Under the pieces are notes generated by a model. That model saw nothing but the letters and a program-made list of their open reading frames with translations, was not told the origin of the DNA and made no database searches. A stretch of 45,671 bases of DNA, taken from the IMG/VR virus record IMGVR_UViG_3300005294_000050, positions 1 through 45,671 of that record. The stretch is one strand, 5' to 3'. Source of the DNA: a virus. This document shows, in pieces, positions 1 through 45,671 of the stretch. A program made the translations under genes and the position numbers. The stretch's first letter is position 1; the number at the start of each line of letters is the position of its first letter.

Positions 1-466
1 AGCCCCGCCCCTTACGAGAGCACAAGTGGTCAAGCTCGTGGCGGGGCTTGTGTCCTCCGATGAGGATGTCCCAGACCACACGATGAAAAAGCCACGCCAC
101 CTTGTTGGCGCCCTCGGGCGTGAACCCAACGTGTCCGCCGCCGGTCGTCGGCCCTGAGGCTACCCAGCATTCTCCTTCGACGGTGATGAGCGATGCCAGC
201 CGCTCAAGGTTGATCGCTTCCACTTCGGGGCTCACGGTCAGGTGGTGGCCTTCGTGTTCGCGGCAGTAGAACTTCTTGTCACGCCCGGACCCCATGCGAC
301 GGCCTCCGTCGTCCTGGTGGTTGCGGCAGTCCTCCCACTGACAGCGAAGATGATTGCGTTGGCGAGCCCATGCCCGGGCGTGCGTTCCGCACAGATGCCG
401 GTACGCTGCGGGCCGCTTGCAATCGGCCTTGATACAAGGGTGATCCTGCGTCCGTCCACGCCCCAT
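1..466 (-). CDS. HNH endonuclease, partial (C-terminus outside window)
   Basis: The minus strand reads open from an ATG at 466 to the window edge (155 complete codons). A GGAG eight bases upstream of the ATG supports this start. The N-terminus has a small zinc-finger-like motif (CIKADC followed by LCGTH), as in the neighbouring gene at 662-1381. After a second Cys/His-containing stretch comes a region ending in HELDHLC, which matches the HNH_3-type core (E-L-D-H-x-C) of homing-like phage endonucleases. The distal Asn/His half of the core is cut off. Function is inferred as a site-specific DNA endonuclease, either free-standing or packaging-associated. Family assignment is fairly firm; the role in the element is unknown. 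Confidence 0.7.
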   Translation of the reverse strand, partial: MGRGRTQDHPCIKADCKRPAAYRHLCGTHARAWARQRNHLRCQWEDCRNHQDDGGRRMGSGRDKKFYCREHEGHHLTVSPEVEAINLERLASLITVEGECWVASGPTTGGGHVGFTPEGANKVAWLFHRVVWDILIGGHKPRHELDHLCSRKGRG

Positions 467-661
467 CGGGGGTACTCCATTCAGTAGATTTGTAATGTCA
501 GTAATTAATGGTATACGTCAGGAGGCCGAGGGGACCCGACGCCTTGCTTCCCCCGGGATTCCGTATGGAGATACCCGCCATCCGACGCCGAGGACCATCC
601 TCTTTGCTATTAGGTAGAGGCGTCCTTCGTGGCTCCTTGAAAGTCCTTTGATGGACCGTTT

Positions 662-1381
662 TCAGCCCAGCCTGTAAGGGCCTTCATGTTCTGCTCCGAG
701 GATGTTGACGGGTAGGCCATGTGCGAGAGCAAACGAGAGTTCGTCAATGCTCCGGGGCTTCCGTTTTCCGGGTGTCCATTCGTATTCGTCTCCGGCCTTA
801 GCCAACGCTTGTGAGCGCTGCGTAGAGACGTCGGCGTGCTTCGCGTGAAGAAGCGGCTGTAGGTGGGAGGGGCGAACGCAACAGGTCCTGCCGCACACGT
901 GGTCTAGCTCGACGAGTCGGGGAAGGTCGGGGTCGATGAGCAATTGCCAGAGCCACCGATGTGCGCGTTGCACTCCGCCGTGGTGGTACTTGCCGTAGCC
1001 GTCTTTGTCGGTCCTGCCTGCCCAGTCCCAGCATGACCCGTTAGGGATGATGAAGCGGGCGAACCAGTCCAGGGGGTCGATGTCTTGGGGCCGAACCCAT
1101 TTCGCGGGGCTGATGGTGACGATCGCCCCGTGGGTTTTCCATTGTTGGAAGTGCATTCCGCAGTAGCTCCGGGTCGCGTGCGCCCTCTGGCATTTCACGC
1201 CGTCAATCTCAGCGGTACATGTCTTCGGGTAGACGGGGCGGGGAGCACGCTTGACGACGGCTTTTCGCCTTCGTGGTTCGGTGGTCCCGGTCCTGCGTAG
1301 GCGTGCCCGATGGGTGCCACAAAGACCCTTCGCCATGTGGGGGCGTTGGCAGCCCTTTATCGTGCATTCTCTTTTTGCCAT
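662..1381 (-). CDS. HNH endonuclease with two N-terminal zinc-finger-like motifs
   Basis: The 239-residue protein has two short Cys/His motifs (C6-x4-C11-x9-C21-x2-H24 and C55-x8-C64-x9-C74-x2-H77). A middle segment of the NGSCWDWAG...GYGKY type follows, then an HNH_3 core at about 158-175 (ELDHVC, then CCVRPSHL). This order is typical of free-standing HNH endonucleases in actinobacterial phages, which cut DNA with a metal-bound His. The position expected to be Asn in the second half (CVNPxHL) reads Arg here (CVRPSHL), so activity may be altered. It is transcribed leftward with the partial HNH gene downstream. The 195-base gap between the two shows no other gene. Confidence 0.8.
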   Translation of the reverse strand: MAKRECTIKGCQRPHMAKGLCGTHRARLRRTGTTEPRRRKAVVKRAPRPVYPKTCTAEIDGVKCQRAHATRSYCGMHFQQWKTHGAIVTISPAKWVRPQDIDPLDWFARFIIPNGSCWDWAGRTDKDGYGKYHHGGVQRAHRWLWQLLIDPDLPRLVELDHVCGRTCCVRPSHLQPLLHAKHADVSTQRSQALAKAGDEYEWTPGKRKPRSIDELSFALAHGLPVNILGAEHEGPYRLG

Positions 1382-1449
1382 GGTGTCCGATCTGTTGGAA
1401 TGAGAATGGGAGAGCCGACCGGGTGGCCGACCCTCCCTCTCGTGGATTG

Positions 1450-2178
1450 CTAGCGCTTGTGGTTGGTCTTCTCGGGAAGGGTCGCCGCGTACTGGTCGTA
1501 CTCGTTGCGTGCTGCCACGGCTTCGGCGGCGCGTGCTGCCTTCAGGGCCTCAACCTTGGATGCCTCATACCGGTCGTAGGACAGGCCGACGCTCTTGTGT
1601 GAGTCCTGGCTGGGGTAGGACACGTGGTGGGTTACGCCGTCGATGGTCACTGACATGGCCTTGGATGTTGCGCTGCGCAGGGCACCGTCCCATGAAACGC
1701 GCTGTGTGGTGCTCGGACCCAGTACCTTGTCAGCGGTTTCGACACGTGAGGCCATGCCCTGAATGGCGTTTTTGTGTGCGTCGAGTTTCGCCAGGATCGC
1801 GTGGTGCTGGCGGTCTACGTCGCGGGCGAGCTTGGACCACATGCCGTCGATTTCGTCCTGTGTTAGCAGCCCGTCGACGGCACCGGATGAAACTTCTTCG
1901 CGCAGAGCCAACGCCCGGGTGGTGTTCTCCCGCTCGATTGCTTGGCGTACGTCGTGCTCGAATGCTTTGACGGCTGATTCGTGGCCGGCAAGGGCGCCCA
2001 TGACCTCAGCGATCTTGCTCATGGCTTTCTGGTCGCCGGTCGCCGCAAGGCTTTTGATACGCACGACTTCGGCACTGGCGTTGGCCTGTTGTTCCTTCGC
2101 CCCAGCCAATACTGTGCGGGCCTGCTCAAGTGCTGCTGCTGCGTCGGTGTGGGTCTGGGTGGAGGTCTTGATAGTCAA
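1450..2178 (-). CDS. Helix-rich hypothetical protein (TTG start)
   Basis: The start is set at a TTG at 2178 (MTIKTSTQTH) because AGGAG lies five bases upstream. The open frame continues upstream to 2313, but that part is Arg/Pro-rich and lacks a ribosome site. The 242-residue product is mostly predicted helix: a long Ala/Glu/Gln-rich stretch (residues about 8-150) of coiled-coil character, then a compact segment with WDGALRSATS and IDGVTHHVSYPS. That compact part recalls KTSC-like short domains, but I cannot assign a family with confidence. It lies between the HTH genes upstream and the HNH genes downstream in one leftward run. Confidence 0.6.
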   Translation of the reverse strand: MTIKTSTQTHTDAAAALEQARTVLAGAKEQQANASAEVVRIKSLAATGDQKAMSKIAEVMGALAGHESAVKAFEHDVRQAIERENTTRALALREEVSSGAVDGLLTQDEIDGMWSKLARDVDRQHHAILAKLDAHKNAIQGMASRVETADKVLGPSTTQRVSWDGALRSATSKAMSVTIDGVTHHVSYPSQDSHKSVGLSYDRYEASKVEALKAARAAEAVAARNEYDQYAATLPEKTNHKR

Positions 2179-2198
2179 TGTGTCTCCTAGAGAATGGG

Positions 2199-2215
2199 TG
2201 CCGGGAAGCCCGGCA
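2199..2215 (-). other. Perfect 7-bp hairpin ahead of the TTG-start gene
   Basis: TGCCGGG, AAG, CCCGGCA forms a perfect stem of 7 bp with a 3-base loop. It lies about 20 bases upstream of the TTG start of the leftward gene 1450-2178. There is no T tract, so it may be an mRNA leader structure or a weak terminator for the upstream HTH genes. A second small stem (CGGCG-TTTA-CGCCG) is at 2231-2244. Confidence 0.4.
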
Positions 2216-2343
2216 GGGGATCGAAAATGTCGGCGTTTACGCCGCCTTGGGGGTAGACAAGGGGAGGGTGCAGGCCGGAGTCTTAGATGGCGAATTCTGC
2301 CCGTTGAGGGCATGGCTAGCGGTTGCCCCGCCTTGTGGATCGG

Positions 2344-2679
2344 TCAGTTCATGACCGCTTCCGGCGCGTACCCGGTGGCGTTGAGCATTGCAATCTTCCG
2401 GTTCAAATCAAGTTCTTCCTTCATCGGGTTGTTGAGCGCCCATCCACCGTTGGGCGGCGTCGGCCCTAGCAAGTGGTGTGCCCTGAGTTCGGTCGTTGCT
2501 TTGTCGATGACGTCGTGGGTGGTGTCGAGCTGGCGGCAGAGTCGGTTGACGGTGACCTTGGCTGTGCCGCGGTAGCTTAGGTATCCGGCGAGCACGTGCC
2601 CGACTTCCTTGGCTGTTTCGCTGACGTGGGCCCTCTCCATGAGGTCTTCATATTCATCGATGCTGGTGACTGCTGCCAT
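2344..2679 (-). CDS. Small winged-helix-like DNA-binding protein (inferred)
   Basis: The start at ATG 2679 (MAAVTSIDEYE) has GAAGGGA eight bases upstream; an upstream in-frame ATG at 2709 lacks a good site. The 111-residue product has a central segment (TVNRLCRQLDTTHDVIDKA, then TTELRAHHLL) with the spacing of a helix-turn-helix followed by a wing. This arrangement is seen in GntR-like or replication-initiator-like winged helices. No enzymatic motif is visible. It starts two bases beyond the stop of the upstream gene 2682-2873, so the two are probably co-translated. Assignment is by secondary-structure pattern only. Confidence 0.5.
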   Translation of the reverse strand: MAAVTSIDEYEDLMERAHVSETAKEVGHVLAGYLSYRGTAKVTVNRLCRQLDTTHDVIDKATTELRAHHLLGPTPPNGGWALNNPMKEELDLNRKIAMLNATGYAPEAVMN

Positions 2680-2681
2680 TG

Positions 2682-2873
2682 CTACTTCCCTTCTGCGACG
2701 TGAGTCCACGTCTTGCGGTTGATGATTGAAGCGGTCGCGCTTCGGCCAAGCCCGTACTTGCGGCCGAGGGCTTCTAGGCTGATCCGCCCCGGGACGTATT
2801 CAGCGCGGATGCGGAGCACGTCGGCGTCTGTCAGTTTCGAGCGGTGGTTCTGTGTGCCAATGAGTCGTGGCAT
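2682..2873 (-). CDS. Small helix-turn-helix protein
   Basis: The start at ATG 2873 (MPRLIGTQNHRS) follows AAGGAAG at good distance; upstream codons to 2987 are an open but unsupported extension. The 63-residue product contains a resolvase/Hin-like helix-turn-helix: LTDADVLRIRAEYVPG, then LEALGRKYGLGRSATASII. The same small fold occurs in many actinophage proteins and at the ends of HNH endonucleases. It is the first gene of the leftward run and directly follows the repeat-rich leader, so it is a candidate regulator acting on those repeats; this is inference. Confidence 0.65.
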   Translation of the reverse strand: MPRLIGTQNHRSKLTDADVLRIRAEYVPGRISLEALGRKYGLGRSATASIINRKTWTHVAEGK

Positions 2874-3339
2874 ATGCTCTTCCTTTCTGTGTGTCCTCGG
2901 TAGGACTGGATCGGATGATCGAGGCAAAAAAAATGCCAGAGCCACGACACGATGAACGTGTGGTGCTCTGGCGTGACGCGGCCTCATGGCCGCAACTGTC
3001 GGATTGCCCGTGGAGATTCAGTTATCAAATATCGGTCCCCTCAACTAGCCCACCTTCGTGTGCCCCATCGGGGGAGACCTTCACTTATATATAGATGTCC
3101 GCTGGTAGAGATTCGTTCGGAACCTCTCACTTATATATAGCGTTCACTCGTTAGTGCTTGGTGTGACGCCTTCACTTAGTAAATACAGTTCACTCGTTGA
3201 GAGTCGTTCGGAAACCTCTCACTAGTAGATAGGTGTCGCACGCTTTCTGCGGCGTCATTTACCTACTCGTCAAGTCGATGGGTTGTGCCCTTTCCCTGGC
3301 TGAATCCCTTGTGATCGCTGGGATGTATCTTATGCGCCT
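2874..3339. promoter_or_regulatory. Long leader of the left element, no gene seen
   Basis: This 466-base stretch contains no convincing coding region; short frames here lack ribosome sites and family signals. It is more AT-rich than its surroundings and contains the four-copy repeat array at 3077-3232. It lies upstream of the leftward HTH genes and next to the element boundary, so it probably holds their promoter and possibly a replication or partition site. Confidence 0.4.
3077..3232. repeat. Four similar repeats spaced 45-47 bases
   Basis: The motif CCT(C)TCACT followed by an AT-rich TATATATAG-like tail occurs four times, with TCACT at 3081, 3127, 3172 and 3219. The first two copies share TCACTTATATATAG exactly; the third reads TCACTTAGTAAATACAG and the fourth TCACTAGTAGATAG. 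TCGTTCGGAAxCCTCTCACT recurs around copies 2 and 4, and GTTCACTCGTT follows copies 2 and 3, so the array looks like an old duplication of a roughly 91-base block. The regular spacing is typical of iterons or of an operator array. Confidence 0.65.
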
Positions 3340-3702
3340 AACAGTTATCCGGGCTTACCTGGGATGGCGAGCGTGCACGCGAATTCCGCCCGGGACGCTG
3401 TTACGAAAATATGTACCTTGCCCTTGCTAGCCGGCGAGAATATCAATTCGAACTTCGTGCTGCCCACGGTCGCTTCGTGCATCGATCTTGTAGTGCACTG
3501 CCAACGAGATTCTTCGGGGCACCGCGGGGTATCTGAAATCATCAAGCTCGGGCGTCGCGTGGAGAACGGACTTATTGAGTCATCGACGATTTTCCATCGT
3601 GTTGATGGCGAACTCCACATGACCCAATCAGCCGACCTGACACACGAAAAATTTGATCATGCCGGAGTTGACACGTCAACGCTTCTGGGGGCCGGACGAT
3701 GA
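3340..3702 (+). pseudogene. tadA: tadA (cpaF) 3' fragment: Tad pilus secretion ATPase C-terminus
   Basis: The frame encodes the last roughly 120 residues of a TadA/CpaF-type ATPase. It contains GLPGM-x-S-x-HANSARDA, the signature around the conserved His/Asn box, then CTLPLLAGENI and VPTVASCIDLVVH, as in actinobacterial TadA proteins. The Walker A and B motifs and the whole N-terminal half are missing. Recognisable sequence starts at about NSYPGLPGM (3340) and the frame is closed by TGA at 3301. The stop at 3700-3702 overlaps the tadB start (ATGA), so the operon end is intact. This is a tadA gene separated from its 5' part by the left element and inactive in this state. Confidence 0.85.
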
Positions 3703-4550
3703 GCCTGGTACTCGGGTTGCTTCTAGGATTGGGCAGTCTTCTGATCTGGCAGTCCTGTTGGACCGAACCGGCGAAACCGACGAAGGCCCGGAAACGACGA
3801 ATCGAGACCCTGCTGCTCCATGCAGGATTGGACAAGGTCAGTGTCGGTGGTTTCTTTTCGGCCATGGCTATTTGCTTCTTGATATTCGCCGTCATCGTCT
3901 TTGTCGTGACCCTGTCGCCACTCATCGCCATGATTTTCGGAATATTTGGAGCGATCCTTCCGGTCCTTGTGCTCCGTTGGCGCGCGGCCAAGCGCGCAGC
4001 CGCGCTTCGCGAACAGTGGCCCGACGTTGTGGATCACCTCCGTTCCGCGATACGGGCCGGACTTTCGCTTCCCGAGGCTCTGATCCAGCTGGGAACCCAG
4101 GGGCCCGAACCACTGCGGCAGGCTTTCACGGACTTCGGACTGGATTACCGCGCAACGTCGCGTTTTGATGAGGCCATAGAACGGCTGCGATATCGGTTGG
4201 CAGATCCCGTAGCCGACAAGATTATTGCGGCGCTGACGATCACCCGGGACGTGGGGGGATCCGACCTCGGAGAAATGCTCGGAACATTGGGCGGATTCTT
4301 GCGTGACAGCGCGAGGACACGTGGAGAACTCGAAGCCAGACAATCGTGGACCGTTAACGCCGCACGACTGGCCGTTGCAGCCCCATGGGTGATCCTGCTT
4401 CTGATGTCTACCCAGCCGCAAGCGGTCGCAGCCTATTCGACATTCAACGGGGCAATCGTGCTTTTGGCGGGGCTCCTCATCTCCTTCGTGTGCTATCGAA
4501 TCATGCTCGGTATTGGATCGCTGCCCAGCGAAGAACGGATCCTCAAATGA
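3699..4550 (+). CDS. tadB: TadB: Tad/Flp pilus inner-membrane assembly protein
   Basis: The 283-residue protein has a T2SSF (GspF-like) domain at about 104-230, including WPDVVDHLRSAIRAGLSLPEA and the typical ARTRGELEARQSW stretch. It is flanked by hydrophobic segments at about 3-18, 52-94, 222-240 and 250-270. TadB and TadC form the membrane platform that TadA drives to assemble Flp pili. The start overlaps the stop of the tadA fragment and its stop overlaps the tadC start. With tadA broken and an element upstream, expression from the native promoter is doubtful. Confidence 0.9.
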   Translation: MSLVLGLLLGLGSLLIWQSCWTEPAKPTKARKRRIETLLLHAGLDKVSVGGFFSAMAICFLIFAVIVFVVTLSPLIAMIFGIFGAILPVLVLRWRAAKRAAALREQWPDVVDHLRSAIRAGLSLPEALIQLGTQGPEPLRQAFTDFGLDYRATSRFDEAIERLRYRLADPVADKIIAALTITRDVGGSDLGEMLGTLGGFLRDSARTRGELEARQSWTVNAARLAVAAPWVILLLMSTQPQAVAAYSTFNGAIVLLAGLLISFVCYRIMLGIGSLPSEERILK

Positions 4551-5488
4551 GTCCCGGGCTCGCGTGGGGGTTGGCTTTGGGGCTGCTGTTGGGGGCCGGA
4601 CTCTGGTTGAGTTTCGTCAGGCTGCCTGCCCTGCGCCGGGTAGCCTTCGCAGACCGCATTGCCGGACAACTCCGTTCGGGGAGGGACCCCTCACGGGCTA
4701 GGCCCGGACAGGTTGGAGCCGAATCGCCGTTGGGTCCGCTGGTCAAGATCATGTGGCCTGTCCTCAAGGACCTCGTGTCCATACTGAACCGGTTCAACCC
4801 GGCCAGCGTCGGTTTACAGCAGCGATTGCAGCGGGCTGGACTCGACATCAGCATTACTGAATTCCGCATTTCGCAATTGACCTACGCGGGGGCTGGACTG
4901 TTGCTTGGAAGTCTTCTCGTTGCCGCATCCGTGGCTGGAGGAACCTTCAATGGATTTCTGTCGATTCCAATCCTTCTTGTTTCGACATTGGCGGGGTACA
5001 TCTTCCGAGAGTGGCACCTTACTGAACAAGGCACGAAGCGTAGCCGCCGCATCTTGGGACAGTTTCCTAGCATCGCTGAACTCATAGCCTTGGCGGTCGC
5101 AGCGGGGGAGAGCACCATTGGCGCCATTGAACGGGTGTGCAACAGCTCCCAGGGGGACTTACCAGATGAATTCAATGCCCTATTGGCTGACATCAGATCC
5201 GGAACGCCGATGGCCGCGGCTTTCCAGCACATGGCGAAAAGGCTCGATTTGAATGCCATGACCCGATTTGTCGATGCAATGACGGTCGCCGCGGAGCGGG
5301 GGACGCCGCTGGCGGAGGTCATGAAAGCGCAAGCCCAAGACGTGCGGGACGCCGCAAAGCGTGAACTCATGGAAAGTGCCGGACGCAAGGAAATCAGCAT
5401 GATGATTCCCGTGGTCTTTGGGATCCTTCCGCTGACGATCATCTTCGCGGTCTACCCGGGTCTTTCTCTCATTGACATGAACCTGTAG
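4547..5488 (+). CDS. tadC: TadC: Tad/Flp pilus inner-membrane assembly protein
   Basis: The start at ATG 4547 overlaps the tadB stop (ATGA). The 313-residue protein has an N-terminal membrane segment (residues 5-22), a pair of segments at about 115-160, a T2SSF domain at about 165-300 (FPSIAELIALAVAAGES, ERGTPLAEVMKAQAQDVR) and a final membrane segment (MMIPVVFGILPLTIIFAVYP). This is the expected TadC layout. It is full length and shows no frameshift. Downstream genes for pilin and pseudopilins are replaced by the prophage after one short fragment. Confidence 0.9.
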   Translation: MSPGLAWGLALGLLLGAGLWLSFVRLPALRRVAFADRIAGQLRSGRDPSRARPGQVGAESPLGPLVKIMWPVLKDLVSILNRFNPASVGLQQRLQRAGLDISITEFRISQLTYAGAGLLLGSLLVAASVAGGTFNGFLSIPILLVSTLAGYIFREWHLTEQGTKRSRRILGQFPSIAELIALAVAAGESTIGAIERVCNSSQGDLPDEFNALLADIRSGTPMAAAFQHMAKRLDLNAMTRFVDAMTVAAERGTPLAEVMKAQAQDVRDAAKRELMESAGRKEISMMIPVVFGILPLTIIFAVYPGLSLIDMNL

Positions 5489-5543
5489 CGAACGGAATCG
5501 ACGCGGTGCGAGAAAACAAAACCATCCAGGAAAGAAGGACACA

Positions 5544-5696
5544 ATGAAGGACGCATGGACTGCGGTAACCACCGCCGGGATGACGGCAACCTTGATCTGC
5601 TTGTCGCACGTGAATGGGCTAGGGCGGCGCATCCGCGAGGACGAACGTGGGGATGTCCCCGGATGGGTCATGATCACATTCATGAATAGGACCTGA
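5544..5696 (+). pseudogene. Pilin-like tad gene 5' fragment, cut by the prophage
   Basis: The ATG at 5544 follows AAGGA by a few bases. The 50-residue frame ends in EDERGDVPGWVMITFM followed by four codons and TGA. In actinobacterial tad loci the gene after tadC encodes a small Flp/TadE-like protein with a (D/E)RGDVPGWV motif at the start of its membrane helix, which continues for another 20-40 residues. Here the helix stops after about ten residues, exactly where phage-type sequence begins. The gene is therefore read as truncated by prophage insertion. A naturally short protein is less likely. Confidence 0.7.
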
Positions 5697-5700
5697 TCTC
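5675..5700. other. Probable attL junction
   Basis: Coding similarity to the host pilin-like gene ends at about 5681-5684 and the next gene rightwards is a prophage accessory gene. The sequence GAATAGGACCT at 5684-5694 recurs at 45631-45641. Large serine integrases usually leave only a very short identical core, so the exact crossover cannot be fixed from one junction. Confidence 0.5.
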
Positions 5701-5721
5701 ACTAGACTAATTGCGCTCGGC

Positions 5722-5751
5722 TTGCATTTCTGTGGCACTATGTGCTGTAAG
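5722..5751 (+). promoter_or_regulatory. Possible promoter of the TAC-like module
   Basis: TTGCAT at 5722-5727 and TGTAAG at 5746-5751 are 18 bases apart, upstream of the GTG start at 5779. Each matches its consensus at four or more of six positions. This is weak evidence, but the position inside the prophage just right of the junction fits an independently expressed module. Confidence 0.3.
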
Positions 5752-5778
5752 AGTCGCATTACTTTGGGGGGGTGAGCA

Positions 5779-6327
5779 GTGGGGACTCCGGATTACGCAG
5801 TGCCCGTTGGGAAGCGATCATGTTGTGCTGGACATCCAGGCACACCGCAGGGTTATAGGAACGATTGGGCCTACCACGCGGACTGCGATCGAGAGCTTGA
5901 TCTACTATCGAATGGAAAGTTCGACGATAAGATGACTCGTGCGGAGCAGTTGGACGCACAGCAGTTGCTTGAGGACCTGATGGAATGGGGTGCTCAAGCG
6001 GATCTCAGATTCCCTAGTAATTGGACGCGTCGGGTGAATGCCGAAGCAGCTGAAATTACGGCGCACGGTGGTTACCTGCTTGAGTTGAGGCATGTTCCTA
6101 AGGGGCAACCCAACAAGGTCTTCGGTCGGGAATTGAGGGCTTTGCGGCTTTACTACTACGAACCGCTGCGGCCGGAACAAACTTTGGCGGCACTTGCGTT
6201 AGGTTCTAAGCCGGCAAATGCTTCGGACTCGGCACTAGAACAAAATGAGGCCATTGACGCCGCTCACGAGCGGGCACAGCATTGGGATATCGCGTTGGAA
6301 CGCATGGAAGGGACGGAAACGCCATGA
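5779..6327 (+). CDS. HigB/RelE-like toxin of a TAC-type module (inferred)
   Basis: The start is the GTG at 5779, preceded by a G-rich ribosome site (GGGGG, then TGAGCA). The 182-residue product has, from about residue 50, the order seen in HigB-type toxins: a helical stretch (TRAEQLDAQQLLEDLMEWG), then a strand with LLELR, then strands RALRLYYYE and TLAALALGS, and a C-terminal helix (AIDAAHERAQHWD). This parallels mycobacterial HigB1 of toxin-antitoxin-chaperone loci, which cleaves mRNA in the ribosome. The N-terminal 45 residues are extra and a later start is possible. Gene order toxin first, XRE antitoxin second and ATGA coupling support the call. Similarity is by pattern, not by search. 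Confidence 0.6.
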   Translation: MGTPDYAVPVGKRSCCAGHPGTPQGYRNDWAYHADCDRELDLLSNGKFDDKMTRAEQLDAQQLLEDLMEWGAQADLRFPSNWTRRVNAEAAEITAHGGYLLELRHVPKGQPNKVFGRELRALRLYYYEPLRPEQTLAALALGSKPANASDSALEQNEAIDAAHERAQHWDIALERMEGTETP

Positions 6328-6800
6328 GCCACAACGAAGTAGCCAAGATGCGTGGCGAAGTTAGTCGTCGCGCGGACCGGCGGAATGTTACAGCTGATCA
6401 GCTCGCCGCGCGGGCCAACCTCTCCAGTCAGCGTGCAATGGTGCGGACCCTGGCTCAGATTCGTGAAGCCTCCCAGATGTCGGAGGCGGCCCTGGCAGAA
6501 GCTATAGGCGCAACTGAAGAGATCGTGGAGCAGATCGAAAACTTTGAATACGACCTCTCCTTGACTGAACTACGACACTTGGCCATCGCGCTCGACGCAA
6601 TTGTTGAGGTGAAGGTCTACGCGCGAAATGCTGCTGAGTATACGAGGTCGGTTCACCGTCAGTTGGAGGACCTGCTTCGCGGTGGCGGTCAAAGGGTATG
6701 GAGAAACATGGAATCCTCGCACCAGCAACGCCGGGCACTGAATGAAATGAATTTTGGCGGCCATGAATTTGCGTCTTGGGCAACAAAGGACCGCGCATGA
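6324..6800 (+). CDS. XRE-family antitoxin (HigA-like)
   Basis: The ATG at 6324 overlaps the preceding stop (ATGA). The 158-residue protein carries an XRE helix-turn-helix at about residues 35-90 (TLAQIREASQMSEAALAEAI, then VEQIENFEYDLSLTELRHLA). A roughly 60-residue C-terminal tail follows with many aromatic and hydrophobic residues (RVWRNMESS, NFGGHEFASW). Antitoxins of TAC systems have such an extension, the chaperone addiction region, which makes them depend on a SecB-like chaperone. It probably binds and neutralises the 5779-6327 product and represses the operon; both are inferred from the family. Confidence 0.65.
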   Translation: MSHNEVAKMRGEVSRRADRRNVTADQLAARANLSSQRAMVRTLAQIREASQMSEAALAEAIGATEEIVEQIENFEYDLSLTELRHLAIALDAIVEVKVYARNAAEYTRSVHRQLEDLLRGGGQRVWRNMESSHQQRRALNEMNFGGHEFASWATKDRA

Positions 6801-7228
6801 TCACTTACGATGTCCGGATACATCGGTTCGAGGTGTCGGCTGGCGGGGTGGAGGATCTGAGCGAAGGGGACGATCGGCTCGATTGGGATGTGGCTGCGCG
6901 CGCGTTGGATGAATCCGTTGCGCTGGTATCTGGCTACTTCCGAAATTCCACGGAGGACTATTTCGTACAGCTGCTCAGCTTCATGGTTATCAGCCATGAT
7001 GGTGAGTTGACGGAATTCGCGGACTTGAAAGAGTGGGCCGTTAAGAACGCAGTCGACAGGTTGTACGATGCAACCGCCCGCCAATTGAAGTCGCAAGCTG
7101 CCCTGATGAGCATTTCACTTCGCGTTCCAGAGGATGCGCCCGAAACCGAAATCGAAGAATTTCCTGATGACGACGGGACAGCCGAAGCTGACGAAAGCGA
7201 GTCGGACCGCGAGCCGGTGTCGGAGTAA
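6797..7228 (+). CDS. SecB-like chaperone of a TAC-type module (inferred)
   Basis: The ATG at 6797 overlaps the antitoxin stop (ATGA). The 143-residue protein is acidic, with alternating strand-like segments (YDVRIHRFEVSA, YFVQLLSFMVIS), then a helix (LKEWAVKNAVDRLYDATARQLK) and a short hydrophobic strand (ALMSISLRV). A very acidic tail closes it. SecB proteins have this order of strands, a long C-terminal helix with TxR and a final strand, and no membrane segment. Third place in a HigB-HigA operon is where TAC chaperones sit. Similarity to classical SecB is weak, so another small fold is possible. Confidence 0.5.
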   Translation: MITYDVRIHRFEVSAGGVEDLSEGDDRLDWDVAARALDESVALVSGYFRNSTEDYFVQLLSFMVISHDGELTEFADLKEWAVKNAVDRLYDATARQLKSQAALMSISLRVPEDAPETEIEEFPDDDGTAEADESESDREPVSE

Positions 7229-7239
7229 GGTTCCTCCGA

Positions 7240-8667
7240 TTATGAAATGGATGGTGGGTCTTCCCACAGACCGGCGACGGCGACCATGGAGCGTGGCCTG
7301 CCGGGCTTGACCAGCACGGGGTGGATGAGCCGGGAGAGCATGTCGCGGCGCACGGCGACGGGGAGTATGTCCCAGTTGGCCAGCAGGTCCGGGACGATCG
7401 CGGCTGGTGGCTTGGCTTCGGAGACGGCGAGGTTCCGCAACTGTGCCTCGGTGGTGGCCATCTCGGTTTTGGTTTGATCGCGGAGGCGTTCGTAGGAGTC
7501 CTGGGGGATGGTCCCGTCGACGAGTTTCAGGGTGAGGTTGTCCATGCGCGCCCCGAGCTTCACGAGCTTGCGCCGCAGCACGGCTTCCCGGTTGGTGACG
7601 GGTGTCTTCGTCGGTGGGGCTGGGAGGTCCTGGGCGGCCTGCGTGATGTCGTCGGCAATGCCACGCAGCCATTCCAGGACGGCGTCTTCCACGACGGTGG
7701 TGGCGACGTACCCGCCGGTATGGGCGCGCTTCTCGTTCGCGGCCTTGCACCGGTACTTCGCTGTCCTCCCAGAACCGAAGAGACCAGCGTTCATCGTGGA
7801 CCCGCAGGCGCAGCGGATGAGCCCGGAAAGTAGGTACTCGGACCGCTCGCTCCGCCGGCTCACGCGACGGGTCTCACGGCGCGCGAGATACTCCTCGAAT
7901 TCCTCTGTGGTGATGACGGGTTGGTGGGCGCCGGGGATGCGCTCGCCGTGGCGGGTGATGTATCCGGCGCCGAAGCCCTGGTCGAGGATGCGGCGGATGG
8001 TGCGGGCTGACCAGAGCCCGTCGCCGGACGGGCCGTAGCCGGTGACGGGCCGCGTGGGGCCTTCGTTCGCCCATTGGACGAGCGAATAGACGGATTGCCC
8101 GGAGTTGTACCTCCGGTACATTTCGGCGAGCACAGGGCCGCTCACAGGGTCTGGGGCGAAGCCATCCGCCCGGGTGTACTGGTACCCGAAGCGGGGTTTG
8201 CCGTTGGCGGGTAGTCCCTGGTTGACGCGGCGGGCGTGGGACTCTTTCCAGACGTCGCCGATCCTCTCGGATTCGAAGGCGGCGAACTCGGTGAGCATGC
8301 CCCGGGCGAGGCGTCCGGTGCTGGTCGACACGTCGAGCGGCTCGGTCGCGGACTCGATGCGCCCGCCGGCGGTCTCGACCCGGTCGGCGGCCACTGCCCA
8401 GTCGAGCCGGGACCGGGAGAGGCGGGACCATTTCCACAGCACGATGACATCAGCGGACCCGTCCTCGATCATGGCCATGACCCGGACGACGGCGGGCCGC
8501 TTCCAGGTCCGTCCGGAGATTCCCGGATCTGACTCAACTGCTACGACTTGGTACCCCTGCTGCTTCGCGTAGGCGCGCCCAGCGGTCTCCTGCAGCTCGA
8601 GGCTGATCGACTCCTCACGCGCCACGGACTGCCGCAGGTACAGCACCGCCTTCGGCTTGCCTGCCAT
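7240..8667 (-). CDS. Large serine recombinase (phage integrase)
   Basis: The product integrates and excises the prophage by serine recombination. The resolvase catalytic domain spans about residues 5-150, with the nucleophile in YLRQS (Ser14), then SISLELQ, DPGISG and W-K-W-S-R-L-S-R. A recombinase domain follows (about 165-270), then a zinc-ribbon-like segment (LIRCACGSTM ... YRCKA) and a coiled coil (about 345-410). Length is 475 residues, usual for the family. ATG 8667 is chosen because AGGGGAAG precedes it; ATG 8688 in the same frame has no ribosome site. It is convergent with the TAC-like module, with 11 bases between the stops. Confidence 0.93.
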   Translation of the reverse strand: MAGKPKAVLYLRQSVAREESISLELQETAGRAYAKQQGYQVVAVESDPGISGRTWKRPAVVRVMAMIEDGSADVIVLWKWSRLSRSRLDWAVAADRVETAGGRIESATEPLDVSTSTGRLARGMLTEFAAFESERIGDVWKESHARRVNQGLPANGKPRFGYQYTRADGFAPDPVSGPVLAEMYRRYNSGQSVYSLVQWANEGPTRPVTGYGPSGDGLWSARTIRRILDQGFGAGYITRHGERIPGAHQPVITTEEFEEYLARRETRRVSRRSERSEYLLSGLIRCACGSTMNAGLFGSGRTAKYRCKAANEKRAHTGGYVATTVVEDAVLEWLRGIADDITQAAQDLPAPPTKTPVTNREAVLRRKLVKLGARMDNLTLKLVDGTIPQDSYERLRDQTKTEMATTEAQLRNLAVSEAKPPAAIVPDLLANWDILPVAVRRDMLSRLIHPVLVKPGRPRSMVAVAGLWEDPPSIS

Positions 8668-8698
8668 AGTCTTCTTCCCCTGGTTCATTTGCTAGTGG

Positions 8699-9106
8699 TC
8701 AGTCTTGTGCGGCAGCTCGGACGTGCTGAAGATGCTGCAGGTCCTCGGGGGACAACGCGGCCAGTCGGTCGAGCACGACGTCCTCGGTCACCCACAGTTC
8801 ATCTGCCAGCTCACCCAGGCTTCGCGCCCACGGCACCTCCGTCACCAACCGCTCCCAGGCGATCAGTCGCCGCGCCGCAGCCTCCCGAACCTCTCGCTCT
8901 ACCGCTGCCGACTGGCAACCATGATGCCGACACTCCAAATGCACTAGCTCATGAGCCAACACACACCGCCGTTCCCGCTGCGACAACCCAGGATCAATCC
9001 AAATACGGCGCTCGCCGTCGGTTGCCGCCGGTATGCCTGGCGCGGGACGAGCCCAGATGACGATGACGTGAGCAAGGTGGCGCAATTCCCCCCAAGGATG
9101 AAACAT
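8699..9106 (-). CDS. ImmA/IrrE-type metallopeptidase
   Basis: The 135-residue protein has the zinc protease motif HELVH at residues 52-56 (AHELVHLECRHHG). Its N-terminus is of the M-[FY]-H-P-W-x-x-L-R type found in actinophage ImmA proteins, which is why ATG 9106 is preferred over ATG 9133. No clear ribosome site precedes either start. In ICEBs1 and related phages ImmA cleaves the XRE repressor to allow induction. The XRE repressor at 11304-11993 in the same leftward run is the likely target, though three genes separate them. The stop lies ten bases before an alternative integrase start. Confidence 0.85.
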   Translation of the reverse strand: MFHPWGELRHLAHVIVIWARPAPGIPAATDGERRIWIDPGLSQRERRCVLAHELVHLECRHHGCQSAAVEREVREAAARRLIAWERLVTEVPWARSLGELADELWVTEDVVLDRLAALSPEDLQHLQHVRAAAQD

Positions 9107-9192
9107 GATCCGAAGATATGTTCTAGATCTCATATGAAGCTACTGCTACGACCAAGGTCAGCGAACTGTCTGCGTGGCTTATTAACGTGGGC

Positions 9193-9726
9193 TTACTTGA
9201 AACTGTCCTTGGTGTAACTCCGGGTCTTGCTCTGGCGGTCTGCTGCCGCGTCGTCGCTGGCCACAACTTTCATGAGCGATCTCAGCAGCCAAATGATCCT
9301 CAGCGTTCCGTGCACGAGAAGGAGTATGCTCCACTCGAAAATCCAAGGACTTGCTGCCTGGAATTGCAGCCCTGCCAAGATGGCGGCGAAGAGGGAGAGT
9401 CCAGCTGCAGCGAAACCTGATACCGATGCAGATGTCCAATTCTTGTTGAGGCTCTCACCGGACTTAAGGCGCAGTTCGCGGAAGCGAGAACTGTTGGCGG
9501 TCAGCCCAAAAACGACGACAACGCCTGCGAAGCCGGCGACAATGGCAGCGGCGGAGGCCGCGCCCAAGTAGATGGCGATACCAGAATCGGCTGCGTCCTG
9601 CAGGGCTTGCCAGGGATTGGAAATGATGCCAAGGCAAGCCAATGCGAGATGAAGAAGCACCAGGCCGAAAGCGGACAGGGTTACGACGAGCGGACGGTCT
9701 TGAATTAGCCCGACTAGCTTGCGCAT
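9193..9726 (-). CDS. Four-helix membrane protein, possible exclusion or defence gene
   Basis: The 177-residue protein has four hydrophobic segments at about residues 12-34, 50-75, 100-122 and 126-148, with a charged loop between the second and third (SSRFRELRLKSG) and a hydrophilic C-terminus. The start has AAGGGG upstream. I do not recognise a family. Its location between integrase and repressor, expressed in the lysogen orientation, is where phages carry superinfection exclusion and antiphage genes; a role of that kind is only inference. It could act with the two genes upstream of it. Confidence 0.6.
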   Translation of the reverse strand: MRKLVGLIQDRPLVVTLSAFGLVLLHLALACLGIISNPWQALQDAADSGIAIYLGAASAAAIVAGFAGVVVVFGLTANSSRFRELRLKSGESLNKNWTSASVSGFAAAGLSLFAAILAGLQFQAASPWIFEWSILLLVHGTLRIIWLLRSLMKVVASDDAAADRQSKTRSYTKDSFK

Positions 9727-9753
9727 TTCTAACCCCTTCGAATACTTAATCGA

Positions 9754-10668
9754 TTATTGCAGATTGGACTCCCGGAACATGCGGATGGCCTCGGTCATCG
9801 CTTTAAGTACGGCCGGCGCCGTTGGCCGTTCGTCTTCTGAAGTTCCAACCAGGGCCGTTCCCGTGACCCTGTCCTTGAAGAAGTCGACAGCGTCCTTCTT
9901 GTATTCCATGCCTTCTTCATCGGTCGGGCTGAGGAGCGTCGCAGAAGCGGACCGAAACTTCACGTTCCCCATCATCGACTGAAGCTCGGCGGCAATCTGC
10001 GCCGCTGCGGCTTCGTCCGGGCGGGCATGGCCAAAGCTCAATTGGATGTCGACTGTAACGCCGCCAGCGCCGAGGTCCTGCACTTCTCGCATGGCGGTGC
10101 CAATGACACCGTCAGTGCCGGAGGCGAGGTCACTCCCTGGCTCGACTTTGAGGTGAAGCTTCGAGACACCGATGGCCGCGTGCAGGCGTGCCAGCTGGTC
10201 GTGACGGACGTATGGACGGAGTTCGAAAGTTTCGCCCTGCACGTCCATACCTGAGACCGCAGCAAGCCAATTCTCGATTGCGGACCAGGATGGTCCGGCT
10301 GTGGTGCGCAGCGCGGCGACGTAGGGGGTTCCCGAAATGGGTAGGAGGTAGGCAGGTTCGACGAGACCGGCTCCAGGCTCAGCCAGCTCCAGGGCTGTGG
10401 GGTCACTACCCTCGCGTTGCATGTCTGGCCAGTCTGCTCCATTGCGAGTCTTACCTATGTAGAAAAACTTCTCAGCAGGGGAAACTTCCTTTCGGGCCGC
10501 CCCAGCGTATTTGTGACCCAGGTACTGGTTACGAAGACGCTCGTCTTCAAGGCTGGCGACATGGTCATGCAGGGATGGCCAGAAGGTCGCGTCCATGGTG
10601 GACTCGATCTCGTCCGCGTTGGTCGTGATGGGTTCGAAAAAATAGATCTTGCGCTTGCGTCCTGCCAT
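9754..10668 (-). CDS. Hypothetical 304-residue protein of the lysogeny region
   Basis: The start is ATG 10668 (MAGRKRKIYFFEPI), preceded by AAGGGGGAACC; the open frame extends to 11076 but that part is an Arg-rich shadow of the next gene. The product is soluble, with no signal peptide, membrane segment or recognisable catalytic motif. It begins with a strand-like KIYFFEPIT. A central repeat-like pair of segments (FELRPYVRHDQLARLHAAI and VTVDIQLSFG) suggests a mixed alpha/beta fold. It sits between two membrane-protein genes in the leftward lysogeny run. I do not recognise it; an accessory or defence role fits its position only. Confidence 0.6.
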   Translation of the reverse strand: MAGRKRKIYFFEPITTNADEIESTMDATFWPSLHDHVASLEDERLRNQYLGHKYAGAARKEVSPAEKFFYIGKTRNGADWPDMQREGSDPTALELAEPGAGLVEPAYLLPISGTPYVAALRTTAGPSWSAIENWLAAVSGMDVQGETFELRPYVRHDQLARLHAAIGVSKLHLKVEPGSDLASGTDGVIGTAMREVQDLGAGGVTVDIQLSFGHARPDEAAAAQIAAELQSMMGNVKFRSASATLLSPTDEEGMEYKKDAVDFFKDRVTGTALVGTSEDERPTAPAVLKAMTEAIRMFRESNLQ

Positions 10669-10688
10669 GGTTCCCCCTTGATAGTCGT

Positions 10689-11279
10689 TTATCGTTGCTG
10701 GATTGCAGCGGTGCCGGTGTACGAGTCGTCGCCTGTGAAGCGAATGGTGCAGCTGTAGGAATTCGCGACCATGCCGCCGAAAGAGTTCTGTGATTCGACT
10801 GTCCCGGACGCGGTCCAGGACTTTCCGGACCCGGTTTCCGTTTCGTTGCTGAACTTGGCGGTGGAAGGGGCTTTGAGCTTCTCTTTCACGAGGGTTTGGC
10901 AATTGACCCTGGCATCCACTCCGTCTGGCTCCTTGTCGCCGGCGCCATTCATGAGTGCGACGCACCCACCGAGCAGAAGCACGAAAACGAGGACTACGGC
11001 CGCGGCGCAACCCATCCCCACCTTGCCGCCAGTTGACATGGGAGCCTGGGTCAAGAAGGCAGTAGCACCTTCCCAATGGTCGATCATGAAGCCGGCGTCT
11101 TTGATCTTTGCTTCGATGTCGTCCTGGTTATCCGCTGCTTCCAGGCTGCGGACTTCTTTGCCGGCATCGGTCGTGATCTGGATCTTCCGCAGCCGGACGA
11201 CGTTCTGCGCGTCTTCGCCCCCGACGAGCTTCTCCACCGCCGGCGCCACAATGGCGCGATGGTTGACCTTGCTCCCCAT
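10689..11279 (-). CDS. Membrane-anchored protein with extracellular C-terminal domain
   Basis: ATG 11279 (MGSKVNHRA) has GGGGGGG directly upstream. The 196-residue protein has a cytoplasmic N-terminal part (1-88) with strands VRLRKIQITTDAG and a helix, then one membrane segment (about 91-112, GMGCAAAVVLVFVLLLGGCVAL). The outer domain contains CQTLVKEKLKAPSTAKFS and GTVESQNSFG...SYSCTI. This outer domain resembles small secreted domains common in bacterial lipoproteins, with two Cys that could pair. The inside-out layout suits a sensor or surface factor. Its role is unknown; it neighbours the repressor gene. Confidence 0.6.
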   Translation of the reverse strand: MGSKVNHRAIVAPAVEKLVGGEDAQNVVRLRKIQITTDAGKEVRSLEAADNQDDIEAKIKDAGFMIDHWEGATAFLTQAPMSTGGKVGMGCAAAVVLVFVLLLGGCVALMNGAGDKEPDGVDARVNCQTLVKEKLKAPSTAKFSNETETGSGKSWTASGTVESQNSFGGMVANSYSCTIRFTGDDSYTGTAAIQQR

Positions 11280-11303
11280 GTTCCCCCCCAATAGTCCTGA
11301 TGT

Positions 11304-11993
11304 TTAGTCTTGCTCTGGCCCGGCCTGGGACTCTTCCCCAGCCTGACCGTGTGCTTCGTCGAACCGGTCCCGGTCCCTCTTGAAGTTCGGGTGCGCCGCC
11401 ATCTTGGAAAAGTCCGGCAGCTCGTCATCTTCCGGCTTCACGGAAAGCGCCTCATGCTCCTCGTCATCGACGAATCGCATATCTACGCTTGACGATGAAG
11501 CCCCGGACAACTGCGACTGGACATTCGCCTCAAAAAAAGAGCCCATCTTCTGTCGCGAGACAGAACCACCGCCACGCCGAGCTGCACCCGCAGGGCGCTC
11601 GCCGGATGGATTCGTTTCGGGTTGTTCCTGGTCGTCATGGTTGCTCGCTTCAAGGTCGATGAGGACCCGCAGCATCTCGATGACAGCTTTCCTGGACTTC
11701 GGCGAGAGGTTGTCTGTGCCGGGTGGGAGTTCGTCAGCGAGAGGCGGGCCCGGGACTGATTGTCCCGCTGCCGTGAACGCAACCTCATCGCTGACGCCGG
11801 CCAGCCAGGCGATAGCCCGGATGGTCTCGGTCGACGGCGTCGACTTGTACGTGCCGCCCAGGAGGGCATTCAGGGTCGCGTGGGTGACCTTGAATCCTTT
11901 TACCTGGGCTGCTTCAGCCATGCGCCGGCCGGAGAGCTGTTGCTCGTCCTTCGCCCTTTGCAGCAGCTTGCGTAGCGATGTCGTTGCGTTCAC
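11304..11993 (-). CDS. XRE-family immunity repressor (CI-like)
   Basis: The GTG start at 11993 faces the control region. The 229-residue protein has an N-terminal XRE-type DNA-binding domain at about 5-70 (LRKLLQRAKDEQQLSGRRMAEAAQ, then THATLNALLGGTY and ETIRAIAWLAGVS). A linker follows, then a region rich in Asp, Glu, Gln and Ser to the end. There is no LexA/CI protease-like Ser-Lys domain, so cleavage by ImmA rather than RecA-driven self-cleavage is the likely switch. It is divergent from the early operon, as a CI-type repressor should be, and is the first gene of the leftward lysogeny run. Confidence 0.85.
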   Translation of the reverse strand: MNATTSLRKLLQRAKDEQQLSGRRMAEAAQVKGFKVTHATLNALLGGTYKSTPSTETIRAIAWLAGVSDEVAFTAAGQSVPGPPLADELPPGTDNLSPKSRKAVIEMLRVLIDLEASNHDDQEQPETNPSGERPAGAARRGGGSVSRQKMGSFFEANVQSQLSGASSSSVDMRFVDDEEHEALSVKPEDDELPDFSKMAAHPNFKRDRDRFDEAHGQAGEESQAGPEQD

Positions 11994-12017
11994 AGTGCCA
12001 ATCTCGCTGATTCGTAA

Positions 12018-12144
12018 TCACTTGGGGAACTGGTCGCCAATAGGTGAGCGACAAGTAATTACTTCATCTTGCCAGCACTTGAGCGGAAATTCTGGATTGT
12101 CGCCTTGACAAGTAGATGCCAGATGGAATAGGTTCCACTTGTCA
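12018..12144. promoter_or_regulatory. Operator array between repressor and early genes
   Basis: The motif (C/T)GACAAGT occurs at 12049-12056 and 12106-12113, and inverted (ACTTGTCA) at 12137-12144; looser CACTTG copies are at 12019-12024 and 12076-12081. The first exact site extends into a 12-base perfect palindrome, AAGTAATTACTT (12053-12064). The last two form an 8-base perfect inverted pair enclosing the early promoter region. The layout is that of CI/Cro operators. A possible leftward repressor promoter has its -35 (TTGGCG, minus strand) at 12040-12035. Confidence 0.6.
12105..12133 (+). promoter_or_regulatory. Early rightward promoter
   Basis: A perfect -35 TTGACA lies at 12105-12110, followed after 17-18 bases by a weak -10 (around AATAGGT, 12127-12133). 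The -35 overlaps the TGACAAGT operator-like site, so repressor binding there would block the polymerase. The -10 is poor and may need help, or the true start may differ. Confidence 0.55.
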
Positions 12145-12219
12145 GATCGAAAAAAGGAAGGAATACTGATCATGCGAACCAATCGTTCACATCTCAAGCT
12201 CGTTCGAAAGGAGGCCTGG

Positions 12220-12492
12220 ATGCGCGTCAAGGATCCGGCCGCACTCCGGCGGAAGCGGGTGAACCGCAAGTACAGCCAGCGCGATCTGGCCATGCTTGTT
12301 CGGCGCTCGCAAACCACAATCCACTTGCTGGAGACCGGCGGCATGAAGACCTTGTCCGAGGACTTGGCGTTGCATATCGCGGCACGCCTGGATGTCGACT
12401 GGGAGGACTTCTTCCTGCTCGAGGAGGATGAGGTAATGCCTAAAGTGCCAAATGGAATGCATTCCAAATCCACCACCTCAATGGCGTCCTGA
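12220..12492 (+). CDS. Cro/excise-like HTH protein
   Basis: The ATG at 12220 follows AAAGGAGG by five bases, an excellent ribosome site, and its MRVKDPAALRRKR start fits related actinophage HTH proteins. The 90-residue product has an XRE helix-turn-helix (YSQRDLAMLVRRSQTTIHLLE) and ends with VMPKVPNGMHS. First in the early operon and opposite the repressor, it is the expected Cro or early switch protein. An in-frame ATG at 12172 with its own GGAAGG site would add 16 residues, so two forms are possible. Confidence 0.8.
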   Translation: MRVKDPAALRRKRVNRKYSQRDLAMLVRRSQTTIHLLETGGMKTLSEDLALHIAARLDVDWEDFFLLEEDEVMPKVPNGMHSKSTTSMAS

Positions 12493-12512
12493 TCACCCCA
12501 CCAAAAGAAAGT

Positions 12513-12540
12513 GCCCCCAGCTGCACGAACAGCTGAGGGC
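12513..12540 (+). other. Hairpin in the early leader
   Basis: GCCCCCAGCTG, loop CACGAA, CAGCTGAGGGC pairs over 11 positions with one mismatch. It lies between the Cro-like gene and the next start, without a T tract. It may be a transcript-processing or attenuation structure. Confidence 0.45.
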
Positions 12541-12573
12541 GAAGGAATCCGCTACAGGAAGTTAGGAAATCCA

Positions 12574-12720
12574 ATGTCTACGATACCGGAGACCCGGCAC
12601 CCCGTCACGGCGGGGGAGCGGCGCCCGACCCGCGAGGAATGCATCCAGGCAGCCGCCGTCGTCCTCGCAACCGCGGTCCGGGACATCATCCCGACCCAAG
12701 CCGAAGATGTCGCAGCGTGA
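12574..12720 (+). CDS. Small hypothetical early protein (48 residues)
   Basis: ATG 12574 (MSTIPETRHPV) is preceded by TTAGGAAATCC. The short product has a helix (REECIQAAAVVLATAVRDII) and no recognised motif. Its stop overlaps the GTG of the next gene (GTGA), typical of this operon. The longer open frame from 12511 runs through the leader hairpin and is unlikely. Unknown function. Confidence 0.55.
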   Translation: MSTIPETRHPVTAGERRPTREECIQAAAVVLATAVRDIIPTQAEDVAA

Positions 12721-13112
12721 ACGCCGCGGACTTCAAGACCGGCACGCGGGTGTGCTTCGACGACGACAGCAGCAAATTCGGCGTCGTCATGGACGACAAC
12801 GCCGGGCGCGCTGAATACCCGGGCTTCGTGCCCGTCCAGTGGGACAACGGCTACCGCACGATGGCGTATGCCGCTCGCCTCATCCCCATAAACTCCCGGT
12901 CGGCCACCCCCCAGGCCGGCCGGGGCCAGACCGCCGGGACGTCCGCTTCCCCCCAGGACGTCCCGGCACCTACCGCACCGCGCACCCTGCCGAACCTGAT
13001 CCGGCGAACGCTCGGCATGCAGGAGCACCGCACCCACGACCGCGCTAACGGAGCCGTGGTGATCGATCCCGAACAGAGGCATCACATCACCGTGAAAGGG
13101 GAGACCAAGTGA
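12717..13112 (+). CDS. Hypothetical early protein with SH3/KOW-like N-terminus (inferred)
   Basis: The GTG at 12717 overlaps the preceding stop. The 131-residue product has an N-terminal segment rich in short strands (FKTGTRVCF, KFGVVMDD, FVPVQWDNGYRTMAYAARLIPI) that looks like a small SH3-like barrel. A Pro/Ala-rich linker follows, then a basic segment (LPNLIRRTLGMQEHRTHDR). Such proteins are frequent among actinophage early genes, with no known role. Overlaps the next gene by four bases. Confidence 0.6.
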   Translation: MNAADFKTGTRVCFDDDSSKFGVVMDDNAGRAEYPGFVPVQWDNGYRTMAYAARLIPINSRSATPQAGRGQTAGTSASPQDVPAPTAPRTLPNLIRRTLGMQEHRTHDRANGAVVIDPEQRHHITVKGETK

Positions 13113-13369
13113 ATGAGCTGACATACATCCTCGCCAACAACGTCGCGCTGTCCGCGCTGGCCGCATGGCTTCTCACGGAGAAAGTCCTCCAGGTCCGTGC
13201 ACGCCGCAAGGAACACGCCGCCCGGGTAAAGACGATGGCCGCCGCCCAGCGCAGCGCCGACGAGCTCGGCCGACGGCTCGCGTTCGGATCGTCGATCGGC
13301 CACCTGATGGGTGTCCCGGACTGCAACGACCCCAACTGCATCATCCACAAGAAAGGCGAGACCCGATGA
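13109..13369 (+). CDS. Small membrane protein with CxxxxC motif
   Basis: The GTG at 13109 follows GGGGAG by five bases and overlaps the preceding stop (GTGA). The 86-residue product has a hydrophobic N-terminus (about 5-22, TYILANNVALSALAAWLL), a basic helix and a short C-terminal motif DCNDPNCIIH of metal-binding type. Its stop overlaps the antirepressor start. Unknown role; a similar C-terminal Cys pair recurs in small early actinophage proteins. Confidence 0.6.
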   Translation: MNELTYILANNVALSALAAWLLTEKVLQVRARRKEHAARVKTMAAAQRSADELGRRLAFGSSIGHLMGVPDCNDPNCIIHKKGETR

Positions 13370-14109
13370 CTGACCTCCAAAGATTCGAGTTCGACGAGAC
13401 GATGGTCCGCACGGTCGACGTCGACGGCCAACCATGGTTCGTCGCACGCGACATCGCCACCATCCTCGGCCACGCATCGGCCAAGGACGCAGTCCGCGGC
13501 CTTGACGACGACCAGAAGGGTAGGCACGTTGTGCCCACCCTCGGCGGGAGCCAAGAGCAGACCATCATTTCGGAATCGGGCCTGTACTCCGTCATCCTCC
13601 GCTCCCGCGTTCCCCAGGCAAAGCCATTCCGCCGCTGGGTCACAGACGAAGTCCTGCCATCCATCCGCCGCACCGGCACTTACACCACACAGCAAACCAT
13701 CCAAGCCACCGGATCCGACCTCCTCGCGCTCGCCGTACTTGAAGCGCAGCGCATGATCGAGGAGAAGGACGAGCAGCTGGCGATCGCGGCGCCGAAGGTC
13801 GCGGCGTTCGACGACCTCATGGAGGCGTCGGGCCTCTACAGCATGGAAGCGGCTGCCAAGGCGCTCGGCTACGGCCGAAATGTCTTGTTCCGCCAGATGC
13901 GCCGACTGGGAGTGCTGCAGGGCAACAATCTGCCGTATCAGAAGGTGATGCACCACTTCGAGATCAAGGTCGGCACCTACACGGACCGAGGTGGCCAAAC
14001 GCACCCGACATACACCACGTGGGTGAAGCCCTCCGGGCTGCAGTACCTTCGCAAAAGGCTCGACCGGGCACAGGCCGCCGTCGAACTGGCTGGGCTGGTG
14101 GGGCTGTGA
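13366..14109 (+). CDS. Phage antirepressor (BRO-N and KilAC domains)
   Basis: ATG 13366 overlaps the preceding stop (ATGA). In the 247-residue protein, residues about 5-100 form a BRO-N domain (VDGQPWFVARDIATILG, LGGSQEQTIISESGLYSVILRS, KPFRRWVTDEVLPSIRRTG). Residues about 125-240 form a KilAC domain (AAPKVAAFDDLMEASG, SMEAAAKALGYGRNVLFRQMRRLG, PSGLQYLRKRL). Proteins of this build counteract repressors in many temperate phages. It is probably involved in the lysis-lysogeny switch, perhaps against the 11304-11993 repressor. Full length for the family. Confidence 0.9.
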   Translation: MTDLQRFEFDETMVRTVDVDGQPWFVARDIATILGHASAKDAVRGLDDDQKGRHVVPTLGGSQEQTIISESGLYSVILRSRVPQAKPFRRWVTDEVLPSIRRTGTYTTQQTIQATGSDLLALAVLEAQRMIEEKDEQLAIAAPKVAAFDDLMEASGLYSMEAAAKALGYGRNVLFRQMRRLGVLQGNNLPYQKVMHHFEIKVGTYTDRGGQTHPTYTTWVKPSGLQYLRKRLDRAQAAVELAGLVGL

Positions 14110-14453
14110 ACGCCGTGACCGAGCGCATGCAGCGTGCACGGCAGTACCTGGAGCGAGCGGCGCGCCTCGAGGGGACGGGCCAGCCGGTGCTCTGCCAGAC
14201 GTACGTCCGGCGGGCCGGCGAACTGATCGAGGAGACCCGGACCGTGGTTGCGGCTCACCGGGGCAGTCGGTTCAAGTCGCAGCTGGCCATGGAGCGGGCC
14301 GCCGGGCTCATTGAGGTGTGGCTGGCTCCGCAGTTCGGCGCGTTCCAGGACGCCGTGGCGCGTGCTACGGAGTCCATGGAAAAGAACGCCAGACGGATCA
14401 GGGCGATGAACGAGTGGTTCGAGCGCCCCCTGCCGCTGCGAGGTCCGTCGTGA
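14106..14453 (+). CDS. Helical hypothetical protein (115 residues)
   Basis: The GTG at 14106 overlaps the antirepressor stop (GTGA). The product is nearly all predicted helix and positively charged (RMQRARQYLERAARLE, RRAGELIEETRTVVAAHRG, AVARATESMEKNARRIRAM). There is no signal or membrane segment and no known motif. It belongs to the tightly overlapping early run 12717-15164; function unknown. Confidence 0.6.
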   Translation: MNAVTERMQRARQYLERAARLEGTGQPVLCQTYVRRAGELIEETRTVVAAHRGSRFKSQLAMERAAGLIEVWLAPQFGAFQDAVARATESMEKNARRIRAMNEWFERPLPLRGPS

Positions 14454-14749
14454 GCAGCCCAGCCAGGGTGTCGCGGCAGATCATCATCCAGCCGACGGGG
14501 GAAAAGCCCCGCAAGGACCGCCCGATGGTCCATTACAAGGACCGGGGCGAGCTGAGGGAGTCGGTGGCGAAGGCCGCCCGCACCGTGTGGCCGGGAAGCG
14601 TCCGGATCGATGTGGAGATCACCGGCCACTGGTCGGCGTGTATGGGCCGGATCTTCGTGAACAACCGCGACGCGGCGTCGTTCACTCCCATCGTCCCGCG
14701 CACCGCGCCGGAGACCGAGGCATTCGAATTTGGAGGGGAAGCATCGTGA
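14450..14749 (+). CDS. Hypothetical early protein (99 residues)
   Basis: The GTG at 14450 overlaps the preceding stop. The product has a basic N-terminus and an alpha-beta segment: helix GELRESVAKAARTVW, strands VRIDVEITGHW and GRIFVNNRDAAS. No catalytic motif is recognised. The next gene starts inside its stop (GTGA). Function unknown. Confidence 0.55.
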   Translation: MSSPARVSRQIIIQPTGEKPRKDRPMVHYKDRGELRESVAKAARTVWPGSVRIDVEITGHWSACMGRIFVNNRDAASFTPIVPRTAPETEAFEFGGEAS

Positions 14750-14943
14750 GAAGACCATCACCGGCACAGGGGGCGTTCCGCCGTCGTGCTCTCGTGTGGG
14801 CGCCGCTGGCGCTCTTGGCTGCCGTCCTGTGGCTGGCCACCTACCCGCTGGCCAATGGGCTGACTGTCCTCGGCTTCGCCGGCCTGTTGTTCGCTGCGGT
14901 GGGCATTGTCGTGGATGACGGCGAGAGCAGGGCTGAGGCATGA
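14746..14943 (+). CDS. Small two-helix membrane protein
   Basis: The GTG at 14746 overlaps the preceding stop. The 65-residue product has a basic N-terminus and two hydrophobic segments (about 16-33, WAPLALLAAVLWLATY; and 38-56, LTVLGFAGLLFAAVGIVV), ending in an acidic tail. This topology is holin-like, but the early position argues against a lysis role. Function unknown. Confidence 0.6.
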   Translation: MRRPSPAQGAFRRRALVWAPLALLAAVLWLATYPLANGLTVLGFAGLLFAAVGIVVDDGESRAEA

Positions 14944-15164
14944 GTCTGCAGGACGCATTGATGTTCTGGGTCATCGTCGTGGTCGTGGGCGTGTTCTTGT
15001 TGGCCGCGCTGGTGGAGGTCTACCTGCAGCTGGCAGAGGCGATGCGTGGGGCTGCTGGTCGTCGTCGTGCTCGCCGGCGCCGAGTCCCGTCGGTGATGGA
15101 TTCGATCGGCGAGGACCTGTCCCGGCTGGATCGCCTGGATGGGTTGGGGCGTGAGGTCCGATGA
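14940..15164 (+). CDS. Small single-pass membrane protein
   Basis: ATG 14940 overlaps the preceding stop (ATGA). The 74-residue product has one hydrophobic segment (about 8-28, MFWVIVVVVGVFLLAALVEVY) followed by a strongly basic stretch (GRRRARRRRVPS), so the C-terminus is predicted inside. It pairs with the preceding membrane protein gene and may act with it. Function unknown. Confidence 0.6.
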   Translation: MSLQDALMFWVIVVVVGVFLLAALVEVYLQLAEAMRGAAGRRRARRRRVPSVMDSIGEDLSRLDRLDGLGREVR

Positions 15165-15478
15165 GTGACCCGATGACGGAGGCCGATTTCCTTGGCAACA
15201 CAGTGGACTTGCAGCAGGCCCGCGCCCGTTCCATGGCGCTGCACCCGTCGCGGCGTGAGGCGGAGCGGCGTGAAGCCGCGGCCCAGCAGGCCACAGACCT
15301 AACGCTTGCCGCTGAGGCCACCCTGCGCAGGGCGATCTACAAGCTCGAGCGTGCCGAGCCGCTGGCCGACATCCTTGGCGCCGCGGCGACATCCGTAACC
15401 CACTTGGTGGAGGCCCTTCAATGCGAGATTGCAGCGGGTCGCCTGGTGGAGAGAACAAACGACGAAGGGGAGAACTGA
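15161..15478 (+). CDS. Helical hypothetical early protein (105 residues)
   Basis: ATG 15161 overlaps the preceding stop (ATGA). The product is an Ala/Arg/Glu-rich, mostly helical protein (REAERREAAAQQATDLTLA, LRRAIYKLERAEPLADILG). No motif is recognised. It lies directly upstream of the ParB-like gene, two bases before that ATG, and could be a partner of it; that is only positional. Confidence 0.55.
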   Translation: MSDPMTEADFLGNTVDLQQARARSMALHPSRREAERREAAAQQATDLTLAAEATLRRAIYKLERAEPLADILGAAATSVTHLVEALQCEIAAGRLVERTNDEGEN

Positions 15479-15480
15479 TC

Positions 15481-16962
15481 ATGGCAAGACTAGAAGATCT
15501 GCAGATCGAGATGATCCGGGTGAACCCGGCGAACATCCGTAGCGAAATCGACACCAGTACCGACAAGATGCAGCGTCTCGCGAACGAGATCAAGACGGTT
15601 GGCCTGGTGGAACCGTTGCGCGTGTACCCGCACCCGGACATCGAGGGCGACTACCTGCTCCAGGATGGTCACCGCCGCCGCTTGGCTGCGATCGCGGCTG
15701 GCCTGTCTTCGGTGCCGTGTCTGGTGATCGACGCCCCGAAGCGCGGGACGCTGGAGGACATCGACGTCATGATGACCACGGGCCGTAACCACGAGCAGCT
15801 GAACGTGCTGGAGGAGGCTCGCGGCTTCCAGGCGATGCTGGATCTGGGGTTGTCCGAGGCGACGATCGCGAAGAAGTACAAGAAACCGAAGTCGGAGATC
15901 TCGGTGAAGGCGAAGCTCGACGCGGCGCCCGATGACGTGAAGTACGCCTACGGTGTGGGCCGGATGGATCTGGAGGATGCGAAGCGTCTTCAGGATCTGG
16001 AAGAGGCTGGCGCCGCGGACGTCTACGAGCGTGTCGTAGAGCGCGTCGGGAAGATCGCCCGGCAACCGTATGGGCAGTTGAGTGTGGAGCGGGTGATTCT
16101 CGAGGAGGAATCTGCGCTGCAGAAGAAGCGTCTGCGCGAGGACGTCGAGGCGTTGGGCGGTCGGGAGGCCCCCTCGGATGTCTCCTACAACGGGAAATAC
16201 GAGGTGGCTCCCAAGCTGTCCGACCATGAACATGCTGAGGTCGGGGACGTGTTCCAGGTTTCGGCGCCGTACGACCACAGCACTGGCCAGTCGACGCCGA
16301 GCGTGGTCTGGTATCGCAAGGCCAAGAAGGCCACCCCTGAGATGTCGGAAGAAGAGAAGGCTGAGAAGCAGCGGTTCCGTGCTCTGGCTGGGGCGCTGGG
16401 CATCAGCTTCCGTGTGCGCCGCACGTTCTTGGCGGAGCAGGTCAGCAATCCGATGGGCGGCGTGAACCAGGCGACGGATCAGGAGATGCTCTTCGAGCTG
16501 CTCTGGCCGGACATCTCGCGTCTGGATGACGAGATGCTGGGCGACATCACCGGGATCCACAAGCCGGAAGGCGCGGACTCGGGCACGTCGTACGGTGGCG
16601 GCGACGGCTACCGGTTGCGTCAGGAGTGGCTGAAGAAGGTACAGGCCCGGTTCGCGACATTCACGTGGCGGCAGATCGTCCGTGCCTATGCCCTGTACAA
16701 GAACCAGGACACGGACAAGCAGCTGCGCAACGTGAAGAACTTCGACCGGTCCGCCTATGAGTGGCGGACCCGGAAGACGTGGTTGGACCGTCTGCAGCAC
16801 TGGTTCGGGTATCACCTGGACCAGACGGAGCAGGACATCCTGGAGCACTTCAAGGCCAAGGGTGGCAGCTCGGGCAGCGACTACAACATGACGGAGACGG
16901 AGAAGACCGAGTACAAGGAGCATGGCCGGGTGCTCGGCGAAGACGTCGAGGTGCTCCCGTGA
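15481..16962 (+). CDS. ParB/Spo0J-like protein
   Basis: ATG 15481 has GGGGAG upstream; codons upstream to 15421 are a shadow of the previous gene. The 493-residue protein starts with a ParB N-terminal domain (about 8-110): IDTSTDKMQRLANEIKTVG, GLVEPLRV, then QDGHRRRLAAI, the GxHRR-type box with His64-Arg65-Arg66. A KorB-like HTH follows at about 115-150 (LNVLEEARGFQAMLDLGLS, TIAKKYKKPKSEISVKAKL). The C-terminal half is large and not recognised. ParB proteins clamp on DNA using CTP, partition plasmids, or regulate genes; which applies here is unknown. No parA partner is visible. Confidence 0.85.
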   Translation: MARLEDLQIEMIRVNPANIRSEIDTSTDKMQRLANEIKTVGLVEPLRVYPHPDIEGDYLLQDGHRRRLAAIAAGLSSVPCLVIDAPKRGTLEDIDVMMTTGRNHEQLNVLEEARGFQAMLDLGLSEATIAKKYKKPKSEISVKAKLDAAPDDVKYAYGVGRMDLEDAKRLQDLEEAGAADVYERVVERVGKIARQPYGQLSVERVILEEESALQKKRLREDVEALGGREAPSDVSYNGKYEVAPKLSDHEHAEVGDVFQVSAPYDHSTGQSTPSVVWYRKAKKATPEMSEEEKAEKQRFRALAGALGISFRVRRTFLAEQVSNPMGGVNQATDQEMLFELLWPDISRLDDEMLGDITGIHKPEGADSGTSYGGGDGYRLRQEWLKKVQARFATFTWRQIVRAYALYKNQDTDKQLRNVKNFDRSAYEWRTRKTWLDRLQHWFGYHLDQTEQDILEHFKAKGGSSGSDYNMTETEKTEYKEHGRVLGEDVEVLP

Positions 16963-17321
16963 GCGCCCCGAGACCGGACGATCTGCTGCAACTGGACCTG
17001 TCGGCGGCATCGCGTCAGTACGCACCCATCCCGGTGCCGACGGCAGCTGAGTGGCCACGTGCCACGATCCGGCTGGTGAACGGCTGGTGGGCGGTGAAGG
17101 TGTGGATGTTCGTGGGTACGCCTGCGCGGCGCCAGAGCCGTCTGCTGGCTGGCCAGTTCTCCGACCGGGAGAGCGCTTTTGGTTATGCCCGCTACGAGGT
17201 CGGTCTGCTGCGTTTCACGGAGCGCAACCGGCGCACGGCAGGAATGGCTGCTTCATTGATTGATGAAGTGGGCACGGCAATGGAGGCGGCAAGCCGCCCA
17301 AAATGGGAGCCGCCGTGCTAG
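16959..17321 (+). CDS. Hypothetical early protein (120 residues)
   Basis: The GTG at 16959 overlaps the ParB-like stop (GTGA). The product has a strand-rich centre (ATIRLVNGWWAVKVWMFVG, SRLLAGQFSDRESAFGYARYEVG) and a helical C-terminus. No family is recognised. It ends seven bases inside the start of the WhiB-like gene. Function unknown. Confidence 0.55.
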   Translation: MSAPRPDDLLQLDLSAASRQYAPIPVPTAAEWPRATIRLVNGWWAVKVWMFVGTPARRQSRLLAGQFSDRESAFGYARYEVGLLRFTERNRRTAGMAASLIDEVGTAMEAASRPKWEPPC

Positions 17322-17656
17322 CCCGGACGAGGGCACGGCGGTTGACGAAGTCCCCGAAGCGTGCCGATCAGATCATTGACTGGCGCGAGCTCGCGTCTTG
17401 CAAGGGCTGGGCGGAGAAGGGCGTTGACCCGTGGTTCCCCGAGCATCCGGCAGAGCCAAAGGCGTTCGAAACCGCAGCGAGGATCTGCGCGGGCTGCCCG
17501 GTGGCCCAGCAGTGCCTGGACGCGGCGATGGACGGGGAGAAGTCCCTGCATGGCCGCCAGCGGTACGGCATGTACGCGGGGATGACTCCGGGGGAGCGGT
17601 ACAGCCTGCACTTGCGTAAGGCCCGGCAGGCAGCGAAGGAAGGGGAGGCAGCCTGA
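17315..17656 (+). CDS. WhiB-family iron-sulfur transcription regulator
   Basis: The GTG at 17315 follows GGGAG by five bases and is preferred; an in-frame ATG at 17303 lacks a near ribosome site. The 113-residue product has the four WhiB cysteines in order: C29, C58-x2-C61-x5-C67, which bind a 4Fe-4S cluster. Next comes a turn segment, RYGMYAGMT, where cellular WhiB proteins carry G-(V/I)-W-G-G, then a basic C-terminal helix (LHLRKARQAAKE). WhiB proteins bind the primary sigma factor. A phage copy may redirect host transcription, as reported for WhiB-like proteins of mycobacteriophages. Confidence 0.88.
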   Translation: MLARTRARRLTKSPKRADQIIDWRELASCKGWAEKGVDPWFPEHPAEPKAFETAARICAGCPVAQQCLDAAMDGEKSLHGRQRYGMYAGMTPGERYSLHLRKARQAAKEGEAA

Positions 17657-18108
17657 TGGACACCAAGGAAACCACGGCTTGCCTGGTCAAGGACTGCACG
17701 ACGGAAGCGAAGACTGGTGGGTATTGCGGGAAGCGCTACCAGCGGTTCCTGAAGCACGGCGACCCGTTGGCCATGGCCCTGCGGGGTGGTGCGGCGGTGA
17801 AGGCCAAGACAGCGGCCAACCCGCCGGCCCCTACCCGGCACACCTTCGAAGCAGTGTGGCCGATCACCGGCCCACACAACTGCACGGCACCGACCGCCGA
17901 TGAGGCCCAGGGGTTGTGCACGATCGCGATGTTCGAGATCCACAGGATCGCCCTGGGCCTTGGCGTGGAGATGCTCGGCGCGCCGAAATTCCAGATCATC
18001 CCGACCGCATCGAACCCGCGCGCGGCAGCCCACCCCGAAGCAACGCATTGCCCGTACACGCTACGGGCCACCACCCGAGCAGCCAGAAGACAAGGAGTAA
18101 CAGCATGA
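17656..18108 (+). CDS. Hypothetical protein with zinc-finger-like N-terminus
   Basis: The ATG at 17656 overlaps the WhiB stop by one base. The 150-residue product starts with C9-x4-C14-x9-C24 and G-K-R-Y-Q-R, the same small motif as the HNH proteins at 1-466 and 662-1381, but the final His is Arg. A second Cys group follows (HNCTAPTADEAQGLCTI and HCPYT). No HNH core is present. Probably a nucleic-acid-binding protein; role unknown. Confidence 0.55.
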   Translation: MDTKETTACLVKDCTTEAKTGGYCGKRYQRFLKHGDPLAMALRGGAAVKAKTAANPPAPTRHTFEAVWPITGPHNCTAPTADEAQGLCTIAMFEIHRIALGLGVEMLGAPKFQIIPTASNPRAAAHPEATHCPYTLRATTRAARRQGVTA

Positions 18109-18383
18109 ACACCGAAGCTGGACTGGAGTGCTGGGAGACAGAGTGGGGAGTGCTCGTAGTGTTTGGCACGCACGACCCGAACGTCGCCTACGCGAAGGCC
18201 AAGGAATGGTACTCGCAGAACAGCGAGGTGCCCGAGGATCTTGAGGAGGGGTTGCGAGACTACGCCGCTCGCTGGTGGGCAGATCCCGCCGTGAAAGACA
18301 CCGACGGGGAGGCTTGGCCGGACACTTTGGTCAGTCGGGAAGAAGTCCCAGGGTGGATCCCGTATCTGGTGGTGAACTGGTGA
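18105..18383 (+). CDS. Hypothetical acidic protein (92 residues)
   Basis: ATG 18105 has AAGGAGT upstream and overlaps the preceding stop. The product is acidic and Trp-rich (ECWETEWGVLVVFGTHD, AKEWYSQNSEVPEDLEEGL, ARWWADP, WIPYLVVNW). There is no known motif. An acidic, aromatic small early protein could be a DNA mimic or inhibitor, but nothing here proves it. Overlaps the next GTG. Confidence 0.6.
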   Translation: MNTEAGLECWETEWGVLVVFGTHDPNVAYAKAKEWYSQNSEVPEDLEEGLRDYAARWWADPAVKDTDGEAWPDTLVSREEVPGWIPYLVVNW

Positions 18384-18583
18384 ACCGACCCGAAAAGTTC
18401 ATTGGGCTGCGCCGGGCTTTTAGGGGACGTGCCAACCACTGGAAGACATCTAACCCCGATCCGAACTACATAGGTCTAGCCGTCAGTCAGGGAATGGCCC
18501 GGCGCAGGACCTCAAAAGTACCCCAGCACGCGCATCTCGCCAAGACCAGCGGCAATGAGCTGCAGACAGGAGCGACTCCGTGA
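18380..18583 (+). CDS. Small basic hypothetical protein (67 residues)
   Basis: The GTG at 18380 overlaps the preceding stop (GTGA). The product is basic (GLRRAFRGRANHWKT, GMARRRTSKVP) with no recognised motif. It is kept because both ends overlap neighbours in the same operon pattern; coding status is less sure than for its neighbours. Confidence 0.45.
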   Translation: MNRPEKFIGLRRAFRGRANHWKTSNPDPNYIGLAVSQGMARRRTSKVPQHAHLAKTSGNELQTGATP

Positions 18584-18846
18584 GCCGCCACCCGGCAGCA
18601 GAAGCCGCCGGCCGAGCCATCGCAGAAGCACTCGACCAACCATGGGCCACCCTCAGCATCAACGACCAATCACAACTCGCGCTCGCCGGTCAGGCCGCGT
18701 TTGAGGCCTGCGCCCCGTTCGTGAAGTACGAAGTGCTATCCCGAACCGCAATTGCGGTGTCGGGGAACGGGACGAAGGACCGGGAGTTCAAGTCCTGGCT
18801 GCAAGGTATGGCGGCCGCGGCGGGCCGGAAGGCGTACCGCAGATGA
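18580..18846 (+). CDS. Hypothetical helical protein (88 residues)
   Basis: The GTG at 18580 overlaps the preceding stop. The product is helical (AAEAAGRAIAEALDQPWATL, LALAGQAAFEACAPFVKYEVL) and without known motif. Its stop overlaps the next ATG (ATGA). Function unknown. Confidence 0.55.
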   Translation: MSRHPAAEAAGRAIAEALDQPWATLSINDQSQLALAGQAAFEACAPFVKYEVLSRTAIAVSGNGTKDREFKSWLQGMAAAAGRKAYRR

Positions 18847-19034
18847 CGCCGGGGGAGTACGACGCGAACTGGATCTGTGCAGTGTGCGGGGACGTGAAGG
18901 TTGTCCCCTCTCTGGCCCGGGCTTGCGAAGCGAAGCACCAGCAGGAAACCGCTCCGGTAAAGGCCGGCGGCGACGAGTCTACGGAAGGAAGGACAGCAGA
19001 TGCCCTGGTTGAGAGTCGGAGACACCGCGGCTAA
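18843..19034 (+). CDS. Small CxxC protein (63 residues)
   Basis: ATG 18843 overlaps the preceding stop. The product contains CAVCGDVK and a later Cys-His (ACEAKH), a short zinc-ribbon-like pattern. It overlaps the replication-type gene start by 35 bases, which is more than usual in this operon. Function unknown. Confidence 0.5.
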   Translation: MTPGEYDANWICAVCGDVKVVPSLARACEAKHQQETAPVKAGGDESTEGRTADALVESRRHRG

Positions 19035-20004
19035 CCACCCGACGGTGCTCGGAGTTCTCGAGCACCAGGACATCGACGAGCGTCTGGTGAACGAGGTCTT
19101 CGGATTCGTGGTCAGATGCGCCGCCCAGTCGACGGCGCACCTCACGGACTACGTCGTGAACCGAGGCACCGCGCTGTCCATCGGCGGGCTGGGCCGGGCG
19201 GAGAAGCTGCTCAACGTGGCCCTGTTCGCCGGATACATGACGACGCAGGAGCGTGATCTCGGCGACGGCCAAGGCGTGCGCACCGTGTACAAGATCATGG
19301 ACGAGCCCGAATTCATCCACATGCGCACCCGCGAAGAGATCGAATGGGAGAGGCAACGGAAGTCGGACAACTCCAACCCGGCCCTCATCGTCCCGGTCCG
19401 CCTTCGCGACGGAGACGCCTGCCGCTATTGCGGTCAAGTGGTGAAGTTCGCCCCAGGTGCGAGAACGGGCCGGCACGTCGGCACGTACGACCACCGCAGT
19501 CCCGGCCAAGCGGCAACGGTAGAGACCTACGTGGTCTCCTGCAAAGGGTGCAACTCGTCCAGGTCCGACAACCCGGACGCCGATAAGGCACTCCCGCTTC
19601 TGCCCGTCCCGCAGAAGCCCTACTACTCGGCGGCAACGATCGAGTGGATCAAAACCAACGAGTGGGCGCAGCGCAATGGCATCAAGGCTCCCAAGCCTCC
19701 GGCGCAGCACCTCGCTCCAGGACAGCCCTCAGGCAACGGCCACACCCGGCCTGAGGCGGCTTCCACGGTTGAGCAGGCCTCACGGCCAGTTCCCAGTGTT
19801 GAGGCCCCTGCAGAGCCATCTGCAGCGCTTCCGCAGAAATCAGCAGAATCCGCAGGAGAGCAGTCTGCCGGCGCTGTCTTTACCGGGACGGGTAGGGACG
19901 GGTCGGGTCGGGTCGGTACTGGTAGGGCAGGTTCGGTAACCCAGCCCCGTGATCAACCCTCGAAGAACAACAGACGTAGGAACAGACCGAGGAAGAGAAG
20001 GTGA
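19000..20004 (+). CDS. Replication-type protein with HNH motif
   Basis: ATG 19000 has GGAAGGA upstream. The 334-residue protein has an N-terminal winged-helix-like region (MPWLRVGDTAANHPTVL, NEVFGFVVRCAAQSTAHLTDY, ALFAGYM), as in phage replisome organisers. An HNH-like core follows: DACRYCG, TYDHRSP, VVSCKGCNSSRSD at about 140-190. The C-terminal third is Pro/Ala/Glu-rich and ends in a basic tail (NNRRRNRPRKRR). It probably acts at the phage origin, or as an endonuclease; the combination occurs in actinophages. The coding sequence contains the G-rich pentamer tract at 19885-19914. Confidence 0.75.
   Translation: MPWLRVGDTAANHPTVLGVLEHQDIDERLVNEVFGFVVRCAAQSTAHLTDYVVNRGTALSIGGLGRAEKLLNVALFAGYMTTQERDLGDGQGVRTVYKIMDEPEFIHMRTREEIEWERQRKSDNSNPALIVPVRLRDGDACRYCGQVVKFAPGARTGRHVGTYDHRSPGQAATVETYVVSCKGCNSSRSDNPDADKALPLLPVPQKPYYSAATIEWIKTNEWAQRNGIKAPKPPAQHLAPGQPSGNGHTRPEAASTVEQASRPVPSVEAPAEPSAALPQKSAESAGEQSAGAVFTGTGRDGSGRVGTGRAGSVTQPRDQPSKNNRRRNRPRKRR
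19885..19914 (+). repeat. Six GGG pentamers in a row (G-quadruplex motif)
   Basis: GGGAC, GGGTA, GGGAC, GGGTC, GGGTC and GGGTC follow each other with exact five-base period, starting at 19885, 19890, 19895, 19900, 19905 and 19910. Six G3 tracts with two-base loops are more than enough for an intramolecular G-quadruplex on the + strand. The tract lies in the disordered part of the replication-type protein (TGRDGSGRVGTGR). Confidence 0.85.
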
Positions 20005-20008
20005 TCCC

Positions 20009-20356
20009 GTGAGTACTGGAGGTTTGGCTGGGTCGGTATTGGCCTGGTTTGAGAGGGAGTTCCAGGATCAGGTGTTGCAAGCGGCTCAGTCGTTGGGCTG
20101 GTCTCTCAGGTATCACACGCATGACAGCCGTCGTTCGGAGCCGGGGTTTCCTGATCTGGTGCTGGGTCATCCGGGGCGCGGCTTGCTGTTGTTCCGTGAG
20201 CTCAAGACCGAGAAGGGCAAGACCACGGCGAAGCAGGATGAGTGGATCATCAGGCTGGGCCTGACGGGAAACGATGCCGGTGTGTGGCGCCCCCGGGATT
20301 GGGTGAGCCGGCGGATCCACACGGAGCTGTCGGGGAGGCAGGTGCGTGATGCCTGA
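20009..20356 (+). CDS. VRR-NUC nuclease (Holliday junction resolvase-like)
   Basis: The GTG at 20009 (VSTGGLAGSVL) has GAAGG upstream; codons before it overlap the previous gene. The 115-residue protein matches the VRR-NUC version of the PD-(D/E)xK fold. An N-terminal helix (FQDQVLQAAQSLGW) is followed by GFPDLVL with Asp49, then FRELKTEKG with Glu64 and Lys66, then KQDEW. Such small phage proteins process branched or single-stranded DNA during replication and packaging. It follows the replication-type gene by four bases. Confidence 0.9.
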   Translation: MSTGGLAGSVLAWFEREFQDQVLQAAQSLGWSLRYHTHDSRRSEPGFPDLVLGHPGRGLLLFRELKTEKGKTTAKQDEWIIRLGLTGNDAGVWRPRDWVSRRIHTELSGRQVRDA

Positions 20357-20468
20357 GTGTCGGAGCCCGGAGCCGTGTGGTTGCTGGGGTTGCGTGAGCG
20401 TGTGGGTGGAGAAGCAGGCAGAGGTCGAGATTGTGGGAGGTGTTGAGGGCGATGGGGAATGTGACTGA
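20349..20468 (+). CDS. Tiny Cys-rich protein (39 residues), possible gene
   Basis: The ATG at 20349 overlaps the nuclease stop and the frame runs to TGA at 20466-20468, overlapping the next gene by 17 bases. The product has five Cys (ECRSPEPCGCWGC near the start, ECD at the end), suggesting metal binding. It fills an otherwise empty gap between two genes of a tightly packed operon. There is no clear ribosome site, so translation would depend on coupling. Confidence 0.4.
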   Translation: MPECRSPEPCGCWGCVSVWVEKQAEVEIVGGVEGDGECD

Positions 20469-21099
20469 GCAGGACGTGATGCGGTTGGCTGACAGGCTGC
20501 TGCGTACGACGACGGAGATGGCGGTGTATCGGGACAACCAGGGGAACGAGGACCGGCACTTCTGGCAGGAGCCGCCGCTGTTCGGGTTGCTTCGTGAGGC
20601 GGTGCATCCGGATATGCAGAAACCCAAGGACGGTGGCGGTGGTGGTGCGGCTGCCGGGTCTGCTGCTGCCTTGTCGGTCGAGGCCATCGATCTGTTCATG
20701 GCCATCGACCAGGAGTCCATCGACCTGATGTGGTTGGAGCGTGAGCAGCTGGTGGCGCACCGGTTGGAGTCGATGGAGCAGCGGGTGATCGCGTGGGTTC
20801 GGTTCCTGCGGACGAAGCCGGCCCGTCGTCTCGAGGTGCGCAAGGTCTTGGGGAAGTGGATCACCCAGATCGAGAGCCTGCTGGATCCGGCCAAGACTAT
20901 TGAGCTGCGTGGGTCGGTGTGCCCGAACTGTAGGAACAAGTGGGCGATGGTGCCTGAGTTCGGGGAGTTGTTTCGCAAGACGGCGTTGGTGGTTGCTGTT
21001 GGGTCGGAGCAGGTGCTGGCCAGATGCAGGTCGTGCGAGTCGGAGTGGCCCGCTGCGTCCATCAATTCGCTGGCCGACACGCTCAATCAACCCGCATGA
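20452..21099 (+). CDS. Hypothetical zinc-ribbon protein, last early gene
   Basis: ATG 20452 (MGNVTEQDV) is preceded by GGGAGG; nearby in-frame GTG/TTG codons are alternatives. The 215-residue protein is helical, with a Gly/Ala-rich linker (DGGGGGAAAGSAAAL). It ends in a zinc-ribbon-like module: CPNCRNKW at about 173 and CRSCESEW at about 200. Similar proteins sit at the end of early operons in Arthrobacter-type phages, with no known role. The stop is followed by a strong hairpin. Confidence 0.65.
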   Translation: MGNVTEQDVMRLADRLLRTTTEMAVYRDNQGNEDRHFWQEPPLFGLLREAVHPDMQKPKDGGGGGAAAGSAAALSVEAIDLFMAIDQESIDLMWLEREQLVAHRLESMEQRVIAWVRFLRTKPARRLEVRKVLGKWITQIESLLDPAKTIELRGSVCPNCRNKWAMVPEFGELFRKTALVVAVGSEQVLARCRSCESEWPAASINSLADTLNQPA

Positions 21100-21163
21100 C
21101 AACGCGTGGGTCGATGCGTTAATCTATAACCAATGAGCGAAGCTGTCTCTTCAGCCAGCTCAA

Positions 21164-21203
21164 GAGAAGCCCGGACAATCCCCCCAAGGTGTCCGGGCTT
21201 CTC
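21164..21203 (+). terminator. Strong hairpin terminator after the early operon
   Basis: GAGAAGCCCGGACA (21164-21177) and TGTCCGGGCTTCTC (21190-21203) pair perfectly over 14 bp with a 12-base loop. There is no downstream T run. It stands between the last early gene and the first late gene, so it probably ends early transcription or marks a point for an antiterminator. Confidence 0.65.
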
Positions 21204-21221
21204 GCATGTCTGGAGGTTGTG

Positions 21222-21584
21222 ATGCCGAGAGCAATGCCCAAGCCGTGCAGTCACCCGGGTTGTCCGGAGCTGGTGGCCACGGGTCGGTGCGATGCTCATC
21301 GAGCACAAGCTGAACAGCAACGAGGCAGCAGTGGTGAGCGAGGGTACAACTCGCCTGGTCATCGTCTTCGCTTCCGCGAAGGAGTGCTCGCCAGGGACCC
21401 GATCTGTGTCATCTGTCGCCGGAGACCATCGACTGAGGCCGACCACCACCCGCTGTCTCGAAAGGGACTGATAACGCTGGGTCTGGATCCGGACAATCCC
21501 AAACGAGGCCGCGGATTGTGCCAGCCATGTCACGCCGCCGAGACGGCAAAAAACCAGCCCGGAGGGTGGAACCGGGCACAGTGA
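21222..21584 (+). CDS. HNH endonuclease of the packaging module
   Basis: ATG 21222 follows GGAGG by five bases. The 120-residue protein has a small Cys/His N-terminus (CSHPGC, RCDAHR) and an HNH core: CVICRRRPSTEADHHPLS, then GLCQPCHAAET. HNH proteins next to terminase genes act with the large terminase in cos cleavage in several phages (known for HK97-type systems). It is the first late gene here, about 130 bases upstream of the small terminase. Confidence 0.9.
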   Translation: MPRAMPKPCSHPGCPELVATGRCDAHRAQAEQQRGSSGERGYNSPGHRLRFREGVLARDPICVICRRRPSTEADHHPLSRKGLITLGLDPDNPKRGRGLCQPCHAAETAKNQPGGWNRAQ

Positions 21585-21609
21585 AACCGGCGTGTCGCCT
21601 TGGCTTGGC

Positions 21610-21637
21610 GGGGTTTTTGGGGGTGGGGGTGACCCCC
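21610..21637 (+). other. G-rich tract with hairpin before terminase
   Basis: GGGG, TTTTT, GGGGG, T, GGGGG, TGA, CCCCC: three G4-5 tracts, the last of which pairs with a C5 tract as a short hairpin (21625-21637). It is in the 131-base gap between the HNH and small terminase genes, which holds no gene on either strand apart from an open upstream extension of the terminase frame. It may be part of the cos/packaging site. Confidence 0.35.
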
Positions 21638-21715
21638 TCGGGCGTCTCCGAGATAGCCGCCGGGCAGGGCAATTCATACACCCGCAGGTTAGAGCTTTTG
21701 TATCAGGGGGTACCC

Positions 21716-22321
21716 GTGCCAGGTCCTGCTGCGAAGCCGGCGCTTGCCGTTGTCCGTGAGGGAAACCCCGGTCACCGGCCTGTGCCGGAGGGTGCTGTCT
21801 TGCCGCCGCCGGCCGAATTCGCGGAGCCGGACTGGACGAAGATCATGCCGGAGTCGAAGGCACCGCGGAAGCCGAAGGAGCCTGAGCGGGACCCGGACGA
21901 ATCGATCGAGCACTTCACCCAGCGGGTCTACCGGTGGGAGAAGCAGATGCAGGCTTACGAGCTGCGGCGGCAGGCGATCAACGGCACGCGGTTCGTGAAG
22001 AAGCGCGCGTCGGCTGAATGGCAGCGGGTCGTGCCGGTGCTGCGCAACAGCGTGGGCCTGAGCGACGTCGACCATTCCCTGGTGAAGGACTACTGCATCT
22101 GCGTGGCCCGCCTCGAGTGGTGCGAGCACGAACTCTCCCGGGAGGGCCTGAAGGTACTGGGCCAGCGCGGGGAAACGAAGAACGGACTGCAGACGACGGC
22201 CAACGGTTACCGGGCTGCGGTGCGGACCTACACCCGGGAACTGGGCCTATCGCCGTCGGCAAGAACGTCGATCCCGGCGCGGCCCGACGACGATGGCGAC
22301 GAATCAGACCCGTTCGACTGA
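21716..22321 (+). CDS. terS: Terminase small subunit (P27-type)
   Basis: The GTG at 21716 has AGGGGG upstream. The 201-residue protein has the GNPGHRP-type motif near its start (VVREGNPGHRPV), then a helical DNA-recognition part (EWQRVVPVLRNSVGLSDVDHS, DYCICVARLEWCEHELSREG) and an acidic C-terminus (DDDGDESDPFD). This is the P27 small terminase pattern. It recognises phage DNA for packaging with the large subunit encoded next. Confidence 0.85.
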   Translation: MPGPAAKPALAVVREGNPGHRPVPEGAVLPPPAEFAEPDWTKIMPESKAPRKPKEPERDPDESIEHFTQRVYRWEKQMQAYELRRQAINGTRFVKKRASAEWQRVVPVLRNSVGLSDVDHSLVKDYCICVARLEWCEHELSREGLKVLGQRGETKNGLQTTANGYRAAVRTYTRELGLSPSARTSIPARPDDDGDESDPFD

Positions 22322-22356
22322 CCGACTCCCGCCGTCACTGATGGCAGGAGGCCGGG

Positions 22357-24090
22357 ATGTTGGATTACTCGCTCGACGACCTGCCGGCGCCCTACGACGC
22401 TCTGATCGAGCTGGGCATCACCCACGAGCAGATCGTCGAGGCAGCCAAGCGCCGGCCCCTCGTCGTGGCCTTCCAAGCAGACAAGCACCCGGGCGCCTGG
22501 TTCGACGTGGACCGCGCCCGGAAGGCGCTGAGGGCCCTCGGGGCGTTCAAGCACACGAAAGGCCGCTGGGCGGGTACCCGGATGCGCCTGGGCGAGGGCC
22601 TGGACTCGTGGCAGGCCGTCTGGGTGCTGGCACCAGTCTTCGGATGGGTCTATCACGACCCCGAGATCGACCTCGTCGTCCGCGTCATCCGCTCCGTGTG
22701 GATCGAGATTCCCCGTAAGAACGGCAAGTCGACGTTCGCGTCGGGGATCTCCGGTGTGCTGCTGCTCGCCGACGGGGAGATGGGAGCCGAGGTCTACAAC
22801 GCCGCGGGCTCCGTGACCCAGGCCGGCCGCGTGTTCGAGGACGCGAAGATGATGCTGCGCACCTCAGCGGCCGCCAGGAAGCGCACCGAGTCGCTCAAAG
22901 ATGTTGTCCGGGTACCGAAGACCAACGGCATCCTCCGCGTTCTCTCACGGGTTGCAGAGACCGCCCACGGCTTGAACGTCTCCGGCGCAACGATCGATGA
23001 AATCCACACGCTGCGCAACCAGCGAAAGCTCGTCGAGGCCATCGAGACCGGCACCGGCGCCCGAACCCAACCGCTGATCGTGTTCATCACCACCGCCGAC
23101 GAGGCGGAAGAGGGCACGATCTACGACGAGAAGCACACCTACACCCGCAACGTCGCCAACAACGTCGTCCAGGACCCCGCCCACTACGGCGTGATCTGGG
23201 CGGCCGACGAGAACGACGACCCCTACGCGGAGAAGACCTGGTTCAAGGCCAACCCCGGCCTCGGCAAGTCCCCGACCCTGGCCTACATGCGCCGCGAGGC
23301 CATCAAGGCCCAGGGTTCACCGTCCTACGTCCCTACATTCCTCCAGCTGTCCCTGAACCGGCGCTCGCCGAACCAGGCGCGCTGGGTTGACCTCACCCGC
23401 TGGGACCCTCTCGGCGGCGCGCAGCGCACTCCGTTGCGGGGCCGGCGGGCGTGGGGTGGTCTCGACCTCTCGGCGACGTCGGACTTCACTGCGTGGTCGG
23501 TGTGGGCGGAGTCGAATCGGCCCGGCTTCGAGCTGGACTTGTTCACCAGGTTCTGGGTGCCTGAGGAGCGCGTATACGACCTGGAGAAGCAGCTGATGGT
23601 GCCTCTGCGGGACTGGATCGACCGCGGCTACGTGACCACCACGGAGGGCGACGTCATCGACTACTCGGCAGTGAAGGCCGCGGTGATCGGGGACTGCAAC
23701 CACTTCGATATGCAGCGCGTCTCCTACGACCGCATGTTCGCTGGCCAGCTGGTCCAGGAACTCGATCAGGAGCTGCGCGGCGTGGAGATCGCCGCGGTGG
23801 CGCAGACGTTCTACGGCCTCTCGCCGGCGGCGAAGGAGATGGAGCGGTTGTGGAAATCCAAGAGCATGCGCCACGACGGTTCGCCGGTGATGCGGTGGAT
23901 GGCCTCCGTGGTGGAGGTCAAGACCGACGATTTGGACAACATCAGGCCGGTGAAACCGGACAGGAAGCGCTCCAGCGCCCGTATCGACGGCTTCCAGGCC
24001 GCCGTGACTGGGCTGGACGGCATTGTCCGCACGTCCCTGGAACAGAAGCAGACGTTCGTCTATACGGGCACTGGAACGAGACGGAGGTGA
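22357..24090 (+). CDS. terL: Terminase large subunit
   Basis: ATG 22357 follows GGCAGGAGG. The 577-residue protein is a Terminase_1-type packaging motor. The Walker A-like motif is at about 117-125 (IPRKNGKST) and the Walker B at about 210-216 (GATIDEIH), followed by the coupling segment TGTGARTQPLIVFITTADE. The nuclease domain begins at about 365 (WGGLDLSATSDFTAWS), with acidic residues expected for metal binding. Full length and intact. Confidence 0.95.
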   Translation: MLDYSLDDLPAPYDALIELGITHEQIVEAAKRRPLVVAFQADKHPGAWFDVDRARKALRALGAFKHTKGRWAGTRMRLGEGLDSWQAVWVLAPVFGWVYHDPEIDLVVRVIRSVWIEIPRKNGKSTFASGISGVLLLADGEMGAEVYNAAGSVTQAGRVFEDAKMMLRTSAAARKRTESLKDVVRVPKTNGILRVLSRVAETAHGLNVSGATIDEIHTLRNQRKLVEAIETGTGARTQPLIVFITTADEAEEGTIYDEKHTYTRNVANNVVQDPAHYGVIWAADENDDPYAEKTWFKANPGLGKSPTLAYMRREAIKAQGSPSYVPTFLQLSLNRRSPNQARWVDLTRWDPLGGAQRTPLRGRRAWGGLDLSATSDFTAWSVWAESNRPGFELDLFTRFWVPEERVYDLEKQLMVPLRDWIDRGYVTTTEGDVIDYSAVKAAVIGDCNHFDMQRVSYDRMFAGQLVQELDQELRGVEIAAVAQTFYGLSPAAKEMERLWKSKSMRHDGSPVMRWMASVVEVKTDDLDNIRPVKPDRKRSSARIDGFQAAVTGLDGIVRTSLEQKQTFVYTGTGTRRR

Positions 24091-24094
24091 GCCG

Positions 24095-25516
24095 GTGTTT
24101 TTGACCCTTCAGGACGCGATCCAGGAGACGGACCGGCTGCAGCGCGAGCTGGACAACCGTCGTCCCGAGATCAGTAAGCGGATCCAGTACTTCAAGGGCG
24201 AGACCGGGCAGTTGCGTTTCGCGTCTGAGAAGTTCGGGCAGTACTTCGACCGCCAGTACACGGGGTTCTCGGATAACTGGTGCATGCCGGTGGCCCAGGC
24301 CCCGGCAGAGCGCATGAACCTGCTGGGGCTGCGTCCCTACGGTCGGGCCACCGGCGTCGACTCGGAGATCGAGCGCGCCTGGTACGGGAATGACGCCGAT
24401 GCCGGGTCCTCGGAGGCCTTCCTGATTTTCGGGGTTGCCTCCCGGTCGTTCTCGCTGGTCCATCCTTCAGGGCAGGGCCCTGACGGGCTGCCGGCCATCA
24501 CCTGGGAGCACCCTGAGACAGCGATCGTGGACACAGACCCCATGACCCGGCAAGACCGGGCGGGGTTGGTGGTCTGGGCCGACGACAAGGTCGACTACGC
24601 GACCCTGTACACCCCGGAGCAGGTGTTCCGGTTCAAGCGCAAGACCGCACAGGAACGCTTCGAGCGCCAAGATGTCCCCGTCAGGGGTGGCGGATGGGAG
24701 CTCCGCGACCCGGATGTGGTCTACGAGCCCAACCCGCTGGGAGAAGTCCCGCTGACGGAACTGCAGAACCAGACGCTGCTTGATGACAAGCCGATCTCCG
24801 ACATTTCCGGGGTCATGGCCCTGCAGGACTCGATCAACCTCATCTGGGCGTACCTGCTCAACGCACTCGACCAGGCCTCACTGGCTGCCCGAGTAGTCAC
24901 CGGCGCCGAACTGCCGAAGACCCCGATCCTGAACAAGGACGGGCAAGTCATCGGCACGCAGGACGTTGAGCTCGACGAACTGATGAAGGAACGCATCCTC
25001 TGGATCCCCGGCTCGGAAGTCGACATCAAGGAATGGTCGGCAGCTAACCTCGAAGCGTTCTCCGGGGTGATCGAACGGATCGTCGAGCACATCGCCGCCC
25101 AGACCCGCACCCCGCCGCACTACCTCGTCGCGAAGATGATCAACACGGCAGCGGAGTCCCTGAACATCGCAGAGGCCGGCCTGGTCTCCAAGACCCAGGA
25201 GCGGATCCGATACGCGAGCCGCGGGATGCGCAAGACCATGCGCCTGATCGCCAAAGCGCAGGGAGCGGACCAGCGCCGCCTGCACGCCATCAGCGCCGGT
25301 CAACTGATCTGGGCCAACGTCCAGTACCGCTCCGAGGCGCAGATGGCCGACGTCGCGGTCAAGCTCAAGTCATCCGGATTCCCCCTGGAGTACATCGCCG
25401 AGAAGCTCGTCGTCGACCCGTCCGAGGTGCGGCGCATCATGAAGATGCACCGCGCCGAGTTGGCAGCTGACCCGTTGGCAGCGGCCCAGCAGGCCATGAA
25501 CCAGGGCTTCGGGTAA
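24095..25516 (+). CDS. Portal protein
   Basis: The GTG at 24095 has CGGAGGT upstream; the frame upstream of it is a shadow of the terminase end. The 473-residue protein matches SPP1 gp6-type portals: an N-terminal helix with RISKR-like residues, YYxxxxLRFA-like YFKGETGQLRFAS, and a long stem segment (LDELMKERILWIPGSEVD, IVEHIAAQTRTPPHYLV, ESLNIAEAGLVSKTQERIRYAS). Portals form the dodecameric DNA channel. It follows the large terminase by four bases and overlaps the MuF-like gene. Confidence 0.9.
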   Translation: MFLTLQDAIQETDRLQRELDNRRPEISKRIQYFKGETGQLRFASEKFGQYFDRQYTGFSDNWCMPVAQAPAERMNLLGLRPYGRATGVDSEIERAWYGNDADAGSSEAFLIFGVASRSFSLVHPSGQGPDGLPAITWEHPETAIVDTDPMTRQDRAGLVVWADDKVDYATLYTPEQVFRFKRKTAQERFERQDVPVRGGGWELRDPDVVYEPNPLGEVPLTELQNQTLLDDKPISDISGVMALQDSINLIWAYLLNALDQASLAARVVTGAELPKTPILNKDGQVIGTQDVELDELMKERILWIPGSEVDIKEWSAANLEAFSGVIERIVEHIAAQTRTPPHYLVAKMINTAAESLNIAEAGLVSKTQERIRYASRGMRKTMRLIAKAQGADQRRLHAISAGQLIWANVQYRSEAQMADVAVKLKSSGFPLEYIAEKLVVDPSEVRRIMKMHRAELAADPLAAAQQAMNQGFG

Positions 25517-26586
25517 TGAACGACGTCACGGCGATCGCCCAACAGCATCACGCATTCGGAAAGACACTGCAGACCGCAGCCGCCAGGGACGCAACCGCGC
25601 TCTGGCGGCGGGTCGACCCGGACCGAATCGTGCCTTCATGGGCGGACCTCCTCCCGCAGGCCGTCGCATTGGTCACCGCAGCGCAACTCACCGCAGCCGA
25701 GGACGGTGCCGCCTACACCACAGCCGCCCTCGCCGCACAGGGCATCCCCACCAGCGGCCCCCAGATCGACCCGGCAGGGTTCGCGGGGACCACGTACCCG
25801 CTCAACCCGGCCATCAACGGCTTCAACCTCACCGACACCTTCATGGCACCCGCCTACGCCACCCTGGCGCTCATCAAAACCGGCTACGACCCCAGCAGGG
25901 CGCTCGCCGGTGGGCTCAACCAGGTGTTGCTGCGCACGCAGCTACAGGTCGCGGACGCGGGGCGTCAGGCCGGCGGGGTGATGCGGTCCAGCCGGGACGT
26001 GTCGGTGGGCATGGTCCGGATGGTGAGTCCGGGCTGCTGCTCACGGTGCGCGATCTTGGCGGGGAAGTGGTACCGGCGTAATGCCGGGTTCGACCGTCAC
26101 CCAGGCTGCCGGTGCACGGGGATTCCAGCGCTCGAAAACGAAGCCGATAACTACCTCACCGACCCGTACGAGTACTTCAACTCGCTGGACGCGGATGAGC
26201 AGCGCCGGATCTTCACGAACGCCGGGGCGAAGGCCATCAACGACGGGGCGGACATCTTTCAGGTCGTCAACGCACGCTCCGGGATGTACACCTCATCGGG
26301 CGGATCGCTGGTCACCCGGGAAGGTGTCACCCGGCGCGGCTACTTCGGCAGCCTGGAGAACTCCCGCGGCTTGACCCGGGACCGGCGGAAGGGGGAACGC
26401 TACGGCGTTACCACCCGCCAGCGGATGATGCCCGAGGAAATCTACAAACGGGCTCGCGGCAACCGTGAGCGCGAGATCTCTCTGCTCACCGAGTACGGAT
26501 ACATCACCCCCGTCGGCCAAGTGCCTACCGGGGCGATTCGAGGTGCCGGCGCCGGATACATGGGCGGCCGGAAACCACGCTACTGA
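25516..26586 (+). CDS. MuF-like minor capsid/maturation protein
   Basis: The ATG at 25516 overlaps the portal stop. The 356-residue protein has the MuF-type Cys/His module used in actinophage head morphogenesis proteins: VSPGCCSRCAILAGKWY, then FDRHPGCRCTG at about 171-200. MuF proteins bind the portal or act in DNA injection and head assembly. The C-terminal part (RGYFGSLENSRGLTRDRRKG) is basic and ends with no recognised toxin domain. Full frame, no breaks. Confidence 0.85.
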   Translation: MNDVTAIAQQHHAFGKTLQTAAARDATALWRRVDPDRIVPSWADLLPQAVALVTAAQLTAAEDGAAYTTAALAAQGIPTSGPQIDPAGFAGTTYPLNPAINGFNLTDTFMAPAYATLALIKTGYDPSRALAGGLNQVLLRTQLQVADAGRQAGGVMRSSRDVSVGMVRMVSPGCCSRCAILAGKWYRRNAGFDRHPGCRCTGIPALENEADNYLTDPYEYFNSLDADEQRRIFTNAGAKAINDGADIFQVVNARSGMYTSSGGSLVTREGVTRRGYFGSLENSRGLTRDRRKGERYGVTTRQRMMPEEIYKRARGNREREISLLTEYGYITPVGQVPTGAIRGAGAGYMGGRKPRY

Positions 26587-26647
26587 CCGGCAACCGGCCA
26601 GCAGCCTTCAACCCCTGATACCGCGCAATGCGGGAACGGAGAACATC

Positions 26648-27412
26648 ATGCCCAAGAACACACTGCCCACTCGTACCGTGCACGGCATCGACATGAGTGC
26701 ACCCGACGCGATCGAGCAGCTGCTCGCACACCACCGTGCAACCTTCGGGAACGCGGTGATGCTGGCCGCCACCGATGGCACCGACGGCGAAGACCAGGAC
26801 GACGCAGACGATGCCGGAGACGGCGACGACGGCGAAGACCAGGACGACGCAGACGATGCCGGAGAAGGCGACGACGGCGACGCAGAGGGCGGTGACGCAG
26901 GGCTCGGAGACAAGGGCAAGCGGGCGCTCGACTCCATGAAGGCCAAATGGAAGGCCGAGAAGAAGCGAGCCGCGGACGCCGTGGCCGAACGCGACCAGCT
27001 CAAGGCCGAGAAGGACAACGCCGGCAAGGCCCCAGAAGAGCAGGCCCTCGAAGCAGCACGCGCCGAAGCCCGCGCCGAAGCACTCGCAGCCGGCAGCAAA
27101 AGAATTCTGCGTTCCGAGGTCAAGGCAGCAGCTTCCAAGAAGCTCGCCAACCCCGCGCTCGCAGTGAAACTGATCGACCTCGATGACCTCGAAGTCGACG
27201 ACGACGGCAACGTCGACGAGGACGCAATCGCAGAAGCGATCGATGACCTCCTGAAAGAAAACCCGTTCCTGGCCGCGCAAGGCGCCGGGGTGCGGTTCGA
27301 TTCCGCCCGGGGCAAGTCCCAGCGGAAACAACAGCTGTCCCGCCAAGACCTCAAAGGCATGACGCCCGAGCAGATCGCCAAGGCGTACGACGAGGGCCGC
27401 ATCAAGGGATAG
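26648..27412 (+). CDS. Capsid scaffolding protein
   Basis: ATG 26648 (MPKNTLPTRTV) follows a GGAGAAC site. The 254-residue protein has an acidic linker (about 45-90) with a 15-residue direct duplication, a coiled coil (about 95-155, KAKWKAEKKRAADAVAERDQ) and a C-terminal segment (RQDLKGMTPEQIAKAYDEGR) of the kind that binds coat protein. Position before the major capsid gene and the composition are those of siphovirus scaffolds. It is not kept in the mature head. Confidence 0.85.
   Translation: MPKNTLPTRTVHGIDMSAPDAIEQLLAHHRATFGNAVMLAATDGTDGEDQDDADDAGDGDDGEDQDDADDAGEGDDGDAEGGDAGLGDKGKRALDSMKAKWKAEKKRAADAVAERDQLKAEKDNAGKAPEEQALEAARAEARAEALAAGSKRILRSEVKAAASKKLANPALAVKLIDLDDLEVDDDGNVDEDAIAEAIDDLLKENPFLAAQGAGVRFDSARGKSQRKQQLSRQDLKGMTPEQIAKAYDEGRIKG
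26783..26872 (+). repeat. 45-bp tandem duplication in the scaffold gene
   Basis: Two adjacent 45-base units (26783-26827 and 26828-26872) differ at one base. They encode DGEDQDDADDAGDGD and DGEDQDDADDAGEGD. The near identity implies a recent duplication. Confidence 0.9.
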
Positions 27413-27451
27413 CACCCCCACCAACGCATTGCACCCAGAAAGGAAGCCACC

Positions 27452-28303
27452 GTGGCTATCACCAAGTTCATCCCCGAGGTCTGGTCCGCCAAGATCCTCA
27501 CCACCTTCCGCGAGAAGGCGATCTTCGCCGGCCTCGTGAACCGCGACTACCAGGGCGACGTCCGCGCCGGCAACACGGTCCACATCCCCGGCATCACCGA
27601 CGTCACGATCAAGAACTACAAGACCGGCAGCGTCTCCGACGGCGCCGGCGGCACCCTGCCCCGGACCACGACCGCCGAGGGCATCAGCGACACCGGCGTC
27701 GACCTGCTCGTCGACCAGGAGAAGAACTTCGACTTCTACGTCGACGACATCGACGCCGCGCAGGCCAACACCCGCCTCATGACTCCCTACGCGGAATCCG
27801 CCGCACTGGGCCTCATCGAGGACGCCGACAAGTTCCTCGCCGCACTCGCCGTGACCGGTGGCACGGCAGTCACTCCCGGGGCTGCGGCCACCGACGGGGA
27901 GACGGCCTGGAACGTCATCCGCGACCTGCGCAAGGCCCTGAACAAGGCCAAGGTCCCCTCGGGCAATCGCCTGTTCGTGGCCAATGCCGAGTTCACCGCG
28001 CTGCTCGAGGAGAACGACGCCAAGCTCATGTCGGCGAACACGGCCGGCAGCACGGCAGGCCTGCAGGAAGCGGCGCTGCCGCGCATCCTCGGGTTCGACG
28101 GGTTCAACTCGGAGAACCTGCCGACGACGGCGAAGCCGCAGATCATCGCCTTCCACAAGTCGGCGCTGGCCTACGTGTCGCAGATCGACAAGACCGAGGG
28201 CATGCGGGCGGAGAACAAGTTCGCCGACCGCCTGCGCGGCTTGCACGTCTACGGCGGAAAGGTCCTGCGCCCGACCGCTATCGCAACCTGGACGGCAGCC
28301 TGA
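27452..28303 (+). CDS. Major capsid protein
   Basis: The GTG at 27452 follows AGAAAGGAAG. The 283-residue protein resembles the P22-coat-type major capsid family of actinophages (HK97 fold): MAITKFIPEVWSAKILTTF, GNTVHIPGITDVTIKNY, then DFYVDDIDAAQAN, VPSGNRLFVANAEFTALL and EGMRAENKFADRLRGLHVYG. It is strongly codon-biased toward C-ending codons, which fits the most abundant late protein. Directly follows the scaffold gene. Confidence 0.92.
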   Translation: MAITKFIPEVWSAKILTTFREKAIFAGLVNRDYQGDVRAGNTVHIPGITDVTIKNYKTGSVSDGAGGTLPRTTTAEGISDTGVDLLVDQEKNFDFYVDDIDAAQANTRLMTPYAESAALGLIEDADKFLAALAVTGGTAVTPGAAATDGETAWNVIRDLRKALNKAKVPSGNRLFVANAEFTALLEENDAKLMSANTAGSTAGLQEAALPRILGFDGFNSENLPTTAKPQIIAFHKSALAYVSQIDKTEGMRAENKFADRLRGLHVYGGKVLRPTAIATWTAA

Positions 28304-28659
28304 TGAGCCCGCGCGTCGTGGGCCCTTCGAGGCAGGTCATCGACGTCGACGAGTCCATTGCTTCCGGGCTCGTCGACGGTGGCCACTGCGAGTACGTCAA
28401 GGAGCACGCCGACGGCGAAACCCCGGCCGACGACCAGAAGCAGCAGGAGCCCCCACAGGGCGACGGCAGCGGGTCGGACGACCAGACGTCCGGCAGCGAC
28501 TCGGAAGAGCCACAGGACGAAGCAGGCGACCGCCCGGCAGGGAATGCCAGCCGCGAGGTATGGGTGGAGTTCGCGCTCGCCCAGGGCAAGACCGAGGACG
28601 ACCTGCAGGGTCTCAAGCAGACCGAGATCCGGGCGCTGTTCGCAGACCAGACGGAATAA
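28303..28659 (+). CDS. Acidic head protein with C-terminal SAP/HeH-like motif (inferred)
   Basis: The ATG at 28303 lies in TGATG, sharing its A with the capsid-gene stop. The 118-residue protein has a short folded start (PSRQVIDVDESIASGLVDGG), a long Asp/Ser/Gln-rich disordered middle (about 38-85) and a C-terminal helix pair (VWVEFALAQGKTEDDLQGLK, QTEIRALF) resembling a HeH or SAP-like DNA-binding turn. Similar small proteins follow the capsid gene in related phages and may be head fibres or decoration proteins. Function not known. Confidence 0.6.
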   Translation: MSPRVVGPSRQVIDVDESIASGLVDGGHCEYVKEHADGETPADDQKQQEPPQGDGSGSDDQTSGSDSEEPQDEAGDRPAGNASREVWVEFALAQGKTEDDLQGLKQTEIRALFADQTE

Positions 28660-28674
28660 CGAGGAGGTGGCCCG

Positions 28675-29271
28675 GTGGCCGACCTGATTACCAAGGACGA
28701 CCTGAAACCCTACGGGGCCACGGACGAGCAACTTGCCCTGCCCCTGGTCGACGTGCTCATCGGTTCCGCGTCCGACGCGGTGATCGACGCCGCCGGGTCA
28801 CCCATCCTCGAATCCCGCTCCACTGTGGAGATCACGGCCATGCCGGCCCGAATCCTCCGCCTCCCGGGCCTGCCGGTCCGCGAGATCCATTCAGTCACCA
28901 TCGACGGGCAACCCGTCACCGGGTGGACGCGGATCGCCGCGGGCATCTATCGCGAGCCGCGCTGGTCGCACGACCGGCTAGAGATCGTGACCGTGGAATA
29001 CACGCACGGTCTGCCCGCGGTCCCGAACGATGTGAAAGACCTCGTCGCGCGGATGGTCCTCGCTGGCCTGATTGCCGCTGAGGACGGGCCGGCTGCGTTC
29101 GCTCTGAACAACGGCGGAGTGTCTTCGGTGGCCATCGATGACTTCAAGGAGGCCTACGCAACGGGGGTCGACGTCGAAGCTGTCACGGAGATGACCCTGC
29201 CGGAGCGCACCCGGCGCTGGCTGGAACGCCGCTTCGGCGGCGGCGGGCCCAACATCAGGGGCCAGTTGTGA
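28675..29271 (+). CDS. Head-tail adaptor (gp6/gp15-type)
   Basis: The GTG at 28675 has GAGGAGGTGG upstream. The 198-residue protein begins with TKDDLKPYGATDEQL and an early helical part. Strand pairs follow (ARILRLPGLPVREIHSVTIDG), then VKDLVARMVLAGLI, with a C-terminal helix (LPERTRRWLERRF). This is the layout of the ring protein that binds below the portal. It lies in the expected slot after the capsid genes and overlaps the next gene by four bases. Confidence 0.75.
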   Translation: MADLITKDDLKPYGATDEQLALPLVDVLIGSASDAVIDAAGSPILESRSTVEITAMPARILRLPGLPVREIHSVTIDGQPVTGWTRIAAGIYREPRWSHDRLEIVTVEYTHGLPAVPNDVKDLVARMVLAGLIAAEDGPAAFALNNGGVSSVAIDDFKEAYATGVDVEAVTEMTLPERTRRWLERRFGGGGPNIRGQL

Positions 29272-29669
29272 TCGCCGCACGCGCTCGACTGGCCATCGCG
29301 CGCGGTCGACGCCTGGCGGAGGCCCTGATGATCGATACCTGCGAAGTCCGCAGGAAGTCGGGCGGACTGCCGGTCACGGATGAGGACGGCAACGTCACCA
29401 TGCCCTCAGAGGTGGTCTATTCCGGTCCGTGCAAGATCCAGACCGGGGTCCCGCAAGCGCACAACCCGGAGGCGGGGGAGCACCAGTTCACGGTGGAGAC
29501 CCTGCAGCTGCACGTACCGGTGGGCGCAGGGCTCATAACCGGCGACCTGGTCAACATCACGGACGCCCTCGACCCGAACGTGCAGGGTCTCAAGCTCCGG
29601 TTGGTCGAGCTCGCTCGCGGCACGTTCAAGACCGCGGCCAGATGGAACGTGGAGGCGGTGACGGCATGA
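29268..29669 (+). CDS. Head-tail connector / stopper protein
   Basis: The GTG at 29268 overlaps the preceding stop (GTGA). The 133-residue protein has a basic helix (ARARLAIARGRRLAEALMID) and the strand-rich segment TCEVRR...GPCKIQTG...VETLQLHVPVG...GDLVNITDALDP. This pattern matches the DUF6093-like actinophage connector family. Stoppers close the portal channel after packaging. Its place between adaptor and tail genes supports the call. Confidence 0.75.
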   Translation: MIAARARLAIARGRRLAEALMIDTCEVRRKSGGLPVTDEDGNVTMPSEVVYSGPCKIQTGVPQAHNPEAGEHQFTVETLQLHVPVGAGLITGDLVNITDALDPNVQGLKLRLVELARGTFKTAARWNVEAVTA

Positions 29670-30052
29670 GCTTCGACGCATCCGAACTTCATGATCTGGC
29701 CCGTGATCTGGGCACCGTACCGCAGAGGGCTTTGCCGGAGGTGAAGAAGGTCGTCTCCAAGGGTGCGCTCAACGTGAAGAACCAGATCCGGAAGGACTTC
29801 AAGGAGTCCAGCTCGTTCGACCACATCTTCCTGGTCAATTACAACCTGAACGTCGACGACACCGGCGTGGAAGCGGAGATCGCCCCGTACATCGAGTCTG
29901 AGGGGTTCAAGAACCTGGTGGGCATTGCCATAAACGGCGGTGCCCAAGGCGGTGGCGGGACGGTGACTGATCCGCTGGTCGCGTTGCGTGCAGAGGAGCC
30001 GAGGTTCGTGGAGAACATCGCCAAGCTGACGGGATTCATTTTCGATGGCTGA
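29666..30052 (+). CDS. HK97 gp10-like minor head-tail protein
   Basis: ATG 29666 overlaps the preceding stop (ATGA). The 128-residue protein has a helix near the N-terminus (SELHDLARDLGTVPQRAL, EVKKVVSKGALNVKNQIRKD) and a strand-rich end containing VEAEIAPYIESEG. This is the general pattern of gp10-type connector or tail completion proteins. It overlaps the next gene by eight bases. Confidence 0.7.
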   Translation: MSFDASELHDLARDLGTVPQRALPEVKKVVSKGALNVKNQIRKDFKESSSFDHIFLVNYNLNVDDTGVEAEIAPYIESEGFKNLVGIAINGGAQGGGGTVTDPLVALRAEEPRFVENIAKLTGFIFDG

Positions 30053-30452
30053 GCAGATCTACAACGCGGTCCTGGCTGCCATGCCACAGGGACTAACCGT
30101 GTACCAGGGCATGGCGCCGAGCCCCACAGGGCCTGCGGCTTTCCCCTATGTCGTCCTCTGGGGCGGGCCGGGGGCCGAATCAGGGGAGGGCCTGGACGGC
30201 CGCTCTGACGGCCTCGACCTGTCAATGAGGCTCACGTATGCCGGGCTGACGTTTGTCGCCGTCCTGAGGGTAGCCAGCCGGGTGCGGGAGGCCTTGCAGG
30301 ACCGCCGGCTGGTGGTCGCTGGACGCGTGTTGGCACCGCTGCACGTGAGTCAGTTGCAGAACATTCGGCCGGACTTTGACATCACCATCCCGACGGCGGG
30401 GCTGAATCCATATTTTGCGGTGGATGAGCTCCGCAGCATTTCGACCCGCTAG
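30045..30452 (+). CDS. Tail terminator-like protein
   Basis: ATG 30045 lies inside the end of the preceding gene. The 135-residue protein has the alpha-beta pattern of tail terminators: a first helix (IYNAVLAAMPQG), strand VYQG, FPYVVLWG, strand LSMRLTYAG, helix SRVREALQD and strand RVLAPLHVS. This ring protein ends tail tube growth and joins head and tail. Position before the major tail protein fits. Confidence 0.65.
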   Translation: MAEQIYNAVLAAMPQGLTVYQGMAPSPTGPAAFPYVVLWGGPGAESGEGLDGRSDGLDLSMRLTYAGLTFVAVLRVASRVREALQDRRLVVAGRVLAPLHVSQLQNIRPDFDITIPTAGLNPYFAVDELRSISTR

Positions 30453-30479
30453 TACCGACAACCCATGAGGAGGCCCACC

Positions 30480-30701
30480 GTGGCAACCGAGAAACCGTCC
30501 GAGGAAGCCGCGGGAACCGTGGCCAAGTCGGCCGACGCAGAACCGGCTCCGGCCGGTCGCAAGTACGACCCGAACAAGCGGGTCCGAGTGATGGACGTGT
30601 TGACGAAGCAGGTTGTTCGTCGGTCCGTTCCCGAGTCGTGGCTGGATGGCCGCTTCCCGAATTTGAAAGAAGTCCCCTCGACTAAGAAAGCAGGTAAGTA
30701 A
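30480..30701 (+). CDS. Small hypothetical protein before the major tail protein
   Basis: The GTG at 30480 is chosen because AGGAGG (30468-30473) lies six bases upstream; the upstream ATG at 30465 contains that site in its own codons. The 73-residue product has a low-complexity Ala/Glu start and a short folded end (YDPNKRVRVMDVLTKQVVRR, SVPESWLDGRFPNLKEV). Its role is unknown; similar proteins occur between tail terminator and tail tube genes in actinophages. Confidence 0.6.
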   Translation: MATEKPSEEAAGTVAKSADAEPAPAGRKYDPNKRVRVMDVLTKQVVRRSVPESWLDGRFPNLKEVPSTKKAGK

Positions 30702-30703
30702 TC

Positions 30704-31225
30704 ATGGGTTCTCTCGGCCCCAAGATGCTCAACACCGCGAATCGACGCCTTGATTGGGTGCCGACGATCGCGGACATCACGAAGCCCACTCCCACCGAAC
30801 TGAACGCCGGGGTCAACCTGACGTGCCGGGTCACAGTCGCGAACTACCAGTTCGGGATCACGGGAACGAACATCATCACTGACCCGTCCCCGTGCGACAG
30901 CATCGAAGCCGGCGCCCCGGGCATGGACACGTTCGAGGCCTCCTTCGACATGTTCCGGTTCAAGGACACCGTTGACGACCTCGCCTGGACGACGTTCACG
31001 GACAAGAACCTGGCTGGGTTCTTGGTCGAGCGCGTGGGGCAGGTTGCCGAAGGCGAGAAGCCCGAGGACGTGCCGTACGCGGCCGACGACGAGGTGGCGA
31101 TCATGCAGGGCCTTACCTTGTCTCCGCAGCCGCTCTCCCCGGCCACGGCGGGCTTCGAGAAGTTCAAGCAGGGTTTCGCCCCGCAGTCCTTCGCGCCCCG
31201 CGCGATCGTCGCCGCTGGAGCCTAA
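30704..31225 (+). CDS. Major tail (tube) protein
   Basis: The 173-residue protein follows the previous stop closely, after a GTAAGTA leader. It has the strand-rich build of tail tube proteins (WVPTIADITKPTPTELNAG, TCRVTVANYQFG, DTFEASFDMFRFKDTVDDLAW, GFLVERVGQ). It sits directly before a hairpin, the tail assembly chaperones and the tape measure, which is the fixed position of the major tail gene. Confidence 0.85.
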   Translation: MGSLGPKMLNTANRRLDWVPTIADITKPTPTELNAGVNLTCRVTVANYQFGITGTNIITDPSPCDSIEAGAPGMDTFEASFDMFRFKDTVDDLAWTTFTDKNLAGFLVERVGQVAEGEKPEDVPYAADDEVAIMQGLTLSPQPLSPATAGFEKFKQGFAPQSFAPRAIVAAGA

Positions 31226-31242
31226 CCGCTCCCTCACAACTG

Positions 31243-31278
31243 CCTTGGCGGGCGTTGGTCAGGCTCCGCCCGCCAAGG
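31243..31278 (+). terminator. Hairpin after the major tail gene
   Basis: CCTTGGCGGGCG (31243-31254) and CGCCCGCCAAGG (31267-31278) pair perfectly over 12 bp with a 12-base loop. There is no T tract. It probably lets most transcripts end after the major tail gene and lowers expression of the chaperones and tape measure. Confidence 0.6.
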
Positions 31279-31331
31279 TGCACCACCCTGAACAACCCGA
31301 GCCTGCCCACACTCTTAGGAGCCTGAAACCC

Positions 31332-31991
31332 ATGACCGAAAACCAGATCCCCGCCCCGTCCGCAGAGCTCGACTTCGACGCATGGCTGGCCGGCGGAGAA
31401 CGCGCCGCCCACTACGTCAACCTCTACTCCCGCCTCGACCTCATCGCCTCCATCGAAGAACTCCAGAAGCAACTGGTGGCGATCGACGAAGTCACAGAGG
31501 GCGACGAAGCCATGGGCGGCAACGAAGACCCCAACGAGGACCTCCACGAACAGGTCAACGCGCTCTACGCCGAAGTAGACGCTTCCAAACGCGAATTCCG
31601 GGTAGAAGCCCTAACCGACGAAGAGTCGGACGAGATCCAGAAGCAGGTCCGCACCGACCTGTCCGACCAGATCGACGCGGCAGCCACCGAGGGGCAGACG
31701 GAAGCACGGAAGACGGCCAAACGCCTCGGCATCACCGCCCCCGGAGACATCAACAACCTCGTCCGTGTAGGCGCAAACGAGACTGCGACCGCACTGGTCA
31801 ACCGTGAGGCCGCGCTGCGCAAGATCGCCCAGGCGACGAAGGTCCGGCAGGGCGGCGACTGGCTGCCACTCACTGTCGGCCAGGTCCGCGCCCTCTACAA
31901 GAAGCTCGGCCAGGCACAAATCGACATGCTCGCCGACGCCGCCATGAAAGCCGCGAACGAGGTACCCGAGGTCACGATCCCAAAATCGTAG
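31332..31991 (+). CDS. Tail assembly chaperone G
   Basis: ATG 31332 starts a 219-residue acidic helical protein (TENQIPAPSAELDFDAWLAG, SIEELQKQLVAIDEVTEGDE, LYAEVDASKREFRVEALTDE) placed between the major tail and tape measure genes, where siphoviruses encode G-type chaperones. Its last codons contain a slippery CCCAAAA immediately before the stop TAG. A part of the ribosomes would make the longer GT form. It wraps the tape measure during tail assembly. Confidence 0.85.
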   Translation: MTENQIPAPSAELDFDAWLAGGERAAHYVNLYSRLDLIASIEELQKQLVAIDEVTEGDEAMGGNEDPNEDLHEQVNALYAEVDASKREFRVEALTDEESDEIQKQVRTDLSDQIDAAATEGQTEARKTAKRLGITAPGDINNLVRVGANETATALVNREAALRKIAQATKVRQGGDWLPLTVGQVRALYKKLGQAQIDMLADAAMKAANEVPEVTIPKS

Positions 31992-32335
31992 AAGCCCTCG
32001 CAAAGCCGCGCTGGACGCACCTGCTCGACTTGGTGCGCACAGCGCGGACCTGGAGGCTCCCTCCCACCGTCCTACAGGGCTTACGGAAAGAGGACGGGAC
32101 CTTCAACTACCAGGACAGGATCCTCGCGCTCGCCGTCCAACGGTTCGAAGACTCGTTGTGTCCTGACTGCGGCCTGCCTGCTTCTGTGGCTAAGGGCGAC
32201 CACAACGTGGGCCGCATCGAGGTTAACGAAGGCGACATGTGCCACGGCTGTGTCGCCGTAGAGGAACACCGGGCAGACAAGAGCCGCCAGTCCTACCCAG
32301 GACAGAAGCACTACCTAAAGATCGACTGGGATTAG
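31332..32335 (+). CDS. Tail assembly chaperone GT (by -1 frameshift)
   Basis: Reading shifts back one base at CCCAAAA (31979-31985): 218 residues of G, then 116 residues from the ATC at 31985 to TAG at 32333-32335, 334 in all. The T part begins IVEALAKPRWTHLLDLVRTAR and carries a zinc-ribbon-like CPDCGLPAS and CHGC. This part has no ribosome site or early start codon of its own, so frameshifting explains it best. GT links the tape measure to the tail tube protein. Confidence 0.8.
31979..31985 (+). promoter_or_regulatory. Slippery heptamer CCCAAAA
   Basis: In the zero frame it reads AT[C CCA AAA] TCG TAG, a perfect X-XXY-YYZ heptamer with X=C, Y=A, Z=A. The stop follows one codon later, and the -1 frame stays open for 117 codons including its stop. 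Confidence 0.85.
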
Positions 32336-32544
32336 TCGACAGGCTTCTCGCGCCGACGGCCGATGCCGACTAGCAGGGTGATGAACCCGGCGAACGCGGC
32401 GAAGGTTCCCACGCCTTGCAGTCCCGCCGCGTCTCCGGTGGTCCCGATGATCGCGAATGCGACGCCGAAAACGAGTAGCGCGAGCCCGGTCATGATCGTG
32501 TTGTGCCCGCGCTTATGCCGGACGCTTCCCCCATTTTGAGTCAT
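32332..32544 (-). CDS. Two-helix membrane protein on the opposite strand (moron)
   Basis: The 70-residue protein has two hydrophobic segments (about 18-36, MTGLALLVFGVAFAIIG; and 44-62, GVGTFAAFAGFITLLVGIG) and a basic tail (RRREKPVD). It is read against the late operon, with its stop overlapping the GT stop. An extended -10 lies just upstream (see 32551-32559), so it can be expressed in the lysogen. Small membrane morons often exclude superinfecting phages; that role is inferred from place and topology only. Confidence 0.7.
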   Translation of the reverse strand: MTQNGGSVRHKRGHNTIMTGLALLVFGVAFAIIGTTGDAAGLQGVGTFAAFAGFITLLVGIGRRREKPVD

Positions 32545-32550
32545 ACGCCG

Positions 32551-32559
32551 ATTATCACA
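32551..32559 (-). promoter_or_regulatory. Extended -10 of the moron promoter
   Basis: On the minus strand TGTGATAAT (extended TGn plus GATAAT, five of six matches) ends six bases before the ATG at 32544. Normal spacing would place transcription start on or next to the A of ATG, giving a leaderless mRNA; no ribosome site is present, which agrees. Confidence 0.55.
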
Positions 32560-32595
32560 CGGCTGGAACTAGCAACTGAATAGCGGAGGTGGCCT

Positions 32596-35500
32596 GTGGC
32601 CAAGCGTGAGGTAGTCGTTCGGATGAAAGCCGAAATCTCGTCGTTTAAGCGGGATATGGCCGTAGCGGCGTCGTCCGCCAGGAAGGCTGCCAAAGAAGTC
32701 GAGGACTCGGGAGTCAAGGCCCGGTCGGGAATCGGCAAGCTGGGTGAGGTAGCGAAGTCCCATGAGAAGGCTTGGGACCAGGCGTCCAGCGCCCTGGTAG
32801 GTGGCGGCGCGGCTATCGTGGGCGGCCTGGGTCTTGCCACGAAGGCTGCCATGGACTGGGAGTCGGCATGGACGGGCGTGAAGAAGACTGTCAATGGGTC
32901 CGACGACCAGCTGGCAAAGGTTGAGGACGGGCTCCGTGGTCTCGCAAAGACCCTCCCCTCGACTCACGCGGAAATCGCAGGCGTAGCCGAGGCAGCAGGT
33001 CAGTTGGGTGTTGCCACCGGTGATGTCGTCGGATTCACGAAGACGATGATCGACCTCGGTGAGTCCACGAACCTGACCGCGGAGGACGCGGCGACGAATA
33101 TCGCCCAGATCTCCAACGTCATGGGCACCATGAAGCGCGAAGGAGTTCTGGGAGTCCAGAAGTTCGGGTCTGCTTTGGTCGCCCTCGGTAACGACGGGGC
33201 ATCCACCGAGGTCGAGATCCTCAATATGGCGCAGCGCATCGCAGGTGCCGGTGCAACCATCGGCGCTTCCGAGTCCGATGTTCTCGCCCTGTCGAACACG
33301 CTCGCGTCCATGGGTGTCCGCGCCGAAATGGGTGGCGGCGTCACGACCCGCGTCATGCTGAAAATGTACTCCGCCGTGCAAGAGGGCGGGGACAAGCTTC
33401 AGGCGTTCGCGAAGGTTGCCGGCACCAGTGCCGAAGAGTTCGGCCAGAAGTTCAAGGACGACCCGATCCGGGCGATGGACCTTGTCAACAAGGGGCTGAA
33501 GCGTGTCCAGGATGGCGGCGGGAACGTCGTCGCCACGATGAAGGAACTCGGGATCAAGGGAACCGAGGAAACGCAGGTCATGCTGCAGTTGGCCGCGTCC
33601 GGTGACCTGCTCTCTGATTCGTTGAATCTTGGGTCGCAGGCGTGGGATCAGAACCTGGCCCTCGCAAAGGAGGCTGAGCAGCGGTACGCGACGGCTGAGT
33701 CGAAGGTCAAGATCGCGTGGAACAACATCAAGGATTCGGCTATCGACGCCGGGTCTGTGCTGCTGCCCATGGTGTCGCAGATTGCCGAGGGTGCCGCGAC
33801 CCTGGGTGGCGCGTTCGGGGCTCTCCCTGCCCCCGTGCAGGGCGCCGTGGTGGGGCTTGCCGGTGTTGCCGGTGTTGCCGCTCTTGCTGTGGGCGGGACG
33901 ATGAAGCTGGCGAAGGGTGCGCTCGATACTGTGTCCGGGCTGCGCGCCTTGTCGGGCGAGTTCCCGAAGACCATCAGTGGGCTCGGGAAGCTAGCCAAGG
34001 CTGCAGGTTATGCTGCCGCAATTGCGGGGGTTGGCATCGCGATCGCGAAGATCGCCGAAGCGAACTACATGGACGACATCGACACCGGCATGGGCCGTGT
34101 CGCCCTGGCCATCGCGAAGGTCGCCGCCGGGGCGCCGGACGCCTCGCAGGCCATCGACGACCTGTTCAAGGACCGCAATGGTGGAAACCTGACCGGCGAT
34201 GTCGAAGACCTCGAATCTGCGATCGACCGCACGTTCAACAAGTCCGCTGGCGAGAAGTTCAACGACTGGGCCGAGAAGGGCATCAACGCAGTCACGGGGA
34301 TCAAGGGGTCCTCGCAGATCCTCGGCGACACGTGGGGCCGTATTGACCAGCAGCTCGCCGACATGGTCAACAGCGGTAACACCGAGGACGCCACCAAGTC
34401 ATTCGAGGCGATCTCTGAAAAGGCCAAGGAACAACGCGTCAGTGTCGAACAACTGAAGACACTGTTCCCTGGATACAAGGATGCCCTCGACGGGGCTGCC
34501 GCATCCAGCGAAGACCTCGGCACAAAGGCCGAGGGTGCCGCGGGAAGCCTCGACGAGCTCGGCGCATCTGGGGATGACGCTTCGGCGGCTTCAAAGGAAG
34601 TTGCGGATGCACTGGAGAAAGTTGGCCTCGCCGCTGACGGGACTGTAACGTCCCTGTCGGCCTATCTCGATGCACTCGTCTCTTCTGGACTGGCTACGAT
34701 GTCCAGCCGGGAAGCCTCCTTCAAGTGGGCCGAATCCCTGCGGAACACGTCGAAGGAAGTCGACGAAATTGCCAAGTCCCAAGGCAAGCTCGGCGCCGTC
34801 CTCGCGAAAGGGAAGGACGACTTCAACCGGAACACCGACTCTGGACTTGCAGGTCTGCAGCTCTTCCAGGGGAAGCTGCAGGAAGGCATCCAAGTCGCCC
34901 AAACGTACGCGGCGGACAGCACGAAGTCCCAGGGCGACGTGGTCAAGCAGCTGCAGTCGACCTACGACGCTGCGGTGAAGGTTGGCACCGGTTTCGGCAT
35001 GTCGAAGACGGCTGCGGAAGGACTTGCACGGGAGACGCTGCACATCCCGAAGGACGTGTCGATCAAGACATGGTTCGACGAGACCGCGAAGGGCATGGCC
35101 AATGACCTGACCGGCGCGCTGGACGCGATGCCGGATCGCAAGGACATCAAGGTGTTCGTGTCTGATGATGGCACTGTGAATCTGACACAAGCTCAGATTG
35201 ACGCGATCATGGGGCAGACGGTCCTCACTGAGGTCACAGATGCCGGCACCGTCCTGCACGTGCAGGGCAAGATCAACGGTGTCACCGATGGCGATGCCCG
35301 GCTCCTCGTCCGCGATGACGGGACCGTGTCAATCGTCCAGGGCAAGATCAACGGGGTCAAGGACGGGTCTGCGACCGTGAAGGTCGGAGAGACCGGCATC
35401 TCCGCCGTGCAGGCCGCGATCAACTCGATCACTGGCCGCAGCGTGAACGTCACGGTGAAGCAGAAAGTCGAGCAGCAGCTCGTCCCGTTCCACCAGCCGG

Positions 35501-37122
35501 CAAGGTTCTTCGACAAGCTCGGCGGCGGTGCCAACGGTGGCCGGGTAGGAAACCTGCCCCGGCGCGCCGGCGGCGGACGTCTACCGACAACAGGCCTCGG
35601 CGAAGACATGATCCTCGGCGTCAACGGCGCCGGCATGCCCCTCGCCCGGGTCAACGACCGCGAATGGGTGATCAACCAGAAGTCGTCCGACAAGCACGAC
35701 GGACTCCTCGGGATGATCAACCGCGACGACCCGCGCCTCGAATCGATGAAGGGCCTGATGGGCCTCGCCTCCGGTGGCCGCGTGTCTGCATCCTCGCGTG
35801 CTTCGGGTGAGGCGCAGGCGCTGCAGTCTGACGTTGCGTCGTTGAAGTCGTATCTCCGGGGCGAGAAAGCCCAGGAGAAAGCGGCTCAGCGCTCCTACGA
35901 CCGTATCGACGGGAAGAAGGAGAACAAGGGCGCGAAGTCTGCGGCGAAGCGTCGCCTGAATGCGGCGAAGGCTGACGTGAAGCGGACTGAAGCCCAGATT
36001 GATCGGGCGCAGAAAGCCTTGCAGGACACGAAGGCGAAAGCCGGTCGTCTCTCCGAGGAGCAGTTCGATCTGGCCCGGGACCTGAAACGCGGGAGCATTA
36101 CCGAATCGTTCACCAGCGGGTCGGGCATGTCCGTCGTGGACAGGTTGTTCGAGCAGTCGAAGAACAAGGATCTGTCGAAGGGGCAGCGCTCCGCTCTGCG
36201 GTCCACGGCCTACAAGATGGAGTCCGAACTCCTGAAGCTGGAGAAGCGGTCAGACTCGCTCGCAGCCTCGCTGGAGAAGGCGACGAAGAAGCGTGACGAC
36301 CTGCTGTCGGTGCGTGACTCCGTCGCTGGCGGCCTGCGGGGTGAGTACTCGCTGGAGTCGGCCCTGTCGCGGCATTACGAGTATTCGACGGCGCCGGCCA
36401 CCGCGAAGGGGTTGGCGTCGCAGGCAACCGCGCAGGCGTCGAAGATCAAGGCGTTCGCGTCCAAGCTCGACAAGCTCCGGAAGAAGGGTTACCCGTCGGC
36501 GATCATCCAAGAGGTCGCCGAGCTCGGCACCCTGAAAGGTGGCGCTGCCGCGGATGTCCTGCTGGCTGGGACGGCTTCGGATGTGAAGGCATTTCAGAAG
36601 GCGTACAAGAACATCGACAAGTACTCGAACACTGCTGGCCAGTACGTGACCGAGTCGATGTACAAGGGCGGACTGGATGCCGCCGCTGGGCTCGTGAACG
36701 GGCTGCTGTCCAAGGAAAAAGACGTCGAGTCCGCCACCTACAAGCTCGGCAAGGCGGCAGAGCGCGGATTCCAAAAGGCCCTCGACATCCACTCACCGTC
36801 ACGGGTGATGATGCAAGCCGGCATCCACACTGGCGAGGGGGCCGAACTGGGCATCCTCGCCAAGGTGTCGGACGTGCAGAAGGCCATGGGCCAACTCACG
36901 GAAGTCCCGGGCGCGACCTCGTGGGGCACCCCCGCAGCCTCCGTTGCCGCTCAGTCGCAAATCGCGCCGACGGTCAACCTCACGGCCGTTGTCGAGAATC
37001 CGTGGACCGGCGAGCAAATCGAAGCGAAGGTCCGCACGGTCGCCAACCATTCCGTGCCCGCGGCAGCAAACAAGCTCATCCGTCGGAATGACTTCGGCGG
37101 CGTCCATAAGGGGAGGTACTGA
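32596..37122 (+). CDS. Tail tape measure protein
   Basis: The GTG at 32596 has GGAGGTGG upstream. At 1508 residues it is the longest gene. The N-terminal third is a phage tape measure domain (WESAWTGVKKTVNGSDDQLA, MIDLGESTNLTAEDAATNIAQ). Hydrophobic segments lie at about 412-435 and 470-490. Three short repeats with Q-G-K-I-N-G-V at about 890-930 suggest small strand repeats, and coiled coils run through about 1070-1270. The C-terminal end contains SPSRVMMQAG, common in tape measures. By the known rough ratio of 1.5 angstrom per residue the tail would be about 220 nm. Confidence 0.95.
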   Translation: MAKREVVVRMKAEISSFKRDMAVAASSARKAAKEVEDSGVKARSGIGKLGEVAKSHEKAWDQASSALVGGGAAIVGGLGLATKAAMDWESAWTGVKKTVNGSDDQLAKVEDGLRGLAKTLPSTHAEIAGVAEAAGQLGVATGDVVGFTKTMIDLGESTNLTAEDAATNIAQISNVMGTMKREGVLGVQKFGSALVALGNDGASTEVEILNMAQRIAGAGATIGASESDVLALSNTLASMGVRAEMGGGVTTRVMLKMYSAVQEGGDKLQAFAKVAGTSAEEFGQKFKDDPIRAMDLVNKGLKRVQDGGGNVVATMKELGIKGTEETQVMLQLAASGDLLSDSLNLGSQAWDQNLALAKEAEQRYATAESKVKIAWNNIKDSAIDAGSVLLPMVSQIAEGAATLGGAFGALPAPVQGAVVGLAGVAGVAALAVGGTMKLAKGALDTVSGLRALSGEFPKTISGLGKLAKAAGYAAAIAGVGIAIAKIAEANYMDDIDTGMGRVALAIAKVAAGAPDASQAIDDLFKDRNGGNLTGDVEDLESAIDRTFNKSAGEKFNDWAEKGINAVTGIKGSSQILGDTWGRIDQQLADMVNSGNTEDATKSFEAISEKAKEQRVSVEQLKTLFPGYKDALDGAAASSEDLGTKAEGAAGSLDELGASGDDASAASKEVADALEKVGLAADGTVTSLSAYLDALVSSGLATMSSREASFKWAESLRNTSKEVDEIAKSQGKLGAVLAKGKDDFNRNTDSGLAGLQLFQGKLQEGIQVAQTYAADSTKSQGDVVKQLQSTYDAAVKVGTGFGMSKTAAEGLARETLHIPKDVSIKTWFDETAKGMANDLTGALDAMPDRKDIKVFVSDDGTVNLTQAQIDAIMGQTVLTEVTDAGTVLHVQGKINGVTDGDARLLVRDDGTVSIVQGKINGVKDGSATVKVGETGISAVQAAINSITGRSVNVTVKQKVEQQLVPFHQPARFFDKLGGGANGGRVGNLPRRAGGGRLPTTGLGEDMILGVNGAGMPLARVNDREWVINQKSSDKHDGLLGMINRDDPRLESMKGLMGLASGGRVSASSRASGEAQALQSDVASLKSYLRGEKAQEKAAQRSYDRIDGKKENKGAKSAAKRRLNAAKADVKRTEAQIDRAQKALQDTKAKAGRLSEEQFDLARDLKRGSITESFTSGSGMSVVDRLFEQSKNKDLSKGQRSALRSTAYKMESELLKLEKRSDSLAASLEKATKKRDDLLSVRDSVAGGLRGEYSLESALSRHYEYSTAPATAKGLASQATAQASKIKAFASKLDKLRKKGYPSAIIQEVAELGTLKGGAAADVLLAGTASDVKAFQKAYKNIDKYSNTAGQYVTESMYKGGLDAAAGLVNGLLSKEKDVESATYKLGKAAERGFQKALDIHSPSRVMMQAGIHTGEGAELGILAKVSDVQKAMGQLTEVPGATSWGTPAASVAAQSQIAPTVNLTAVVENPWTGEQIEAKVRTVANHSVPAAANKLIRRNDFGGVHKGRY

Positions 37123-37997
37123 TGGCTGTCCTGCAAGATGGCGACTTCGAGCTCGACGGCTACCTGTTCTCGGGATGCAAGGACACCCCCGCCTATGTGC
37201 GGTCCTTCAGCCAGGGGAAGGTGGACCACCGGATCCAGGATGCGGTGAACCCGGTCGGAGACAACATGTTCTTCGGCCGGGACTACCTCACCCCGGCGTC
37301 GTGGGAGTTCGGGTTGCGGATCCGGCAGGAGGGTATCGGGCAGGCCGCCAGCATCTTCGGCGGTCTGGTGAAGGCGTGGCGGGCTGATTCCAAGCGCCTC
37401 ACCCCCGGCGCCATGTCGGTCCTCCGGTACAACCGGGGCGGGGTCACGCGGCGCGTCTACGGGCGCGCTCGGGGCATTGTCCCGAACATGGAGAACGGCT
37501 GGATTGCCGGGATCATCGACGCCGACACGGTGTTCGACCAGGCAGACCAGTGGCACTACGACGACGCGGCCCGTTCGCTGGTCGTGACTCTCATTCCCGG
37601 CACGCCCGGTGGTCTCTTGTCGCCGCTGATCAGCCCGTTGACGACGATTGCCGGGGGAACGCGACAGGGAATCATCGAGGAAGTCGGCGGCGAGGGCCCC
37701 GCGCCTTACACGGTGAAGTTCAGCGGGCCGGTCACCGATCCGTCCGTCATCGTGTCTGGACGCGAGGTCAAGCTCCTGACGACGCTGGCCTATGACCAGG
37801 TGGCAACTATCGACACCCGCCTGATGACCGCAACCCGGAGCGACGGCGCAAATCTGTCCGGCGCCCTATCACGCAAGACCCGACTGACGGAGTCGCGCAT
37901 CAAACCCGGGCCCGCCGAAGTCATTTACAGCGGCACGGACGCAACCGGGACTTCCACATGCACAGTCACGTGGCGTCCCACCTACTACGGATTCTGA
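37122..37997 (+). CDS. Distal tail (Dit-like) protein
   Basis: The ATG at 37122 overlaps the tape measure stop (TGATG). The 291-residue strand-rich protein has segments FELDGYLFSGCKDTPAYVRS, DYLTPASWEFGLRI and GGVTRRVYGRARGIVPNMEN, consistent with a Dit-type ring at the tail tip. The second half (about 190-291) looks like a galectin-like or carbohydrate-binding extension. Position directly after the tape measure is the usual Dit position. Confidence 0.75.
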   Translation: MAVLQDGDFELDGYLFSGCKDTPAYVRSFSQGKVDHRIQDAVNPVGDNMFFGRDYLTPASWEFGLRIRQEGIGQAASIFGGLVKAWRADSKRLTPGAMSVLRYNRGGVTRRVYGRARGIVPNMENGWIAGIIDADTVFDQADQWHYDDAARSLVVTLIPGTPGGLLSPLISPLTTIAGGTRQGIIEEVGGEGPAPYTVKFSGPVTDPSVIVSGREVKLLTTLAYDQVATIDTRLMTATRSDGANLSGALSRKTRLTESRIKPGPAEVIYSGTDATGTSTCTVTWRPTYYGF

Positions 37998-38007
37998 GGA
38001 GTAAACA

Positions 38008-38244
38008 ATGCCCGCTTACCAAGCCAGCATGGCCGTCCGAGACCCATTCACTGGAGCACGACTGATAGTCAATGGAGAACTCTCCATCGACGAATCACAG
38101 TTCTTCTGCTCGAGCCCGCGGGGGCAGCACACGAATCAGGCCACGCCCGCCGGGCCGGGTGCGTCGGAACTCATCCGGCGCACCCAGCAATCGAGCAGGT
38201 CAGACCTATCCGACGGCTGGCCGGGCGCTACCAACGCCAGCTGA
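38008..38244 (+). CDS. Small tail-region protein, possibly shortened
   Basis: ATG 38008 follows GAGGAGT. The 78-residue product begins with a folded-looking part (YQASMAVRDPFTGARLIVNG, LSIDESQFFCSS). A low-complexity tail follows (RGQHTNQATPAGPGASEL) and overlaps the convergent gene 38206-38433 by 39 bases. The abrupt change suggests the 3' end was altered when that gene was acquired. Role unknown. Confidence 0.55.
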   Translation: MPAYQASMAVRDPFTGARLIVNGELSIDESQFFCSSPRGQHTNQATPAGPGASELIRRTQQSSRSDLSDGWPGATNAS

Positions 38245-38433
38245 TTCCAGCTTGGCAATGCGGTCTTCCAGCCTCTGGATTGTCTGTGTGAGCACCTGCA
38301 CCTGGGATTGGTGAAGGTTCAGCAGATCCAGGTGGGCACGTGACTCCTCGGGATCCTCTGATAGTGCGCTTCGTGCCTGAATCAGCTGTTCAGAGAGTAA
38401 AACCTCGTAGCTCTTGGCAAGACCTGTGGCCAT
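38206..38433 (-). CDS. Coiled-coil protein on the opposite strand (second moron)
   Basis: ATG 38433 on the minus strand has AGGGGGA six bases upstream. The 75-residue product is helical, with a clear coiled coil at about 40-66 (LHQSQVQVLTQTIQRLEDRIAKLE). It runs against the tail operon between two tail genes, and a 12-base inverted repeat lies just upstream of its start. It is probably expressed apart from the late operon. Function unknown. Confidence 0.65.
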   Translation of the reverse strand: MATGLAKSYEVLLSEQLIQARSALSEDPEESRAHLDLLNLHQSQVQVLTQTIQRLEDRIAKLESAGVGSARPAVG

Positions 38434-38452
38434 GTTATTCCCCCTAATTTCG

Positions 38453-38510
38453 GGCGCGCAGTGGTTCTGCGCTGACTGTGTTGACGCTCACAGCCTAGCC
38501 ACTGCGCGCC
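38453..38510. repeat. 12-base inverted repeat upstream of the second moron
   Basis: GGCGCGCAGTGG (38453-38464) and CCACTGCGCGCC (38499-38510) are perfect inverted copies. Between them CTGTG and CACAG form a smaller nested stem around TTGACGCT. The minus strand contains TAGGCT, a plausible -10. The structure could end late transcripts, insulate the moron or bind a regulator. Confidence 0.6.
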
Positions 38511-38540
38511 TGATTCCTCTTTTCATGATTGGAGTAAACG

Positions 38541-39527
38541 ATGGCACTAGATCCTGTCCCGTGGTTCATTGGCGGGGGCGCGGAACACAGCCCTGAAGTG
38601 GCCCGGCTTCTGGCCTACGCCGCAACCAGTGGGTCCAATGGGGTGACGCTTGCCGGCGACTTGCATGTGAATCAACTTCCCACCCCGGGGCCCGCAGTTC
38701 GCGTGGCCATCGGCACGGGGGTGCTGCTGAACCAGTTCCCTGGTGGCGGGCGGCAATCGTACTTGGTCCGCAACACCCCGGAAACTGAGGTCCCGATTCC
38801 GGCTACGGGATCCAGCGGCGGGGCGGTCCGCTATGTGATTGTTCGGATCGATGATCCGCAGTATGCCGGCCAAGCGCCGGTGGATCCACGGGTTGGGCCG
38901 TATGTCCGGTTCGCCGTGGTTTCCAGCGTGGCGAATCTCAACTACCCGCACTTGGTGCTCTGCCGGATTGACCAGCCGGCGAATACGGCAACGATCACGA
39001 ATCTGATGATCACCGATCTGCGCGAAGTCGCGAACCCGCGGGAGAAGACGCTCGTCTACCCGCGCCCAAACGTCACCAACGACGCCGGAATGGTGCTGAC
39101 CAGTCGTCAGGCTTACCCGGACGGTGAGTGGTTCCCCAACGTCGGTGGCACAACCAACAACGGCGTCTACCGGGTGGACATCCCCGAGTGGGCGACCCGC
39201 ATGCAAATCCGGATGGAATGGCTCTCGATTCGCTACTCCAACAACCCGGGATACGGCCAGTACTGGGTCACGTACGGTCCGGACGCCGGCACCCCGGACC
39301 CGGACTACCGCACCCAGGCCTTCGCCTGGGACTCGGACGATTCGACCAACCGGGTGAACTGGGTGTTGCACCAGGAAGTCGCCGTCCCGGCGGCCATCCG
39401 CGGGACCAGCCAGCCGTTCGTGGCGCGGGCCAATAAGACCTCCCCGACGAGCTACGCGGGCAAGGTCGAGTTGACTGCGCTCTCGGGCATGGTGTTCTCG
39501 GTGCGCTTCCTGGAAGTCGCGGCGTAG
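38541..39527 (+). CDS. Minor tail protein
   Basis: ATG 38541 follows GGAG by six bases. The 328-residue protein starts ALDPVPWFIGGGAEHSPEVARLLAYAAT, a form shared by actinophage tail tip proteins. It has a strand-rich first domain (VRVAIGTGVLLNQFPGG, YVIVRIDDPQYAG) and a C-terminal jelly-roll-like domain (YRVDIPEWATRMQIRMEW). The first domain suits attachment to the tip, the second host surface contact; this split is inferred. Confidence 0.7.
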   Translation: MALDPVPWFIGGGAEHSPEVARLLAYAATSGSNGVTLAGDLHVNQLPTPGPAVRVAIGTGVLLNQFPGGGRQSYLVRNTPETEVPIPATGSSGGAVRYVIVRIDDPQYAGQAPVDPRVGPYVRFAVVSSVANLNYPHLVLCRIDQPANTATITNLMITDLREVANPREKTLVYPRPNVTNDAGMVLTSRQAYPDGEWFPNVGGTTNNGVYRVDIPEWATRMQIRMEWLSIRYSNNPGYGQYWVTYGPDAGTPDPDYRTQAFAWDSDDSTNRVNWVLHQEVAVPAAIRGTSQPFVARANKTSPTSYAGKVELTALSGMVFSVRFLEVAA

Positions 39528-39530
39528 GCC

Positions 39531-40628
39531 ATGGCAGGCTGGCGGTACATTGCCCGGCGGTTGAACGGGGACGGAACCGAGACCGGCATCGACAATGATG
39601 TGCCCCTCTCGGGTGTTGAGCTCCGCGATGATCTTTCAGGGCCGGGCGGGATTGACGCGCATATCACCCCGGAGATCGCCCGCCTCATCCAAGGCAACGA
39701 GCCTGTCTTCAAGCCATGGTCGGCGGCAATCTACGCGGAGAAGGACGGACAGATCCGCGCCGGCGCGCTGCTCTACGACATGGTGGAAGACGGGCCCGAC
39801 CTGAGGCTGGATACGGTCGGATGGTCCGGGTACGCCTCCGGGATCCCATATGTGGACGAGATCATCAAGGTCCAAGTGGATCCCATGGATATGGCCCGCC
39901 ATATCTGGGAGCACATCCAATCCCAGCCCGGGGGCAACATCGGCCTGACGCTCGACAGCACCACGTCGAAGGTCAAGATCGGCGACGGGCCCGACGCTGC
40001 CGCGTTCGGGGAGAACATGGGCCCCTACCGGCTGGCATGGTTCCAGAATCACGACCTTGCCTCCGACTTCGACCAACTCGCCGCGGACACCCCGTTCGAA
40101 TACCGGATTGTCCATTCCTGGTCGGGCGAGGACATCTCTCACAGGATGGTCCTCGGCCAGCCCAGGATCGGGGCCCGGCGCGCCGATCTCCGGTTCATGG
40201 TCGGCGAGAACGTCCACGTGGTTCCGACCATCGAATACGACGGCGACCAGTACGCCTCGGAGGTCATCGTCCTCGGTGCCGGTGAGGGACGGGAGATGGT
40301 GCGCGGGAACGCGGTCAAGAACACGGGCCGGTTGCGGCGCCCGGTCATCGTCACGGACAAGAACCTCCGGACGAAGAAGGAAGCCAACGCCCGCGCCGAG
40401 CGTGAACTCATGATGCGAATGGGCGACCCGGACATCGTTGAGATCAGCGTGCTCGACAACCCGAATGCACCGTACGGCTCCTACACGGTAGGCGATGAGA
40501 TCTTCATCCAAACCGCGAAGGGCTGGACGGATGACCTCGAGCTCTGGTGCCGGATCCTCTCCATCCGCTTCCGACCAGACGACAATGCAGCCACCCTCAC
40601 GGTGGTGAGATCAGACAAGGTGGCGTAA
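39531..40628 (+). CDS. Tail tip hub (Tal/Gp37-like) protein
   Basis: ATG 39531 is four bases after the previous stop. The 365-residue protein contains GVELRDDLSGPGGIDAHITPE, then WSAAIYAEKDGQIRAGALLYD and a C-terminal part with KKEANARAERELMMRM and YTVGDEIFI. These features match hub proteins at the tail end in siphoviruses (ReqiPepy6 Gp37-like family). No peptidase or lysozyme domain is visible. Followed directly by the fibre-like gene. Confidence 0.75.
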   Translation: MAGWRYIARRLNGDGTETGIDNDVPLSGVELRDDLSGPGGIDAHITPEIARLIQGNEPVFKPWSAAIYAEKDGQIRAGALLYDMVEDGPDLRLDTVGWSGYASGIPYVDEIIKVQVDPMDMARHIWEHIQSQPGGNIGLTLDSTTSKVKIGDGPDAAAFGENMGPYRLAWFQNHDLASDFDQLAADTPFEYRIVHSWSGEDISHRMVLGQPRIGARRADLRFMVGENVHVVPTIEYDGDQYASEVIVLGAGEGREMVRGNAVKNTGRLRRPVIVTDKNLRTKKEANARAERELMMRMGDPDIVEISVLDNPNAPYGSYTVGDEIFIQTAKGWTDDLELWCRILSIRFRPDDNAATLTVVRSDKVA

Positions 40629-42845
40629 ATGGCTACGGACATGCAGAAGTGGATCGGCCGAACCGCCCGACTCGAGGAAGAAGTGAAAGGCCTCTCTGGT
40701 GGCCCTCAACTGGCGAAGTCGTCCATTGAGAACGGCGCGGTGCTTGAATACGACGAGACCGGGCAGCTGGTCTCCTCGATTGGCAAGCAGTACGACGGTT
40801 CCCACGTCGCTGTGCCTTTGGCCGGCCCGGTCCCGCCAGTCCCGGTGGAAGCTGAGTGCCAGTCGGCGCCGGGCGTGATTGAGGCCCGCTGGAACGGCAA
40901 GTTCGCTAACGCTCTGGTGTCCACCCTGGACTGGTCGCACCTCGCGGCCTACGTCGGGGACACTGCCGACTTCGAGCCGGACTGGTCCAAGCAGGAGGCT
41001 ACGATCCGTGGCGAGCTCGGCGACGTCGCGATCTTCACCCGCCCCGCTGGAACGTACTACGTCCGTCTCGCGTCCTGGTCTCGCACGGGCAAGCGCTCCG
41101 AGGCATCCGCTGCGGTCGAGGTCATCGTGCCCGAGGTTGCTGACGGGGACGCGATCGCTGAGGCACTGGATCAGATGGATCTGTCCCTTGCCGCGGTGCA
41201 GGATGCGGTGAACGGGGTCAACAAGGTCATCAACGCGACGACCGACCCCGACGCTGACGGCGGGAGCACGGGTGACCGGTGGCAGAAGTGGACGACACTG
41301 GCCACCGGGGGGAAGTTGCTCAAGGCGTGGCGCTGGGACGGAACCGAGTGGATTCCTGAACTCATGGACCCGTCATATCTACCCTTGGTGGACATCGGGC
41401 AGGGCACGTTCGGTGTTCTGTCGGGTGGTCGGCTGGAACCCAACTCGGTCCTGGCCAAGTCGATTGCCGTGGGGGACTTCACCAACTACGCCACGATCGA
41501 CCCGATTCGCGGGATCAACGGCGTCACGTACCCGACAGTCAGCGATGGAACTTACATCATGTCGGCACCGGGCCAGACGTACTTGATGTTCAAGGACAAG
41601 ACCGACACCTTCCCATTCAGCGAGGGCGACGAAATTCGGATCACCTTCGACGCTATCGCCCCAGCTGCTACAGCTGTTGTTGCCCGCATCTGGACTTACA
41701 AAAGTCTTGCGGCCGAAGCGTCCGTATCCGGCACGAACTACACCGGGCCGACCTTCACTGTCGGCACGACCGAAGCCAGTTACTCGACCTCCGTCAAGAT
41801 CGGGGCCGTCGGGCCCGACATCAAGTCGTGGATTCTCGGCCTGAACAATGCGCCCGGCGTGAACGCGGTCAAGGTCCGAAACGTTCGGGCACAGCGGATG
41901 AACCGGGGGTCGATGATCGTTGACGGGGCGTTCGATGCCCGGACGATTACCGGCCCGCTGATCCAGACCTCCGCCGCTGCGCTGGCCGGTATCAAGCTCG
42001 GGCCGAATGGCCTGGAGGGGTTCAACGGGCTCTCGCGGACGTTCTATCTGAACCCGACGACTGGCGCGGTGGAGCTCACCGGCACGATCAAGGCCGGGTC
42101 GTCCATTCAGGGTGCCACCATCACTGGCGCGGCCATCACGGGCGGCAACATCAAGATGGAAGACGGGAACGGCTACTCGGTCGAGTTGTCCACCACCAGC
42201 AACTCGGCGTTCGCACGCTTCCGGACTCCGACCAGCGCGGATGCGACCTACTACGGCGGAACGATCCGCGGCGAAGAAGACACCTGGTACGGAGACCCCC
42301 GAACCAGTACCGTCGTCCACTCGCCCACGAGCCTGCTGTTCGACATCCGCGGCAGCCTGCGCCTTACGGCGGGGCGGTCATCCCATCCGAGCATGGCCAG
42401 GGACTACGAGGGTCGGGCCTACTTGAATTCACAGTTGATCATGGAGCCCAACAGTGCCGACGCGAAGATCACGACGGTTGCAGGTAAGCGCCTCATTGTC
42501 GGCCCTCTCGACGGGGACATGATCCTCGGCGGAAAGAACACCGACATCAGTTCCTGGACCACCGGGAAAGTCACTGTCAACGGCCAGCCTGTGCCAAGGG
42601 TGGCCGTCGGCTCCGTCAACATCACCGATGTCGCATACGGTGCCGCAGTGACGGCAACGATCAGCTTCCCCGCCGGGCGATTCACCGAGCCGCCCTCACT
42701 CCTGGCGCAAGCCCTAAACGGCTACGCACACACCGTCGTCTTCGGCATTACAACCACCTCAGCATCGGTCCGATGCTGGAACTGGGTAGACGGCAAGACC
42801 ATAACTGGTAGCAACCCCGTCCAGTGGGTTGCTGTCGGTTTCTAA
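40629..42845 (+). CDS. Tail fibre / minor tail protein
   Basis: The ATG at 40629 begins a 738-residue protein directly after the hub gene stop. It has a fibronectin-like domain at about 65-160 (PVPVEAECQSAPGVIEARWN, YYVRLASWSRTGKRSEAS), a carbohydrate-binding-like domain at about 280-430, and short beta repeats (SIQGATITGAAITGGNIKM). The C-terminal domain is strand-rich (FPAGRFTEPPSLLAQAL). It is probably the main receptor-binding protein. Confidence 0.75.
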   Translation: MATDMQKWIGRTARLEEEVKGLSGGPQLAKSSIENGAVLEYDETGQLVSSIGKQYDGSHVAVPLAGPVPPVPVEAECQSAPGVIEARWNGKFANALVSTLDWSHLAAYVGDTADFEPDWSKQEATIRGELGDVAIFTRPAGTYYVRLASWSRTGKRSEASAAVEVIVPEVADGDAIAEALDQMDLSLAAVQDAVNGVNKVINATTDPDADGGSTGDRWQKWTTLATGGKLLKAWRWDGTEWIPELMDPSYLPLVDIGQGTFGVLSGGRLEPNSVLAKSIAVGDFTNYATIDPIRGINGVTYPTVSDGTYIMSAPGQTYLMFKDKTDTFPFSEGDEIRITFDAIAPAATAVVARIWTYKSLAAEASVSGTNYTGPTFTVGTTEASYSTSVKIGAVGPDIKSWILGLNNAPGVNAVKVRNVRAQRMNRGSMIVDGAFDARTITGPLIQTSAAALAGIKLGPNGLEGFNGLSRTFYLNPTTGAVELTGTIKAGSSIQGATITGAAITGGNIKMEDGNGYSVELSTTSNSAFARFRTPTSADATYYGGTIRGEEDTWYGDPRTSTVVHSPTSLLFDIRGSLRLTAGRSSHPSMARDYEGRAYLNSQLIMEPNSADAKITTVAGKRLIVGPLDGDMILGGKNTDISSWTTGKVTVNGQPVPRVAVGSVNITDVAYGAAVTATISFPAGRFTEPPSLLAQALNGYAHTVVFGITTTSASVRCWNWVDGKTITGSNPVQWVAVGF

Positions 42846-42859
42846 CGAAAGGCCAGATT

Positions 42860-43048
42860 GTGAGCATGGAAATACCTGAAGGAATCGACCTCACAGCCCC
42901 CGGTGCGGGGGCACACCCGGCCACTTTGGAATGCGTGAACGATGATTGCGGCTCGTCCGGCGTTCACGTGGTGGTCGAACAGTTCGAGGGGTTCGGCCAA
43001 TGCGGTGATTGTGGCGGGCCTCTCGCGGAAATCAAGGAGAAACCATGA
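42860..43048 (+). CDS. Small zinc-ribbon protein (62 residues)
   Basis: The GTG at 42860 has AAAGG upstream; an ATG two codons on is an alternative. The product contains CVNDDCG and CGDCGG, a zinc-ribbon-like pattern. It overlaps the next gene (ATGA). Small proteins of this type occur after fibre genes in actinophages; function unknown. Confidence 0.6.
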   Translation: MSMEIPEGIDLTAPGAGAHPATLECVNDDCGSSGVHVVVEQFEGFGQCGDCGGPLAEIKEKP

Positions 43049-43197
43049 CACCCGAAGAACAGGCCGCCATCATCACCGCCTACCAGCAGCGGCTGGCCGA
43101 TGCTGAGTACCGGGAGATCTTGACGTCGGTCAAGCTGTCCAGTGCCCACCAACGCATCGCAGAACTCGAAGCGGCAGCCGATCCCACCGAGGCCTGA
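43045..43197 (+). CDS. Small coiled-coil protein (50 residues)
   Basis: ATG 43045 overlaps the preceding stop (ATGA) and follows AAGGAG. The product is one amphipathic helix (EEQAAIITAYQQRLADAEYR, AHQRIAELEAAA). Function unknown; perhaps a partner of a fibre or lysis protein. Confidence 0.55.
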   Translation: MTPEEQAAIITAYQQRLADAEYREILTSVKLSSAHQRIAELEAAADPTEA

Positions 43198-43241
43198 CGC
43201 GACCACCTAAACCGTCTCAAGCCTAAAGGGGGGCCAAGAGT

Positions 43242-43532
43242 GTGGAGCAAGCAACCGCGGGGGCGGCTACGTCCCTATTGGCCCAACTGGGCATCGCTGG
43301 ACTGGGCATCGGCGCACTCCTGGCGCTGTGGTTCTGGTACTTCCGAGCCAGCAAAGAGATTCGCGGAGAAAAAGAGGGCGTCATCGCCCGGCTCGGCGCG
43401 GATAAGGACCGACTCAAGGCCCAGATTCGCGAGCTCGAAGCCGAGCGGGACAAATACAGGGAGGGGTACTTGGCGTGCAAGTACCCGGGGTCCGGCGTGG
43501 ATCCCTTCGACGAGGGAGAGACGCTGCCATGA
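43242..43532 (+). CDS. Membrane protein with coiled coil (lysis region)
   Basis: The GTG at 43242 begins a 96-residue protein after a GGGGGGCC stretch. One hydrophobic segment (about 12-34, LLAQLGIAGLGIGALLALWFWYF) is followed by a charged coiled coil (residues 38-72, KDRLKAQIRELEAERDKY). Such proteins occur beside holins and may regulate lysis or anchor the next protein. Overlaps the collagen-like gene (ATGA). Confidence 0.65.
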   Translation: MEQATAGAATSLLAQLGIAGLGIGALLALWFWYFRASKEIRGEKEGVIARLGADKDRLKAQIRELEAERDKYREGYLACKYPGSGVDPFDEGETLP

Positions 43533-44326
43533 CCGATGAATTGAGCCGCAAGGAGCGGAAGAAGAACGTTCTCGGGGCGGTGTTGGCCTTCCTCCTCGTG
43601 TTGCTGGTGGGCGCCGCGTTCACAATTGGCGTGCTGTCTACGCAGCGCGCAGACGTGGCCACCGCGAATGCTGCGAATCTTGCCGAGCAGATCAAGACCC
43701 AGTGCGCGCAAGGCCCGTTCCTGGTTGACCAGCGGGACCTCTGCCAGAAGGCCGAGAAGGTCTCCCAAGACCCGGCCAACCCTGTCCCCGGGCCGCAAGG
43801 ACCGCAGGGCGAGAAGGGCGACCCCGGAAGAAATGGGGCCGACTCCACAGTGCCGGGACCATCGGGTAAGGCGGGGCAGGCTGGTGAGGACTCCACCGTC
43901 CCAGGACCGGAGGGGGCAGCAGGTAGCCCCGGGCCGCCTGGTGCTGACGGCGAAGACTCCACCATCGCGGGCCCAGCCGGTACCGATGGGAAGGACGGGA
44001 AGTCCATCACCGGGGCAGCCGGAAAAGACGGCGCAGCGGGGAAGGATTCGACCGTCCCGGGCCCAAGCGGGCCGGCCGGGGCGCCGGGTAAAGATGGGAC
44101 GAACGGTAAGGACTCCACCGTGCCCGGCCCGGCAGGACCAGCAGGTGAGTCCGGGGCAACCGGCAAGACCGGGATCAGTATCACCAGCGTCAAATGTGTG
44201 GGCACCGGTGACGCCTCGAACTGGGTGATCACCTACAGCGACGGCACCAGCCAATCCTCTGACGGACCGTGCCGCCTCGCCATCGCCACCCAGCCCGCAC
44301 AACCCACCAGCAGCGCCACACCCTAA
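43529..44326 (+). CDS. Membrane-anchored collagen-like protein
   Basis: ATG 43529 overlaps the preceding stop. The 265-residue protein has a basic start and one membrane segment (about 14-35, VLGAVLAFLLVLLVGAAFTIGV), then a coil. About 130 residues of Gly-x-y collagen repeats follow (about 90-220), including five DST(V/I)xGP blocks. It ends in a compact domain (ISITSVKCVGTGDASNW, WVITYSDGTS). Collagen repeats usually form trimeric stalks in phage fibres; here the N-terminal anchor suggests a surface stalk on the cell. Role unknown. Confidence 0.75.
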   Translation: MTDELSRKERKKNVLGAVLAFLLVLLVGAAFTIGVLSTQRADVATANAANLAEQIKTQCAQGPFLVDQRDLCQKAEKVSQDPANPVPGPQGPQGEKGDPGRNGADSTVPGPSGKAGQAGEDSTVPGPEGAAGSPGPPGADGEDSTIAGPAGTDGKDGKSITGAAGKDGAAGKDSTVPGPSGPAGAPGKDGTNGKDSTVPGPAGPAGESGATGKTGISITSVKCVGTGDASNWVITYSDGTSQSSDGPCRLAIATQPAQPTSSATP

Positions 44327-44341
44327 GCACACCACCCCCAA

Positions 44342-44363
44342 GGCCCCGGCAAGCGTCGGGGCC
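44342..44363 (+). terminator. Hairpin before the endolysin gene
   Basis: GGCCCCG (44342-44348) and CGGGGCC (44357-44363) pair perfectly around an 8-base loop, with ATTCTC following. It could end part of the late transcripts or shield the endolysin leader; the ribosome site AGGAGG lies just downstream. Confidence 0.5.
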
Positions 44364-44388
44364 ATTCTCATGCCCAGGAGGCAGCACC

Positions 44389-45261
44389 ATGGCTCTAACC
44401 CGTCTCGGTTGGGACGTCTTCACGTCCCCCAGCACTCCCCGTCTCGCGAACTCGTCGTGGATCACTGGCAAGGTCCGGGGCGGCGACCACAAGGTTGTCC
44501 TCGATGAACTCTGCCGGCGTTTCAACGCGGAGGTCGAGAAGATCACCCAGGCGCATTCGTGGGGCTGGGCGTACCGCGCCGTGCGTGGTGCCGCTGTCGT
44601 GTCTGAGCACGCGGCAGGGACCGCCGTGGACCTCAACGCACCCAAGCACCCGCTCTCCAAGTCGGGCACGTTCTCCTGCGCCCAGGTGAGTCGAATTCGT
44701 GCGATCCTCCGTGACCTCGACGGGGTTGTCCGCTGGGGCGGCGACTATGCCGGCCGCAAGGACGAGATGCACTTCGAGCTCCAAGGCGGTAACGAGGCCA
44801 TCGGGAAGGTCGCGAACAAGATCCGCTCCGGGGCGATCATCCTCAAACCTGCGACCGGGTCCAAGCCTGTCGCGCAGCAGTCCGCGAAGAACCCGCCCAA
44901 CGGGTCCACCAACTTCCCGAAGAACTACGCGGAGCTGGCCGTGGATGGGGACTTCGAATCCCTGTCAGTTGGGGCCCTGCAGATCCTGCTTCACGCCGCC
45001 GGCTACCGGAACAACAAGCAGTGGGACGGCGTGCTGGGCAAGCTCGGTTGGATGGACGTCCAGGAATGGCTGGCCGCCACCGGGTTCCTTGACACGAAGA
45101 AGTGGCTGATCGACGGCAAGCCCGAGACCGAGACCATCAAGGCGCTGCAGCGGATGCTCGTCGCCCGTGGTCGCCTCGACCCCAAGAAGTGGGCCATCGA
45201 CGGCAAGTTCCAGGCCGAAACCAAGAAGGCGCTACAGCGCCACCTCAACGCCAACAACTAG
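44389..45261 (+). CDS. Endolysin: M15-type peptidase with peptidoglycan-binding tail
   Basis: ATG 44389 follows AGGAGG. The 290-residue protein has an N-terminal D-Ala-D-Ala carboxypeptidase/L-Ala-D-Glu endopeptidase-like M15 domain with zinc ligands in SEHAAGTAVDL (His74, Asp81) and EMHFEL (Glu126, His128). The C-terminal half has two peptidoglycan-binding-like repeats (SVGALQILLHAAGY; IKALQRMLVARGRLDPKKWAID with ETKKALQRHL). It cuts cell-wall peptides at the end of the lytic cycle. No signal peptide, so it needs the holin encoded next. Confidence 0.9.
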   Translation: MALTRLGWDVFTSPSTPRLANSSWITGKVRGGDHKVVLDELCRRFNAEVEKITQAHSWGWAYRAVRGAAVVSEHAAGTAVDLNAPKHPLSKSGTFSCAQVSRIRAILRDLDGVVRWGGDYAGRKDEMHFELQGGNEAIGKVANKIRSGAIILKPATGSKPVAQQSAKNPPNGSTNFPKNYAELAVDGDFESLSVGALQILLHAAGYRNNKQWDGVLGKLGWMDVQEWLAATGFLDTKKWLIDGKPETETIKALQRMLVARGRLDPKKWAIDGKFQAETKKALQRHLNANN

Positions 45262-45270
45262 GAGGACCCC

Positions 45271-45636
45271 ATGCTCACATCCATACTTCGGACGTTGGTT
45301 CCTGCCCTGTGGGGATCCTTCATCGGCTGGGTGCTGGCCGTCGTGCCGGTACTCGAACCGCTGCGTGCCGACCTCATCCAGTACGGCGACCTCGCGATCC
45401 CTGTCATCAGTGCGGTGCTGATTGGCGCGTGGTACGCGCTCTGGCGGTGGCTCGAACCGCGTCTGCCCGACTGGCTCACCCGGATCCTGCTCGGCTCCGC
45501 AAAGCGTCCCGTGTACGAACCGGACCGCTGGGTGGGGATTCGTGTGGACTCGGTCGGCAACGTCACGAGTTCCCCGTCGGATCCCGACCCGGTCAACTTC
45601 CCCGACGAAGACGGGCCCCGGCACCTCGCCGAATAG
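45271..45636 (+). CDS. Holin
   Basis: ATG 45271 follows TAGGAGG. The 121-residue protein has two hydrophobic segments (about 8-28, TLVPALWGSFIGWVLAVVPV; and 42-60, LAIPVISAVLIGAWYALW) and a long polar C-terminus rich in Pro, Asp and Ser. Position after the endolysin and the two-helix topology indicate a holin that opens the membrane. It is the last gene in the window and its stop falls in the attR candidate. Confidence 0.8.
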   Translation: MLTSILRTLVPALWGSFIGWVLAVVPVLEPLRADLIQYGDLAIPVISAVLIGAWYALWRWLEPRLPDWLTRILLGSAKRPVYEPDRWVGIRVDSVGNVTSSPSDPDPVNFPDEDGPRHLAE

Positions 45637-45641
45637 GACCT
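45631..45641. other. Candidate attR core GAATAGGACCT
   Basis: The 11 bases equal 5684-5694 at the left junction and lie just after the lysis genes, where attR is expected. However, the 30 bases that follow do not read as the missing end of the pilin-like gene in the frame set by attL. The match may be chance, or the real attR may lie beyond the window. Confidence 0.3.
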
Positions 45642-45671
45642 CCACGAAAACAGCGCCCCACCTTCCCAAGC

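Follow-up and report, generated by a model that had tools for sequence, protein, structure and literature searches.

Two unrelated mobile elements in one tad pilus operon of a soil-type bacterium, and recurrent insertion into tad genes of the Micrococcaceae

Organisation of the locus

The window analysed here (the whole stretch of 45,671 bases, an IMG/VR virus record) contains host DNA at 3354-5680, which is a fragment of a tad operon flanked on its two sides by different mobile elements; the pilus operon of a soil-type bacterium has thus been hit by two unrelated mobile elements. The features of the window are listed below.

1-3354, no strand assigned: right end of the left mobile element, with HNH and HTH genes, iterated repeats and an att junction inside tadA; the rest lies beyond the window
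2-466, minus strand: HNH endonuclease gene, cut by the window edge (PHROG 826, E 7e-7)
662-1381, minus strand: HNH endonuclease, 239 aa (PHROG 3593, E 3e-22; 42% over 184 aa to a protein of the tadA element of genome G094)
1450-2313, minus strand: 287-aa protein with no assigned function (33% to the G094 tadA element)
2682-2987, minus strand: protein of 101 aa, weakly similar to HNH/HTH proteins (40% over 60 aa with the G094 tadA element; weak PHROG matches)
3341-3370, plus strand: att junction between the left element and tadA, codon ~297 (GLPG^M), a codon common to eight genomes
3354-3702, plus strand: tadA, C-terminal part, codons ~298-410 of 410 (~113 codons), aligned with the intact TadA of loci L002, L003 and L004
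3699-4550, plus strand: tadB, whole, 283 aa (PF00482, 5e-10)
4547-5488, plus strand: tadC, whole, 313 aa (PF00482, 9e-17; 91% identical to L002)
5544-5680, plus strand: Flp pilin gene (flp), first 45-46 codons, followed by phage DNA with a stop at 5694-5696
5660-5700, plus strand: attL of the prophage in flp, defined against attL/attR of related prophages and the other ends in G157 and G254
5697-45671, no strand assigned: tailed prophage, cut by the window end (PHROGs: repressor, antirepressor, ParB-like, terminase, portal, endolysin)
7240-8688, minus strand: large serine integrase, 482 aa (PF00239, PF13408, PF07508; 91% identical to the integrase of the G001 flp prophage)

The host segment is recognisable as a tad operon from the tadA-tadB-tadC-flp gene order, the T2SSF domains (Pfam) and the TadA-type ATPase, the intact TadA of L002 having NCBIfam TIGR03819 as its top match, though below the cut-off of that model. 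The original prediction of a tad locus interrupted twice, with truncated tadA and pilin genes around whole tadB and tadC, is borne out by both edges of the segment, which are sharp in blastn comparisons with three independent tad loci: homology begins at 3349/3350 in all three and ends at 5677 in the two loci with an uninterrupted pilin gene. The alignment with intact loci of relatives that had been proposed as a check gives the same picture. L003 (a MAG of the Micrococcaceae) and L004 (Arthrobacter rhombi) have an unbroken TadA and a full 80-aa pilin, with tadE, tadF, tadG and prfB beyond flp in the same operon; L002 (Micrococcaceae bacterium RIT 802) has a complete TadA of 410 aa and a pilin gene broken at the codon used in the window, where a related 44.8-kb prophage resides. 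The retained part of the pilin reads 'MKDAWT...ERGDVPGWVMIT' before phage DNA and a stop follow, and its continuation in the intact genes of L003 and L004 is 'LMSAVLVAALLAVAGPRLSDLFNQAINRVSGLG'. The N-terminus of tadA and the C-terminus of the pilin fall outside the virus record, and the equivalent halves are seen in relatives. Sharp junctions, intact relatives and both gene halves around equivalent elements elsewhere place each element within a gene.

The interrupted genes show no sign of decay. Compared with L002, the C-terminal part of tadA, tadB and tadC are free of stops and have dN/dS values of 0.04-0.06 (tadB 0.04), resembling those of intact pairs among themselves; the tad genes therefore worked until a short time ago, their interruption being recent or often undone.

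The element in tadA

To the left of 3349, blastn finds no homology to intact tad loci. Three proteins encoded there (the 239-aa HNH endonuclease, the 287-aa protein and the 101-aa protein) match, in the same order, proteins of a 7.4-kb serine-integrase element lodged inside the tadA gene of G094; for the 287-aa protein this element is the only family match in 395 genomes. Only one end of the left element is present in the record and window positions 1-3354 encode no integrase; in the G094 element, the integrase is located at the other end. Furthermore, G025 carries a complete 5.0-kb serine-integrase element with tadA halves on both sides, at the codon of the window junction. The most likely identity of the left element is thus a small, satellite-like serine-integrase island of the G025/G094 group, which would carry its serine integrase beyond the window. 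Junctions at codon ~297 in eight genomes (G025, G059, G121, G227, G275, G364, G016 and G186) have GG(N)CT(N)CC in common, and the crossover dinucleotide of the left element is predicted to be the CT at 3354-3355. Searches of phage and plasmid collections returned no DNA match to the left element, and viral scans with two of its proteins returned no matches.

Just before the left junction, four spaced repeats (TCACTTATATATAG...TTCAC) occur at 3081-3101, 3127-3147, 3172-3192 and 3219-3239, possibly serving as binding sites of an integrase, an excision factor or a replication protein.

The prophage in the pilin gene

The right-hand element has the hallmarks of a large serine integrase prophage, namely Resolvase, Recombinase and zinc-ribbon domains in an integrase encoded 1.5 kb from the att site at 5679. 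Related integrases are found in the flp gene of six genomes (G001, G021, G092, G157, G254 and G338) and three viral contigs (L010, L011 and L012); one of 51% identity is instead inserted in an MFS transporter gene. The flp prophages measure 44.8 kb in G001, 40.2 kb in G021, 39.3 kb in G092 and about 37-38 kb in G254/G157. In the five flp-prophage genomes with both ends seen, the N-terminal half of the pilin is on one side and the C-terminal half (located by tblastn) on the other, with tadE/F/G-prfB beyond; the G338 locus (L017) was counted as flp from a pilin C-half 1 kb from the integrase. The attL and attR of each flp prophage share a YT dinucleotide in CAC(N)YTGATG, and the crossover of the window prophage would accordingly fall on the TT at 5679-5680, as judged from these motifs. 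The terminase region is ~80% identical to that of Arthrobacter phage Judy, and a phage gene just before the endolysin gene contains collagen-like Gly-X-Y repeats (window 43780-44160).

The two elements had been predicted to be independent, and they are indeed unrelated, the genes of the left element matching a different element class; the idea of a single element seen twice (for example, in a circularly permuted record) was rejected on the same ground. The content of the window is best explained by a temperate phage of ~40-45 kb in flp and a small island in tadA, each integrated independently and site-specifically.

Recurrence of tad insertions in the Micrococcaceae

A tad gene is cut in at least 35 of the 395 sampled Micrococcaceae genomes (tadA 21, flp 7, the pilin-like gene of a second tad cluster, tad-2, 5, tadB 1 and tadC 1), a lower bound covering the relatives of two integrases and one survey. 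For tadA, the G025 integrase was used to search the 395 family genomes, and 28 genomes were then searched for TadA; both TadA halves lie on one contig, 5-25 kb apart, in 14 genomes, and on separate contigs in others. The insertions use 12 target sites in five genes. The sites in tadA are near codons 91, 136, 163, 205, 297, 308 and 327, and viral contig L193 adds one at ~262; insertions fall at ~140 in tadB (G138), at ~290 in tadC (G052 and viral contig L194) and at ~46 in flp, and the tad-2 pilin-like gene is cut at the Flp motif TAEYA in G376, G170, G270, G365 and G038. One locus near tad-2 (L104 of G140) was left out of the count. The claim that tad genes are favoured attachment targets is strongly supported by these counts, and the tadA and flp sites are established attachment sites in the family, the flp site being used by one clade of large serine integrases and the eight tadA sites by several other lineages.

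Double interruption of a tad operon occurs again in G364 (L113), where tadA is split by two different serine-integrase elements (1444-9985 and 10092-18548) at codons ~297 and ~327. In G057 (L172, about 2394-2440), the comM/yifB gene next to dprA is interrupted, and the adjoining serine integrase belongs to the tadA-targeting clade. Several interrupted copies are decaying: the C-half in G094 has an in-frame stop, and the same degenerate tadA C-half stands beside an element in the viral record IMGVR_UViG_2926353618 (L009) and in G391 (L124), and looks like an old, decayed insertion.

Two candidate observations were rejected. The open-frame length of N-terminal halves had been considered as a sign that elements restore TadA, and the frames past the junction proved unrelated to TadA; a putative 301-aa gene near tad-2 proved to be the antisense of the tad-2 pilin gene. 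The tad-2 pilin-like gene adjoins a TIGR03817 helicase gene (loci L098, L099, L100, L103 and L149).

Target-blind survey and integrase phylogeny

In a survey made without regard to target, 120 family genomes yielded 65 PF07508 recombinases (E 1e-10 or better), and 60 regions together with three already known gave 63 surveyed loci. Eight of the 63 recombinases lie in the tad-1 operon (G025, G059, G016, G105, G096, G062, G052 and G117), against about 0.1 expected from operon length, random insertion being a crude null since integrases are site-specific. One further recombinase is in the tad-2 pilin gene (G038) and one in comM/yifB (G057), so that 10 of 63 are in tad-1, tad-2 or comM; the remaining 53 lie elsewhere, and some of these loci may be unrecognised tad targets. 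On a FastTree phylogeny of 95 integrases, the tad/comM label needs 15 changes, 12 of them forced by well supported branches, and integrases of different sites are mostly 18-45% identical. With 12 sites and at least 12 forced label changes, the targeting is recurrent and has been reached convergently by unrelated integrases.

Across 13 tadA inserts (72 proteins), the commonest families are those of serine recombinases, invertase-like resolvases and HNH endonucleases; three proteins are HK97-type capsid proteins, found in 5-13 kb islands, and single proteins match type IIG restriction enzymes, a KAP NTPase, TIR and Mob_Pre. By their gene content, the tadA elements look like phage satellites and defence-carrying islands, and the HK97-type capsid proteins suggest that some islands are satellites building their own capsids.

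Possible reasons for the targeting of tad genes

The interrupted genes (tadA, tadB, tadC, flp, the tad-2 pilin gene and comM) would have DNA uptake and processing as their common property. In a study of Micrococcus luteus, every tad-1 or tad-2 deletion but that of tadB abolished transformation, the loss of tadB lowered it more than 100-fold in one orientation, and the tad mutants showed no adherence defect (PMC4322843). Integrated elements can be deleted by transformation, and elements in comK, comYC, comFA, comM and comEC have been read as countermeasures to it (PMC4774983, PMC12637031). The rest of the uptake machinery is present in the hosts, with ComEC (PF03772) in all 20 tested, DprA in three of three and a prepilin peptidase in three of three. 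As for comEC and dprA as direct targets, no insertion was found, the dprA match being the neighbour of the interrupted comM.

It is therefore probable, with moderate confidence, that elements in tad disable competence and so escape removal by transformation, which would make the tad insertions, as we infer, the actinobacterial counterpart of insertions in com genes. The tad pilus would be the DNA-uptake pilus of natural transformation in the Micrococcaceae, a role extended to the present host from M. luteus; integration would take out the secretion ATPase (tadA) or the pilin (flp), and a cell without a working tad system would become non-transformable. Such a cell would take up no empty allele and the element would not be replaced, escape from removal being the presumed benefit for which the element is selected. 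Confidence in this reading is held at its present level by the double insertions and by the 53 of 63 recombinases that lie elsewhere, and the finding of no interrupted comEC also speaks against it.

The double insertions (in the window and in G364) also fit a harmless landing site, since a second element adds no loss, and gains nothing from inactivation, once the pilus is gone. On this account, conserved and dispensable tad genes are reliable, cheap places to land, the loss of competence is a side effect, and purifying selection (dN/dS ~0.05) conserves the attB sequences. Nevertheless, one operon takes 8 of 63 recombinases where about 0.1 is expected by length, and the other identified targets (the tad-2 pilin gene and comM) would share a function in transformation rather than mere dispensability, which leaves this an unlikely explanation, if one of some weight.

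Phages use pili, some Flp pili included, as receptors. The element on the right is itself a phage, and the original prediction had offered receptor loss as a possible reason for the insertions; a resident element would then exclude superinfection by removing the tad pilus. This proposal fares poorly: most tadA insertions are small islands of 5-25 kb, only some of them with capsid genes, one surveyed integrase of the tadA-targeting clade sits in the intracellular comM, which has no surface role, and no tad-dependent actinophage was found. Considering the comM insertion and the small islands, the disabling of competence fits better than receptor loss, which is improbable.

A reversible switch, also raised in the original prediction, would have regulated excision bring back tadA and flp whenever pili are required (a model put forward for the Listeria comK prophage); it is more doubtful still and appears very improbable. 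Integration is precise, so that excision would restore the reading frames, and the tad genes of the window are without decay; against this, the two elements would need to depart jointly, and several interrupted copies are decaying (the in-frame stop in G094, the degenerate copies in G391 and L009). Finally, two insertions in one window would by themselves prove no preference, but a chance landing of two elements close together in tad genes that are not special is refuted by recurrence: at least 35 of 395 genomes have an interrupted tad gene, and 12 sites are used.

Comparison with known systems and significance

The precedents for loss of competence through insertion are elements in comK, comYC, comFA, comM and comEC (PMC4774983), known from Listeria for comK, streptococci and lactococci for comYC/comGC, Bacillus and Streptococcus for comFA, and Acinetobacter, Aggregatibacter and Pseudomonas for comM. 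As in these cases, site-specific integration in tad splits a gene of DNA uptake or processing, unrelated integrases converge, and some serine integrases target a pilin-like gene. Unlike them, the insertions affect an actinobacterial tad (Flp pilus) operon and not the ComG/ComY pilus, 12 sites in five genes are used, and some loci are doubly occupied. M. luteus, with its tad-1/tad-2 transformation, belongs to the same family as the present hosts and has comEC and dprA; disruption of its tad system by mobile elements is not described in the accessible part of that study (PMC4322843), and the orthology of the present operon with M. luteus tad-1 rests on gene order, not sequence comparison. No earlier report of tad as a mobile-element target was found in the literature searched, which omits many subscription journals and preprints.

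If the disabling of competence is the correct reading, transformation and mobile elements would be in conflict not just in Firmicutes and Proteobacteria, where this is documented, but also in a third large phylum, whose uptake pilus is of another kind, and the insertions would provide independent genomic evidence for a DNA-uptake role of the tad operon in Arthrobacter-like bacteria. It would further explain why strains of one genus may be non-transformable, and would supply integrases of defined attB site as a set of tools for the engineering of Micrococcaceae hosts. A wider and decidedly tentative possibility is that the tad pilus is a general battleground of transformation and mobile elements in Actinobacteria, on which integrase lineages converged separately; some elements might excise in competent cells, toggling transformability, and the frequency of occupied sites might record which lineages still transform.

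Related phages

The terminase gene of the window prophage is about 80% identical to that of Arthrobacter phages Judy, Bridgette, Constance and others, their DNA similarity being limited to about 7% of the region searched. Arthrobacter phage Maja (L008) has a serine integrase that is 69% identical to that of the window prophage and belongs to the flp-targeting clade; immediately after it comes a sequence (GCACTAGTCAC...CATGAC) similar to the attR of the flp prophages L011 and L012. The comparison comprises the integrase and the adjoining sequence, the Maja record giving no integration site; by this likeness, Maja may integrate in the tad pilin gene too, and Maja-type phages would, if tad insertion does serve escape from transformation, become testable for integration in tad. 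In Maja (about 5400-5470), the serine integrase gene is followed by a tyrosine integrase gene, with the flp-type attR-like sequence between the two.

What the first reader, a model, noticed from the sequence alone, without database searches (positions are those of the whole stretch)
5779..7228. Toxin-antitoxin-chaperone-like (HigB-HigA-SecB) module at the prophage left end
Three ATGA-coupled genes read as a HigB/RelE-like toxin, an XRE antitoxin with an extra aromatic C-terminal tail, and a small acidic SecB-like protein. This is the order of TAC systems, in which the antitoxin needs a SecB-like chaperone. TAC systems are linked to antiphage defence, and one located between attL and integrase of a prophage would be a portable copy. 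The sequences look far from the mycobacterial type, so it may be a new subgroup.
Basis: partly seen in the sequence, partly recalled or inferred. Interest (0 to 1): 0.75.

Follow-up and report, generated by a model that had tools for sequence, protein, structure and literature searches.

The report
Candidate toxin-antitoxin-chaperone cargo of a prophage
A prophage of an Arthrobacter-like bacterium carries, next to its integration site, a three-gene cassette laid out like a toxin, its antitoxin and a helper chaperone; the antitoxin is well supported, the toxin and chaperone only weakly, so it is probably a very divergent example of a known kind of bacterial self-poisoning switch.

Summary
The three overlapping genes are real: P1 5932-6327, P2 6324-6800, P3 6797-7228, joined by two ATGA overlaps. 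They form a 1.55 kb insert (5703-7251) between attL, inside a Flp-pilin gene, and a serine integrase. Five related elements at the same site lack it, so it is acquired cargo. P2 is a HigA/XRE-type antitoxin: its HTH domain matches known families, and six of its 23 nearest actinobacterial hits sit beside HigB/Gp49-like toxins. P2 has a 59-residue aromatic tail, as long as in three actinobacterial toxin-antitoxin-chaperone (TAC) antitoxins found here (45-64) and longer than in two-component ones (1-20). P1 has the size, position and weak sequence register of a HigB/RelE toxin (empirical p 0.01-0.07). P3 matches no family; profile comparison with SecB gives nothing, and only full-length pairwise alignment gives a weak signal (0.5-1% of controls as good). 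Single-sequence structure models were unusable. No relative of P1 or P3 was found. Most likely a divergent HigBA-type TAC module (0.55); toxin-antitoxin of some kind is likelier (0.8). TAC modules, including phage-defence ones, are already known, so interest is moderate.

The parts
5932..6327 (+). P1, candidate HigB/RelE-like toxin (131 aa); an in-frame GTG at 5779 is an alternative start
   Evidence: weak profile and pairwise similarity to HigB/Gp49-type toxins
6324..6800 (+). P2, XRE/HigA-type antitoxin (158 aa)
   Evidence: HTH family matches, relatives beside HigB-like toxins
6624..6797 (+). C-terminal tail of P2 (residues 101-158), candidate chaperone-addiction region
   Evidence: tail length compared with TAC and two-component antitoxins
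6797..7228 (+). P3, candidate SecB-like chaperone (143 aa, acidic C-terminus); identity not established
   Evidence: position; weak full-length pairwise similarity to SecB-like proteins; no profile match
5703..7251 (.). cargo insert absent from the related prophage in L018
   Evidence: blastn
5650..5702 (.). attL region inside the Flp-pilin gene; similarity to uninterrupted sites ends at 5677
5776..5803 (.). imperfect palindrome upstream of P1, possible operator; may be chance
7240..8688 (-). large serine integrase that bounds the cassette
   Evidence: Pfam Resolvase/Recombinase, PHROG 95 integrase

Best explanation
The cassette is a very divergent HigBA-type toxin-antitoxin-chaperone (TAC) module that a temperate Arthrobacter-type phage acquired as cargo between attL and its integrase. 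P1 would be a RelE/HigB-fold toxin that stops translation. P2 would bind P1 and repress the operon through its HTH domain. The 59-residue tail of P2 would make it unstable unless P3, a SecB-like chaperone, holds it. When P3 is drawn away, for instance by an incoming phage protein, P2 would be degraded, P1 freed and growth stopped, which would protect the lysogen population or keep the prophage from being lost. Shown: gene layout, cargo status, P2 as an antitoxin-type HTH protein, length of its tail. Inferred: toxicity and fold of P1, chaperone nature of P3, trigger and benefit.
For: ATGA-coupled three-gene order and sizes (131/158/143 aa) like the actinobacterial TAC loci L047, L050, L052. P2 HTH matches and relatives beside HigB-like toxins. 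P2 tail of 59 residues against 45-64 in TAC and 1-20 in two-component antitoxins. P1 against the toxin profile: 19 of 2000 shuffles as good, right register with the L061 toxin. P3 against SecB-like proteins, full-length pairwise: 12 of 2500 controls as good. Insert absent from five related elements.
Against: P3 shows no SecB match in Pfam and none by HMM or hhalign. P1 is only borderline by other tests (17 of 243; 161 of 2500) and matches no toxin family. From ATG 5932, P1 has no obvious first strand of the RelE fold. The tail of P2 does not show the W-x-R-x-x-x-Y spacing of the M. tuberculosis ChAD. No relatives of P1 or P3 were found.
Confidence: 0.55

Rival explanations
1. A toxin-antitoxin module whose third gene is not a SecB-like chaperone but another accessory part (phage sensor, co-antitoxin, modifier), as in PD-lambda-2, where the third protein is not needed to neutralise the toxin but is needed for defence.
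For: P3 has no profile similarity to SecB; a three-gene TA system with a non-chaperone third part is known (PMC9519451).
Against: The long P2 tail is what TAC antitoxins have; weak pairwise SecB signal; same gene order as local TAC loci.
Confidence: 0.25
2. Not a toxin-antitoxin system: P2 is a prophage or operon regulator and P1 and P3 are unrelated small cargo proteins.
For: P2 also matches phage regulator families (PHROG 1373, 2339); P1 statistics are borderline; no homologues of P1 or P3 found.
Against: Coupled toxin-first order; the insert is absent from related prophages, so it is not their core regulator; a separate repressor lies at 11304-11993 (PHROG 12831); P2 relatives sit beside toxins.
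Confidence: 0.18

Closest known systems
M. tuberculosis TAC, HigB1-HigA1-Rv1957
   Same: Gene order; antitoxin with HTH domain and C-terminal extension; third small gene
   Different: No detectable sequence similarity of P1 or P3; ChAD motif spacing not shared (PMC6377645); prophage cargo
HigBAC of E. coli C496 (TAC, freed by the lambda major tail protein)
   Same: Same proposed three parts and proposed use against phages (PMC11980606)
   Different: Sequences not compared here; no defence test for the window cassette
Actinobacterial HigB-HigA-SecB loci L047, L050, L052 found here
   Same: Order, sizes and antitoxin tail length
   Different: Their toxins and chaperones match Gp49 and SecB profiles; P1 and P3 do not
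Two-component HigBA modules such as L058, L061, L064, L070
   Same: HTH domain of P2; register of P1 with the L061 toxin
   Different: P2 has a 59-residue tail and there is a coupled third gene

Membership tests
TAC (toxin-antitoxin-chaperone) | Three-gene toxin-antitoxin-chaperone operon order | tested here: inconclusive
   Order and coupling fit, but the identities of P1 and P3 are not established
TAC (toxin-antitoxin-chaperone) | Antitoxin with a long C-terminal extension (ChAD) | tested here: met
   59 residues, against 45-64 in TAC and 1-20 in two-component antitoxins; that the tail acts as a ChAD is not tested
TAC (toxin-antitoxin-chaperone) | SecB-like chaperone as third gene | tested here: inconclusive
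   No Pfam or profile match; weak pairwise signal; model unusable. TAC chaperones can share as little as 14% identity (PMC5105189)
TAC (toxin-antitoxin-chaperone) | Toxin inhibition depends on the chaperone | not testable with these tools
   needs a growth assay
RelE/HigB (BECR-fold) toxins | Sequence or fold similarity to the superfamily | tested here: inconclusive
   No family match; empirical p 0.01-0.07; model unusable
HigA/XRE antitoxins | Cro/C1-type HTH domain in a gene coupled to a toxin-like gene | tested here: met
   PHROG 2339 E 4e-6, Pfam HTH_31 and HTH_37 below cut-off, relatives beside HigB-like toxins; the coupled P1 is itself only a candidate toxin
Anti-phage defence system | Protection against phage | not testable with these tools
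   PADLOC gives only generic HTH matches for P2 and none for P1 or P3

The most novel reading that the evidence does not exclude
A tripartite toxin-antitoxin system with a third protein of a new type, or a SecB-like chaperone so divergent that it marks a separate TAC lineage, carried by actinophages as exchangeable cargo at the attL-integrase junction and tuned to sense competing phages.
Probability: 0.3. Interest if true: 0.55.

Novelty: new member of a known kind. Interest (0 to 1): 0.38.

Why it matters
If right, it extends TAC modules to a prophage of Micrococcaceae, with sequences beyond current family models, and offers a direct test of whether phages carry chaperone-gated toxins as portable defence; related prophages without the cassette at the same site are natural controls.

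Tried and rejected
tblastn of P1, P2, P3 singly and joined against phage and plasmid records gave only weak generic HTH hits to P2. Pattern scans of viral contigs with P1, P2, P3 and cores of P1 and P3, and of genome contigs with P2, gave no relatives. P1 in 395 genomes of the family of G001 and P3 in 297 of its order: weak hits L024, L025, L026 rejected as lying antisense to or inside unrelated genes. P3 in 12 related virus records: none, though several are fragments. Single-sequence AlphaFold models of P1 and P3 had pLDDT 48 and 47 and Foldseek gave nothing: no evidence either way. Minus-strand loci were read on the wrong strand and redone. The UPF0149 line for P3 (E 0.04) is treated as chance. 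The 5779 GTG start of P1 was considered; codon-position GC (0.65, 0.49, 0.51) does not settle it.

Full report
OBSERVATION. The window is an IMG/VR virus record. Three + strand genes are present: P1 5932-6327, P2 6324-6800, P3 6797-7228. P1/P2 and P2/P3 overlap by ATGA. All have a coding-type GC pattern by codon position. I prefer ATG 5932, but the 51 codons between the two are not clearly non-coding.

CONTEXT. The host-like flank (TadB/TadC) is 90% identical in TadC to a Micrococcaceae genome, L018. The terminase is closest to Arthrobacter phages (81-82%). blastn against L018 gives window 3350-5702 = L018 8840-11192 and window 7252-9150 = L018 11213-13109, so window 5703-7251 is replaced there by 20 bases. 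L019 and L020, which read uninterrupted through the pilin gene, match only to 5677, so the attachment site lies in the Flp-pilin gene downstream of tadC. Five elements with a related integrase at this site (L018, L038, L039, L041, L042) have about 205-250 bases between tadC and the integrase gene, against 1.75 kb in the window, and no significant match to P1-P3. The cassette is 55.5% GC against 63-68% for the prophage. It is acquired cargo.

P2. It matches Cro/C1-type HTH families (PHROG 2339 E 4e-6 and PHROG 1373 E 1e-5; Pfam HTH_31 E 1e-4 and HTH_37 E 0.003, the latter over residues 22-98, both below cut-off). In 227 actinobacterial genomes its 23 hits are at E 3e-5 to 0.009. Six of them (L057, L058, L061, L062, L064, L070) lie beside a small gene that I read as a HigB/Gp49-type toxin from its sequence pattern. 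P2 has 59 residues after the strand that closes the HTH domain; three TAC antitoxins found here have 45-64 and six two-component antitoxins 1-20. This comparison rests on my own placing of the domain end.

TAC YARDSTICKS. The Pfam SecB profile rang in five of 246 actinobacterial genomes. L047, L050 and L052 are three-gene loci of a small toxin-like gene, an XRE gene with a tail and a SecB-like gene. Pfam gives Gp49, HTH and SecB for L050 and L052, with SecB below its cut-off and Gp49 below it in L052. A profile of five of these SecB-like proteins finds E. coli SecB (3e-7) and Rv1957 (0.001) among solved structures, so it is a usable yardstick.

P1. No family matches. Against a profile of 12 HigB-like toxins it scores 3.8 bits, reached by 19 of 2000 shuffles, with residues 67-118 on the C-terminal half of the toxin domain. 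hhalign: 17 of 243 real proteins as good. Pairwise: 161 of 2500 windows reach mean Z 0.6. The alignment to the L061 toxin is in the expected register (GGYLLELR, LRALRLYYYEP, LALGSKP, EAIDAAHERAQHW). Suggestive, not significant.

P3. No family matches; the UPF0149 line at E 0.04 is treated as chance. HMM and hhalign comparisons with SecB-like proteins give nothing. Full-length pairwise comparison with eight SecB or SecB-like sequences gave mean Z about 1.3 without the acidic tail, reached by none of 243 proteins and 12 of 2500 windows, and about 1.1 with the tail. Some of the individual alignments are in a senseless register, and this was one of several tests tried without correction, so it is weak.

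STRUCTURE. AlphaFold2 without an alignment gave pLDDT 48 (P1) and 47 (P3), and Foldseek found nothing. These say nothing either way.

RELATIVES. None found for P1 or P3 in phage and plasmid records, in pattern scans of viral contigs, or in the actinobacterial genomes sampled. The pattern scans and single-sequence searches reach mainly close relatives, so rarity is not shown.

LITERATURE. In TAC systems the antitoxin tail (ChAD) needs the SecB-like chaperone; W108, R110 and Y114 matter in M. tuberculosis (PMC6377645). TAC chaperones can share only 14% identity (PMC5105189), so failure of sequence methods does not exclude SecB. HigBAC of E. coli C496 is freed by the lambda major tail protein (PMC11980606). 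CmdTAC defends against T-even phages and MqsRAC against T2 (PMC11618068; PMC9519451). Prophages are a main store of defence systems in E. coli.

VERDICT. Probably toxin-antitoxin cargo (about 0.8), most likely a divergent HigBA-type TAC (0.55). A known kind in a plausible place, with the chaperone identity still open.

Noticed in passing
window 1-3349: cpaF is cut at 3349/3350: only its 3' part is present, although L018, L019 and L020 continue. The stretch to the left carries an HNH endonuclease gene and has no match in the loci fetched, so it looks like another mobile element or an assembly join.
   Followed up: partly
window 9193-11076: A membrane protein gene (9193-9726) and a 440-codon frame (9754-11076) on the minus strand between the ImmA-like gene and the repressor match no family; they may be a second cargo pair.
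   Followed up: no
L047, L050, L052; also L048, L049: Actinobacterial three-gene loci with SecB-like proteins (HigB-like in the first three; in L048/L049 beside an HTH protein with CxxC motifs), found with the SecB profile.
   Followed up: partly
window 5711-5935: A 74-codon frame ends in a TGA that overlaps the ATG of P1, also as ATGA; codon-position GC gives no support that it is a gene.
   Followed up: partly
L018, L038, L039, L041, L042: Related serine-integrase elements repeatedly sit in the Flp-pilin gene beside tadC, which would disrupt the pilin.
   Followed up: partly
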